From Gammaproteobacteria bacterium (GTDB taxonomy: Bacteria; Pseudomonadota; Gammaproteobacteria; Methylococcales; Methylomonadaceae): a stretch of DNA of 45,725 nucleotides. The translations under genes and the position numbers were made by a program. Where the stretch lies: assembly GCA_018830325.1 (NCBI GenBank), contig JAHJSQ010000059.1, positions 1-45,725 of the forward strand, written 5' to 3'. Below the pieces are notes generated by a model, which saw nothing but the letters and a program-made list of their open reading frames with translations, was not told where the DNA came from and searched no databases. Shown here piece after piece: positions 1 to 45,725 of the stretch (its first letter is position 1; each line of letters opens with the position of its first letter).

Positions 1-130
1 GCATCCTGCGCGCTGACGATTTTGCCGAGGGTTTTCGGAAGGGCTATCCCTAGCCCTCCGAAAACGAGCGGCATCCCTGCCGCTCCCCTAACGGGCTATT
101 CTCGGCAAAATCGCCAGTGCTCGGCGCGGC
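1..130. repeat. Nested palindromic element
   Basis: A 13-bp arm at 17-29 is the exact reverse complement of 101-113. Inside it lie two further hairpins: 31-46 pairs with 51-65 with one bulged base, and 66-72 pairs exactly with 79-85. Folded, this gives a branched structure with one outer stem and two inner stem-loops. Positions 1-214 contain no gene that I can support. Function is unknown; it resembles the compact palindromic repeats between genes elsewhere in this window. Confidence 0.55.
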
Positions 131-214
131 CTAACGGGGCCTAGGGAGGGTACCATAAGTTAAACCAAATTGATTAAGCATTCTAAGTAACTGGATAACA
201 TATTAATATATTAA

Positions 215-466
215 CTATTTTAATGCGTTTACCCTGCATGGTTGACCCCATTCGTCGCGCAACGCTTGAAATTTGGTGTTGATTTCTTGGTCGCTACATT
301 GGCCGACCGGCAGACTGTAAAGAAAAGCTGCCAACGCCTCATTGGCTCTGGGTTCCGGCATTGAGTCGGGTTGGGATTCCAGAAACTCGACGAAATGTAA
401 AACCTCCAATGCCTTGGCGGGCGGCAGGGCTTTGACGTGTTGGTAGATGATGTCGGCGATGGTCAT
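215..466 (-). CDS. DUF2281/antitoxin-like small protein
   Basis: An 83-residue protein. Its N-terminus (MTIADIIYQHVKALPPAKA, then LHFVEFLES) matches the pattern of DUF2281 and related small proteins, which are usually antitoxins or toxin-antitoxin partners: a short amphipathic helix, a PP turn, then an LxFVEFL helix. No toxin gene follows it; the leftward sequence is a palindromic repeat. It lies 5 bp downstream of the nuclease gene in the same direction, so it may be co-transcribed with that broken defence locus or be an orphan antitoxin. The family assignment is from pattern recognition only and the function is inferred. Confidence 0.55.
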   Translation of the reverse strand: MTIADIIYQHVKALPPAKALEVLHFVEFLESQPDSMPEPRANEALAAFLYSLPVGQCSDQEINTKFQALRDEWGQPCRVNALK

Positions 467-471
467 TTTAA

Positions 472-1356
472 TTACCCCCCCAACTCTTTAAGCAACCAAT
501 CCAGTTGGGTGCGTGCGGAGCTTATTAGATGTTCATAACCAAAAACCTTCATTCGTGGTGGATCATTTTGGCTTAAATTTGTTGAGCTGCGACATTTTCC
601 CAAAAGCAGAATTTCAATTTCACCAAACTTTGGCTCCAAATCGTCACGATATTTAGCCGCTTGGTTTTGGTCGTCTCGGGTAATTGGCTTTGAAGGTTCC
701 TTAAATTCGACAAGTAGGTGATTTCCTCTCAGGTTCTGAGCAAGAAACAAATCTGGGCGCTTTTTAGCTCGTTGACCGCCAAATTTATTATTGGTGTATT
801 CCTCAATAGTTCTGGCCAAAGTTTTATTCGACGCAATAAGCGAATATTCATAACCCAATATCCATAAGTTAGATTCTATGACTTTATGAATAGCCATCTC
901 AAGGGTATTAGGCTTACGAATCAGATCTTCCAAACTATCGAGCAATTTCAGTCGGCTTTGCGCTTGATTAGCCATCAAAGCCATATCAAGTAAACCAAAG
1001 TCTGCTAATGCTGAAACAAATGATTCAATATCGGAGTCCCTGCTTTGTTCAATTTGTTTTAAAACCTGCCAATAATCGTCTTTCTCAAACGCATCCAAGA
1101 CAACCGACACAATAATTTCCACTTTTTCATCTTGCTCACCGAAAAAACGCTTCATTACTTTATCCAATGCCTTTTGAGCAAATTGACGGCGATATTCCGG
1201 AATTTCCGCCAAGCGCCGATCAATTTGCTGCTGGATCCTTGCCCGCTGTAGCGTTACCTCGCGTTTGAAAACTTTTTCAACGGCATTTTTCAAATGTGTT
1301 TGAATTACCGGCTTCATGGTCTGAAACGCCATGCTATTTTCTATTACTGCCCCCAA
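472..1356 (-). CDS. PD-(D/E)XK nuclease domain protein (Shedu/DUF4263-like), probably 3' half of a split gene
   Basis: 294 residues if read from a TTG codon at 1354-1356. The N-terminal half is charged and helical (about residues 15-150). The C-terminal part carries a nuclease-like signature: RPDLFL, then an hLLVEFKEP strand, giving the D-x(n)-E-x-K pattern of PD-(D/E)XK enzymes such as the DUF4263/Shedu family. There is no proper start signal of its own. The first codons (GAVIENS...) read as a direct continuation of the ATPase that ends 13 bp inside this frame, across a run of five G. I infer that the two frames are one broken or slippage-translated gene of about 587 codons encoding a GHKL ATPase fused to a nuclease, probably anti-phage. 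Confidence 0.6.
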   Translation of the reverse strand: MGAVIENSMAFQTMKPVIQTHLKNAVEKVFKREVTLQRARIQQQIDRRLAEIPEYRRQFAQKALDKVMKRFFGEQDEKVEIIVSVVLDAFEKDDYWQVLKQIEQSRDSDIESFVSALADFGLLDMALMANQAQSRLKLLDSLEDLIRKPNTLEMAIHKVIESNLWILGYEYSLIASNKTLARTIEEYTNNKFGGQRAKKRPDLFLAQNLRGNHLLVEFKEPSKPITRDDQNQAAKYRDDLEPKFGEIEILLLGKCRSSTNLSQNDPPRMKVFGYEHLISSARTQLDWLLKELGG

Positions 1357-2228
1357 TCCGCTGTCACGCTATCGCTATCCTCCAATCCATCGGCCTCGAC
1401 TTCTCCATACAATTTCTTAAGCAATTTTTGTGGAATCTCAGGGTCGTCCTCCAAACCAAAGAATCCCGGTTTGCCAACGATTTTGCCGCCGACTCGGATT
1501 GCAATGCCTGCTTGCTTCAAGGGTTTGGTACCGTTAGAAATCTTAAAATTGAGCCGGATAGTTCCTGCGTCAGGTAATGTTTCGTCATGGGTAAAATGCT
1601 CACCCGGTAAATCCTCCACACTCAAGTTTTCACCATTGACGACAATTGACACGTCGTGCTCGCGGCCATATTCCAGCATCAAGATACTTTTGAGCTTATC
1701 CGCCCGAGGAAATTCGTAACGTTGATTCAGGCTTGTGAGCATCACCGTTGTACCGGAAACGCCATCCTCGATTTCGGAAACCGAAATTGGCAAATTAATC
1801 TTCTCCAAATCTTTTTCTTCATTTAGCAAAATGTCCTTAGAAATAACAACCTGGGTCTGCCTTTTCCGTGCCGTAGTTTTAACCTCCATCACACCGGCCA
1901 CCATCAAACCGGCAAACTTACCGATACCTTTGCGTCCTTTAACCAGCCGCTTCAATCGCGGAGTACGATCACCCTTACGCGAACGACGATCATTGGCAAC
2001 GGTTAAATATTCTCTGCGTAACTCCTGTTCGGTCATGCCGTTTCCATTGTCTTTAATCACAATGGGGTCAAGCGTCATAGGTTCCGGCAAAGTGATAGAA
2101 ATAAAGGTGGCTTCGGCATCCCAAGCATTATCAACCAGTTCTTTTAAGGCATATTCGGTAGAGCGGTAGCTTTCCCCCAACAGTTTTGCCAACCGGGGGT
2201 CGACTTTGAAATTGGCTTTTTCTGTCAT
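1344..2228 (-). CDS. GHKL (Hsp90/MORC-type) ATPase domain protein, probably 5' half of a split gene
   Basis: 294 residues. The Bergerat ATP-binding motifs are plain and in order: N-box ELVDNAWDA near residue 30, G1 box DNGNGM near 60, a GRKGIGKFA lid motif near 97-105, and a GTTV motif near 160. GHKL ATPases of this sort occur in defence islands beside DNA methylases or fused to nucleases. Its start overlaps the end of the methylase/HsdS remnant by 4 bp, so these formed one operon. The frame stops at TADWGQ within a G5 run. Adding one G would continue it into the downstream nuclease frame as TADWGAVIENS. This points to a frameshift mutation, a sequencing error or programmed slippage. Confidence 0.65.
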   Translation of the reverse strand: MTEKANFKVDPRLAKLLGESYRSTEYALKELVDNAWDAEATFISITLPEPMTLDPIVIKDNGNGMTEQELRREYLTVANDRRSRKGDRTPRLKRLVKGRKGIGKFAGLMVAGVMEVKTTARKRQTQVVISKDILLNEEKDLEKINLPISVSEIEDGVSGTTVMLTSLNQRYEFPRADKLKSILMLEYGREHDVSIVVNGENLSVEDLPGEHFTHDETLPDAGTIRLNFKISNGTKPLKQAGIAIRVGGKIVGKPGFFGLEDDPEIPQKLLKKLYGEVEADGLEDSDSVTADWGQ

Positions 2229-2686
2229 GTAACCTCTCCTAATGACATGGCTTCAATGCGGTGTTTGGCGGCTTCTAGTTCGGTTTCAGCCTCACGACGT
2301 AAACTTTCGGCTTCGATCATTCGGCGATTGGATTCCTCAATAATTTGGTTTTGAGTTGATTTATCAACAATCGGAATCAACAAATCTTCAATATCTTCCG
2401 TTTGTAGTCTGGGCAAGGTATTGCCTGACATTAAATCTTTGGTTTGTTAACGACCAGTTCAAGCGCAGAAACAAAGCTAAAAACTCGCTACTTACCGTAA
2501 TGCCCTCAAGCACATGAAATTCCGTTGAATAAAGTCCATCGAACGGCGCATAAAAAACCTTATTGAGATAAGAACACAGTTAGTGTAGCGCAAGCGCTTG
2601 TTTGGGGTTTTATAGACGATGTTTTTTTGTTCGGTATCAAACGCGATGAGGCCTGTGGCAAGGCCTTGATCGATGAGTGGGTTCAT
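2225..2686 (-). pseudogene. Remnant of an N6-adenine DNA methylase / HsdS-type restriction-modification gene
   Basis: Only the two ends of a large gene survive. The 5' piece (from ATG at 2684-2686) encodes MNPLIDQGLATGLIAF... up to NKRLRYTN, the usual N-terminus of long N-6 DNA methylase proteins of type I systems. From about 2578 leftwards another frame encodes LNKVFYAPFDGLYSTEFHV..., and from 2431 a further frame gives LPRLQTEDIEDLLIPIV followed by a coiled coil. This is the C-terminal end of an HsdS-like target-recognition region. So there is one large internal deletion and at least one frameshift. The methylase is dead, yet its 3' end still overlaps the ATPase start, which shows the original operon order. 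Confidence 0.65.
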
Positions 2687-2716
2687 TGGGTTCTCGTTAT
2701 TTTTTCTAAAATTGTC

Positions 2717-3124
2717 TTACTCTGATCCTGTCAACAAGCTTTGGATTATCGGGCAGGTTACCGAGTCTCTATTATCGGCGCAGCGCTCTACCAAATTCGA
2801 CAAGGCCGATTCCATCATGCGCAAGCTTTCGATGCGTTCACGAATCAGACCCAGCTTTTTAAGCGCGATTACTTTGACTTCCCGGCAGTGGTGGTCTTCT
2901 TCGAGACTCAATAATTCCGTAATCTCATCGAGCGTAAAGCCCAGTTTCTGGCCTTCCTTGATAAATCGCACGCGCTGCGCATCTCCTTTGGTGTAATGCC
3001 GAACGCCTTTGAGCGGCTTGACGGGCACGGCAAGCAAACCGCGCCGTTGATAAAAGCGTATCGTTTCGACCGTCACGCCGGCTTTATTCGCCAGCACGCC
3101 GATCGTAAAATTTTTTTGCGTCAT
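2717..3124 (-). CDS. merR: Mercury-responsive transcriptional regulator MerR
   Basis: 135 residues with an N-terminal winged helix-turn-helix (IGVLANKAGVTVETIRFYQRRGLL) and a dimerisation helix. The three cysteines at residues 80, 115 and 124 have the spacing of the Hg(II)-binding Cys82, Cys117 and Cys126 of Tn501 MerR, each shifted by two. MerR represses the divergent merTP promoter without mercury and untwists it when Hg(II) binds. The gene is divergent from merT, and the mer operator lies between them. The assignment is strong because both the cysteine pattern and the operator are present. Confidence 0.9.
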   Translation of the reverse strand: MTQKNFTIGVLANKAGVTVETIRFYQRRGLLAVPVKPLKGVRHYTKGDAQRVRFIKEGQKLGFTLDEITELLSLEEDHHCREVKVIALKKLGLIRERIESLRMMESALSNLVERCADNRDSVTCPIIQSLLTGSE

Positions 3125-3128
3125 GGGC

Positions 3129-3160
3129 TTGTCTCCGTACCTGGGTACGGTGCCTATAAT
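3129..3160 (+). promoter_or_regulatory. mer operator/promoter (MerR-type, long spacer)
   Basis: A -35 box TTGTCT (3129-3134) and a perfect -10 box TATAAT (3155-3160) are separated by 20 bp, longer than the normal 17, as is typical of MerR-activated promoters. Within the spacer is a perfect dyad, CCGTACC-TG-GGTACGG (3135-3150), nearly identical to the Tn21/Tn501 mer operator. It drives merT-merP and is presumably bound by the divergent MerR. Confidence 0.88.
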
Positions 3161-3190
3161 ACAAGCCTCGTTGAAAAATAGGTATTCAAT

Positions 3191-3529
3191 ATGAACGCAA
3201 AACTTACTTTGATCGCGAGCGTCCTGGCCGGACTAGGGGCCAGTCTGTGCTGTGTCGGTCCTTTGCTGTTGTTGAGCCTTGGCATTGGCGGGACCTGGAT
3301 GGTAACGTTGACGGCCTTCGAGCCGGCGCGCCCGTTGTTCATGGGGCTGTCATTGCTTTTTATCGGGTTGACGTTTCGTAAACTCTATGTGATCGACCGC
3401 GGCTGCGATCCCGAGAAGTCCTGCGCCGACGAGGCGGTCGTTCGCAAGCAGCGTTTCATTTTTTGGATCGTGAGCGTCCCAATGTTGGGACTGTTGGCGT
3501 TTCCGTGGTTCGCGCCGCTATTCTATTGA
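3191..3529 (+). CDS. merT: Mercuric ion transport protein MerT
   Basis: 112 residues with three predicted membrane helices. The Cys20-Cys21 pair in the first helix (GASLCCVGP) and a second cysteine pair (GCDPEKSCAD) in the loop between helices 2 and 3 are the hallmarks of MerT. In the family, Hg(II) passes from periplasmic MerP to the helix-1 pair and then to the cytoplasmic-side pair, normally for reduction by MerA. It is the first gene after the mer promoter, with merP 10 bp downstream. No merA is present in this window, so the fate of imported mercury is unclear. Confidence 0.9.
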   Translation: MNAKLTLIASVLAGLGASLCCVGPLLLLSLGIGGTWMVTLTAFEPARPLFMGLSLLFIGLTFRKLYVIDRGCDPEKSCADEAVVRKQRFIFWIVSVPMLGLLAFPWFAPLFY

Positions 3530-3539
3530 GGAGAAACCG

Positions 3540-3830
3540 ATGACGATCAGAATGCTACTATTTATTTTTGCATTTGGGGTTGCCGTAGGTCCTGCGCTGG
3601 CTGAGTTGCGCACCGTAACACTCGATGTACAAAACATGAACTGCGCCGTCTGTCCGATTACGGTCAAAAAGGCGCTGGAACAGGTTTCCGGCGTGCAAGA
3701 AGTTTCGATCGATTACGCTGCTAAAACCGCGACGGTCCGATTCGACGATACCGTGACGGCGGCGGAACAGTTGACCGAAGCGACCGGAGCCGCCGGATAC
3801 CCTTCTTCAATCAAAAAGGAGCCGAAATGA
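3540..3830 (+). CDS. merP: Periplasmic mercury-binding protein MerP
   Basis: 96 residues. A signal peptide with likely cleavage after GPALA (around residue 21) is followed by a single HMA-type ferredoxin-like domain. The metal motif NMNCAVC (Cys35 and Cys38) corresponds to GMTCxxC. MerP scavenges Hg(II) in the periplasm and hands it to MerT. A GAGGAG-like ribosome-binding site precedes the ATG. Its stop overlaps the start of the next gene (ATGA), so the two are translationally coupled. Confidence 0.9.
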   Translation: MTIRMLLFIFAFGVAVGPALAELRTVTLDVQNMNCAVCPITVKKALEQVSGVQEVSIDYAAKTATVRFDDTVTAAEQLTEATGAAGYPSSIKKEPK

Positions 3831-4042
3831 GTGCTGTCATCCTCGAATCGACGATCACCTGTCCAAACTGCGGGCATGCCGAAACGGAAACGATGCCGAC
3901 CGATGCCTGTTGGTACTTCTACGAATGTAAGTCCTGCGGAACGCTGCTCAAACCGAAGCCAGGCGATTGTTGCGTGTTTTGCTCTTACGGCTCGGTCAAA
4001 TGTCCGCCGATTCAACAACAGGGCTCGTGTTGCGGCGGGTAG
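3827..4042 (+). CDS. GDCCVxC domain-containing protein, mer-associated
   Basis: 71 residues. Two zinc-ribbon-like CxxC knuckles (CPNCGH near residue 12 and CKSCGT near 34) are followed by the family signature GDCCVFCSYGSVKCPP and a CC tail. The GDCCVxC family, some members of which carry selenocysteine, is small and functionally uncharacterised, and often lies beside mercury or thiol-metal genes. Here it overlaps merP by 4 bp and ends the operon. With eleven cysteines in 71 residues it probably binds a soft metal. A degraded second copy starts at 43242. Confidence 0.8.
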   Translation: MSAVILESTITCPNCGHAETETMPTDACWYFYECKSCGTLLKPKPGDCCVFCSYGSVKCPPIQQQGSCCGG

Positions 4043-4141
4043 CCCAGGGTTGACTGACTAAGCGCCAGGATTGGTTTGTCTTGAAAATGTTTTTTGTTTT
4101 TAAGCAAGGCTGGAATAAGGGATGACCTCGGTTCGCTTGTT

Positions 4142-4555
4142 TCAATGAGAGTCTTGAAAATTTCGACCTTCACCAGTCAAGCCGAGATATTTCACAAAAG
4201 GTTCGAAATCACGGTCGATGTAAAGAAGAGGAAGTCGGTGCTTGATACAATAAGTCGCAATGATGACATCATTCGTTTTTCTGATAGTAATTCCTCTTTT
4301 GCGTAAAGTTCGAAAGTTTTGCGCGCATTTTTCGACCATGCCGCTATTGAATATGGAGTATTGATCGAGCGAGGCCAATCTTTCTTTGGCTATCTGATAG
4401 TCCTTATCGCTTTTGAAACCTTGCAGTATTTCCAGAAAGATCAGGTCGGCAATCGCGACTGTGCCCTCGATTAGCGCGGTATCCAATGCGTCGGTTTGAG
4501 CATTGATGTCGCCGTTGAAATAATCTATCCAGACACTGGTATCGACCGGTATCAT
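4142..4555 (-). CDS. vapC: PIN-domain ribonuclease toxin VapC
   Basis: 137 residues with a PIN fold. The N-terminal acidic residue lies in IPVDTSVWIDYF (Asp5), Glu lies in FLEILQG, and a conserved Asp lies in KTNDVIIATYC, followed by the YIDRDFEPF segment. These four-acid PIN proteins are Mg-dependent RNases that are inhibited by VapB. The start is ATG at 4553-4555, within the extended reading frame of vapB, which is upstream in the same direction. The pair separates the mercury and arsenic gene groups. Confidence 0.85.
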   Translation of the reverse strand: MIPVDTSVWIDYFNGDINAQTDALDTALIEGTVAIADLIFLEILQGFKSDKDYQIAKERLASLDQYSIFNSGMVEKCAQNFRTLRKRGITIRKTNDVIIATYCIKHRLPLLYIDRDFEPFVKYLGLTGEGRNFQDSH

Positions 4556-4745
4556 TTTCGCCTCGCATCTCGTCCAGATCCCCCTCCCATTTGAGTCGGC
4601 CTCTCAATTTGCGAATAGCTTGTTGGTTGCCGCGCTGAACGATCAGTTTAAGACCTTGCTCCACGACTTCTCTTTTGGTTGTCAGGCCGCTTGCCTTGAG
4701 GGCTTCGGTCATGAGTTCATCGTAGATTACTATATTGGTTCTCAT
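4404..4745 (-). CDS. vapB: VapB antitoxin with run-on C-terminus
   Basis: The first 60 or so residues (MRTNIVIYDELMTEALKASG... then LKWEGDLDEMR) are a typical VapB with a ribbon-helix-helix N-terminus and a short C-terminal toxin-binding segment. Family members usually stop a few residues after GDLDEMR. Here the frame continues for about 50 more residues in a second register of vapC, giving 113 residues and a 152-bp overlap. The tail is Arg/Cys-rich and does not look selected for protein. Loss of the normal stop, by indel or point mutation, is the likely cause; the antitoxin core is intact. Confidence 0.75.
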   Translation of the reverse strand: MRTNIVIYDELMTEALKASGLTTKREVVEQGLKLIVQRGNQQAIRKLRGRLKWEGDLDEMRGENDTGRYQCLDRLFQRRHQCSNRRIGYRANRGHSRDCRPDLSGNTARFQKR

Positions 4746-4803
4746 GGGATTGCAATGCGTGTAAAAACAGATAATTTACATATTTACAAGCTAGATTGAT
4801 ACA

Positions 4804-4823
4804 ATATATGTTTTTTCATATAT
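4804..4823 (+). promoter_or_regulatory. ArsR operator upstream of arsR
   Basis: A perfect inverted repeat, ATATATG-n6-CATATAT, lies 12 bp before the arsR ATG at 4836. Short AT-rich dyads of this form are typical ArsR/SmtB-family operators, so autoregulation is expected. Confidence 0.65.
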
Positions 4824-4835
4824 ACTAGGTTCACT

Positions 4836-5186
4836 ATGCTGACACCGGTTCAATTTTTCAAATGTCTTGCCGACGACACCCGCTTGCGCTGCGTGACCTT
4901 GCTGCACCGTGAAGGCAAGCTTTGCGTCTGCGAATTGACAGCGGCTTTGGCTTTGTCGCAGCCGAAAATCTCGCGGCATTTGGCCTTGTTGCGGCAATCC
5001 GGTTTGTTGCTCGACAGTCGCGAAGGACAGTGGGTTTATTACCGGATCAATCCGGACTTGCCCAGCTGGGCCTATCCGCTGCTCGATGATGTATTGAAGG
5101 CGGTGCAAGCGAGCGAATCCTTCGGAGCCGATCTGGATCGCCTGCGGCAAATGGATTGCCGTCCGGACATGGCGGTTTGCGGCTAA
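4836..5186 (+). CDS. arsR: Arsenic-responsive repressor ArsR
   Basis: 116 residues with the winged-helix ArsR/SmtB fold. The arsenite-sensing motif ELCVCDL appears as KLCVCEL (two cysteines near residues 28 and 30), next to the recognition helix LSQPKISRHLALLRQSGLL. Binding of As(III) or Sb(III) releases the protein from DNA. It is the first gene of the arsenic cluster, with one operator-like palindrome before it and a second between it and arsI. A further cysteine pair near the C-terminus (CRPDMAVC) may add metal sensitivity. Confidence 0.9.
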   Translation: MLTPVQFFKCLADDTRLRCVTLLHREGKLCVCELTAALALSQPKISRHLALLRQSGLLLDSREGQWVYYRINPDLPSWAYPLLDDVLKAVQASESFGADLDRLRQMDCRPDMAVCG

Positions 5187-5200
5187 AAATTTTGGCTCAA

Positions 5201-5220
5201 ATATATGCTTATTCGTATAT
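5201..5220 (+). promoter_or_regulatory. Second ArsR-type operator, upstream of arsI
   Basis: ATATATG-n6-CGTATAT repeats the 7-6-7 geometry of the palindrome before arsR, with one mismatch between the arms. It lies 25 bp before the likely arsI start, so ArsR probably also controls a second promoter for the arsI-arsA part of the cluster. Confidence 0.6.
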
Positions 5221-5244
5221 CAACTTATTAATATGAGGCTTGAA

Positions 5245-5697
5245 ATGAAAAGGTTACATGTCCATCTGTCGGTCGATGATCTGGAAAAAAATATTTCCTT
5301 TTACAGCACGCTGTTCGGCTCCGAGCCGACCGTAAAACACGACGATTATGCGAAATGGCTGCTCGACGACCCGCGCGTCAATTTCGCGATTTCTAACCGT
5401 AGTCAACAGCTCGGTCTCGATCATCTAGGCTTACAGGCTGAGAACGAGCAGGAACTGGCGGCGATCAAACAAAATCTCGACGCGACCCAAATACCGATCG
5501 AAGCCCAGGAAGGCGCAGCCTGCTGTTATGCGCGCTCCGACAAGTACTGGATCACCGACCCGCAAGGCATCGCCTGGGAATCTTTCCATTCGCTGAGCGA
5601 GATTCCTACCTTCAACGACGCAAAAGCCGCTTCCGACGGCGAAAATCCGTTCGCGTGCAGCCCAGTCGAGGCAGGTACTTCTTCTTGTTGCGGATGA
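5245..5697 (+). CDS. arsI: ArsI/CadI-family VOC metalloenzyme (C-As lyase-like)
   Basis: 150 residues from the ATG at 5245, chosen because GAGG sits 6 bp upstream and family members begin MKRLHVH. It has the vicinal-oxygen-chelate fold. Candidate metal ligands are His5, His60 and Glu112, and the vicinal Cys93-Cys94 pair (GAACCYA) corresponds to the Cys96-Cys97 that binds trivalent organoarsenicals in ArsI. ArsI enzymes cleave the C-As bond of methylarsonous acid using Fe(II) and O2. The C-terminal TSSCCG may bind another thiophilic metal. CadI-type proteins share the fold, so the lyase activity is inferred. Confidence 0.82.
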   Translation: MKRLHVHLSVDDLEKNISFYSTLFGSEPTVKHDDYAKWLLDDPRVNFAISNRSQQLGLDHLGLQAENEQELAAIKQNLDATQIPIEAQEGAACCYARSDKYWITDPQGIAWESFHSLSEIPTFNDAKAASDGENPFACSPVEAGTSSCCG

Positions 5698-5733
5698 GCA
5701 AAGTTTTTTCAATAACCACCATTGAGGATCAAC

Positions 5734-6213
5734 ATGCTAAACATTCTGATTGTATGTACCGGCAACTCCTGCCGTAGCGTCATGGGCGAAGCCTTGTTCA
5801 ATCATCACGGCCAGGGCCGCATCCGGGCCTTTTCGGCCGGTAGTCACCCGATCGGACGGATCAACCAGGGCGCACTGGCGACTTTGAAACGCCATGGCTT
5901 GCCGACCGAGGGCTATCAAAGCCAGTCCTGGGAAGATTTCGAGCATCAGCCGATGGATGTCGTGATCACGGTCTGCGACAGCGCGCACGGCGAAACCTGT
6001 CCGGTCTATCTGACCAAAGCGGTGCGGGCGCATTGGGGCGTGTACGATCCGGGCCATGTCGAGGGCAGCGAGGAAGAGAAAATCGCCGCGTTCGAGCAAA
6101 CCTTCGCGACGCTGAAATTACGAGTCAAGACCATGCTCGAACTGCCATTGGAAACGATTCCGCGCGACGAATTGACCCGGAAACTCAACGAAATCGGCCA
6201 ATTGTCGGCATGA
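5734..6213 (+). CDS. arsC: Thioredoxin-type arsenate reductase ArsC (LMW-PTPase fold)
   Basis: 159 residues from the ATG at 5734, which has GAGG 6 bp upstream. The P-loop CTGNSCRS (Cys8 to Arg14) is the low-molecular-weight phosphatase signature. Cys81 and Cys89 in [11 protein letters not shown] supply the resolving and thioredoxin-exchange cysteines of the Staphylococcus pI258 ArsC type. The enzyme reduces As(V) to As(III), feeding the acr3 pump encoded next. It stops 19 bp before acr3. Confidence 0.9.
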
Positions 6214-6232
6214 GAGCCGGCGGGGAGGAGTT

Positions 6233-7423
6233 ATGACCGAAAAAACACACGATATAGGCTTTTTCGAGCGCTATCTGACACTGTGGGTGGCGTTGTGCAT
6301 CGTCGCCGGAATTCTGCTAGGCACATTTGCGCCGGAATTCGCGAAGACGCTCGACGGCATGAGCATCGATGTCAACGACGCGCCGGTCGTATCGGTACCG
6401 ATCGCGGTGTGTCTGTTCTTCATGATGTATCCGATCATGGTCAAGATCGATTTCGCCGAAGTCGTCAAGGCCGGCAAGAGCGTCAAGCCGGTGTCGTTGA
6501 CATTGTTCGTCAACTGGGCGATCAAGCCGTTCACGATGTACGGCATTGCTACGTTGTTTCTGGGCGGACTGTTTTACGAGTTGATTGGCGCCGATGCGGT
6601 CGATCTGGTCAAGATGCCGTTCGGTCTGGATTTGCCGGTCGGGAGCGAATACGGTTCCGGCATCGTCGTCTTGCAAGACGGCATCAAAATGCTCGAAGTA
6701 CCGCTTTGGCGCAGCTATCTGGCCGGCTGCATCTTGTTGGGCGTCGCGCCCTGTACCGCGATGGTGCTGGTCTGGGGCTATCTGGCGCGCGGCAATGCCG
6801 GTCACACGCTGGTCATGGTCGCGATCAATTCGTTGGTGATGCTGGTGTTATATGGCCTGATCGGCGGCTATTTGCTCGGTGTCGGTCAGTTGCCTGTGCC
6901 TTGGGAAGCGCTGTTGCTGTCGATCGGCATCTATGTCGCGCTGCCGCTGTTCGCCGGCTACTATTCGCGCAAATGGATCATCGCCAGCAAAGGGCCGATT
7001 TGGTTCGAGCAGAAATTCTTGCATCTGTTGACGCCGGTCACGATCATCGCGTTGCTGTTGACGCTGGTCTTGCTGTTCTCGTTCAAGGGCGACGTGATTA
7101 CCGCGAATCCGTTGACGATTTTATGGATTGCGATACCGTTGACGATTCAGACCCTATTGATCTTTGCGATTACCTATCTGGGCGCGAAATTGTGGGGTTT
7201 CAGTTATGAAAACGCCGCACCTTCGGCATTGATCGGCGCGTCGAATCATTTCGAAGTCGCGATCGCAACCGCCGTGATGTTGTTCGGTTTGTCGTCAGGC
7301 GCGGCGCTTGCGACCGTCGTCGGCGTCTTGATCGAAGTGCCGCTGATGCTCGCCTTGGTCGGTGTTTGCAAAAAAACGAAAGGCTGGTTTTCCCAAGAGA
7401 CAGTCAAGCAATCAAGTCGGTAA
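6233..7423 (+). CDS. acr3: Arsenite efflux permease ACR3
   Basis: 396 residues with about ten membrane helices. It begins with [21 protein letters not shown], typical of the ACR3 (BART superfamily) exporters rather than ArsB. The conserved helix-4 cysteine is in [12 protein letters not shown], and a characteristic [13 protein letters not shown] segment lies near residue 335. It exports As(OH)3 from the cytoplasm using the membrane potential. GGAGGAG immediately precedes the ATG. Co-occurrence with arsD and arsA suggests it can run as an ATP-driven pump. Confidence 0.92.
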
Positions 7424-7496
7424 GGCAGATTTTATTTTGTCGCCTGTAAATCCGACATAATTTAATTTATTTTCAATTTCAAAAGGCTGAATTACT

Positions 7497-7859
7497 ATGG
7501 AAAAAATCGAAATATTCGACCCGGCGTTGTGCTGCAGCTCCGGCGTATGCGGCGCCGATGTGGACGAAGCCTTGGTGACATTTTCGGCCGATGTGGATTG
7601 GCTGAAACAGCAAGGCGGAAACATTGTCCGCTATAACCTGTCCCAGCAGCCGATGGCGTTTGTCGACAACAAGGTCGTCAATGGTTTTCTGGTGCGCTCC
7701 GGCGAGCAGGGGCTGCCGCTGGTGCTGGTTGACGGTGAAATCGCGCTGGCCGGGCGCTATCCTTCCCGGGAAGAACTGGCGCGCTGGTGCGCGATCGAGG
7801 CCGCGCCTGCCGAAAGCAAGGCCGACGCTTCCGCTTGCAGTAAAACGGGTTGTTGTTGA
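7497..7859 (+). CDS. arsD: Arsenic metallochaperone ArsD
   Basis: 120 residues with a thioredoxin-like fold. Cys12, Cys13 and Cys18 in PALCCSSGVCG form the three-coordinate As(III) site that delivers arsenite to ArsA. A C-terminal cysteine pair (TGCC) is also present, as in E. coli plasmid ArsD. It lies 73 bp after acr3, and arsA follows directly. Confidence 0.92.
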   Translation: MEKIEIFDPALCCSSGVCGADVDEALVTFSADVDWLKQQGGNIVRYNLSQQPMAFVDNKVVNGFLVRSGEQGLPLVLVDGEIALAGRYPSREELARWCAIEAAPAESKADASACSKTGCC

Positions 7860-7868
7860 TTGCCGGTC

Positions 7869-9626
7869 ATGAATTTTTTACAGCAGCTCCCGACATTTTT
7901 ATTCTTCACCGGCAAAGGCGGCGTCGGTAAAACCTCCTTGTCATGTGCCACGGCAGTGCGCCTGGCCGATGCCGGCAAGAAAGTGTTATTGGTTAGCACC
8001 GACCCCGCGTCCAACGTCGGACAGGTTTTTGATACCGTCATCGGCCATCGCATCACGCCGATTCCCGAGGTCGACAACCTCGCTGCATTGGAAATCGATC
8101 CGGCGCAGGCGGCCGCGCTCTATCGCGAGCGCATCGTCGGCCCGATACGCGGCAAATTGCCGGAATCGGCGGTCAACAGCATCGAAGAGCAATTGTCCGG
8201 TGCCTGCACGACCGAAATTGCCGCCTTCGACGAATTCACCGCTTTGCTGACCGATGCCGAACTGATCGGCCGTTACGATCATATCGTTTTCGATACCGCG
8301 CCGACCGGACACACGATTCGCCTGCTGCAATTGCCCGGCGCATGGGGCAGTTTCATCGAAAGCAATCCAGAAGGCGCTTCCTGCCTGGGGCCATTGGCCG
8401 GACTCGAAAAACAGCAGCAACGCTATCAACAGGCCGTCGCAGTCCTTTCGGATCCGGCGCGCACGCGCTTGGTGCTGGTGGCCCGCGCCCAATCCTCGAC
8501 CTTGCAAGAAGTTGCGCGAACCAGCGGCGAGTTGGCCGACACCGGCCTGAGTAATCAATATCTGGTGATCAACGGCCTTATGCCCGAGTCTGAAACCGAC
8601 GATCCGTTGGCGGCGGCGATCTTTCAGCGCGAACGGAAAGCGCTTGAGTCCTTGCCTGAGCCACTTCGCGAATTGACTTTCGATCGTACCCGCTTGCTGC
8701 CTTGCAATCTGGTTGGTCTAAAGGCATTGCGTTCGTTATACAATGAGGACGAGCAGGCCGCCGAGGCGTCCGTCGGCGACTATCGGTTACCCGACCTGCC
8801 TTCGTTGCAGGCGATGATCGACGAGATGGCTCAACCGGGTCACGGTTTGATCATGTTGATGGGCAAAGGCGGCGTCGGCAAAACCACGCTGTCCGCCGCG
8901 ATCGCAATCGCGCTGGCCGAACGCGGTTATCGGGTGCATCTAACGACGACAGACCCGGCGGCGCATTTGACCGAAACCCTGGTCGGCGAGATGGACAATC
9001 TGACGGTCAGCCGTATCGATCCGCAAGCGGAAACGGAACGCTATCGTCAACATATCCTGGAGACCAAGGGCAAAAAACTGGACGCTCAGGGCCGTGCGCT
9101 ACTCGAAGAGGATCTGCGTTCACCGTGCACCGAGGAGATCGCGGTATTTCAAGCCTTCTCAGGCATCATCCGCGAAGCTCAAACGCATTTCGTCGTGATG
9201 GATACCGCGCCGACCGGGCATACCCTGCTATTGCTGGATGCGACCGGATCGTATCATCGTGAAATCGCCCGTCACATGGAAGGTAAGTCGTTGCAGTTCA
9301 CGACGCCGATGATGCGTCTTCAAGATCCCGAACAAACCAAGGTGTTGATCGCGACATTGGCCGAAACCACCCCGGTGCTCGAGGCGGCGAACCTGCAGGA
9401 GGATCTGCGCAGGGCCGGCATCAAACCCTGGGCCTGGGTCGTCAACAATAGCCTGGCGGCGGCCCGGCCCACCTCGGCCTTGCTGCGGCAACTCGCGAAC
9501 GAAGAGCTACGGCAATTGGCTTCGATTCGACAAAATCATGCCGAGCGACTGGCCATCGTGCCTGTGCAAATGCGAGAGCCGGTCGGTGCTGAGCGGCTGC
9601 AGGCGCTGTTGTCATCAAAATATTAA
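7869..9626 (+). CDS. arsA: Arsenite-activated pump ATPase ArsA
   Basis: 585 residues from the ATG at 7869, with an alternative TTG at 7860 abutting the arsD stop. It is a tandem pseudo-dimer: each half has a deviant Walker A, GKGGVGKT (near residues 15 and 325), and a DTAPTGHT signal-transduction motif (near 140 and 450). Cysteines in CTTEIA and CTEEIA correspond to two of the metalloid-binding cysteines. ArsA takes As(III) from ArsD and energises efflux through the acr3 permease. It closes the operon. Confidence 0.93.
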   Translation: MNFLQQLPTFLFFTGKGGVGKTSLSCATAVRLADAGKKVLLVSTDPASNVGQVFDTVIGHRITPIPEVDNLAALEIDPAQAAALYRERIVGPIRGKLPESAVNSIEEQLSGACTTEIAAFDEFTALLTDAELIGRYDHIVFDTAPTGHTIRLLQLPGAWGSFIESNPEGASCLGPLAGLEKQQQRYQQAVAVLSDPARTRLVLVARAQSSTLQEVARTSGELADTGLSNQYLVINGLMPESETDDPLAAAIFQRERKALESLPEPLRELTFDRTRLLPCNLVGLKALRSLYNEDEQAAEASVGDYRLPDLPSLQAMIDEMAQPGHGLIMLMGKGGVGKTTLSAAIAIALAERGYRVHLTTTDPAAHLTETLVGEMDNLTVSRIDPQAETERYRQHILETKGKKLDAQGRALLEEDLRSPCTEEIAVFQAFSGIIREAQTHFVVMDTAPTGHTLLLLDATGSYHREIARHMEGKSLQFTTPMMRLQDPEQTKVLIATLAETTPVLEAANLQEDLRRAGIKPWAWVVNNSLAAARPTSALLRQLANEELRQLASIRQNHAERLAIVPVQMREPVGAERLQALLSSKY

Positions 9627-9650
9627 TTGATCCTAAAAAGATCAGTTGAA

Positions 9651-9729
9651 GCGCTTGGAATGCGTTCGTGCTGAGCTCTTTGGCAGCGCTCAGGATAACC
9701 TTGTCGAAGCATGAGCGGATTCCAAGCGC
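9651..9729. repeat. Inverted repeat after arsA
   Basis: GCGCTTGGAAT at 9651-9661 is the exact reverse complement of 9719-9729. The intervening DNA resembles the widespread short repeat carrying a 'cagcgctcaggataaccttg' type sequence. It could be a stem-loop after the operon or a small dispersed element; no T-run follows, so it is not a clear terminator. Confidence 0.45.
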
Positions 9730-9860
9730 CACCCATTGGGTGAGCATCTTGAATCCCTCCCGGCCTTCGACTAGGCTCATGGCGAGCGAGATTAAGAATG
9801 CTCAACTGATATTTTAGGTTGATCAGTCTGATGAAAATTGAAAAAAGTATAGAGAAGCGA

Positions 9861-10937
9861 TTAGCTACTGATATCCGGCTGTTCGCTTTGTTGTTCCAGC
9901 CAGGCTCTCCATACCGCCAATAATACCGCTAAGATAATAGGGCCCAGAAACAGCCCGACCGCTCCGAAAGAAGCCAAGCCGCCGAGAACTCCGAAAAAAA
10001 CGACTAAAAAAGGAACGCGACCCGCACCGCTGATGATAATCGGACGGATAACGTTGTCGATAGTGCTGACCACTAACGATCCCCATAGAAGCACACCGAT
10101 ACCATCCGAGACCCGGTCGATAAAAATTAATGTGATGCCGATCGGCATCCAAACCAAAGCGGCTCCAACCATCGGTACCAACGCCAGTAATGCAGTAATA
10201 GCGCCGAATAGAGCAGGGGCTTGAACATCGGCGATATGAAAACCCAGTCCGGCTAAAATTCCTTGACCCAATGCGGTAAGAACCAAACCGTAAACAACTG
10301 CGCTAGTGGTATTGGCGATAGCGTGCAGATAAATATCTTGATGTTTGCCAAGAAATTGGACTAAGCCTTTATTGATTTGCCTCATAACATCTTCACCATC
10401 TCTAAAGCAAAAAAATAGCGTGACCGCCACTATCCCGATTTTGATGATGTAATAACCGAGTCCCCCCATGATTTTACCCAGATAGCCTAGCGATTGCGTT
10501 GCCAAATTGGTTATCTGGGCGGTAAGGCTGGCCCGGTCGTTAATTAATCGATCCAGCCAATCTTGCAAATAGTTGCCTAGCCAGGGGATGCGTTTGATGG
10601 GGTCAGGTAATTCGTAAGGTCCTTGCAATAAATTAAATGCCAATGCTTGATAGGCGATTTTAATTTCTTCTTGAAGGAGTGTGGCAAGTCCGAATACTGC
10701 TAGGATAATGATCATGGCAATGATGCCGGTCATGATCGAAGCACTGAGATTGCCGTTACCTTTTAATAAAGTGCGCAGTCGCCGATAAGCCGGCCAAGTT
10801 GCGTAGGCAATGATGAAAGCCCAAGTTAGCGATAATAAAAATTCACTCAATATCCAGTAGCCCAACAGCAATAATCCAGCCAATAAAAGACCGGGAATCA
10901 TATAGCGTAAAGGCGAATTAGCCGCGAAATAATTCAT
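9861..10937 (-). CDS. AI-2E family transporter (PerM/TqsA-like)
   Basis: 358 residues with about eight membrane helices in the usual AI-2E arrangement: a paired helix at the N-terminus, a cytosolic or periplasmic amphipathic region near residues 100-150, then a C-terminal bundle ending with FFGVLGGLASFGAVGLFLGPIILAV. That GGL..FG..GLFLGPI motif is the family signature. Members have been linked to autoinducer-2 export, sodium/proton antiport or unknown substrates, so the substrate cannot be named here. It is a single gene, convergent with arsA. Confidence 0.8.
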   Translation of the reverse strand: MNYFAANSPLRYMIPGLLLAGLLLLGYWILSEFLLSLTWAFIIAYATWPAYRRLRTLLKGNGNLSASIMTGIIAMIIILAVFGLATLLQEEIKIAYQALAFNLLQGPYELPDPIKRIPWLGNYLQDWLDRLINDRASLTAQITNLATQSLGYLGKIMGGLGYYIIKIGIVAVTLFFCFRDGEDVMRQINKGLVQFLGKHQDIYLHAIANTTSAVVYGLVLTALGQGILAGLGFHIADVQAPALFGAITALLALVPMVGAALVWMPIGITLIFIDRVSDGIGVLLWGSLVVSTIDNVIRPIIISGAGRVPFLVVFFGVLGGLASFGAVGLFLGPIILAVLLAVWRAWLEQQSEQPDISS

Positions 10938-11281
10938 CTGCGTTCGGTAAAAGATGTCCTGAAATAAGCGTTTATCATATCACCGATATTGCAAAATGCC
11001 CGATTATGCTGACTTGGGCCAGCAATTCCTAGTTTGAGAGATTTCGCCGTGTTCAGGTTACGGGATATGTCCGTCGAAGAGCGCCGTTCACCCAGCACCT
11101 AAATGATCCCATATAGTTAATCATAGCCAATAGGCTTTGGAATTTAGATGCTGGGTAACCCTTCCATGGGGGCTTGACGACAGCGGTCCCTGCCGTCATC
11201 CTCGCCAAATACACCCCGCACATCCTGAAAATTAGTCGGTTTTCGGATCAAAAAGGAGTAGGCGCTAGAGCATGGTCTCGC
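10938..11281. other. Intergenic region with palindromic repeat
   Basis: 344 bp with no supportable gene. It holds a copy of the 64-67-bp palindromic repeat (11090-11156) and presumably the promoter region of the leftward permease gene. Confidence 0.5.
11090..11156 (+). repeat. Palindromic repeat family A, copy 1
   Basis: The termini ACCCAGCACCTAAAT and ATTTAGATGCTGGGT are inverted repeats with one mismatch, bracketing an asymmetric core that includes TAGTTAATCATAG. Related copies lie at 23762, 32882 (inverted) and 33133. Confidence 0.75.
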
Positions 11282-12406
11282 TTATTGTAACGTTAGCTGT
11301 GTCTCGAAGGTTTCCCCGTTTCGCCATACTGCGATTTTAATTGTATCGCCGGCGCTATACTTGTCCAATATATCCAATAAGGTTTCCATGTCTCGAACCG
11401 GTTTATTTTCTACGGAAAGGATAATATCTCCGGGGATGATGTTGCCGGCATCATCGATGGTACTGCCTTTCAGTCCGGCCTTGTCGGCTGGATAACCCGG
11501 CTTGACCTCCAAAATCAACAAGCCTTTCACCCCGAGATTTTGCGTGATCATCGCGCTGACACGGTTGTCGGAACCGATACCGATGACCGGTCTGATATAG
11601 CGCCCCTTGTCGATCAGCATCGGCACGATTCGGTTTATCGTATCGACCGGAACGGCAAAGCCAATGCCGGCACTGGCACCGGACGGACTAAAAATAGCGG
11701 TATTGATGCCGATTAATCGTCCAGCGCTATCGAGTAAGGGTCCGCCGGAATTGCCGGGATTGACGGCGGCGTCGGTTTGAATCAAGTCATCGTAGGTTTG
11801 GCCTGGAGCAGCCGCTATCGAGCGGTTGAGAGCCGAGATGACTCCGGTAGTCAGCGTATGATCCAAACCGAATGGATTGCCGATTGCAAAGACAGATTGC
11901 CCGACTTTAAGCTCCTTGCTGGATCCGATAGGAATAGGCGTGGTTTTGTCGAAAGGGACCAAAATACGAAGGACGGCGAGATCATGCTCGGGACTGGTGC
12001 CAACCAACGAGGCGCGAAGGTTGCTTTGGTCTTGAAGGCGAACCCACGCTTCCGATGCGCCGGCCAAGACATGATGATTGGTCACGATAAAACCGCGCTC
12101 ATCCCAAAAAAAACCGCTGCCACTGCCTCTAGGAACGCGTGTGACATCTCTCGTCCAGGGGTTGATGCGCTTGCCGACCGTGCTGATATTGACGACCGAG
12201 GGACTGGCTTTTTCAAAAATTACTATCGTGGTTTGTTCCGCTTCGGTGAGAGTACCGCGCGGTGTGACGGCTCGCGGTTCAGCGCTTTTCGGGCTGAATA
12301 ATGTCGGATAATGCTGCAATATATAGACAGCGGCAAACAGAATGATCATGCCGAATACGGCTAAGCGGATGAGCCTTAATAATTGGATGAACAAAGTAGA
12401 TTGCAT
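11282..12406 (-). CDS. DegS-like membrane-anchored serine protease (trypsin fold, one PDZ)
   Basis: 374 residues. One N-terminal membrane anchor (about residues 10-32) is followed by an S1C protease domain with catalytic His112 (TNHHVL), Asp142 (EHDLAVLR) and Ser220 (NPGNSGGP), then one PDZ domain near 280-370. A single PDZ plus an uncleaved anchor fits DegS rather than DegP/DegQ, which have two PDZ domains. In E. coli, DegS starts RseA cleavage in the envelope stress response. No rse genes are nearby, so the substrate is inferred. Confidence 0.82.
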   Translation of the reverse strand: MQSTLFIQLLRLIRLAVFGMIILFAAVYILQHYPTLFSPKSAEPRAVTPRGTLTEAEQTTIVIFEKASPSVVNISTVGKRINPWTRDVTRVPRGSGSGFFWDERGFIVTNHHVLAGASEAWVRLQDQSNLRASLVGTSPEHDLAVLRILVPFDKTTPIPIGSSKELKVGQSVFAIGNPFGLDHTLTTGVISALNRSIAAAPGQTYDDLIQTDAAVNPGNSGGPLLDSAGRLIGINTAIFSPSGASAGIGFAVPVDTINRIVPMLIDKGRYIRPVIGIGSDNRVSAMITQNLGVKGLLILEVKPGYPADKAGLKGSTIDDAGNIIPGDIILSVENKPVRDMETLLDILDKYSAGDTIKIAVWRNGETFETQLTLQ

Positions 12407-12614
12407 GGTGTATTGACGGGAGCGTTTGCAATTAAAGTTATGGCAAACTCTATCAGGAATTACGTAAACGGGTTAAAACTATTACATCTAAACGTTGTTA
12501 TGCCGGCATGTACTCATTGCTAGCATTAGACATAAGTTATTCGAGCAATGCATAACTTCTACCATGAAGATAGCAACACCTCGCTAAGTATAAAAAAGTT
12601 CACGATATTCGGGA

Positions 12615-13388
12615 TCAGAACGCATAAATCATTCGCCAAGTACCGAGCCAATTCGTTTCTTTGCGGTTGGCTTGGCTTAAGCCTACGCCGAATTGTAATG
12701 TTGCATGATTGGTGATATCCCAATGAATTTGCGGCATCAAAAGATAAGTCCAGTCGGACTTCTCGCGAAATTCATTATTCATTTCAATGCCAAAAGTTAA
12801 ATCCTGGGAATAATCATAAAACCAAGCGGTATTGAATAATCCCACGAAATGCCCGTCGCGTTCTATGTCGTCACGTCTCACTCCGATCATATTAAAATTG
12901 CTGATCTCGGAATTAAAACGGTAACCGGCCAAATAGAGTGCATCGACGGAATATTTTTCGGCATCGCGGTCGTGATAGCCGATCATTTGCCAACCATGAA
13001 TGAAATGATTATTAAATCCGGTGCCGATAGTGCCTTGCAGACCCAGTTTGTATTCGCTTAACCTTAAATTGTCGAAAGGCAGTTCGAATTCGATTGCAAA
13101 GTCGTCGAATAATCCGAATTCGAATTCCGGCGCCCATTCGGTATTGCCGGTACGAAGCGAGTGTTCGGTAAGCACGTTCACTTCTGCATCGCCTTGTCTG
13201 ACACCGAGCGGCCGCACCAAATCGAAGACCATCGGTTCGGGAATATGGGGGGCGTCGCTGCTCAGCGCGGCATCGCCTTCTTCGGTTCTCATCGTTTCGG
13301 CACTGGCCGTTTGGGTTGTTGGTAAGCAGGCGAGAGCGGTTAGCAGAAAGATATGGAATGGTGAAGCCAATGAGTTGGTTGAATGCAT
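12615..13388 (-). CDS. Putative outer-membrane beta-barrel protein
   Basis: 257 residues from the ATG at 13386-13388, chosen because AGGAG lies just before it; an upstream ATG would add six residues without a ribosome-binding site. A signal peptide (cleavage near TASA) precedes a protein rich in alternating aromatic strands that ends in TWRMIYAF, a C-terminal phenylalanine typical of outer-membrane barrels. Amphipathic strands recur about every 20 residues. The mature N-terminus is acidic. No family is recognised with certainty; it resembles the short MetA/transporter-like barrels, and no substrate can be given. Confidence 0.6.
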   Translation of the reverse strand: MHSTNSLASPFHIFLLTALACLPTTQTASAETMRTEEGDAALSSDAPHIPEPMVFDLVRPLGVRQGDAEVNVLTEHSLRTGNTEWAPEFEFGLFDDFAIEFELPFDNLRLSEYKLGLQGTIGTGFNNHFIHGWQMIGYHDRDAEKYSVDALYLAGYRFNSEISNFNMIGVRRDDIERDGHFVGLFNTAWFYDYSQDLTFGIEMNNEFREKSDWTYLLMPQIHWDITNHATLQFGVGLSQANRKETNWLGTWRMIYAF

Positions 13389-13638
13389 AGTTTCTCCTGA
13401 ACCCAAACCGGAATCCTGTAAAACAAGTAGGAGTGAAATTTCTCTTTAAAGAATTTCAAACTATAAACGATTAAACTTACATGTTGCTTGCAAGACTATC
13501 ATTCCAGCAATTCCCCACGAAAGCATTGTTACCATGTTTACAATGAAAGTGCACCGGAAGAGTTTACGGTTGCCTGATAGACATGCGTCGACGCCAAGGG
13601 CTGCCGTCGATGGCGGCTTAAAACCGTCGGAATTCCGA

Positions 13639-15546
13639 TTACCAATGTAACGCCCTAAGTCTGGGGAATTTTTTCCGTTGATGTTCTTGCATTCTTATCA
13701 TGACATTAATCAAAGCCTGCAGCGCATCGAGAATATAGGGGCCTTTATTCAACATCACGCATTCGGCACGAACCGCCATCGCAGCATCGGTAAATTCTGG
13801 ACGCGATTTAGCGCCTTTTTTGGCGATGGTTTCCAAGACCTGTGTCGCCCAAATAACCGGTACGTGAGCGGCCTCGCAAAGCCATAGTAATTCTTCTTGA
13901 ATTTCGGCGAGCCGAGCGCTACCCAATTCGACCGCTAAATCGCCCCGAGCGATCATGATACCGAGACTGTGCCGGCCTATCGTGCCGAGGATGATCTCGG
14001 GCAGATTTCTAACGGCTCGGTTGGTTTCGATCTTGGCGATGATCGGTAAATCGGTCGCACCGCGTTGCGCCAATTCTTCGATCAAACATTCCATATCGGC
14101 AAGAGATTCGACAAACGAAAAGCCGATCATGTCGGCATGCGTGCAAGCAAAGTCAAGGTCCTCCCTGTCTTTATCGCTCAAGGCCGGTAAATCGAGTTCG
14201 GTTTCGGGAAAGTTAATGCCTTTATCGCTTCGTATCGTGACGCCATTGCTTCGAGCGTGCGTGATTTTAAGTAAAACGCCTGTCTCGGTTAACTGGTCAA
14301 CTACCGCGCCTACTTTGCCGTCGTCTATCCAAACCGCTTGGCCAATTTGTAATTTCTCAATCGCTGATGACAGTGTACAGCCGATTTGAGCCGGTTTTAT
14401 CGGCACGCCACTTTCGTCGTATTGTGCCGGTGCACCGTCGATTTCGTGGTCGGTCAGCAATAAATGGTCGTCCTTGACTATTTTGATCGTTTTCGGAGTA
14501 CCGAAGAATTCGCCCAAACGATAAACAGCCTCTAGGGTATTCTCGTTTTTGGAAATTGGCGGCATCCAAGTGATATCGCATCCTGAGACCAAAAAAGCCG
14601 GTTGGCCGCAACAAGCCAGCCAAGCCGACTCCGATAGCGGTTTTTCAATCGTTAGTATACGTTGCTTGCCGCGCGCATCGACGAAAGCGAGGCGGTGTCC
14701 GGCGGCCAAAGTCATAAATAATTCCGTTGGAATGGCGACTCGAAACAGCGTGTCCTCGCCTTCGAGTAACGGTCCCGAGCATGCCGCATCGAACAATACG
14801 ATTCGTCCAGGTTCGACGACGTTACCATAAGCGTCTCGCTTAACCTTGATGTGATAGATCGCGGGACCGAGCTCGATAGGTCCGGTTCTTATTTTATGTC
14901 CTGCCAAGTCCATCAATATACGGCAACCCCTCCCGATTTCGACCTCGGCGCGTCGGATGTTTCGGATCATAGCTTGCCAAATGACGGGGTCGTCGTGAGC
15001 GCAATTGATCCGTGCGCAAGTCATTCCTTTCATAAGTAGTGCTTTGATTAACTTGTAATCCCATGCCGCTTCCGTTGCAAGCGTGACCATGACATGAGCT
15101 TTGCTGTTTTCGAAATGCGAACCGAACAATTCGATTGTGTGTTGATCAAGCAGTTGCTGACCTCGGTTGAAGCCGAGTTCGCTGGGGTTTTTATCGATTG
15201 CTTGATAGCCGGGATCGAGCACTCTATGCAATAAATCGATTACCGTGTCTAGTGTTGAGATGACGGACGATTCGGATCGGCCCAATGAGGAAAGTCCCGC
15301 TTGGGCGAGTCTTTCCTGTAAGTGGCGCAGATCGAATTGCCGAAGCGCCAGGTAGTGTGACAAGTTCGATGCGCTTTTCGTCAATACGCCGGACCGGTAA
15401 TACTGTGTGTAATTTTGTAAGCGCTTCTCGGCATTAATGCCGACTTTATGCCGAATTTCCGTTATGTCTTTAAGCAATAAAGACAAAATTTCACGATAGG
15501 AGTCGTTATCAGGCGGGGAATACTGGTCTTTATAGGTCGTAATCAT
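13639..15546 (-). CDS. Diverged pyruvate-kinase-family protein with N-terminal extension
   Basis: 635 residues, against about 470 for ordinary pyruvate kinase. The first 145 residues are an extra helical domain. The barrel then shows pyruvate-kinase motifs: GMTCARINCAHD, MDLAGHKIRTG, IAKIET, IARGDLAVELG and WATQVLET. An enlarged region near residues 240-380 sits at the B-domain position. The usual SRAEVSD and MLSGETA segments read FTDAAMAVRAECVMLNKGPYI, and the C-terminal allosteric domain is missing. The catalytic Lys-Glu pair and K-site residues seem present, so PEP/pyruvate chemistry is possible but unproven. It is divergent from pstS, 185 bp away. Confidence 0.7.
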   Translation of the reverse strand: MITTYKDQYSPPDNDSYREILSLLLKDITEIRHKVGINAEKRLQNYTQYYRSGVLTKSASNLSHYLALRQFDLRHLQERLAQAGLSSLGRSESSVISTLDTVIDLLHRVLDPGYQAIDKNPSELGFNRGQQLLDQHTIELFGSHFENSKAHVMVTLATEAAWDYKLIKALLMKGMTCARINCAHDDPVIWQAMIRNIRRAEVEIGRGCRILMDLAGHKIRTGPIELGPAIYHIKVKRDAYGNVVEPGRIVLFDAACSGPLLEGEDTLFRVAIPTELFMTLAAGHRLAFVDARGKQRILTIEKPLSESAWLACCGQPAFLVSGCDITWMPPISKNENTLEAVYRLGEFFGTPKTIKIVKDDHLLLTDHEIDGAPAQYDESGVPIKPAQIGCTLSSAIEKLQIGQAVWIDDGKVGAVVDQLTETGVLLKITHARSNGVTIRSDKGINFPETELDLPALSDKDREDLDFACTHADMIGFSFVESLADMECLIEELAQRGATDLPIIAKIETNRAVRNLPEIILGTIGRHSLGIMIARGDLAVELGSARLAEIQEELLWLCEAAHVPVIWATQVLETIAKKGAKSRPEFTDAAMAVRAECVMLNKGPYILDALQALINVMIRMQEHQRKKFPRLRALHW

Positions 15547-15658
15547 GGTTGAGCATCGATAAAAATGTTACAGCGAAACGGCGATCAACTTTAACCTTGT
15601 TTTTTGACAACTTGATGAATCATCGGGTTCTCGTTGAATCGAGCAAGTATTCAATTAT

Positions 15659-15676
15659 TTGTCATGCTGTTGTCAT
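15659..15676 (+). promoter_or_regulatory. Pho box upstream of pstS
   Basis: Two perfect TTGTCAT half-sites separated by 4 bp (an 11-bp period) match the PhoB-binding Pho box. A possible -10, TATACT, follows at 15699-15704, and the pstS ATG is at 15732. Phosphate-starvation control by PhoB is strongly suggested. The box lies in the divergent spacer and could also influence the pyruvate-kinase-like gene. Confidence 0.8.
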
Positions 15677-15731
15677 ATTGAGTGATTAAAGTTGCCGGTA
15701 TACTCACTAATCGATCTTTTTAGAAAAAATT

Positions 15732-16778
15732 ATGAACAAAAATTTATTAGCATTCACAGCGTTTGCCTTGTTGATAATGCACTTACCGGTTTCAGCTAGG
15801 AATGTGCGCGACAATATCGTCATTGTCGGATCTTCGACCGTTTATCCGTTTACCACCGTAGTAGCAGAGAATTTCGGAAGAATGACTAGATTCAAGGCGC
15901 CGATTGTCGAAGCGACTGGCTCCGGGGGCGGTTTAAAACTGTTCTGTGCAGGGGTTGGGGTAAGGCATCCCGATATCGCCAATTCTTCGCGCAGAATCAA
16001 GTCCTCCGAATTTGAGGACTGTCAAAAAAATGGAGTGAAAAACATCGTTGAGGTAAAGCTCGGCTATGACGGTATTACGTTAGCCCGCTCTAATAAGGGT
16101 AAAGCGTTCGAACTAACCTTAAAACAATTGTTTTTGGCATTGGCGAAAGAAATTCCGGACCCTTCCGGTTCCGAAAAAACCGTTCCCAATCCTTATACTC
16201 ATTGGCGGCAAATCGATCCTTCATTACCGGATTCCTCTATCGAAGTTATGGGGCCGCCGCCGACTTCCGGAACTCGCGATGCGTTTGTGGAATTAGCGAT
16301 GGAGGGCGGTTGCCAAGCTTTTCCATTCATCAAGGCGCTGAAAGACAATAATGAAAACACATATAAAACGATCTGTCATTCGATACGAGAGGATGGCGCA
16401 TACGTTGAAGCCGGCGAAAACGATAACTTGATCGTGCAAAAACTAGATACCAACCCGAATGCTTTGGGCATATTCGGTTTTAGTTTCCTAGATCAAAATA
16501 CCGACAAATTATTCGGTTTAAAGATCGACGGAGTCGAGCCGGATTTTGATGAAATTGCTTCCGGTGCTTATCCAATTTCCAGAGCGATGTATATCTACGT
16601 CAAAAAGGCGCATGTCGAAATGATACCCGGATTGAAGGAATTTCTTGAAGAGTTTACCAGTGATAAAGCCTGGGGAGATGAAGGTTATCTCACGGATAAA
16701 GGCTTGATTCCGATGCCTGCGGATGAGCGAAAGCGCTTTGCCGACGATGTCCGGAATTTGAAGGAATTGGAGATGTAA
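15732..16778 (+). CDS. pstS: Phosphate ABC transporter substrate-binding protein PstS
   Basis: 348 residues. The signal peptide is cleaved near LPVSA (residue 22). The mature protein begins with the phosphate-site motif IVGSSTVYPFT and has TGSGGGLKLFC near residue 62 and a SGTRDAF motif near 175, as in the PstS/SphX group. It captures inorganic phosphate in the periplasm for PstCAB. It lies behind a Pho box and 182 bp upstream of pstC, separated by a heptanucleotide repeat tract. Confidence 0.9.
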   Translation: MNKNLLAFTAFALLIMHLPVSARNVRDNIVIVGSSTVYPFTTVVAENFGRMTRFKAPIVEATGSGGGLKLFCAGVGVRHPDIANSSRRIKSSEFEDCQKNGVKNIVEVKLGYDGITLARSNKGKAFELTLKQLFLALAKEIPDPSGSEKTVPNPYTHWRQIDPSLPDSSIEVMGPPPTSGTRDAFVELAMEGGCQAFPFIKALKDNNENTYKTICHSIREDGAYVEAGENDNLIVQKLDTNPNALGIFGFSFLDQNTDKLFGLKIDGVEPDFDEIASGAYPISRAMYIYVKKAHVEMIPGLKEFLEEFTSDKAWGDEGYLTDKGLIPMPADERKRFADDVRNLKELEM

Positions 16779-16787
16779 AGGGATAGT

Positions 16788-16909
16788 GGTTAGCAGAAAG
16801 CAGATATTAAAACTTGACAAGTGCTTTTAATTCCGAATCATTTTGCTAACTGCTAACTGCTAACTGCTAACTGCTAACTGCTAACTGCTAACTGCTAACT
16901 GCTAACTGC
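16788..16909 (+). repeat. Heptanucleotide tandem repeat between pstS and pstC
   Basis: About 9.3 copies of GCTAACT run uninterrupted from 16845 to 16909. Just upstream, GGTTAGCAG (16788-16796) is the reverse complement of the repeat unit, so a transcript could fold one copy back onto it. The unit length of 7 is not a multiple of 3 and the tract is non-coding, so copy-number change would alter spacing rather than a reading frame. It lies inside the pst operon after the pstS stop. Confidence 0.85.
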
Positions 16910-16960
16910 CAAACCGGATTGCATATTTAACTAACGACGGTAATCGATTTTTCAAAAGAC

Positions 16961-18343
16961 ATGCAAACCCCTTATTTATTGTTTACGCTGCTGATTTTAA
17001 GCGTTCTCGCTTATTTTATCGGCAAGAGGCGGTCAGTGACCGTTGTCGAAGGCGCGCTCCGAGAATTGCATTCCTTGCCTGCGTATTACGGATATTACAC
17101 TGCGCTTTGGGGCTTGATACCTGCTTTGTTTCTGATGTTAGTGTGGCTATCTTTCGAACCAACTTGGCTGGCTCATCAAACTGTCGCTTCGCTGCCTGAA
17201 GAAATCAAAAGCCTGCCCAGCAGTAAACTAAATCTTCAGCTCAACAACATTAAGAACGTTGCCGCAGGCCTTCAGGTTAGTCAACGAGTCGACCCGCTCA
17301 TAGTGGAAGCCGCCGAACATTATAACCGATTACGCAAAATCAGTAATTTCGCGCTGACCCTCGTAGTTTTGACCTGCTCTCTAACCGGCATTTGGTTGGC
17401 ACATAAAAAAATCAACAAGGATTACCGGGCCCGTAACGTTGTCGAAAAGATCATGACCGGGCTCATGATATTAGCTTCGACGATCGCAATATTCACGACC
17501 GTCGGCATTGTCGCTTCGGTAGTATTCGAATCGTTATTATTTTTCAGGCAAGTTCCGTTTTTCGATTTTTTGTTCGGTTTGGAATGGAGTCCTCAGACGG
17601 CATTGCGCGCAGACCAAGTCGGTTCGTCCGGCGCCTTCGGCGCAGTCCCGTTATTCGCGGGCACTTTGCTGATTTCGTCCATCGCATTGATTGTTGCGGT
17701 GCCGATCGGGTTGATGTCAGCGATATATTTGTCGGAATTCGCCGGTTCTAAATTTCGGTCCACAGCCAAGCCGACGTTGGAAATTCTCGCGGGCATCCCG
17801 ACTGTCGTTTACGGCTTTTTTGCCGCATTGACAGTCGCGCCATTTATTCGCGAAACCGGAGAATTATGGGGTTGGGTCGTGTCATCGGAAAGTGCCTTGG
17901 CTGCAGGCTTGGTGATGGGCATCATGATCATTCCATTTGTGTCTTCGCTATCCGATGATGTTATCAATGCTGTGCCGCAGTCTTTGCGCGATGCGGCTTA
18001 TGCTCTGGGCGCCACGCAAGCCGAAACGATCAAACAAATTATTTTACCGGCCGCGTTACCGGGCATTGTCGGCAGCATTCTGTTAGCCGCTTCAAGGGCT
18101 ATCGGCGAAACGATGATTGTGGTCATGGCGGCGGGATTGGCGGCCAACTTAACGGCCAATCCGCTGGAAGCGGTCACGACGGTGACCGTCCAGATCGTTA
18201 CGTTATTGGTTGGTGACCAGGAATTCGACAGTCCGAAAACACTGTCTGCGTTCGCGCTGGGTCTGATGCTGTTTGTCGTGACTTTGGCTTTGAATGTCAT
18301 AGCTTTACATATCGTTAGAAAATACCGGGAGCAATATGAATAA
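16961..18343 (+). CDS. pstC: Phosphate ABC transporter permease PstC (long form)
   Basis: 460 residues, longer than the roughly 320 of E. coli PstC. The extra N-terminal part (about 1-160) has two or three membrane helices and a periplasmic segment. The C-terminal half is the normal permease with the EAA loop near residues 345-375 (LRDAAYALGATQAETIKQIILPAALPG) contacting PstB. It forms the channel with PstA. No strong ribosome-binding site is visible before the ATG. The last 8 bp overlap pstA. Confidence 0.9.
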   Translation: MQTPYLLFTLLILSVLAYFIGKRRSVTVVEGALRELHSLPAYYGYYTALWGLIPALFLMLVWLSFEPTWLAHQTVASLPEEIKSLPSSKLNLQLNNIKNVAAGLQVSQRVDPLIVEAAEHYNRLRKISNFALTLVVLTCSLTGIWLAHKKINKDYRARNVVEKIMTGLMILASTIAIFTTVGIVASVVFESLLFFRQVPFFDFLFGLEWSPQTALRADQVGSSGAFGAVPLFAGTLLISSIALIVAVPIGLMSAIYLSEFAGSKFRSTAKPTLEILAGIPTVVYGFFAALTVAPFIRETGELWGWVVSSESALAAGLVMGIMIIPFVSSLSDDVINAVPQSLRDAAYALGATQAETIKQIILPAALPGIVGSILLAASRAIGETMIVVMAAGLAANLTANPLEAVTTVTVQIVTLLVGDQEFDSPKTLSAFALGLMLFVVTLALNVIALHIVRKYREQYE

Positions 18344-19631
18344 TCGGACGGACTCTCTATCGACCATGGAAAAAGTTCGCAAAGGCATTGCGAAGAGGCG
18401 TTCGGCCGAACGCCGTTTCCGTTTTTATGGATTGACCGGCATCGTTTTAGGTTTAGTCTTTGTGCTGATCCTATTTATTAGCATCATCGGCAAAGGATAT
18501 GGTGCATTTCAACAGACTCAGATCGCGCTGGATATCGAGTTTTTAGAATCCGTGATCGATCCGAATCAAACGCGCGATAGTAAGGTGATATCGAGAGCCG
18601 ATTACAATTCCCTGATAAGAAAGTCATTGACTAAGGTCTTTCCCGAAGTTAAAGGTCGCCGCCAAATACGTGATTTAAATCGGATGATTAGTAGCGGAGC
18701 TATGTTTCAATTACGCGACCGGGTTCTGGAAGACCCCAGTGTGATAGGCCGAAGCGAAAGGGTGTGGCTCCTTGCCAGCGACGATTACGATATGTTGATG
18801 AAAGGCCATATCGAACGCAGTGTTCCGGAAAGCGAGCGGCGTTTGAAAGATCATCAAGTGGCTTGGGTCGACAAATTGCTTGAACAGGGCCTAATCAAGA
18901 AACGCTTCAATACTTTCTTTTTCACTGCAGGAGACTCTAGGGCTCCCGAGATGGCAGGTATTCGCGGAGCCTTGATGGGCTCCATGTATACATTGTTCGT
19001 CACGCTGGTGTTGTCGTTTCCGATCGGCGCCGCGACCGCAGTGTATCTGGAAGAATTTGCTCCGACCAATAAATGGACTGATTTGATCGAAGTCAATATC
19101 AATAATCTCGCAGCGGTGCCGTCGATTGTATTCGGATTATTGGGCCTTGCGATGTTCATTAATTTTTTCGGTTTGCCGCGTAGCGCGCCGTTGGTCGGTG
19201 GACTGGTGCTGACTTTGATGACCTTGCCGACCATCATCATTGCAGGACGCGCCGCGCTAAAATCGGTGCCTCCTTCGATTAGAGAAGCGGCGCTTGGCAT
19301 GGGCGCATCAAAATTACAAACAGTCTTTCACCATGTCTTGCCATTGGCACTGCCGGGAATGTTGACCGGTACCATTATCGGTATGGCCCAGGCACTCGGC
19401 GAAACCGCACCGCTATTGATGATCGGCATGGTTGCTTTCATAGTCGATATACCAAAAGGCATTTTCGACTCGGCTACTGTGTTGCCGGTGCAAATATATC
19501 TTTGGGCGGATAGTCCCGAAAGGGCTTTCGTTGAACGCACTTCGGCGGCGATCATGGTTTTATTGGCGTTTTTGATTTCGATGAATGCAGTTGCGGTGTT
19601 TTTACGCAAGCGATTCGAGCGGCGTTGGTGA
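18336..19631 (+). CDS. pstA: Phosphate ABC transporter permease PstA (long form)
   Basis: 431 residues, against about 296 in E. coli. A first helix near 30-52 is followed by a soluble insert of about 150 residues (55-205) before the permease core. The EAA loop is at about residues 305-340 (IREAALGMGASKLQTVFHHVLPLALPG), followed by GETAPLLMIG. It pairs with PstC. Its start overlaps pstC by 8 bp and has GGGAG upstream, indicating translational coupling. The long form of both permeases suggests a matched periplasmic extension. Confidence 0.9.
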   Translation: MNNRTDSLSTMEKVRKGIAKRRSAERRFRFYGLTGIVLGLVFVLILFISIIGKGYGAFQQTQIALDIEFLESVIDPNQTRDSKVISRADYNSLIRKSLTKVFPEVKGRRQIRDLNRMISSGAMFQLRDRVLEDPSVIGRSERVWLLASDDYDMLMKGHIERSVPESERRLKDHQVAWVDKLLEQGLIKKRFNTFFFTAGDSRAPEMAGIRGALMGSMYTLFVTLVLSFPIGAATAVYLEEFAPTNKWTDLIEVNINNLAAVPSIVFGLLGLAMFINFFGLPRSAPLVGGLVLTLMTLPTIIIAGRAALKSVPPSIREAALGMGASKLQTVFHHVLPLALPGMLTGTIIGMAQALGETAPLLMIGMVAFIVDIPKGIFDSATVLPVQIYLWADSPERAFVERTSAAIMVLLAFLISMNAVAVFLRKRFERRW

Positions 19632-19782
19632 GCATTTTTCAATACGGATATTTTCGCAAACCCACTCCGCACCCTCAACTCCCGAGAGCTTTTATCATCC
19701 GGGGGATGTGAATAGTTACGGGGTGATTGCCAGGCCTTCATGAACGTTAGGTGCTTTTTCGATCGGATAGAAGTTAAATATT

Positions 19783-20670
19783 ATGAATACTGTAACTCAA
19801 TCAAAACCGGAATCGGTTTCTCGCATGAAAACACTTATAAATAAAAGTATGTCCGCTAAACCTGTGAATTTTCAAGGCGAGATGGGGGCGACAGTCGGGT
19901 CGATACATGCTGATAATCCAAGGATAACTTGCCGTAATGTCAATGTATTTTACGCTGAAAACCATGCGATACAAGATATCAACCTGGATATCGGCACGAA
20001 TGAAGTCATTTCGTTAATCGGCCCATCCGGTTGTGGCAAATCGACTTTTTTACGTTGTTTGAACCGAATGAACGATACAGTCGAAGGTTGCCGGGTGAGC
20101 GGCGAAATAAAGATCGATGATGTCGATGTTTATTCAAAGCATCTAGATGTCGTGCCGCTTCGCGCACAAGTCGGTATGGTGTTTCAAAAACCCAATCCCT
20201 TTCCGAAGTCAATTTACGACAATATCGCTTACGGCCCGAAAATCCATGGCCTGGCTTCGACGAAAGCCGAATTGGATCAAATCGTCGAGTCTTCATTGCG
20301 TAAGGCCGGTCTCTGGGACGAAGTCAAAGACCGGCTAGACCAGCCAGGTACCGGTTTGTCAGGAGGACAACAACAGCGCTTGTGCATCGCCCGGACTTTG
20401 TCGGTCGAGCCTGAAGTAATTTTGATGGACGAGCCTTGTTCGGCATTGGACCCGATTGCGACCGCGAAAATCGAGCAATTGATCGACGAACTGAGACAGC
20501 GTTATACGATTGCGATAGTGACCCATTCGATGCAACAGGCCGCACGAGTCTCGCAGCGAACGGCTTATTTCCATCTCGGTAAATTGATCGAGGTCGGTAA
20601 GACCAGCGATGTATTTACCAATCCTTTGCACGAATTGACACAGGATTACATTACCGGAAGGTTCGGATAA
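19783..20670 (+). CDS. pstB: Phosphate import ATP-binding protein PstB
   Basis: 295 residues. Walker A GPSGCGKS is near residue 84, the ABC signature LSGGQQQRL near 193, and Walker B VILMDEP near 212. The core begins at about residue 48 ([19 protein letters not shown]), so the first 45 residues are an extension or the true start is an internal Met. It energises phosphate import by PstCA. The 151-bp gap after pstA contains a fragment (GGGGGATGTGAATAGTTAC) shared with the repeat elements at 30850 and 32620. Confidence 0.92.
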
Positions 20671-20712
20671 GCCAACCGAAGCGGCTAATTATTTAAACCA
20701 AGATCATAATCT

Positions 20713-21390
20713 ATGAAAGAACATACGCTCCATCTGTTCGACGGCGAACTCAGCCATTTACATTATCTGGTACTGGAAATGGCCGGCTTGGTCATCGATC
20801 AATTGGATACGGTCATGACATCGCTCGATGAAGGCGAGGCCTCTATTGCCGAAAAAGTGGTGGCTCGGGATCGGGAGGTTAACGAATATGAGCTAAAAAT
20901 CGACGCCGAGGTTCTGTCGATTCTTGCTAAACGCAGTCCGGTTGCTAATGACCTGCGCAAAGTGATTTCCATTTCGAAAATCGTTGTGGACTTGGAAAGG
21001 ATCGGCGACGAGACGGTTAGAATAGCGAAATTGATCATCGACATGTTCGATCCGCAAACCAGCGATCCGAATCCTCAGTTACTCAGGGACATCGTCAGGA
21101 TGGGCACAATGGCGCGCGGCATGCTCAGAAAAGCGACCGACGCTTTCGATACCGGTAATCTGGATGATGCTTACGAGCTTATCAGGGGAGACTGGGATTG
21201 CGGACAAGAATTTCAAGACGGTATTCGCCGGCAATTGACCTTCGTGCTTCAGGATGCCCGCTTGATCGGCAGAGCCCTGGATATCCTGCAAATCATGAAA
21301 GCGCTCGAACGTTGCGGTAATCATTGTATCAATATTGCCGAATTCATGATTTTCATGGTCGAAGGCAAAGATATTAGACATCAGCATTGA
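20713..21390 (+). CDS. phoU: Phosphate-specific transport regulator PhoU
   Basis: 225 residues forming two three-helix bundles. Each PhoU repeat carries an acidic metal-binding motif: EYELKIDAEV and DLERIGDETVRIA in the first, ALERCGNHCINIAEF in the second. PhoU links the PstSCAB transporter to PhoR, damping the Pho regulon when phosphate is ample. It is the last gene of the operon. No phoB or phoR is in the window. Confidence 0.92.
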   Translation: MKEHTLHLFDGELSHLHYLVLEMAGLVIDQLDTVMTSLDEGEASIAEKVVARDREVNEYELKIDAEVLSILAKRSPVANDLRKVISISKIVVDLERIGDETVRIAKLIIDMFDPQTSDPNPQLLRDIVRMGTMARGMLRKATDAFDTGNLDDAYELIRGDWDCGQEFQDGIRRQLTFVLQDARLIGRALDILQIMKALERCGNHCINIAEFMIFMVEGKDIRHQH

Positions 21391-21968
21391 AGATCATGAA
21401 GAATAAGAAGTTAATTCAATGACTTATTTTTTTCTATGCAACTCTTTTTTGCTCCCCCAAAAGGATATTCAAAATTTTAGGAAAAGCCGTTTAAGCACTT
21501 TATGAACTTTATGTGTTTCATGGTTAAACTGCCGAGTTTAGGACAAAAGAAAAAGGACATGAATTTCTGTCGTAACGGCAAGCGGTTCAGTTGACTACTC
21601 CCTTTTGATCGAAAAACCGTCTATGAATAAAAGGTATGGGATGTGTCTATTGAGTAGTGTAGGGTGCGCGATGCGCACCCTACACTTAGTATGAACTCTT
21701 GCCGGAATGTCGAGTTATTAGGTTAGTGCATGGGATTTAAGATCTACCAAAGTTATTTAGGATACGGTAAAAAATAACTTTACTAAATGTTTCTCACGCC
21801 TTGCGCACATCCCACACAAGTTTATTGTTCCCATGCGTCCCGATTCCGGGATGCATTCGCACGCAGGGCGTAGGAATGATGAATAATCGGGAAGTTATTT
21901 TTTAATAAACCCTTAAAGGGTTGTAAATCGATCGCTTGAATCCAAGAGTTGCGTAATTATCATTCAGT
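21391..21968. other. Intergenic region with a perfect 13-bp hairpin
   Basis: 578 bp without a supportable gene. It contains the perfect palindrome at 21657-21685 and, at about 21830-21870, a decayed sequence resembling the 'gcattcccacgc' palindromic repeats near the metal genes. This is the space between the convergent phoU and the leftward small ORF. Confidence 0.5.
21657..21685. repeat. Perfect hairpin (13-bp arms, GAT loop)
   Basis: GTGTAGGGTGCGC pairs exactly with GCGCACCCTACAC around a 3-base loop. It is related to the GTAGGGTACGC motif in the inverted pair at 43786-43886. No T-run follows, so it is a repeat rather than an obvious terminator. Confidence 0.6.
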
Positions 21969-22226
21969 TTAACCATGTTGCACTAACATTCGAACTTTTT
22001 GTTCAACCGTAGCCCACGAAATCAAAATCGGCTTGCGAAAAACCGTAATCGTCAAAATATCTTCCTGCAGCATATAGTCGGCTTCTATGCCGAAGCCTTT
22101 TATGATGCCTTGCTCAATATCGCCTAAAAACTGTAAGTCGTAATTTTCAGCGGCTTGTTTTGCTTTGTGAATCAGATCTTCCGGCTTTTCGATGATTTTT
22201 AACTGTATCGATTTAGGTTTTTTCAT
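21969..22226 (-). CDS. Small conserved-looking protein of unknown function
   Basis: 85 residues with an N-terminal KPKSIQLKIIEKPEDLI segment, a helix, and two beta-strand-rich stretches (IIKGFGIEADYML, ILTITVFRKPILISW). There is no signal peptide, membrane helix or metal motif. It lies 107 bp downstream of the cDPG synthetase homologue in the same direction. Its composition is coding-like and the frame is intact, but I do not recognise the family. Confidence 0.5.
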   Translation of the reverse strand: MKKPKSIQLKIIEKPEDLIHKAKQAAENYDLQFLGDIEQGIIKGFGIEADYMLQEDILTITVFRKPILISWATVEQKVRMLVQHG

Positions 22227-22333
22227 ATTTTTAGAATTCGCTTGAAAGTCGAAAACGTGTCGAGTTAGTCGATATTATAAAGGCGAAAAAATAAAACGGA
22301 ACCGGTTAATTGATTGTGCAAACGTAACAAGCG

Positions 22334-23671
22334 TTATAAATGGTTTTTTAAGAAGGTTTCGATTTGTCGGCTTAATTCGGAATTGTTATCTTCTATAAAT
22401 TCATAACGCGCGCGTATAATGGGTTTATCGATAGCGATCAAGGCCGATAAGTCGCATGGCGTGGCCGATATGACGAGGTCTATGTCGGCGACATCAAGGA
22501 TTTGTTGTAATGCTTTTAATTGCGAAGGATGATAACCGACAGCCGGCAGCACCTTGCCGATATGCGGATATTGACGGTAAATATCGGTCAACCTTTCGGA
22601 TGCAAATTCTCTCGGATCGACGATCTCGGCGGCCTGAACTTGAATCGCAGCAATAAAACCCGCGCCGTAGGCCATGCCGCCGTGCGTAATGCTCGGACCG
22701 TCCTCGACGACGATGACACGCTTGCCTTTCACTCGTTCAGGTTGATCGAGAGTGACTTTCGAAAAGGTTTTAATAACCGGCACAGATGGAAGAATCTGTC
22801 TGACGGTTTCAAAGACGCATTCTATAGCCTCATCGGTAGCCGAATTCGCTTTGTTTATTAGCACGATATCGGCCATACGCAATACGGCTTCGCCTGGATG
22901 ATGGCCTGTCTCATGGCTCGGTCTTAGCGGGTCGGTCAATACGATAAGCAAATCGGGACGGATGAACGAAAAGTCATTATTGCCGCCGTCCCACAAAATG
23001 ATGTCGGCTTCTTGCTCGGCAATGGCGAGGATTTTGGCGTAGTCGATGCCGGCGAACACGGTATTGCCGAGAGACAAATGGGGTTCGTATTCTTCCCGCT
23101 CTTCGATCGTGCAATCGGCAAGGGCGAGGTCGGCCATACTAGTAAAACGTTGCACGGCCTGTTTTTCGAGGTCGCCGTAAGGCATAGGATGGCGGATTAC
23201 TGCGGTTTTGAGACCGCGGGATTTCAATAGTTTCGAAAGCCATTGCGTGACTTGCGACTTGCCGCAACCGGTGCGCACCGCGCAGCAAGCGATGACCGGG
23301 ACCGAAGCTTGCAATTGCGTGCTCTTGGGGCCGAGTAGGGTAAAATCGGCTCCGCCGGCCAGTGCGATCGACGCTTGATGCATGACTTGGCTGTGTGAGA
23401 CGTCACTGTAAGCAAAAATCACTTGTTCGATGTGTTGTTCTCGGCATAGGTCTGCCAATTCGATTTCATCGACGATAGGGATGCCTTCGGGATAAAACGG
23501 GCCGGCTAATGCCGGTGGGTAGCGCTTCCCTGCGATATCCGGGATTTGCGCGGCGGTAAATGCAACAACTTCACTGCCGGGATCATTTCGGTAGACGACA
23601 TTGAAATTATGAAAGTCACGTCCGGCGGCGCCCATGATGACGATTTTGTTACGGTCAGATTGTAGAGACAT
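22334..23671 (-). CDS. Cyclic 2,3-diphosphoglycerate synthetase homologue
   Basis: 445 residues. An N-terminal Rossmann-like domain (KIVIMGAAGRDFHNFNVVYR) is followed by a P-loop NTPase domain with Walker A RTGCGKSQ near residues 133-140, a WDGGNNDFSF segment near 228 and NKAN near 278. This order matches the cyclic 2,3-diphosphoglycerate synthetase (CpgS)-like family, best studied in methanogens such as Methanothermus, where the enzyme cyclises 2,3-DPG using ATP. Bacterial homologues are common but uncharacterised and may be other P-loop GTPases or ATPases. Start chosen at the ATG at 23669-23671. Confidence 0.72.
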   Translation of the reverse strand: MSLQSDRNKIVIMGAAGRDFHNFNVVYRNDPGSEVVAFTAAQIPDIAGKRYPPALAGPFYPEGIPIVDEIELADLCREQHIEQVIFAYSDVSHSQVMHQASIALAGGADFTLLGPKSTQLQASVPVIACCAVRTGCGKSQVTQWLSKLLKSRGLKTAVIRHPMPYGDLEKQAVQRFTSMADLALADCTIEEREEYEPHLSLGNTVFAGIDYAKILAIAEQEADIILWDGGNNDFSFIRPDLLIVLTDPLRPSHETGHHPGEAVLRMADIVLINKANSATDEAIECVFETVRQILPSVPVIKTFSKVTLDQPERVKGKRVIVVEDGPSITHGGMAYGAGFIAAIQVQAAEIVDPREFASERLTDIYRQYPHIGKVLPAVGYHPSQLKALQQILDVADIDLVISATPCDLSALIAIDKPIIRARYEFIEDNNSELSRQIETFLKNHL

Positions 23672-24284
23672 CGCGGTTCATTTTCAGTTTTCGGATAAAT
23701 AGATTATATACCCATCGCAGATCAAAATTCGGTGCCGGGGATCCGTCAAAGGACGCCGTAAACCCAGCACCTAAATCTAAGATAGTTAACCATAGACAAT
23801 GAATTATGGAATTTAGGTGCTGGGTGAATGCAGATTTTGCATTACGCCATGGATGGCGTGTATTAGGGCAATGCAGGAGCAATTGCCGAGGAGCAAAAAT
23901 CTGCCCTGCCGCCGACACCTGACAATCAAGCAACCGCACTCTCTCCGCAGCCAGCAGCGTTTTGCATATCGAAAAATTAGATAAGGAATGCAAAACTGTG
24001 AACTTTCACAGTAACGTTAATAAAGGCCCGGCCATCGCCCCGGCAAATGAAAGTTCTCTGGTGCTGGAGGGTGCGGTCACTCGCCCGACAGGACGCCGTG
24101 AATACGTCCCTGTAGGCTGGACGGCGGCTGTCCCTGCCGCCGACGCCTGTCGGTCGAGCAACCGCATCCTCTTCGGAACCGGCATTGGCAGAACGGAGAT
24201 TTGTATATCAAAAAATTAGATAAAAAGTCTCAATCTACGAACTATTACTTCATCTACTTCATGGTTGAACTGCCGAATTTAGGA
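23672..24284. other. Repeat-rich intergenic region
   Basis: 613 bp without a gene. It holds palindromic repeat A copy 2 (23762-23825) with its trailing module (an ATGCAGATTTTGCA motif, then CTGCCGCCGACACCTG). It also has an imperfect direct repeat containing ATATCGAAAAATTAGATAA near 23956 and ATATCAAAAAATTAGATAA near 24204. These modules recur at 33200-33275. Confidence 0.55.
23762..23825 (+). repeat. Palindromic repeat family A, copy 2
   Basis: Perfect 15-bp termini, ACCCAGCACCTAAAT and ATTTAGGTGCTGGGT, surround a core with GATAGTTAACCATAGACAAT. It has the same orientation and core as the copy at 33133, and both are followed by the same downstream module, so the mobile or duplicated unit is longer than the palindrome. 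Confidence 0.8.
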
Positions 24285-25607
24285 TTACACGATCACGCCT
24301 GCTGCAATAGTGGCATGAGTGGCTTCGTCGATGATAATGAAACTGCCGGTAACGCGATTTTCTGCATAATGATCGACAAACAGCGGTTGTTGTAGCTTCA
24401 GTTCGACTCTGACGATATCGTTCATCACGATGTCGCTCGGTTTTAGATGTTTTTGCAACGTATTCACATCCACTCGATAATGCAAGTCTGAAAACAGGCA
24501 GCGGACCGTGCGCGTCGTATGCTTGATGAGATATTTGCGCCGGGTGTGCAGGGGCTCTTCGGAAAGCCAGCAAATATCGGCATGAATTTCACGCACCGTC
24601 TCCGGCAGATCGTTCTTAGCGACCAGCATGTCTCCTCGCGATATATCGATCTCTCTATCTAATTCAACGACGACAGAGAGATCGGGAGTCGCGTGCGGTA
24701 GAGATTGGTTGGCAAGCTTAACCGATTTTATTTTTGCCGCGAGTCTGGACGGCAATGCTAGTACTTCATCGCCAACTACCAGCATTCCTGATGCCAATGT
24801 GCCCTGATAACCGCGAAACTCTTTGTTTAAGTCATTGTTTTTTATTGCTGCACCGTTTCCGAGCTTTACTCGTGCGACCCGTTGTACCGGAAAACGCAAC
24901 GGATTTTCTGACCTATCGCGGTGTGCCGAAACACGATTTAAATGATCTATCAATGTCGGGCCATCATACCAATTCATCGATCGGCTAGCATGCACGATGT
25001 TGTCGCCTTTCAATGCGCAAATCGGCAGTGCACAAATTTGCTCGATGCCAAGGGAGGCGGCAAATGCCAGATAATCATCCCGAATCGTTTGATAGATGTC
25101 TTGGCGCCAGTCGACCAGATCCATTTTATTGACGGCCAGCACGATCGCGTTGACTCCCAACAAATGAGCCAGATAAGTGTGACGACGCGTTTGTGTCACG
25201 ACACCCTTACGCGCGTCTACCAATAAGATAGCTAGGTCCGCCGTCGATGCTGCCGTGACCATGTTCCGCGTATATTGCTCGTGTCCAGGCGCATCGCCGA
25301 TGATGAATTTACGCTGTTCGGTGTTGAAATAACGGTAAGCGATATCGATCGTGATGCCTTGTTCGCGTTCGGCTTGCAGGCCGTCGGTCAGCAACGATAA
25401 ATCCAGTTCGCTCAAACCGCGTTTAGCGGATGTCTGTTGTATCGCTGTTATTTGGTCGCTATGAATGCTTTGCGTGTCGTAAAGCAGTCGTCCGATCAGC
25501 GAACTTTTGCCGTCGTCGACACTGCCAGCGGTAATGAAACGCAGCAAGCTTTTTGCGGAGTTGCCGCTTTCCGATGGAGTAAGATTTGGAGTCAATGGAG
25601 CGGTCAT
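24285..25607 (-). CDS. cysN: Sulfate adenylyltransferase subunit 1 (CysN)
   Basis: 440 residues, an EF-Tu-like GTPase. The G-motifs are GSVDDGKSS (about residue 29), DAPGHEQ (about 105) and NKMD (about 160). The C-terminal beta-barrels follow; there is no APS kinase (CysC) fusion. With CysD it makes adenosine 5'-phosphosulfate from ATP and sulfate, using GTP hydrolysis. The ATG overlaps the cysD stop (TGATG), so the two are coupled. It is the last gene of the dab-cys operon. Confidence 0.92.
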   Translation of the reverse strand: MTAPLTPNLTPSESGNSAKSLLRFITAGSVDDGKSSLIGRLLYDTQSIHSDQITAIQQTSAKRGLSELDLSLLTDGLQAEREQGITIDIAYRYFNTEQRKFIIGDAPGHEQYTRNMVTAASTADLAILLVDARKGVVTQTRRHTYLAHLLGVNAIVLAVNKMDLVDWRQDIYQTIRDDYLAFAASLGIEQICALPICALKGDNIVHASRSMNWYDGPTLIDHLNRVSAHRDRSENPLRFPVQRVARVKLGNGAAIKNNDLNKEFRGYQGTLASGMLVVGDEVLALPSRLAAKIKSVKLANQSLPHATPDLSVVVELDREIDISRGDMLVAKNDLPETVREIHADICWLSEEPLHTRRKYLIKHTTRTVRCLFSDLHYRVDVNTLQKHLKPSDIVMNDIVRVELKLQQPLFVDHYAENRVTGSFIIIDEATHATIAAGVIV

Positions 25608-26581
25608 CAGAAATACCCTTCTTTTTTACGTTGTTCCATCGCAGCCTCCGAGGCTCGATCGTCAAGCCGTGTCGCGCCGCGTTCGGTGATTTTGCACGAT
25701 CGGATTTCGGCGATAATTTCGTCTATCGTGACCGCTGTCGATTCGACCGGCGCGGTGCATGAAATGTCTCCGACGGTTCTGAAACGGCAGCGTACCGTTT
25801 CGGTTGTCTCGCCCGGTTTCGGTGGCGTGATTTCGGTCACCGGCGCCAAGATCTCGCCGCGCCGGACCACGGTGCGGTCATGAGCGAAATAGAGTGGCGG
25901 CAATTCGATACCTTCACGCTCGATATATTGCCAGATATCGAGCTCGGTCCAATTCGAAAGAGGAAAGACTCTCATGTGCTCGCCGGGGCGAATCCGCGTA
26001 TTGAATAACATCCAAAGCTCCGGGCGTTGATTTTTCGGGTCCCATTGGCCGAATTCGTCGCGCAGACTGAAGACGCGCTCTTTGGCCCTAGCTTTTTCCT
26101 CGTCGCGTCTTGCTCCGCCCAAACAGACGTCGAACGCCAGTTCTTCGATCGCTTCGAGCAGCGTCACCGATTGATGGGCGTTACGCGATTCGAGGGGATC
26201 ACGTAAACGCACGGTGCCGCGCCGGATCGAATCCTCGACGCTACGGACATGCAACATAGAGTCGTAGCATTGTGCGATGCGGTCGCGGTATTCGATGACT
26301 TCGCCGTAGTTATGGCCGGTATCGATGTGCAGTAATACGAATCCTATCTTCTCGGGATGAAAAGCTTTGTAAGCCAGGTGCAACAATACCGCCGAATCCT
26401 TGCCGCCGGAGAAAAGCAGCACGGGGTTTTTGAATTCGGCTGCAACTTCCCGCAAAATGAATATCGCTTCTGATTCTAACCAGTCTAAATGCTGGTTTGC
26501 ATTTGAAAGCGAAATCCTTGATTGATCGTCCACATTTAGGTGATTTTGATTTTCAATAATGATTTGAGTTGTATCAAGCAT
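25607..26581 (-). CDS. cysD: Sulfate adenylyltransferase subunit 2 (CysD)
   Basis: 324 residues, about 22 longer than E. coli CysD at the N-terminus. The PP-loop SGGKDSAVLLHLA near residue 58 and the DVCLGGARRDEEKARAKER segment are diagnostic. It transfers AMP to sulfate within the CysDN complex. GAGG precedes the ATG, and the first 8 bp overlap the 3' end of dabA, which shows that sulfate activation is translated from the same message as the carbon transporter. Confidence 0.92.
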   Translation of the reverse strand: MLDTTQIIIENQNHLNVDDQSRISLSNANQHLDWLESEAIFILREVAAEFKNPVLLFSGGKDSAVLLHLAYKAFHPEKIGFVLLHIDTGHNYGEVIEYRDRIAQCYDSMLHVRSVEDSIRRGTVRLRDPLESRNAHQSVTLLEAIEELAFDVCLGGARRDEEKARAKERVFSLRDEFGQWDPKNQRPELWMLFNTRIRPGEHMRVFPLSNWTELDIWQYIEREGIELPPLYFAHDRTVVRRGEILAPVTEITPPKPGETTETVRCRFRTVGDISCTAPVESTAVTIDEIIAEIRSCKITERGATRLDDRASEAAMEQRKKEGYF

Positions 26582-29156
26582 TGTTTTCCTCTTTTCTGTT
26601 GTCGCTTTCCAATTGCCATTTTTTATGTCCCAGGTATCTGAAGTAAGAATTGCCGTCGTTTTCGATACTAAACAAATGAAGCCATTGATTATCGGTCAAA
26701 TGTCTGACGGTTTCGTGTTTGACTATGACCGCATCGATTGCCGATCTGGGTGCCTCGATGAAGACACTCAAGCGGACCGGTTCATGCACGAATTTGCAGC
26801 CGTCATGCAGCGATTGCCAGGGCAAGCCGGCTCGCAGATCGCCGCCGTTACCTTCGAGTACGCCGATCGTGCCGACCACGTTGTGAAGGACCTTGTTGCC
26901 GCAGCCGAACAGACGGTTATCGACCGTCGATGCGTAATACTGCAGGTTGATCCAGCTCGCGACGACCAAAGGCGCCGTCATGATCAATTCTAAAATGGAA
27001 CCATCCGAGTCTTGTTTGAAATCGTAATTATGCAAAAAGACTCTTCCGTTAAGCTTTACCTGACGTGTTCTTTCCCTAGGGGCAGCGATGAAGGCCGCAT
27101 TACCGGCCAGGCCCCATTCGGGACGTACCTGCGACCAATCTCGGCTCCGTGCTTCAATATGCTGTTTAATCTCTTGGGGATGGTTCTCGTGAATACCCAA
27201 TAGAACAGAACGTTCGGTTCTCGCCAATTCGGATGCCTCGTAAAGCCATTCTTGAAGACAGGCAATGTCTTTTTCGTATCCGGAAGGCAGACAATCGAGA
27301 TCGAACAGTCGCAGCTCGTCGGTCGTCGTGTCATGAAGCCCAGCCAGAAACCAAGTATCGTGCGGAATGTCGATGCCTTCGCTTGCCAAGCCCGCTCTGA
27401 CCGATACATCATTGAGCACCGCCGCGGCAATGCGGGCATTCGCTTCGCCGCTATGGCCGCCGCATGCTCCGCAATCGAGGCCGGCGGCATAGGGATTGTT
27501 GACTGTCGTACTACCATGTCCGCACAGCAAAACCAGTCGAGCGAAATCCGAAGTCAAACTCATGCCGCGCAGGGCGTTTTTGGCTAATTCGACTTTATCG
27601 GTCAAACGCAGACCGGTTTCGACGACTTTGCCGGTCGCTACCAGGCGCCCGCGTTGGCGAGTGATTTGAGGACCGAGACGGAGCACCGAAGTTACGTTTA
27701 AGCCTTCGGTGCCCGGCTTCGTGACGGTTCGGGTCAGACCGAAACTGTCGGTCAGCAGTTTGACTCCGAATGCCAATCCTGCGATTTCGACATAGGAGTA
27801 GCATGATACGGCCGATGTTTTGAACGATTTCCATATTTTATTTAAGCGTTTAATGGACCAACGCTTGTTAAGGGCATCGCTTAATTCTTCGGCCGTCGCA
27901 TTGATAAGGCTTTCGCGGATGCGGTATTTCGGCGTTAACAAGACCGGGCAATGCGCGGCACCGTGTTGATGACCTAAGCGTATATATTCGATTGGGAAGC
28001 CGAAAAAGCCTGCAAAGCCGAAGGTCTCGATTCTTGGCGATGCGGTCTCCAGTGCTCTGCGGTAAACCTCGGAGCGGACATCGATACAGAACACGGCTTG
28101 AACCGCTTTGTTCTTAATGGCTTTAGGGAGAGGTTGCGCTTTAAGTTGGTCGGGCGACGTAAATTTGTCGACAAGTTTTTGTTGAATACCGATTTCATAA
28201 GCTTGTTGCATCAGCAATCTCAATTTTTCCGAAACGCCCGGTTCGGTCGGCTCGATCTCGATGACATTATCCAAGGCCGGTAATTTTTCGTAGTAGGTCA
28301 TTTGGAGAGCCCGGTCCCAAACCAGTCTGATCGCAAGCAAATGCAGCAATGTATCGTCGTCATGACCTTGCATGCCGGCTTCCCGAGCTCGGTATTGAAT
28401 ATAGGAGCTCCACCCGCCAACCGTCAGCAATTGCCGGTGAAAGAAATCCGTCAGGTTAGCTTCGGAAACGCGAATACTCCGCAATACGAAATCGATTGCC
28501 TGCAATGGCTCGTTCGGCAACGTGCGAACGAAGTCGCGAAACCCTTTGATACCGTGAATTTCCGCATTGCGATCAATGCTCGCTGCCTGCTTCCAAGCTT
28601 CGAATAACGGCAGCGAACACCACGGCATGCGCCAGGACGATTGACCCTCGTCGAAATAGGCCGCACACCATTTCGAAATTTCATCGATAACGAATGCAGT
28701 CCAGTCGGTCCCCAGTTCCGAATCGATCAAATCGGCAACCGTATGTATGGCATGCTTGCCGGCGTGCGCCTCATTCGGAATCGAACATAAGCGGGCCTTG
28801 ACGTCTTCGACCGACCCGAATTCACCGTTCTTGTCGAATAGGGTCAACGCTTTAGCCAGATCGGCATCGGTGATACGCCCGTTGGCGAGTTGATTCAAGT
28901 AAAAATCCGCCGACATCAGTAAATCCTTATGCGCGGCCCGGCGCATGAAGGCATTGGCCTGAGAAAAATGTTGCGGCAACAATCCGAGGAAAGGGTTGAC
29001 CGCAACAAACTGCTTCAAAGGCCAGAGCGGCGGCACATATGAGCATGCGGTTGCCGCCGCCGATAGGATTTGCGGACGAACGGTCGCTTGTTTCCCGTTA
29101 AAGGATTCGTTCAGGCCGATATCGGATTTTTGAGATAATATGTTTAAAGTTTTCAT
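26574..29156 (-). CDS. dabA: Inorganic carbon transporter subunit DabA (DUF2309)
   Basis: 860 residues. The beta-carbonic-anhydrase-like zinc ligands are visible: Cys357 and Asp359 in VFCIDVRSE, His547 in LCGHGST, and Cys562 in LDCGACGG. The 15-residue spacing between the last two equals that of Halothiobacillus DabA (His524, Cys539). DabA is a peripheral cytoplasmic protein that, with membrane DabB, drives energy-coupled capture of CO2 as bicarbonate. A Cys-rich stretch follows the ligands. It starts 15 bp after dabB stops. Confidence 0.92.
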   Translation of the reverse strand: MKTLNILSQKSDIGLNESFNGKQATVRPQILSAAATACSYVPPLWPLKQFVAVNPFLGLLPQHFSQANAFMRRAAHKDLLMSADFYLNQLANGRITDADLAKALTLFDKNGEFGSVEDVKARLCSIPNEAHAGKHAIHTVADLIDSELGTDWTAFVIDEISKWCAAYFDEGQSSWRMPWCSLPLFEAWKQAASIDRNAEIHGIKGFRDFVRTLPNEPLQAIDFVLRSIRVSEANLTDFFHRQLLTVGGWSSYIQYRAREAGMQGHDDDTLLHLLAIRLVWDRALQMTYYEKLPALDNVIEIEPTEPGVSEKLRLLMQQAYEIGIQQKLVDKFTSPDQLKAQPLPKAIKNKAVQAVFCIDVRSEVYRRALETASPRIETFGFAGFFGFPIEYIRLGHQHGAAHCPVLLTPKYRIRESLINATAEELSDALNKRWSIKRLNKIWKSFKTSAVSCYSYVEIAGLAFGVKLLTDSFGLTRTVTKPGTEGLNVTSVLRLGPQITRQRGRLVATGKVVETGLRLTDKVELAKNALRGMSLTSDFARLVLLCGHGSTTVNNPYAAGLDCGACGGHSGEANARIAAAVLNDVSVRAGLASEGIDIPHDTWFLAGLHDTTTDELRLFDLDCLPSGYEKDIACLQEWLYEASELARTERSVLLGIHENHPQEIKQHIEARSRDWSQVRPEWGLAGNAAFIAAPRERTRQVKLNGRVFLHNYDFKQDSDGSILELIMTAPLVVASWINLQYYASTVDNRLFGCGNKVLHNVVGTIGVLEGNGGDLRAGLPWQSLHDGCKFVHEPVRLSVFIEAPRSAIDAVIVKHETVRHLTDNQWLHLFSIENDGNSYFRYLGHKKWQLESDNRKEENNA

Positions 29157-29171
29157 CGCAGCATGCTCCGA

Positions 29172-30758
29172 TCAAGAATGACGAGGTGACTTGGCAGGCC
29201 AATAGCGGCGAATCAACAAGTTCGCGAAGCTACTGATATAAAGGCCGTTATAAAAATGAACGTAAGCCGATTGCCAACCTGAACCAATGTCGTCGCTGGA
29301 GAAGCGTACTTGCAGCCATAACACCGACATGAACGACGCCAACACGAACAATAACAGTCCAATGTCGAAAGCCCCGCTCGCCAGCTCTGCAGTTGGCAGC
29401 GCATTTTGCAACAACTCGATAAACGCGGCTTGCAGCGCGAAGTAAACGAGCGATACGACTACGGCAATGATGCTGACGCTTATGAACAGGCGCTTGCCGA
29501 TATGAATTTCGATCGCGTTCCAGAGGAGATAAGTCAAGGCTATCTGCAGAATGACGCCCAGAATCAAAACACCCGGGTGATTCGAAAAAGTGAAGCCGAA
29601 CAACGTGGACACTGAAAATGTCAACACCAGTGCGAGTACGAAACCGCTAAGCAAGTGCCATGAATCGCGTTTTTTGCGCACGAGCGGAACCCACGACGAC
29701 TTTGCGATATCGACGATGCTGCCGCTGGAAAGGAAGGCATGCGCTTTGTATAAGGAATGCGCGACGATATGCAATATCGCCGAAGAGAAGGCTCCCAGAC
29801 CGCATTGCAGCATCATGAAGCCCATTTGTCCGACCGTCGAGAAGGCCAACGACTTTTTGACACTGGTTTGCGTCAGCATGCACAGAGCGCCGAACAAGGC
29901 TGTTATTGCTCCGAGGACCGCGAGTAGATGTAAGGCGGACGGCGCGAGTATCATTACATGGCTCATGCGGACGATCAGAAAACCGCCGGCGTTGATGATG
30001 CCTGCGTGCATCAATGCCGATACCGGTGTCGGCGTCTCCATGACTTCAGGCAGCCAGCTGTGGAATGGGAATTGTGCGGATTTCAACAAGGCCCCCAACA
30101 CGAGTAAGATGCCGATCCACGATAACTCGCTGCCAGCATCGACAGACTGAGAAGTCGTCGATACGAGATCCGCCGCCGCGAAAATTTCTCCGAAACGAAG
30201 ACTGCCGAAGCGCTGATAGATTAACGCCATCGCCAGAATCAGACACAGATCGCCGATCCGGCTGATCACGAATTTCTTGCGCGCGACGATCAGTGCTGTC
30301 GGACGGTCTGAGTAAAAAGTGAGCAATTGATGGAGTTTGAGGCTGGTCGCCATCCAGGCTAGCGTGAACAACACCAAGTTACCCGACACGATCAGCGTCA
30401 GTACGGCACCTATCGTCAGCGCCAGCCACTTCATGAAGCGTCCCTGTCCGGGATCGCCAGCCAAATAATTACGCGAATATCGAATGACGATGACGCTCAC
30501 GAAGGAAACCAATATCAACATCGTCGCCGAGAGTGCATCGAAGTAAACATCGATTCCGGCGAATCCTTGTTCGATCAAACCGTGTTCAGCGTAAAACCAA
30601 GTGGCCAGTACTGCCGAAAACAAACCGGCAATCGCTGCGATTTCTGTCGATCGAGCGATCTTTAACGGTTGACGCTCGGCCCACGTTGACGGCGCAAGTC
30701 CCAACAATAACAGCGAAACCGGGCCTGCGATGACGAGAATAATCGATAAAGCGGTCAT
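29172..30758 (-). CDS. dabB: Inorganic carbon transporter subunit DabB (NuoL/MrpA-like)
   Basis: 528 residues with about 14 membrane helices. It has the proton-antiporter core of NADH dehydrogenase chain 5: FHSWLPEVMETPTPVSALMHAGIINAGG near residue 228, and HIVAHSLYKAHAFLSSGS near 335. DabB forms the ion-conducting half of the Dab complex with DabA. GGAG lies upstream of the ATG. It is the first gene of the dabB-dabA-cysD-cysN operon. Confidence 0.9.
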   Translation of the reverse strand: MTALSIILVIAGPVSLLLLGLAPSTWAERQPLKIARSTEIAAIAGLFSAVLATWFYAEHGLIEQGFAGIDVYFDALSATMLILVSFVSVIVIRYSRNYLAGDPGQGRFMKWLALTIGAVLTLIVSGNLVLFTLAWMATSLKLHQLLTFYSDRPTALIVARKKFVISRIGDLCLILAMALIYQRFGSLRFGEIFAAADLVSTTSQSVDAGSELSWIGILLVLGALLKSAQFPFHSWLPEVMETPTPVSALMHAGIINAGGFLIVRMSHVMILAPSALHLLAVLGAITALFGALCMLTQTSVKKSLAFSTVGQMGFMMLQCGLGAFSSAILHIVAHSLYKAHAFLSSGSIVDIAKSSWVPLVRKKRDSWHLLSGFVLALVLTFSVSTLFGFTFSNHPGVLILGVILQIALTYLLWNAIEIHIGKRLFISVSIIAVVVSLVYFALQAAFIELLQNALPTAELASGAFDIGLLLFVLASFMSVLWLQVRFSSDDIGSGWQSAYVHFYNGLYISSFANLLIRRYWPAKSPRHS

Positions 30759-31875
30759 TTAAGTAAATCTCCGTGGTTGGGAATCGCTGCATCCGTTCCT
30801 AATGGAGTCTCATTCGGTGTTAGTAAGATGCAGCACAATCTAAAGTTTTGTGAGTATTCAGTTCCCCGGCCATTCTCGTTCCCACGCTCTGCGTGGGAAC
30901 GCCTGAGTACCGCTCCAGCGGTACGAGACGCTAGAGCGTCTCGGGCTGCATTCCCACGCTGGAGCATGGGAACGATAGGGGGATGTGAATAATTACAAAG
31001 TTTTTACTCGATACGAGCGATAGCAAACGCTTGGTAATGTGAAATCATTCCTGACGAGCCCTTCGTGGATTGAAGTTGCAGGCATACTAACAATTCAGAA
31101 TTGTTTTATCTAATATATAAATTTAAAAAATCCGTTCTATTTCTTATATGTGTGGTCTGGGGATTAATTACTTATCAATATCTAAGCTATTTTTTGGATG
31201 ATTGCTACCGAAAACAATCTGACCAGTGCCGATGAAAAACTGCATATCCTTCAGTCGGCCTTGTACATACAGTTACGCAAACCGGAAGGCGTTGGGATAA
31301 TCCTTGTTCGAACGATAAGAGGCTAGTTCTTGCTTTTGATATTACGATTTTCAAACCGCCGATGAACTGGTCAGTTATGAAAAGCAGGGAAGCGGGTAAC
31401 CGGCAATCCAAGTGCGTTGGCGGCGTATCGATCATTTCCTCAACATTCAATTGGAGCTGTTTAAGCCTTTATTTAAGCGTTATCGCAAGAGCTGTATTGA
31501 GGCGCTTAGCAAGATGTTTCAGTTTGTTGAAGCTAAGAATCCAAGCGGGGACAAGTCGCAGCCGCAGCCATGAAATTACGCAGGGATGAAGGGGGGGATT
31601 TATGTGCGTTGCAATAACAGCAATGCTAGCCTGTAAAGACCGACTCGTTAGAGTTGCTTTTGATATGACTGCCAGTACCGAAAATCAATTGTCAGTATTT
31701 TTTACATCGAAAAATGTTGGTTACTTAAAAGATAATATAAATCAGCGATCTATAGATATGGTATGTATTTTGCTTTGATTCATGTGTAGCTTGATAAAAG
31801 TGTTGAATGAGCCTGAGTCATTTATTCTTTTACGAGTTATGTTTCGCGCTAGACTTTTTTAACCACTAATCATCA
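30759..31875. other. Long intergenic region with a repeat and possible ORF debris
   Basis: 1.1 kb. It holds the 147-bp repeat B copy 1 (30850-30996) and small rightward fragments: a 42-codon frame at 31198-31326 (starting MIATENNLTSADEK) and about 50 codons near 31420-31573 (HFLNIQLELFKPLFKRYRKS). They look like remains of a lost protein-coding gene, but I cannot assign a family. The A+T content is high from 31080. Confidence 0.4.
30850..30996 (+). repeat. Composite palindromic repeat family B, copy 1
   Basis: 147 bp nearly identical to 32620-32767. It is built from stem-loops in series: CGTTCCCACG/CGTGGGAACG, GTACCGC/GCGGTAC, GAGACGC/GCGTCTC, and TTCCCACGC/a near-complement. It ends in GGATGTGAATAATTAC. 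Multiple adjacent hairpins suggest a REP/BIME-like unit or a non-autonomous mobile element. Confidence 0.82.
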
Positions 31876-32529
31876 ATGGTAAGTGTAATGCTAAATAAAA
31901 TTATTTATTTGTTAATCTTGGGTTTCGCATTTTTCGATTGTCAGGCAAGTACAATAAATTTCGACGAACTTCAACCCTTTTCAAATTACTCGGCGGTTCC
32001 GGAGAGTTTCGGTTCCACACCGGAAGTATCTGTGTTTTATCAAACTTTAAATTCTGATGGTACCGTGGAATCTTCGAATGTTCTGCTTTGGAATGCCGGC
32101 TATGCAGATCTCAATACCGCCGCTTTTGCTAATGCTAATGGAAGACTTCTGAATATAACATTGACTGCTGTTAATCCTAACAATTATGTTACGCTTAGCA
32201 GCTTTGAAGTTGGTGGATACCTTCAAACATCGAGGAATGCAAGCGATTTACGTATTGTTGATGGAAACGATATAACTAATATATTGATTGATTACGCACC
32301 TTTGGGTAATCCCTTTACCGTGCCGGGTGACGTAGCTTACACCTTCGAACCTAACATTACAGCTAGTTCGATTGGCATAATATTGGGAACAAGTTGGAAT
32401 CTAGGAATAAACAATATTACATTTAGTACTACCCCAGTACCATTACCAGCGGCTTTTTGGTTTTTCGGTTCGGCTTTAGCGGGTTTAGGCGTTTTTAAAA
32501 AAGGCCGTTCGATTAAGAAATCTGTCTAA
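31876..32529 (+). CDS. PEP-CTERM sorting-domain protein
   Basis: 217 residues, or 213 from an internal Met. A signal peptide is cleaved near DCQAS. The middle is a low-complexity beta-rich Asn/Ser/Thr domain (about 25-185) of unknown function. The C-terminus VPLPAAFWFFGSALAGLG plus FKKGR is a PEP-CTERM signal: a PxP-like motif, one transmembrane helix, then basic residues. Exosortase cleaves such proteins for export to the exopolysaccharide surface. The gene is isolated, more A+T-rich than its neighbours, and bracketed by the two copies of repeat B. Confidence 0.8.
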   Translation: MVSVMLNKIIYLLILGFAFFDCQASTINFDELQPFSNYSAVPESFGSTPEVSVFYQTLNSDGTVESSNVLLWNAGYADLNTAAFANANGRLLNITLTAVNPNNYVTLSSFEVGGYLQTSRNASDLRIVDGNDITNILIDYAPLGNPFTVPGDVAYTFEPNITASSIGIILGTSWNLGINNITFSTTPVPLPAAFWFFGSALAGLGVFKKGRSIKKSV

Positions 32530-32619
32530 TACATTGCAATTACTCAGACCCCTACATTTAAAATAAGCTGGAACTTTGCATCCCCTTTAAAAAACTATGT
32601 TCATGTTAGCAGTTGAAAC

Positions 32620-32767
32620 GTGAGTATTCAGTTCCCCGGCCATTCTCGTTCCCACGCTCTGCGTGGGAATGCCTGAGTACCGCTTCAGCGGTACGAGACG
32701 CTAGAGCGTCTCGGGCTGCATTCCCACGCTGGAGCGTGGGAACGATAGGGGGGATGTGAATAATTAC
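32620..32767 (+). repeat. Composite palindromic repeat family B, copy 2
   Basis: 148 bp, differing from the copy at 30850 at only a few positions, in the same orientation. With that copy it encloses the PEP-CTERM gene as a pair of direct repeats about 1.6 kb apart. Confidence 0.82.
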
Positions 32768-32881
32768 GTTGAAACGGTTTTCTTTCCTACTAAATAAACC
32801 ATTAGGAAATAGTCAATGATTGCTTTCCAATACATTGAGCATGGAAGAGGGTACGATTACTCGCCTGACAGGACGCCGTAA

Positions 32882-32947
32882 ACCCAGCACTTAAATTCCA
32901 TAGCCTATTGGCCATGATTGATTACATAGATAATTTAGGTGCTGGGT
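32882..32947 (-). repeat. Palindromic repeat family A, copy 3 (inverted)
   Basis: The termini ACCCAGCACTTAAAT and ATTTAGGTGCTGGGT enclose a core with TAGCCTATTGGCCATGATT. This is the reverse complement of the core of copy 1, so the element is inverted relative to the others. GGACGCCGTA directly precedes it, as with copy 2. Confidence 0.75.
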
Positions 32948-33132
32948 AAATACCTCCATGTAAGTGAATAGGGCGGGGGTCAATCTATAGACAGGCTCTG
33001 GTTTAATCCAGTCCTCGGGCTTGAGCGACCTCCCAATGAACTCGTTAAAGCTTAAAGTATTTCCTGGCTAAAATTCATTAAATTAATCATACAAGGCTTG
33101 ACTGGGACGACTGATTGCCAAGGATGGCATGA

Positions 33133-33199
33133 ACCCAGCACCTAAACTATCTAAGATAGTTAACCATAGATAATGGATTATGGAATTTAGATGCTGGGT
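33133..33199 (+). repeat. Palindromic repeat family A, copy 4
   Basis: The termini ACCCAGCACCTAAA and TTTAGATGCTGGGT enclose a core with GATAGTTAACCATAGATAAT, almost identical to the copy at 23762. The same downstream module follows (AATGCAGATTTTGCA, then CTGCCCTGCCGCCGA). Confidence 0.78.
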
Positions 33200-33528
33200 A
33201 AATGCAGATTTTGCAGGAGCAAAAATCTGCCCTGCCGCCGATACCTGTCAATTGAGCAACCGTACCCTCCTTTCAACAATCCGATCAATATTGAATAAGA
33301 CAAGTTATTTAGAGCTATATCCTTTGGTTTCTGCTGACTTTGAGTTCAAATGGGTATCAACTATTAACGCGAGCATAGCCTAAATTAACTGTATGAAGTG
33401 CTGTGAGGTCTGGAAAATACTCGGGTTTCACTGTCGGCATCGATAGAGTTGATGTTTTCTCGTAAGTAAGACGAGTTGCTAGACTTTAGAATATAAGATA
33501 AAACAAATGCAGACCGGCTATGATGAGA

Positions 33529-33543
33529 TTGCTGATTCAGCAA
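33529..33543. promoter_or_regulatory. Candidate operator upstream of feoAB
   Basis: TTGCTGA-T-TCAGCAA is a perfect 15-bp palindrome 48 bp before the feoAB start. It does not match the classical Fur box. It may bind a metal or other regulator; this is inferred from symmetry and position only. Confidence 0.35.
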
Positions 33544-33590
33544 CGGCATTGGCGTTTTTTGCGTTTTAAAAGGAACAAGGGTGGCTTTCG

Positions 33591-36116
33591 ATGCAAATGA
33601 ATTTGAAGGATATGAAAGCGGGCGATTGCGGACGCGTCGTGGGTTACGACAAAAGCTTCTTGCCTTACCGGCAGAAACTGCTGGCGATGGGTTTGACACC
33701 CGGCACCGAATTCAAAATTTTGCGCATCGCACCGTTAGGTGACCCGATTGAAATCAGAGTGCGCGGTACCGATCTCAGCGTGCGCCCGGACGAAGTCGCC
33801 GGCTTGAGAATCGAGCGTCTGGACAAAGTGCCGCCGGCCCCGAAACCTGTCTTGCAGAAACAAGAATACACCGTCGCCGTCATCGGCAACCCCAACTGCG
33901 GTAAAACCACGCTGTTCAATGGTTTGACCGGTGCCCGTCAGCATGTCGGCAATTGGGCTGGCGTGACCGTCGAGCGCAAAAGCGGCTTTTATCGCTTCGA
34001 TGACAAAACCGTCAAAATTGTCGATTTGCCCGGCATCTATGCGTTGGATGTGAGCGCTACGGCCACGGCGCTGGATGAAAAAATTGCCAGGGATTACATT
34101 CTTTCGCGGCAGGCGGACCTGATCATCAATATCGTCGATACATCGCATCTCGAACATAACCTCTATCTGACGACACAACTGCTGGAAATGCGGCTACCGC
34201 TGCTGGTGGTGCTGAATAACATGGACGACGCGACCGGCCGCGACATCAAGATCGATAGCGACGAAATAGCCCGCCGCCTCGAATGTCCGTTGGTTTCATT
34301 GGTTGCGACTCGAGTCGAGGATGTCAGGGCTTTGAAAGCGTCGATCAACCAAGCGGTGGAGCATAGAGTTTTGTCGCATTCGGTGATCGATTATCCGCTT
34401 GCGATTCGGGATGCGCTGGATCGACTCACGCCGCTGGTAGAGCAGCAATTGGACAACCGTTACGGCGATGCGCGATGGTTCGCCGTCAAATTGCTGGAAC
34501 AAGACGCTTTTGCGCTCGGTCATGCCGATCCGTTACTGATCGAGACCGCGAAACAACTGCGCCGGGCGATCGAAGACCAAGCCGCCGAAGAGGCGGATCT
34601 TTTGATCGCGGACAGCCGCTACGGTTTTATCGGTCTATTGGTCAATGAGACGCTCACGCGGCAGTCCGAGCTGGGCAGGAACCTTTCCGATAAGATCGAT
34701 CATGTGATATTGAACCGTTTCTTGGCCATTCCGATCTTCTTCGGCGTGATGTATTTGATGTTCACGTTCACGATCAAACTAGGACGGGCCTTTAAACCTT
34801 TCTTCAATGACTTGACTCAGGCGCTTTTTGTCGATGGCATGGGGCATTTCCTGATGCTGCTCGACAGTCCGCAATGGTTGATCATGCTGATCGCCCAGGG
34901 TGTCGGCAACGGAATACGGGAAGTGGCCGCGTTCGTTCCTATTCTCGGTTTTCTGTATCTGTTCATTTCGGTATTGGAGGAGTCGGGTTACATGGCCCGC
35001 GCGACGTTTGCGATGGACCGCTTGATGCGCGTACTGGGACTGCCCGGCAAGGCCTTTGTACCGATGATTCTGGGTTTCGGCTGTAACGTGCCGGCGATGC
35101 TGGCGACCCGGACCTTGGAGAATCCGCGCGACCGGTTGCTGAGCATCCTATTGAATCCGTTCATGACCTGCGGCGCTCGGCTGGCCGTATTTACCTTGTT
35201 CGCCGCGGCTTTTTTCCCGGACCACGGCGGCTTGATCGTATTCGTGCTTTATTCGATAGGCGTGTTCTTTGCCGTGCTGACCGCATTGCTGCTGAAGAAC
35301 ACGTTTCTGAAAGAGGAATTTTCGCTGGTGATGATGGAAATCCCGAATTATCACTTTCCTAAGCTGAAAAATGTATTGATTAACAGTTGGACCCGGGTTA
35401 AGACATTCGTCGTGCGGGTCGGAAAAATCATCATCACGATGGTCGTGCTCTTGAACATACTCGGTTCGCTCGGGACGGACGGCGGTTTTAAACCGAACGA
35501 CATCGAACATTCGGTACTCAGCGCCGCAGGTCGTTCGGTGACGCCGGCGTTGGGGTCGATGGGTATCGACGAAGATAATTGGCCGGCGACGGTTGCGTTG
35601 TTTACCGGTATCCTGCATAAAGTCGTCGTCATCAGCACGCTGAAAACGATCTATGCAGAAACCGGACAAGTGGCTTCCGCCCGACAAGTTCAGTCCTTAG
35701 ACTTGGGCGATGCGGTGGAACGCGCCTTCATGACCATCCCGATGGGGCTGAAAAAAATGTTCGGTGCCGACCCGGTCAATCAATCGGCCGGCCAAGAACC
35801 GTTTGTTGAGGCCTTGCATCGGCATTTCGACGGGACGATCGGCGCTTTTGCCTATCTGTTATTTATTTTGCTGTATTTCCCTTGCATCGCGACTTCGGCG
35901 GCCGCTTACCGGGAATCCGGTCTAGGTTGGTCGTCGTTCATGGTACTCTGGTCCACGGGGCTGGCTTATTTGACCGCGACGCTGTTTTATCAGTCGGCGA
36001 CTTTTAGCGAGCATCCGGAAAGCTCGGCGGCCTGGCTGGCCGGGATTGCAATGATCGCCGTTGCGGTTGTGTTGGTGTTTCGTTATTGGGGGAAACGCCG
36101 GCAAGCTTCGATCTAG
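33591..36116 (+). CDS. feoB: FeoA-FeoB fused ferrous iron transporter
   Basis: 841 residues. A FeoA SH3-like domain (about 1-78) is joined by a Pro-rich linker (PPAPKP) to FeoB. The FeoB G domain has G1 GNPNCGKT (99-106), G3 DLPG (145-148) and G4 NNMD (209-212). The membrane part has the Gate motifs, including VPMILGFGCNVPA and FMTCGARLAVF. It imports Fe(II) across the inner membrane. FeoA-FeoB fusions are known but less common than separate genes. There is no feoC. It heads a rightward series of metal genes. A second ATG two codons in is an alternative start. Confidence 0.93.
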   Translation: MQMNLKDMKAGDCGRVVGYDKSFLPYRQKLLAMGLTPGTEFKILRIAPLGDPIEIRVRGTDLSVRPDEVAGLRIERLDKVPPAPKPVLQKQEYTVAVIGNPNCGKTTLFNGLTGARQHVGNWAGVTVERKSGFYRFDDKTVKIVDLPGIYALDVSATATALDEKIARDYILSRQADLIINIVDTSHLEHNLYLTTQLLEMRLPLLVVLNNMDDATGRDIKIDSDEIARRLECPLVSLVATRVEDVRALKASINQAVEHRVLSHSVIDYPLAIRDALDRLTPLVEQQLDNRYGDARWFAVKLLEQDAFALGHADPLLIETAKQLRRAIEDQAAEEADLLIADSRYGFIGLLVNETLTRQSELGRNLSDKIDHVILNRFLAIPIFFGVMYLMFTFTIKLGRAFKPFFNDLTQALFVDGMGHFLMLLDSPQWLIMLIAQGVGNGIREVAAFVPILGFLYLFISVLEESGYMARATFAMDRLMRVLGLPGKAFVPMILGFGCNVPAMLATRTLENPRDRLLSILLNPFMTCGARLAVFTLFAAAFFPDHGGLIVFVLYSIGVFFAVLTALLLKNTFLKEEFSLVMMEIPNYHFPKLKNVLINSWTRVKTFVVRVGKIIITMVVLLNILGSLGTDGGFKPNDIEHSVLSAAGRSVTPALGSMGIDEDNWPATVALFTGILHKVVVISTLKTIYAETGQVASARQVQSLDLGDAVERAFMTIPMGLKKMFGADPVNQSAGQEPFVEALHRHFDGTIGAFAYLLFILLYFPCIATSAAAYRESGLGWSSFMVLWSTGLAYLTATLFYQSATFSEHPESSAAWLAGIAMIAVAVVLVFRYWGKRRQASI

Positions 36117-36125
36117 GACTTCCCG

Positions 36126-36227
36126 TGTTCCCACAGTCTTCTATGGGAACCGATGCTGGGCTCTGGAAGTAGAGCGTCATATTTAAGTCAGGTATGCATT
36201 CCCACGCGGGAGCGTGGGAACGAGAGG
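36126..36227 (+). repeat. Palindromic repeat family C, copy 1
   Basis: About 102 bp with a hairpin at each end: GTTCCCACAG...CTATGGGAAC at the left, and ATTCCCACGC...GCGTGGGAACG at the right. It is diverged from copies 2 and 3 but has the same architecture (left hairpin, GATxxxGG spacer, ATTTAAG-like block, right hairpin, AGAGG). Confidence 0.7.
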
Positions 36228-36268
36228 GATATCCTAAATCTGATAAAGGGCATAAACATGATTTCCTG

Positions 36269-36370
36269 GTTCCCACGGTCCTCCGTGGGAACCGATACCG
36301 GCTTTAAGTGTGGCACGTTGTATTTAAGTTCGTTATGCGTTTCCACACACAGGAGCGTGAGAACGAGAGG
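36269..36370 (+). repeat. Palindromic repeat family C, copy 2
   Basis: The left hairpin GGTTCCCACGG/CCGTGGGAACC is perfect. The right hairpin is weaker (TTTCCACACAC...GTGAGAACG). It is flanked on both sides by copies of the start region of the P-type ATPase gene. Confidence 0.72.
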
Positions 36371-36422
36371 ATGTCGGGTTACGCTGACGCTAACCCGACC
36401 TACATTTGATAAAGGCACAAAC

Positions 36423-38411
36423 ATGATCGATAAAATTTATTTCGACAAAATCGATGCGGAACTGCTGAAGATCAGTCCGCGCCAAGACATTATGCTGCTG
36501 CGCGTCATCGCGGCGGTCATTCCGGTGGTCTTATTCGGCTTGGATGCACTTTATGATTTGCCGGTCTTGTATTGGCTGGGCATTCCGTTTTATCTGTTCT
36601 GTTTGGCGCTCTATCTCGAAAGCCTGTTGAAAAGCGTGTTGTTCTTGCGCAAGGTTTCGGCGGAACTGCTGATCGTTTTGGTCATGACCGTGACGCTGAT
36701 CGATGGGGCGCCGTTGAGCGGGGCGATGGTCGCCTGGTTCATCGGCCTGGGCTTGTATATCTCGTTCACGATCATCCGTAAGAACCGGGAAAAGATCGAA
36801 AGCCTGATTCAGGAGGGCAAAAAGACAGCCCGGATGCTGCAGGACGGCGACATCGTGGAAGTGCCGATCAACCAAATTCGGCTAGGCGCCACGGTGCTGA
36901 TTCCGAAAGGCGCAATGGTTCCGATCGACGGAATCATCATCGAAGGCGCCTCGGCGATCGACGAATCGACGATTACCGGCGAACCTTTTCCGGTATATAA
37001 GGAGACTGGCGCCAGCGTGACATCGGGTACGCTGAATTTGAGCGCGCCGCTGCAGGTCAAGGCCGATAAAAACGGGGACGATTCGTTTCTCGCAGTGATC
37101 ACTCAGGAAATCGAAAACAGTCTGGAGAACAAATCCGATCTGCAGCGGCGCGCCGATACCACGGTGCAGATTCTGCTGTTGTCGGTCACGGCCTATGCCT
37201 TTTTGCTGCTTTACATTACCGGCAGCCTACATCTAATGGCGACAGCACTGGCGGTGGTTTGCCCCTGCGCCTGGGCGCTGGCGACGCCGACCGCGTTCGC
37301 CGCCAATATCGGGCGTCTGGCTCGTTCGAATATTCTAGCCCGTGGCGGCGAGCCGCTGGAAAACATGCAGGACATCAAAACGCTGATTCTGGATAAAACC
37401 GGCACGGTCACGTTGGCAGAACCCGAAGTCAGCCAGGTCATCGAAATGGGCTTGCCGACACAGGGTCTATTGGAACTGGCCGCATCGATCGAATCGCGTT
37501 TCGATCATCCGATCGCGCATTCGATCGTCAATTATGCGAAAAAGCAAGGTCTGAATGCCTTCCTGCCGGTCGAGAAAGCCGAGGACCTTCCGGGCCGCGG
37601 CATCAAGGCCCGGATCGAAGGCCGGGAAATTCTGATGGGCAGCGCCGAAACGCTGAGCCTTCAGGACATCGAATTGCCGGCTATCGACTATACCGGCCGT
37701 GCTGTCTGGCTGGCGGTCGACCGCGAAGTCCAGGGCGTCATCGTCATTCGCGATATCATGCTGTCGGAAATGCGGGGCTTGGCCGATACGATCCGCGCCT
37801 GCGGCATCGAAAAGGTCGTGCTCGCGACCGGCGATAACGAAGAACAGGAGGCCAATCGCGTGGCCGACTATATCAACGCCGACGAATACTATTTCAATTG
37901 CAAGCCGGAGGACAAAACCGCGCTGGTCAAAAGATTTCAGGAACAGGGCAAAGTGGCGATGGTCGGCGATGGCGTCAATGACGCGCCATCTTTGGCTGCC
38001 GCCAATGTCGGCATCGCGATCGGCGGGCACAAGAACGTCAATCTGGCGATCATTTCATCGGATGTCGTCATTCTCGGTCACGATGCCCAGGATCTGGTCA
38101 CGATCTTGCGGCTCGGTCATAAAATGGGCGGCATCATCCGGCAAAATTATCTGTGGGCCGTCATTTTCAACAGCGTCGGCCTAGCGCTGGCGACATTCGG
38201 CTTGCTCAATCCGATCTTTGCCGCGCTGCTGCATCATGTCAGTTCGGTGTTCGTCGTCGTCAATGCCGGCCGCTTGTATTTTACCGGCATCGAGCAATCG
38301 CTGGTCGGTCCTATGTTCAGAAAAATGGATGAGCTGACCGGCCGCGATCAGCGCTACGAACCCGAAAGTTTACCTTCCGTCTCCGAAGCGACTGTCGAAG
38401 CGGAGTCTTAA
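36423..38411 (+). CDS. P1B-type metal-transporting ATPase, atypical, no HMA domain
   Basis: 662 residues from the ATG at 36423; upstream extension is rejected because it crosses repeats. It has no N-terminal metal-binding domain. Motifs in order: TGEP (185-188), membrane CPCAWALATP (280-289), DKTGT (324-328), an HP motif in RFDHPIAHS, and GDGVNDAP. The CPC is standard for heavy-metal ATPases, but the following AWALATP and the last-helix HHVSSVFVVVNAGRL do not match the usual Cu, Zn/Cd or Co signatures. It lies 4 bp before a SufC-like gene. Context suggests iron or another transition metal; direction is presumably export. Confidence 0.82.
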   Translation: MIDKIYFDKIDAELLKISPRQDIMLLRVIAAVIPVVLFGLDALYDLPVLYWLGIPFYLFCLALYLESLLKSVLFLRKVSAELLIVLVMTVTLIDGAPLSGAMVAWFIGLGLYISFTIIRKNREKIESLIQEGKKTARMLQDGDIVEVPINQIRLGATVLIPKGAMVPIDGIIIEGASAIDESTITGEPFPVYKETGASVTSGTLNLSAPLQVKADKNGDDSFLAVITQEIENSLENKSDLQRRADTTVQILLLSVTAYAFLLLYITGSLHLMATALAVVCPCAWALATPTAFAANIGRLARSNILARGGEPLENMQDIKTLILDKTGTVTLAEPEVSQVIEMGLPTQGLLELAASIESRFDHPIAHSIVNYAKKQGLNAFLPVEKAEDLPGRGIKARIEGREILMGSAETLSLQDIELPAIDYTGRAVWLAVDREVQGVIVIRDIMLSEMRGLADTIRACGIEKVVLATGDNEEQEANRVADYINADEYYFNCKPEDKTALVKRFQEQGKVAMVGDGVNDAPSLAAANVGIAIGGHKNVNLAIISSDVVILGHDAQDLVTILRLGHKMGGIIRQNYLWAVIFNSVGLALATFGLLNPIFAALLHHVSSVFVVVNAGRLYFTGIEQSLVGPMFRKMDELTGRDQRYEPESLPSVSEATVEAES

Positions 38412-38415
38412 ACGT

Positions 38416-39138
38416 ATGGCTTTGCTGGAGCTGCGTCGAGCTGTTTATAGGGTGGGACAGAAAAACATTCTGGACGGTCTGGATTTCGCTATCGACGAAG
38501 GGGATGTGCATGCGCTGATCGGCACGAACGGCACCGGCAAGAGCACCCTGGCGCGCTTGATCATCGGCAGCGAGGGTTTTCGGCTGAGTTCCGGGCAAAT
38601 CGTCTTTGACGGCCGGGACGTCGGCACCTGGACGATGTACGAACGCGCCCAGGCAGGCATCTCGATGGTCTGGCAAGAGCCGGCCTTGTTCGAAGGCATA
38701 TCGGTGCGCGATTATTTGAGCATTGGCCGGGGTCATGCGGACTTATCACAATGCTTGGCCCAAGTCGGACTGAACCCCGACGACTATCTCGACAGACCGT
38801 TGGACAAGTCGATGAGCGGGGGTGAAAGAAAACGCATCGAGCTGGCGTCCATGCTGGCATTGCGGCCCCGGCTTTGCATTCTGGATGAGCCGGTGTCCGG
38901 CATCGATTTGGTCTCGGTCCGCAGTATTCTGGCCGTGATCAGACGAATACAACAAAACGGGTCGTCGATTCTGCTGATCACGCATCGCGAAGAAGTCGCC
39001 GGCATTGCCGACAAGGCTTCATTGTTGTGCGGCGGTAAAGTCGTCATGACCGGCGTGCCGGATAAAATCATCCAAAATTACAAGGCCAGACATTGTGTCG
39101 TCTGTAACGGCCGGGAGTGCGACTATGCCGCTGACTGA
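38416..39138 (+). CDS. SufC-like ABC ATPase (SmsC-type)
   Basis: 240 residues. Walker A GTNGTGKST (36-44), Q-loop near 87, signature MSGGERKR (133-140), Walker B LCILDEP (153-159) and switch His190. The start (ILDGLDFAIDEGDVHALIG) is of the SufC type, and the following gene is SufB-like, so it is predicted to power Fe-S scaffold assembly in the cytosol rather than a transporter. Oddly, the C-terminus adds CVVCNGREC (Cys227, 230, 235), a possible metal or cluster site. It starts 4 bp after the P-type ATPase and overlaps the next gene by 14 bp. Confidence 0.82.
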   Translation: MALLELRRAVYRVGQKNILDGLDFAIDEGDVHALIGTNGTGKSTLARLIIGSEGFRLSSGQIVFDGRDVGTWTMYERAQAGISMVWQEPALFEGISVRDYLSIGRGHADLSQCLAQVGLNPDDYLDRPLDKSMSGGERKRIELASMLALRPRLCILDEPVSGIDLVSVRSILAVIRRIQQNGSSILLITHREEVAGIADKASLLCGGKVVMTGVPDKIIQNYKARHCVVCNGRECDYAAD

Positions 39139-40060
39139 TCGATTCATTCCGTTACTGAACGCGAGCGGCATCGATCGCGGTATCCTGGACGACCGTGAAA
39201 CCGCGCATATCGCGGCGGACGGGCAATCACTGCTCAGCCGGCGGTCGATTCCGGGTCTTTCGATAAAGATCGATGAAAACCGTGAATCGACGAAGGTCGA
39301 CATCAGGATAGCCCGCGACACACACATCGTGAATCCGGTCCATCTTTGCTTCGCGCTGCTGCATGGCATCGGCAGTCAAAACTTTAGCGTCCATGTCGTA
39401 CTCGAACCGGGCGCCAAGGCCGATTTCATCTCGCACGGCCTGTTCGCGAATGCCCAAGTCGTCAAACACACTATGCATAAGCTCATCGAGATCGGCGACG
39501 GAGCACAGGCCCATTTCACCGATAGTCATATTCATGGACTTTCCGGTGGCATCGAAGTCAACTCGACAGCACAGATCAAAGTCGGCAAGCATGCGCGCTA
39601 CGGCGCGGATTTCTCGTTGACATCGGGCAGGGTCGGGTGGCTTGATTTGAATGAATCGATACAGGCCGACGATTACGCGGTCGTCGAGATTGTTTCCCGC
39701 GTCTACGGGCATGACGACGATTCGATCAAAATCAACGAAGAAGTCAGTCTGAACGGCCGGTTCTCGCGTAGCATGATCAAAAGCCGCGTCGCGTTGGAAG
39801 GCGAAGCCCGGGCGGACATCGTCGGCATCACAGAGGGCCGCGCCGAAGGCTCGCGCGGTCACATGGATTGCATGGAAATCATCAAAGACCAAGCGGTCGG
39901 ACAATCGACGCCGGTCGTCAAAGTCAGTCATCCGCTTGCGAAGATCACCCACGAAGCGGCTATCGGCACGGTCGACAAGAAACAAATGGAGACCTTGATC
40001 GCGCACGGGCTTTCCCCAGAGCAGGCCACGGATATGATCGTGTTGGGTATGTTGCGTTAA
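39125..40060 (+). CDS. SufB/SufD-family Fe-S scaffold protein, short form (SmsB-like)
   Basis: 311 residues, against about 495 for E. coli SufB and 423 for SufD. It is essentially only the beta-helix core plus the C-terminal SufC-binding region. Cys249 (GHMDCMEI) and Glu277 (THEAAIG) occupy the positions of the catalytic Cys405 and Glu434 of E. coli SufB, 28 against 29 residues apart, so it is SufB-like rather than SufD-like. Start chosen at the ATG at 39125 with GGGAG upstream; an earlier in-frame Met lies deep inside the previous gene. With the SufC-like ATPase it forms a two-gene minimal SUF-like unit such as the SmsCB pair of methanogens. Confidence 0.82.
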   Translation: MPLTDRFIPLLNASGIDRGILDDRETAHIAADGQSLLSRRSIPGLSIKIDENRESTKVDIRIARDTHIVNPVHLCFALLHGIGSQNFSVHVVLEPGAKADFISHGLFANAQVVKHTMHKLIEIGDGAQAHFTDSHIHGLSGGIEVNSTAQIKVGKHARYGADFSLTSGRVGWLDLNESIQADDYAVVEIVSRVYGHDDDSIKINEEVSLNGRFSRSMIKSRVALEGEARADIVGITEGRAEGSRGHMDCMEIIKDQAVGQSTPVVKVSHPLAKITHEAAIGTVDKKQMETLIAHGLSPEQATDMIVLGMLR

Positions 40061-40067
40061 ATCGATC

Positions 40068-40149
40068 GAGGACCTACGAATGCTGCTATGGATAATGAGA
40101 TTCAGTCTGTTGGGAAGCTTAGACGCTATTCCTGGTGCGGTCTTGTTTT
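40068..40149 (+). pseudogene. Degraded duplicate of the ZIP gene leader and 5' end
   Basis: About 82 bp matching 40266-40347 at roughly four bases in five, including leader, start codon and about the first 22 codons of the ZIP gene (ATGCTGCTATGGATAAT..., then TTCAGTCTGTTGGG). Translation runs into repeat C copy 3 and stops. It sits just after the SufB-like gene. Confidence 0.7.
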
Positions 40150-40153
40150 CCCT

Positions 40154-40254
40154 GGTTCCCACGGTCCTCCGTGGGAACCGATACGGGCGCTGAGAGTATT
40201 ACGTTGTGCTTAAGCCTTGGTATGCATTCCCACGCAGGAGCATGGGAACGAGAG
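40154..40254 (+). repeat. Palindromic repeat family C, copy 3
   Basis: The left hairpin GGTTCCCACGG/CCGTGGGAACC is identical to that of copy 2; the right hairpin is CATTCCCACGC...GCATGGGAACG. It lies exactly between the degraded and intact copies of the ZIP gene start. Confidence 0.75.
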
Positions 40255-40279
40255 TTCAATCAGTTGAGGGGTACTATGA

Positions 40280-41017
40280 ATGCTGCTATGGATAATCGGG
40301 TTCAGTCTGTTGGGCAGTATCGGCGCTATTGCCGGCGCGGCCTTGTTTTTGTTCTTTCCGGAAGGCATTCGTAGAGTGCTGGTTCCTTGTTTGATCAGCT
40401 ACGCGACCGGCACGCTGCTTGGCGCGGCGTTTCTCGGCATGTTGCCCGCCGGGCTGAAACAGGCTCCGGCGATCGCCGTTATGGCGACGGTCTTGGCCGG
40501 CATGGTCGGCTTTTTCGTTTTGGAAAAACTCGTCATCTGGCGTCACTGCCACAATAACGGATGCGAAGTACATAGCCATGCCGCGCCGTTGATTCTGATC
40601 GGCGATGCCTTCCATAACTTCGTGGACGGCGTGGTGATCGCCGCAGCGTTCCTTACGTCTATACCATTGGGCGTCACTACCGCATTGGCGGTGATTGCGC
40701 ACGAGATCCCGCAGGAAGTCGGCGACTTCGCCATCCTGCTCGACAACGGCTACAGTCGTGTGAAGGCCTTGGTGCTCAATGGGCTATCATCCGTCGCCAC
40801 ATTGCCCGGTGCTTTGATCGCCTATTTTTGGCTGGTCGAGACACGCGAGGCGGCGCCCTATATTTTGGCGATCTCTGCCGCCAGCTTCATCTATATCGCG
40901 ACGGCCGATCTAATACCTGCCTTGCACCGGCAGGTTAGCCTGCTGACATCGCTACGCCAAATATTGCTGTTGCTCGCGGGCATCGCTACCGTCGCTTTCT
41001 TTCACCTTGGAGGGTAA
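40280..41017 (+). CDS. ZIP-family metal permease
   Basis: 245 residues with about eight membrane helices. The binuclear metal site motifs are present: HNFVDGVVIA in helix 4 (about residue 112) and HEIPQEVGDFAILL in helix 5 (about 138). A His/Cys-rich loop (RHCHNNGCEVHSH) precedes helix 4, as in many ZIPs. ZIP proteins move Zn, Fe, Mn or Cd into the cytosol; neighbours suggest iron. GAGGGG lies 8 bp before the ATG. The ferritin-like gene starts 3 bp after it ends. Confidence 0.87.
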   Translation: MLLWIIGFSLLGSIGAIAGAALFLFFPEGIRRVLVPCLISYATGTLLGAAFLGMLPAGLKQAPAIAVMATVLAGMVGFFVLEKLVIWRHCHNNGCEVHSHAAPLILIGDAFHNFVDGVVIAAAFLTSIPLGVTTALAVIAHEIPQEVGDFAILLDNGYSRVKALVLNGLSSVATLPGALIAYFWLVETREAAPYILAISAASFIYIATADLIPALHRQVSLLTSLRQILLLLAGIATVAFFHLGG

Positions 41018-41020
41018 ACC

Positions 41021-41491
41021 ATGAACCCGCTCACCGAAACTGAAATCGCCGCCCTCAACGAGGCGTTGGATGATGAATACCGGGCCTTGGCAACCTACGA
41101 TCAAGTCATTGCCGACTTTGGCGATGTGTCGCCGTTCGGCAACATACGAGATGCGGAAAGCCGACACATAGACGCGATTTGCACACTTTTTTCTCGCTAT
41201 GGGTTAACCATTCCCGAGAATCCCTGGTTGGGAAAGGTTGAGCGTTATGCGAGTCTGCAAGAAGCTTGCGAAGCAGGCGTCGCCGCCGAAATCGCCAATG
41301 CCGAAATCTACGAACGGTTAGTTCAAGCCACGGAACGACCGGATATTCTGACCGTGTTCCGCAATCTTCGGGATGCATCGCAGCAGCGCCACCTGCCGGC
41401 GTTTCAGCGATGTGTGCAAGGATCATCCGGACGCGGTGGACATGGCGGCGGGGAAGGGCATCGCGGCAGACACGGGGGCGGCCATGAATAG
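41021..41491 (+). CDS. DUF2202 ferritin-like protein with His/Gly-rich tail
   Basis: 156 residues. A four-helix ferritin-like bundle (about 1-130) carries metal-ligand patterns: Glu19 (DDEYRALATY), then Glu46 and His49 (AESRHIDAI), and a second half with EIANAEIYERL and QQRHLPAF. The last 25 residues are a His/Gly/Arg tail (GGHGGGEGHRGRHGGGHE) that looks like a metal-binding or buffering segment. DUF2202 proteins are uncharacterised; the fold suggests di-iron chemistry or iron storage. It is coupled to the ZIP gene (3-bp gap), which favours iron or zinc handling. Confidence 0.82.
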   Translation: MNPLTETEIAALNEALDDEYRALATYDQVIADFGDVSPFGNIRDAESRHIDAICTLFSRYGLTIPENPWLGKVERYASLQEACEAGVAAEIANAEIYERLVQATERPDILTVFRNLRDASQQRHLPAFQRCVQGSSGRGGHGGGEGHRGRHGGGHE

Positions 41492-41526
41492 GATCGCAGA
41501 AGACCGTTGTCAACAGGTGTTGCGCC

Positions 41527-42165
41527 ATGCCTAGAGTAGCTCCGTTCGAGGATCATCATCAACGTTACGAGGCGTGGTTCGACAAGCATGAGGCTGCTTA
41601 TATCTCGGAATTGCTGGCGCTGCGGCCATTCGTGCCTTGGGAAGGCTGCGGCGTCGAGATAGGCGTCGGCAGTGGTCGCTTCGCGGCGCCGTTAGGGATA
41701 CAGGTCGGCGTCGATCCTTCCCCGGCGATGTTGCTTCATGCTTCGGCGCGAGGCATAAAGGTCGTGGAAGGCGTGGCCGAGAATCTGCCTTTCGAAGTCG
41801 GTACCTTCGATTACGCGTTGGTGGTAACGACCATCTGTTTTGTAGACTCCCCAGTGAAAATGCTTGCCGAGGCTCACCGAGTTCTTAAACCGGGCGGCCG
41901 CCTTGTGATCGGATTTATCGATAGGGAAAGTGCCTTGGGTCAAGATTATTTGGCGCATCAGGACGAGAGCGTATTTTACCGCGAAGCCACATTCATTTCG
42001 GCTGACGAAGTAGAGCAACTTCTGCTGGAAACCGGTTTCTCGATCGACGCTTGGGGCCAGACGCTCGCCCGCCCATTGCCCGAAACTCGGGAGATCGAAT
42101 CGCTAAGGGCAGGGCGGGGTCAATGTGCATTCGTTGTCGTCGCGGCAACGAAAGAGGATTGGTAA
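41527..42165 (+). CDS. Class I SAM-dependent methyltransferase
   Basis: 212 residues with the Rossmann methyltransferase motifs: motif I VEIGVGSGRFAAPLG (about 43-57), the acidic motif II VGVDPSPAML, and post-I GTFDYALVVTTI. It resembles the UbiE/MenG-like Methyltransf_11 group. The acceptor cannot be inferred. It lies 35 bp after the ferritin-like gene, so it may be the last member of the metal operon or independent. Confidence 0.82.
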   Translation: MPRVAPFEDHHQRYEAWFDKHEAAYISELLALRPFVPWEGCGVEIGVGSGRFAAPLGIQVGVDPSPAMLLHASARGIKVVEGVAENLPFEVGTFDYALVVTTICFVDSPVKMLAEAHRVLKPGGRLVIGFIDRESALGQDYLAHQDESVFYREATFISADEVEQLLLETGFSIDAWGQTLARPLPETREIESLRAGRGQCAFVVVAATKEDW

Positions 42166-42195
42166 TTATTCAGCATAAGTCATATATAAGAAGGT

Positions 42196-42289
42196 GTCGG
42201 GCATTGATTTATAAGGCTGCCTGCAACAGGACGTTGCGGTCAGAGCTTACAGGGACGTATTTACGCGTCCTTAGAAATCAATGCCCGAC
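42196..42289. repeat. Long inverted repeat with nested hairpin
   Basis: GTCGGGCATTGATTT (42196-42210) pairs perfectly with AAATCAATGCCCGAC (42275-42289). The enclosed DNA has a smaller GGACG/CGTCC hairpin and a GGGACGTATTTACG stretch, whose reverse complement resembles the motif near 24095-24115. It may act as a stem-loop after the methyltransferase gene, or it is another small dispersed element. Confidence 0.65.
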
Positions 42290-42380
42290 GCCAAATCGAC
42301 CAAATGCGCTGAATAGTTACGAGGATTGATTCATTGAAAACGACAGTTACACGATAATATACGGGTCTAAACATCCCTCG

Positions 42381-43226
42381 ATGGAGTGCGGTTTCATGGT
42401 TTCATCTTCTTATTCATCAAGCGCTCAAAGTTCCGGTGTACGGGTTTATTTGGTCACCGGCGCCACCGGGGCGATTGGCAAAGCCATTGCGCGGCAACTG
42501 GCGGCAAAGCCGAATTCCGAAGTCGTATTGGTTTGCCGCGATGGCGATAAAGCACAACGAGCGGTGCGGGAAATCATCGCTGCCACCGGGAACGTAGCAG
42601 TTCGCTTCGAGCTCGCCGACTTGAGCGAGCATCTCGAAATCCTTGGTTTGGCGGAGCGCTGGACCGGTCCGCTGCATGCCTTGATCAACAATGCCGCCTG
42701 CACGCCGCGCAACCGGCAGGAAACATCCGAGGGCATCGAAATGCAGTTCGCCACCAACGTGCTCTGTTATTTCCGGTTGATCGACGCGTTCGCCGATACA
42801 TTGAAAGCGTCGGCGCCTGCCCGTGTCGTCAATGTCGCGAGCTACTGGGCCGGCGGCCTGGATTTGAACGATTTGGAGTTTACCCGCAGGCGCTACGACA
42901 ACGACAGCGCCTACCGGCAGTCAAAACAGGCCGACCGCATGCTGAGCGCGGCTTTCTCGGAAAGACTGCTGCCTTACCGAATTGCGGTCAATGCCTGCCA
43001 TCCGGGCGACGTCAATTCGAAATTGAGCAACGATTTGGGATTCGGCGGCCACGAAACACCGGATCATGGCGCCGAAACCCCGGTATGGCTCGCGACCGAC
43101 CCGGCCGGCCAGCAACATTCCGGGCGCTACTATGAACACAAGCGCGAAGTCGTCTGCAGCTATAGCCGAGACAGGGAGGCTGTCGACGCGCTTTATCGGG
43201 TTTGTTCGAACTATTCGATCCGTTGA
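42381..43226 (+). CDS. Short-chain dehydrogenase/reductase
   Basis: 281 residues, or 276 from the ATG at 42396, which has GGAG about 9 bp upstream and may be the true start. The nucleotide-binding TGATGAIGKAIA, the NNAAC motif, and the catalytic Ser (VVNVASYWAG) and YRQSK (YxxxK) are in normal order. Sequence style is close to retinol-dehydrogenase/WW-oxidoreductase-like SDRs that use NADP(H). Substrate is unknown; it is not clearly tied to the metal genes. Confidence 0.82.
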   Translation: MECGFMVSSSYSSSAQSSGVRVYLVTGATGAIGKAIARQLAAKPNSEVVLVCRDGDKAQRAVREIIAATGNVAVRFELADLSEHLEILGLAERWTGPLHALINNAACTPRNRQETSEGIEMQFATNVLCYFRLIDAFADTLKASAPARVVNVASYWAGGLDLNDLEFTRRRYDNDSAYRQSKQADRMLSAAFSERLLPYRIAVNACHPGDVNSKLSNDLGFGGHETPDHGAETPVWLATDPAGQQHSGRYYEHKREVVCSYSRDREAVDALYRVCSNYSIR

Positions 43227-43241
43227 CTGCAGTGTTAACCC

Positions 43242-43312
43242 ATGACCGTCATGGTTGAGTCAACCATTACCCTTCCTCATTGCCGACACGCGGAATTCGA
43301 GACGTTGCCTGC
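43242..43312 (+). pseudogene. 5' remnant of a second GDCCVxC gene
   Basis: The first 24 codons (MTVMVESTITLPHCRHAEFETLP) mirror the GDCCVxC protein encoded at 3827 (ILESTITCPNCGHAETETMP), keeping ESTIT, H and ET but losing one cysteine of the first knuckle. The sequence then runs into the antisense of an integrase remnant, so the signature and the rest of the gene are gone. Confidence 0.6.
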
Positions 43313-43317
43313 TTGGA

Positions 43318-43748
43318 ATCAGATTGACCTTATCAAGGCGATGGCGCGGCAGCGGCATCAACGTCTCGGAAAAGGTCTTCACCCGGTCTTTGTCGCCCTT
43401 GCCGGAACGCCCTGTAATCTGTTTGTATTCGAAATCGAGATACTGAACTCTGAGCCTGACCGCCTCGGCAATCCGTAATCCGCTGCCGTAAAGGTTCTTT
43501 GCCGCGACTGAGGCACGCCTTCCATGCGCGCCAATACCTGTTTCACTTCATCCGCCGACAACACGACCGGAATGTGCCGTTTTTTACCGGAACGAATCGC
43601 ATCGATACGCTTTTCCAGCGGTTTGTCGAGAACTTGTTTGTACAAAAACACCAAAGTGTTCATTGCTTGATTCTGCGTCGATCCGGCAACATTGCGTTGC
43701 GTAGCCGGATGCGTCAAAAATGCTTCGATTTTGTCTATGTTTGCGTTA
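43318..43748 (-). pseudogene. Integron-type integrase (IntI-like) remnant
   Basis: Reading leftwards, AFLTHPATQRNVAGSTQNQ, then LVFLYKQVLDKPLE and VVLSADEVKQVL, match the core-binding domain of IntI/XerC-like recombinases. After a frameshift at about 43500, another frame continues with YGSGLRIAEAVRLRVQYLDF, then GKGDKDR and TFSETLMP, the start of the catalytic domain. The first 50 or so residues and the entire C-terminal half with the HxxR and Tyr nucleophile are missing. The direction, away from the cassette-type ORFs to the right, is the normal layout of an integron. Confidence 0.72.
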
Positions 43749-44323
43749 ATAGTTGTAATTATTAGTATGCGAATGCCGAAAAGACTGTAGGGTACGCTGT
43801 GCGTACCGCAGGAGATCCGCCCGTAGATTAACGTGCTCTCATGTGTTCAGTTGTGCCGACATTAGGTACGCGCAGCGTACCCTACAATTCGCTTTGAGTT
43901 TTTAAGTACATCCGGTAGCAGGGACAACGATTACCGCTTACATAGCCTTCGATTTTGGCTTCGTTGTTTTCAAATAAAGATTGTCTTCCCGTTATTCGAT
44001 GTAACTTGACGAATTACTTTATTCAATCGCAGTTAAGCACGTTCGGTATGCAGTGAATAATGCTTGAGACGCATGATCCTTCGCACGCCACGACCGGTCT
44101 AGCTTGCGAACTTGAACTTGACTTCGAAAACAGTACCATCTAAAGTCAGCGGCAATTTAATGGGCGGGCAAACCTGCCTGGATTGTCAGCTAATATCAAG
44201 TTATCGAGGCAACTATGCGCGGTTTTTCAAATATCAAGGCAAAAGTGCCTGAAAATACCGGTAATATCGACTTGTATGGGCAGATTTGCCTGGGAATCAA
44301 TAGTTATGTTGTTTGAGAGGGGC
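43749..44323. other. Intergenic region between integrase remnant and first cassette ORF
   Basis: 575 bp with a 101-bp inverted-repeat element at 43786-43886 and no supportable gene. If the integron reading is right, the attI site would lie here, but I cannot identify it. Confidence 0.4.
43786..43886. repeat. Small element with 22-bp inverted termini
   Basis: TGTAGGGTACGCTGTGCGTACC (43786-43807) and 43865-43886 are inverted repeats with a single mismatch, 57 bp apart. The size and termini are MITE-like. The motif GTAGGGTxCGC is shared with the hairpin at 21657. Confidence 0.65.
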
Positions 44324-44548
44324 ATGGAAGTAGTTAATGTTGAGCTTACGAAAGATGAAGCTTTAGTCCTTTTTGATTTTCTTTCAAGGTTCTCATCCAA
44401 AGATGTGCTTGATATCCAAGATCAGGCTGAGAAAAGGGCTCTCTGGAATTTAACCTGCGTCCTTGAAAAGGTGCTGGCTGAGCCATTTTCAGAGAGCTGG
44501 AAAGAAGCCATTTCAGCAGCAAAAGAAAGATTGAGAGATGACGAGTAG
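44324..44548 (+). CDS. Cassette-type small hypothetical protein
   Basis: 74 residues from the ATG at 44324, chosen because GAGAGGGG lies just upstream. The sequence (VNVELTKDEALVLFDFLSRFS, then DQAEKRALWNLTCVLEKVL) is of a small acidic all-helical family that I associate with integron gene cassettes and genomic islands. No function is known. It is the first ORF right of the integrase remnant. Confidence 0.6.
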   Translation: MEVVNVELTKDEALVLFDFLSRFSSKDVLDIQDQAEKRALWNLTCVLEKVLAEPFSESWKEAISAAKERLRDDE

Positions 44549-44556
44549 CCACAACA

Positions 44557-44601
44557 TAACAAGGCCATGTGTGCGACAAGCGCATGATGGCGGGCGTTCG
44601 G
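44557..44601 (+). other. Possible decayed attC site 1
   Basis: TAACAAGGCC at the left and GGCGGGCGTTCGG at the right resemble the R'' and R' ends of an attC recombination site, just after the first cassette ORF. At 45 bp it is shorter than normal attC sites and the palindrome is weak, so this is tentative. Confidence 0.35.
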
Positions 44602-44720
44602 TGTAAGGAATGTCGAGCCAGAAGCGCCTGAATAGCGTATGCCATAGCATCGCACACCATGCCGTGAGCGGCCTGTCTTACGTCCCCCTGCATCTGCGGC
44701 GCGCCTGCAGGGGCGCAGGG

Positions 44721-45059
44721 TTGGAAGTAATTGAAATAGATATTATAAAGGATGATCCTAGTCCGGATCAGTTCCGCGAGATCGAACCGCTTCGCACTGC
44801 ATTGCAGACGCTGCACCAAAGATTTGGTGAAATGCTTTTATCTGAAGGGTTCGATTTTGGAAGTATTCAGGAAGCCAAGCTCACCTTTGAATTTACGGAA
44901 GAGTTTTCAGATGACTATTGCAGCAACTGCCATGCATACCTTGTCTCAATGGCCGGCAAAACGTTTCTGCATTCCGTCAACTATTTGGGGCAGACAATCA
45001 CACCGAACAAGGCGCTCCAGTCGACGCCCAAAAGGCTACCTCCTTTCGGGCGCGCCTGA
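44721..45059 (+). CDS. Cassette-type hypothetical protein ending in an attC-like site
   Basis: 112 residues from a TTG at 44721 with AGGGG 7 bp upstream; the frame is open back to an ATG at 44610, which would give 149 residues, but that extra stretch includes an 8-bp GC-rich hairpin and looks non-coding. It contains a CSNC pair (DYCSNCHAYL) that could bind metal. The last residues, TPNKALQSTPKRLPP, are the tail produced when a cassette ORF reads into its attC site. The family is not recognised. Confidence 0.5.
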   Translation: MEVIEIDIIKDDPSPDQFREIEPLRTALQTLHQRFGEMLLSEGFDFGSIQEAKLTFEFTEEFSDDYCSNCHAYLVSMAGKTFLHSVNYLGQTITPNKALQSTPKRLPPFGRA

Positions 45060-45076
45060 GCTTGGTCGTTGAGCGT
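44998..45076 (+). other. attC-like recombination site 2
   Basis: The segment begins CACCGAACAAGGCGCTCCAG and ends GCGCCTGAGCTTGGTCGTTG, with an imperfect palindrome between (GTCGACGCCC...GGGCGCG around an AAAAGG/CCTTTC stem). This is the layout of attC sites in gene cassettes: AACAAGGCGCT at one end and its imperfect complement with GTT at the other. It encodes the NKALQSTPK tail of the preceding ORF. Confidence 0.55.
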
Positions 45077-45085
45077 CCTGAAGCT

Positions 45086-45235
45086 ATGCCGGTGCCGCAC
45101 GATATAGAAGCAGAAATCTACTTCCTTCCGCCTGAGCACGGTGGCCGATCGTCCCCCGCGTTCAGCGGTTACAGACCGCAGTTCTATTATGAAGGGCACG
45201 ATTGGGACGCATCTTGCATGCAAGGGGCTTGCTGA
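45086..45235 (+). pseudogene. Truncated cassette protein (EF-Tu C-terminal-like small family)
   Basis: Forty-nine codons starting MPVPHDIEAEIYFLPPEHGG and continuing SGYRPQFYYEGHDWDA. This resembles the N-terminal part of small cassette-type proteins related to the last beta-barrel of EF-Tu; full versions run beyond 100 residues. After HDWDA the frame changes to SCMQGAC and stops, so it is truncated or frameshifted. It begins 10 bp after the attC-like site, as a third cassette should. Confidence 0.5.
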
Positions 45236-45369
45236 CCGAAAGCCTTCGTTATCGCATACTGGGAATGCAAGTTACCATTTTTACACTGATCGGTTTGGCA
45301 GTAGCCAATCTCGCTTACGTTGTGTACAGCGGCTTACGGACGCTCTAAAATGGCGCTCAAAGGGACGTG

Positions 45370-45389
45370 CCGCCTCATGGCGGTTTTTT
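45370..45389 (+). terminator. Rho-independent terminator-like hairpin
   Basis: CCGCC-TCAT-GGCGG followed by TTTTTT. The stem is short but GC-only and the T-run is immediate. It would end rightward transcription from the cassette region. Confidence 0.6.
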
Positions 45390-45444
45390 AAGTTTCCTGA
45401 TTAGTAAGCTGTTTCAGCTAATTCTAAGGCGCGTTCCGTAAGTC

Positions 45445-45540
45445 GTCATTTCGGCAGGGATTGCCGAAATCCAGACTGCATGGATAGGTCGAAGCTTGCC
45501 ATCCATGGCACTGGGTGCCCGCATCCCTGCGAGCATGACG
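45445..45540. repeat. Inverted repeat next to IS30 fragment
   Basis: The left end CGTCATTTCGGCAGGGAT and the right end, read on the other strand as CGTCATGCTCGCAGGGAT, match at 14 of 18 positions. The layout resembles the common 'GTCATxxCGGCAGGGAT' dispersed repeats of gammaproteobacteria. Confidence 0.5.
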
Positions 45541-45593
45541 AACCTTTTTGGTTTAGCTGAAGCATCTTGCTAATCAGATTAAGTTTCGTGAAT

Positions 45594-45725
45594 TCAAGTA
45601 ATAAGTGCATAACCCACCAATATTTCAGCGTCCATGCCGGATAGTTCCCGGAACACCTCGTAAGGCGTCTTAAAACCCAGGCACTTCCTTGGCCTGTTGT
45701 TGAGTTTGTGCACAGCCTCTAACAC
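45594..45725 (-). mobile_element. IS30-family transposase, 3' end (runs off the window)
   Basis: Reading leftwards from the window edge, 43 codons encode VLEAVHKLNNRPRKCLGFKT, then PYEVFRELSG, ending ALIT and TGA. LNNRPRK(C)LGF(K)TP.EVF is the conserved C-terminal stretch of IS30-type DDE transposases. The 5' part and at least one terminus lie outside the window, so intactness cannot be judged. Confidence 0.85.

Follow-up and report, generated by a model that had tools for sequence, protein, structure and literature searches.

Gene organization of the locus

The window, i.e., the whole stretch of 45,725 nucleotides that was analysed, contains a unit of genes in the order feoAB–P1B–smsC–smsB–ZIP–ferritin-like–methyltransferase (Table 1). 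A preliminary description had singled out three of these, the P1B-type ATPase and the SufC-like and SufB-like genes, as tightly packed, and its spacings of +4 bp and −14 bp proved exact; the unit is nonetheless wider than these three genes, reaching upstream to the FeoA-FeoB fusion and downstream to the ZIP, DUF2202/ferritin-like and methyltransferase genes. The ferritin-like protein also had a weak match, under the cut-off, to the EncB ferritin-like cargo, and arsenite methyltransferase models matched the last gene only far under their cut-offs.

Table 1. Features of the locus, with positions in the window
Feature	Position	Strand	Evidence or remark
Fused FeoA-FeoB importer of ferrous iron, 841 aa, opening the unit	33591..36116	+	Pfam FeoA, FeoB_N, FeoB_C, Gate; NF007105 782 bits, cut-off 683
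Palindromic repeat of ~107 bp, two copies between feoAB and P1B	36120..36369	.	Third copy at 40148-40254
P1B-type metal-transporting P-type ATPase, 662 aa, ATG start	36423..38411	+	TIGR01525 454 bits, cut-off 346
smsC, ABC-type ATPase, 240 aa, tail C205-x21-C227-x2-C230-x4-C235	38416..39138	+	Best PDB match MJ0035 SmsC, 5.6e-60
smsB scaffold, 311 aa, beta-strand-rich core and C-terminal helical hairpin	39125..40060	+	Best PDB match MJ0034 SmsB, 2e-55
ZIP-family metal importer, 245 aa	40280..41017	+	Pfam Zip 107 bits, cut-off 35
DUF2202/ferritin-like protein, 156 aa, 3 bp 3' of zip	41021..41491	+	Pfam DUF2202 34 bits, cut-off 22, partial match
SAM-dependent methyltransferase, 212 aa, closing the conserved unit	41527..42165	+	Pfam Methyltransf_11

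Since the gap between feoAB and P1B is only 14 bp in Methylomonas WSC-6 (L017), the palindromic repeats that separate the two genes here look like later insertions. Comparison with a sister species (G003) gave dN/dS values of 0.22 for smsC, 0.18 for smsB and 0.09 for P1B; all three genes are under purifying selection, which rules out chance open reading frames. The search for regulatory signals was less productive. Two patterns of Fur-box-like sites gave no match and one far-off match, respectively, about the number expected by chance; an Rfam scan gave no match; promoters numbered three, against a mean of 6.6 in shuffled sequence; and terminator-like sites numbered 23 against 10.9 in shuffled sequence, many of them inside genes. 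Nothing pointed to phage carriage: none of the 143 pattern matches in an IMG/VR scan was confirmed, and the window holds no tRNA. CysDN/DabAB genes also lie upstream and might conceivably bear on the sulfide supply of SMS.

Identity of the SmsC and SmsB proteins

The preliminary description had likened the pair to the minimal SmsCB systems of methanogens, and the ranking of solved structures, the structural comparison and the trees all place it there. In phmmer, E. coli SufB scored only 0.54 with SmsB, against 2e-55 for MJ0034, and the AlphaFold2 model of SmsB (pLDDT 91.2) had chain 9h78_B as its top Foldseek match (TM 0.87/0.93). In the SmsB tree, a quick tree with some very long branches in which a single methanogen SmsB was included as a segment, the pair fell apart from ordinary SufB/SufD, the split from the six SufB/SufD rows having a starred support of 96. 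A second quick tree likewise had long branches; duplicates (L011, L170, L171) and two loci with no full SmsB (L013, L014) were left out of the trees. Among the family models, Pfam SUFBD_core matched SmsB with 65 bits (cut-off 27), and the NCBIfam SmsB model NF052511 reached 55 bits, under its cut-off of 650. At 445 positions, this model is far longer than the M. jannaschii SmsB (PDB chains of 316-321 aa), and we infer therefrom that it names another SmsB branch. Taken together, sequence and predicted structure assign the pair to a real SMS (SmsCB) rather than a trimmed SUF.

The scaffold is indeed 311 residues long and has both the SufB-type Cys249 and the Glu277 noted earlier; neither column varies among the 30 homologues aligned. 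The significance attached to these two residues has nevertheless to be qualified, since it is SmsC/SufC cysteines that are reported to carry the cluster of M. jannaschii and M. maripaludis (PMC12192291; PMC12584684). The corresponding residues are found here as well, as C205, C227 and C230 of SmsC align with C218, C239 and C242 of the M. jannaschii protein. All four tail cysteines are invariant in 27 of 27 aligned relatives and are retained in 86, 85, 85 and 82 of the 88 rows of a larger alignment. The fourth, C235, is not one of the three M. jannaschii residues reported as ligands, a comparison in which the last residues of MJ0035 fall outside the alignment.

The locus holds a single scaffold gene with no SUFBD partner, whereas SUF comprises SufB and SufD with SufS and SufE or SufU. 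As the preliminary description had stated, it has no cysteine desulfurase gene: the window contig gave no match to PF00266, and none to PF01592 (NifU_N) or to a second SUFBD core. A full suf operon (sufR-like/B/C/D/S/U) was, however, found on another contig of the same genome (C60), so that the locus is not the only suf system of its host. Because of this complete operon, SmsCB is accessory here.

Comparison with known Fe-S systems

The M. jannaschii SMS (MJ0035/MJ0034; PDB 9h78, 9h7y, 9hbl) resembles the present pair in its two-gene smsC-smsB layout, in a short SmsB whose C-terminus forms a helical hairpin, in the CXnCXXC ligands at the SmsC C-terminus, and in having no sulfur-donor or carrier genes with the pair (PMC12192291). 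The pair in the window differs in being bacterial, accessory and embedded in a FeoAB/P1B/ZIP operon. Methanotrophs of Methylococcales are aerobes, and the present host, unlike M. jannaschii, is presumably exposed to oxygen. M. jannaschii also uses SMS as its sole system, with no cysteine desulfurase in its genome, a trait absent here (SufS and SufU are encoded on C60) and not common to all SMS hosts; we do not treat it as defining SMS, since the SmsCB of T. kodakarensis was assayed together with a cysteine desulfurase (PMC12442378). The SufBC2D system, as in E. coli and on C60, shares the fold of the scaffold core and of the ABC ATPase, but has a SufB/SufD hetero-pair, SufS with SufU, and a SufC without the tail cysteines.

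In PMC12192291, SmsC2B2 is described as assembling a [4Fe-4S] cluster on C218/C239/C242 of SmsC and as rescuing E. coli that lacks isc and suf, given sulfide and only without oxygen; SMS is there regarded as the anaerobic ancestor of SUF, retained mostly in archaea.

The P1B-type ATPase

The pump carries the motifs CPC, FN, HHVSS, DKTGT and TGEP, of which we place CPC in the membrane metal site, and both FN and HHVSS in the two final membrane helices, as is usual in the family. CopA and ZntA share with it the P1B family and the CPC, DKTGT and TGEP motifs; it differs from them in having no HMA domain in a Pfam search. The consensus of the last helix is MxxSS in copper pumps (P1B-1), and DxG is the motif of ZntA-type pumps. 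The copper model TIGR01511 scored 357 bits, under its cut-off of 397, and a P1B-1 copper ATPase was rejected on this score, the missing HMA domain and the presence of HHVSS in place of MxxSS. The Cd-family model TIGR01512 scored 364 bits against a cut-off of 313.5, with no DxG at the HHVSS site. A careful tree of the P1B proteins had only two starred branches besides the outgroup split. Another candidate class considered is the P1B-6 ATPase fezB of the ferrosome (fez) system, which goes with fezA/fezC. Any particular metal for this pump, or a role for it in detoxification, would be putative.

Conservation and distribution in Methylococcales

The linkage of P1B and SmsCB is conserved among relatives in the Methylococcales. 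The clade comprises 10 loci, in 9 of which P1B lies within ~8 kb of SmsCB, though not always in the same arrangement; it ends 3-4 bp 5' of smsC in five of the 10 (five of the nine that were measured), while the 14-bp overlap of smsC and smsB is identical in all nine loci measured. The feoAB–P1B order is kept in L010, L017, L164 and L165, and the gaps of 3 bp between zip and the ferritin-like gene and of 35 bp between the latter and the methyltransferase gene recur in L010 and L017. In G654, no P1B turned up in the ~9 kb retrieved to each side of SmsCB.

Within the order, 297 of 311 genomes gave no SmsCB match at E 1e-10; of the 14 that did, two hold remnants, and only 2 of 398 genomes in a sample of the phylum carry SmsCB, the window's own included. 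The locus is broken in the assembly of Methylobacter LH_M5. Moreover, of the six genomes available for the genus, those of three sister species (G001, G002, G004) keep P1B without an intact pair, two different deletions in this one genus having left P1B intact, and FeoAB–P1B–ZIP operons without SmsCB occur in G010 and as a second operon in G002. The earlier view of a pump dedicated to the scaffold was therefore abandoned: because sister species and other FeoAB–P1B operons keep P1B alone, the scaffold is dispensable to the pump, and because P1B persists without intact SmsCB, the parts are not an obligate machine.

Relatives outside Methylococcales

The named SmsCB loci are the best 80 of 304 confirmed, kept by sequence similarity, so that the most distant ones lie outside the set. 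The triad of pump, SmsC and SmsB, for which a search across genomes had been suggested, was found in Methylococcales, but this type of P1B was absent at 300 bits or more from all 76 other loci. In two Nitrospirae loci the gene immediately next to SmsCB encodes a P-type ATPase of a different class, and in a third (L052) the contig edge cuts off all but a fragment of a P1B gene. ZIP genes occur within 8 kb in L029, L052, L055 and L168, all without this P1B type. The SmsCB proteins of Nitrospirae, Methanoperedens, Desulfuromonadia and Rhodocyclus/Accumulibacter have SmsB 44-52% identical to that in the window and the same four-Cys SmsC tail.

Arsenic-type genes were the commonest metal-related neighbours found outside Methylococcales, lying within 8 kb in 27 of the 76 loci (27/80 in the best 80 of 304), a count that used single representative queries with bit thresholds and in which the ArsC query by itself accounts for 5 of the 27 positive loci. 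The ArsC representative was just under the NCBIfam ArsC cut-off; that of ArsP passed Pfam ArsP_1 and matched the NCBIfam Cu/Zn and Sao efflux models only below cut-off. Acr3 was near SmsCB in 15 of these 80 loci, within 8 kb, and above cut-off near SmsB in L045 and L065. The remaining 49 of the 76 loci lacked ars genes within the 8-kb limit, though 43 of the 76 are shorter than 16 kb, so that such genes would often have gone unseen. A literature search by titles on SufB/SufC with ars operons found only works on tellurite and Ferroplasma. Other neighbours of SmsCB included radical SAM, Hsp20 and NAPRTase genes.

Thirty SmsCB genomes, chosen manually and in part because of their neighbourhoods, were searched for SUFBD-core, NifU_N and Acr3; a NifU_N-family protein (IscU/NifU/SufU) was over the cut-off in 28. 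Among the 26 from outside Methylococcales, SmsB was the only SUFBD-core protein in 25, and NifU_N was over the cut-off in 24.

Proposed function and alternatives

The best reading, which we hold to be somewhat more probable than its alternatives combined, is that SmsCB serves as an auxiliary scaffold for [4Fe-4S] clusters that metal/metalloid-stress operons have recruited. By homology, SmsC and SmsB would assemble as SmsC2B2, and a single [4Fe-4S] cluster would be built on the cysteines at the SmsC C-terminus, in alternation with the binding of ATP. Since housekeeping cluster assembly would be the task of the separate SUF operon, SmsCB would probably be produced together with FeoAB, ZIP, the ferritin-like protein and P1B as one metal-homeostasis unit. 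Under a disturbed metal balance, Fe(II) taken up by the cell may feed SmsCB and clusters may be rebuilt, while the P1B pump would clear the cytoplasm of metal that is surplus or of the wrong kind. The identity of the two proteins, the separate suf operon, the short P1B–smsC gap, the smsC/smsB overlap, purifying selection and the recurring metal-type neighbours support the scaffold reading, as do the published activity of SmsC2B2 (PMC12192291) and the reported rise of Isc proteins in E. coli under arsenite (PMC11394912); the aerobic host, the lack of a Fur box above chance with two patterns, the patchy occurrence and the retention of P1B without SmsCB count against it.

The same patchiness, together with the two deletions that spared P1B and the broken Methylobacter locus, could also mean that SmsCB, as a backup scaffold of mobile or relic nature, sits in a Feo operon by chance and has no task tied specifically to the pump or importer. 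This we consider unlikely, given a dN/dS of about 0.2, the constancy of the overlap and gaps, and the proximity of P1B in nearly all loci of the clade.

It is also rather improbable, in our estimate, that SmsCB is a metal or metalloid detoxification scaffold, in which the four-Cys SmsC tail would capture a toxic ion (As(III), Zn, Cu or similar), or build metal-sulfide clusters from it, rather than supply Fe-S proteins. The arsenic-type neighbours among the best 80 loci, the P1B and ZIP neighbours in Methylococcales, the conserved C235 beyond the ligands reported in PMC12192291, and the coexistence with complete SUF here and with NifU_N proteins in most genomes searched would suit such a role, but both the SmsB architecture and the three cysteines of the cluster site match the [4Fe-4S] scaffold for which that paper reports proof, and most loci outside Methylococcales, many of them short, show no ars gene within 8 kb.

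Finally, a duplicated and shortened SufB/SufC pair of ordinary SUF, to which SUFBD_core (above cut-off) and TIGR01978 sufC and TIGR01981 sufD (both below) might point, is highly improbable, as PDB ranking, trees and Foldseek exclude a trimmed SUF, TIGR01980/01981 score far under cut-off, and the genome's own SufC lacks all four tail cysteines.

Significance

Beyond the auxiliary-scaffold reading, it is possible, though somewhat less likely than not, that these proteins represent an undescribed accessory SMS branch, marked by the four-Cys SmsC tail and repeatedly recruited into metal/metalloid stress clusters of bacteria and ANME archaea, where it may act as a stress-specific cluster-building or metal-capturing scaffold alongside ISC or SUF, in methanotrophs in oxygen-exposed cells. 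The clusters in question would be those for arsenic in Nitrospirae, Methanoperedens and deltaproteobacteria, as well as in some Methylococcales, and the FeoAB–P1B–ZIP operon in methanotrophs. If the suggestion is true, SMS would have a second life as a stress tool, being intact, under purifying selection, redundant with SUF and tied elsewhere to arsenic-type genes. The pair would then offer a small, testable system in which to study how a scaffold of only two proteins withstands oxygen and where its sulfur would come from beside SUF, and it raises the question of whether metal and arsenite toxicity may have selected a private Fe-S repair.

Identity of the pair and its putative cluster site

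In a phmmer search of the PDB, the scaffold protein was indeed found to be closest to SmsB of M. jannaschii (MJ0034, 2e-55), with far poorer scores for 4dn7, a longer protein of Methanosarcina mazei (1e-12), and for SufB of E. coli (0.54). The partner ATPase, SmsC, matched MJ0035 best (5.6e-60), about 80 bits over every other chain, SufC included. The AlphaFold2 model of SmsB (pLDDT 91.2), with a strand-rich core and a helical hairpin at the C-terminus, retrieved 9h78_B as its first structural match (TM 0.87/0.93), before 4dn7 and SufB/SufD. In a quick tree, which had some very long branches and took in one methanogen SmsB as a segment only, all SmsB rows were separate from the six SufB/SufD rows (support 96, starred), and the ten window-type Methylococcales SmsB formed one clade (100, starred); nine SmsC of this type also formed one (100, starred).

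The preliminary description pointed to Cys249 and Glu277 of SmsB. Both residues exist and were invariant in 30/30 homologues, but the M. jannaschii cluster resides on SmsC: according to excerpts of the published study (PMC12192291), its [4Fe-4S] ligands are SmsC C218, C239 and C242, and SmsB alone bound none. Likewise, an excerpt on M. maripaludis (PMC12584684) describes cluster binding as unimpaired by mutation of conserved SufB cysteine and histidine residues. By alignment, C205, C227 and C230 of the window's SmsC occupy the positions of the M. jannaschii ligands, with C235 in addition, and all four were invariant in 27/27 aligned SmsC. In an 88-row alignment that included the genome's own SufC and an MJ0035 segment stopping short of the fourth position, the four tail positions were Cys in 86, 85, 85 and 82 rows, and the own SufC had 0/4. 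Such near-universality indicates that a C-x21-C-x2-C-x4-C tail is the rule in this SmsC branch. Since SmsC tails are stated to carry 0 to 5 cysteines in the excerpted text of PMC12192291, four cysteines as such are not new.

Operon layout, selection and redundancy with SUF

The coordinates, 4-bp gap and 14-bp overlap earlier read for P1B, smsC and smsB were all correct, and the order and spacing of this triad stand; the unit, however, extends further on both sides, from a FeoA-FeoB fusion to a methyltransferase gene.

Genes of the SmsCB operon in the window, and P-type ATPases near SmsCB outside Methylococcales
Feature	Location	Strand	Remark
FeoA-FeoB fusion	33591-36116		upstream of P1B
P1B ATPase	36423-38411	+	
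smsC	38416-39138	+	4-bp gap after P1B
smsB	39125-40060	+	14-bp overlap with smsC
ZIP	40280-41017		downstream of smsB
DUF2202/ferritin-like protein	41021-41491		downstream of ZIP
Methyltransferase	41527-42165		downstream of DUF2202/ferritin-like protein
962-aa class II (Ca-type) P-type ATPase, Nitrospirae	L024:2522-5410		directly upstream of smsC
886-aa class II (Ca-type) P-type ATPase, Nitrospirae	L076:2560-5220		directly downstream of smsB
191-aa P1B fragment	L052, contig edge		about 5 kb from smsC

The same seven genes are consecutive in Methylomonas sp. WSC-6 (gaps of 14, 4, -14, 121, 3 and 35 bp). The feoAB–P1B and smsB–zip gaps of the window measure 306 and 219 bp, with copies of a palindromic repeat of about 107 bp in both. 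At 40074-40349, the first ~76 bp around the zip start occur twice (83% identical), on either side of one repeat copy; the sister species G003 has three copies, which suggests repeat-driven duplication. Between the window and G003, dN/dS was 0.22 for smsC and 0.18 for smsB, so that the pair is under purifying selection; the values for P1B, feoAB and zip were 0.09, 0.12 and 0.16.

The genome encodes three SUFBD-core proteins, namely SmsB in the window and SufB and SufD on another contig, C60, which carries a complete sufR-like/sufB/sufC/sufD/sufS/sufU operon. PF00266 and PF01592 had no match on the window's contig. Thus, SmsCB is not the sole assembly system of this genome, a possibility that the preliminary description had raised against its own reading.

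The P1B pump with and without SmsCB

In a draw of 398 genomes across the phylum, only the window's own genome and one other matched SmsB (1e-15), and 14 of 311 Methylococcales genomes matched at E 1e-10, 12 over most of the length and two as 69-residue remnants. Ten full-length Methylococcales SmsB belong to the window's clade. P1B ends 3-4 bp before smsC in five genomes (the window's, G003, Methylomonas WSC-6, G612 and G616), and this order recurs with broken genes in a metagenome assembly of Methylobacter LH_M5, where the breakage may reflect decay or assembly error. UBA2778 has the order smsC-smsB-P1B (gap 146 bp). In G545, P1B lies ~6.7 kb downstream of SmsCB inside a dfer–feoAB–P1B–zip operon and groups with a paralogous type in the P1B tree; in Methylococcales RS_11_22 it lies ~8 kb away on the opposite strand, and in G654 none occurred in the ~9 kb fetched on either side.

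Outside Methylococcales, no P1B match of at least 300 bits lay within 8 kb in any of 76 loci (0/76), and three had weaker P-type ATPase matches (see table). Thus, pumps from more than one class of P-type ATPase recur next to SmsCB, the window's P1B type not being among them in these loci outside Methylococcales.

The reverse arrangement, a pump without the scaffold, is also found. In G002 and G004, a deletion of 1,203 bp with identical breakpoints (window 38649-39851) has removed most of smsB together with the end of smsC, and yet their P1B is 97% identical. A different deletion, of ~2.2 kb, has also taken most of zip in G001, so that two SmsCB deletions exist within one genus; another member, G005, had neither P1B nor SmsCB at the thresholds used. 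G010, and G002 in a second operon, have the order dfer–feoAB–P1B–zip without SmsCB, and in G047, G052 and G058 P1B adjoins a ferritin-like gene. In the P1B tree, the directly linked pumps and those of the three deletion genomes formed one group (90/97, not starred). Overall, the pump does not require the scaffold, and SmsCB therefore resembles a module that either joined an iron/metal operon or has been lost from it repeatedly.

Arsenic genes and other neighbours of SmsCB

A scan of genome contigs confirmed 304 relatives, and the best 80 were kept by similarity, not neighbourhood; they came from Methylococcales, Nitrospirae (Nitrospira defluvii among them), Methanoperedens, Desulfuromonadia, Geobacter, Rhodocyclus, Accumulibacter and others. 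One or more of Acr3, ArsP, ArsA and ArsC lay within 8 kb in 27 of these best 80 of 304, all outside Methylococcales (27/76), with ArsC alone supporting 5 of the 27; Acr3 itself was found in 15/80. Chance would place Acr3 near SmsCB in about 0.4 of 76, a rough estimate assuming about one Acr3 per genome of 3 Mb. Representative neighbours, named by Pfam and NCBIfam, exceeded their cut-offs for Acr3 (459 bits vs 283), ArsE-family thioredoxin (94 vs 62), ArsA-family ATPase (310 vs 135) and ArsR-family regulator (74.5 vs 55), with ArsC slightly below (161 vs 174). Among 30 genomes hand-picked partly for their neighbourhoods, 12 of 29 above-cut-off Acr3 genes lay within 8 kb of SmsB.

It is to be noted that 49/76 loci had none of the four genes within 8 kb, which is a point against a universal metal role of SmsCB, though 43/76 loci were shorter than 16 kb. 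Starred branches of the SmsB tree forced at least 10 changes of the arsenic label, and the linkage has therefore been gained or lost many times, or was missed in short contigs. Two Methylococcales, G509 and G547, have a divergent SmsB (44% identical) near Acr3 and ArsC genes. ZIP lay within 8 kb of SmsCB at L029, L052, L055 and L168, none with the window's P1B type. In 26 hand-picked genomes outside Methylococcales, SmsB was the only SUFBD protein in 25, and 24 had an above-cut-off protein of the NifU_N family (IscU/NifU/SufU).

Several further arrangements were observed. The window has its own arsenic operon (5233-9626: ArsI/CadI, a below-cut-off ArsC-like protein, Acr3, ArsD, ArsA), which lies apart from SmsCB, ~24 kb upstream of feoAB. 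A minus-strand CysN, CysD, DabA and NuoL-like (DabB-type) cluster (24285-30758), ~2.8 kb from feoAB, joins sulfate activation to an inorganic-carbon transporter. In the two related uncultured genomes of L062 and L073, smsC and smsB are not contiguous, with a pair of small ORFs (84 and 116 aa) lying between them, and Hsp20 genes lie near SmsCB in 7/83 loci (L020, L028, L044, L050, L066, L094, L095).

Discussion

The founding SMS paper reportedly dates from 2022. SMS is already known in bacteria, namely Clostridium, Dehalobacter and Syntrophus (PMC12192291, in excerpt), as is a CXnCXXC motif in some bacterial SufC (PMC12584684, in excerpt). Searches of open-licence papers, made with terms other than the word methanotroph, brought up no report of SmsCB from methanotrophs, within Feo/P1B operons or next to ars genes.

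According to excerpts of PMC12192291, SmsC2B2 assembles the [4Fe-4S] cluster on SmsC, ATP and cluster being mutually exclusive, and SMS rescues E. coli with sulfur from sulfide, a rescue that requires anoxia; this oxygen problem is the main weakness of reading SmsCB as an auxiliary scaffold. Isc proteins of E. coli rise with arsenite (PMC11394912, in excerpt). The window's P1B passed a Cd-family model, missed the Cu model and has an HHVSS motif; a profile search found no HMA domain. At the level of sequence comparison, identity, gene order, selection, ligand conservation and redundancy with SUF are established. As for function, SmsCB would be an auxiliary scaffold that rebuilds clusters under metal or metalloid stress, its iron may be supplied through FeoAB/ZIP, and P1B would clear the excess metal.
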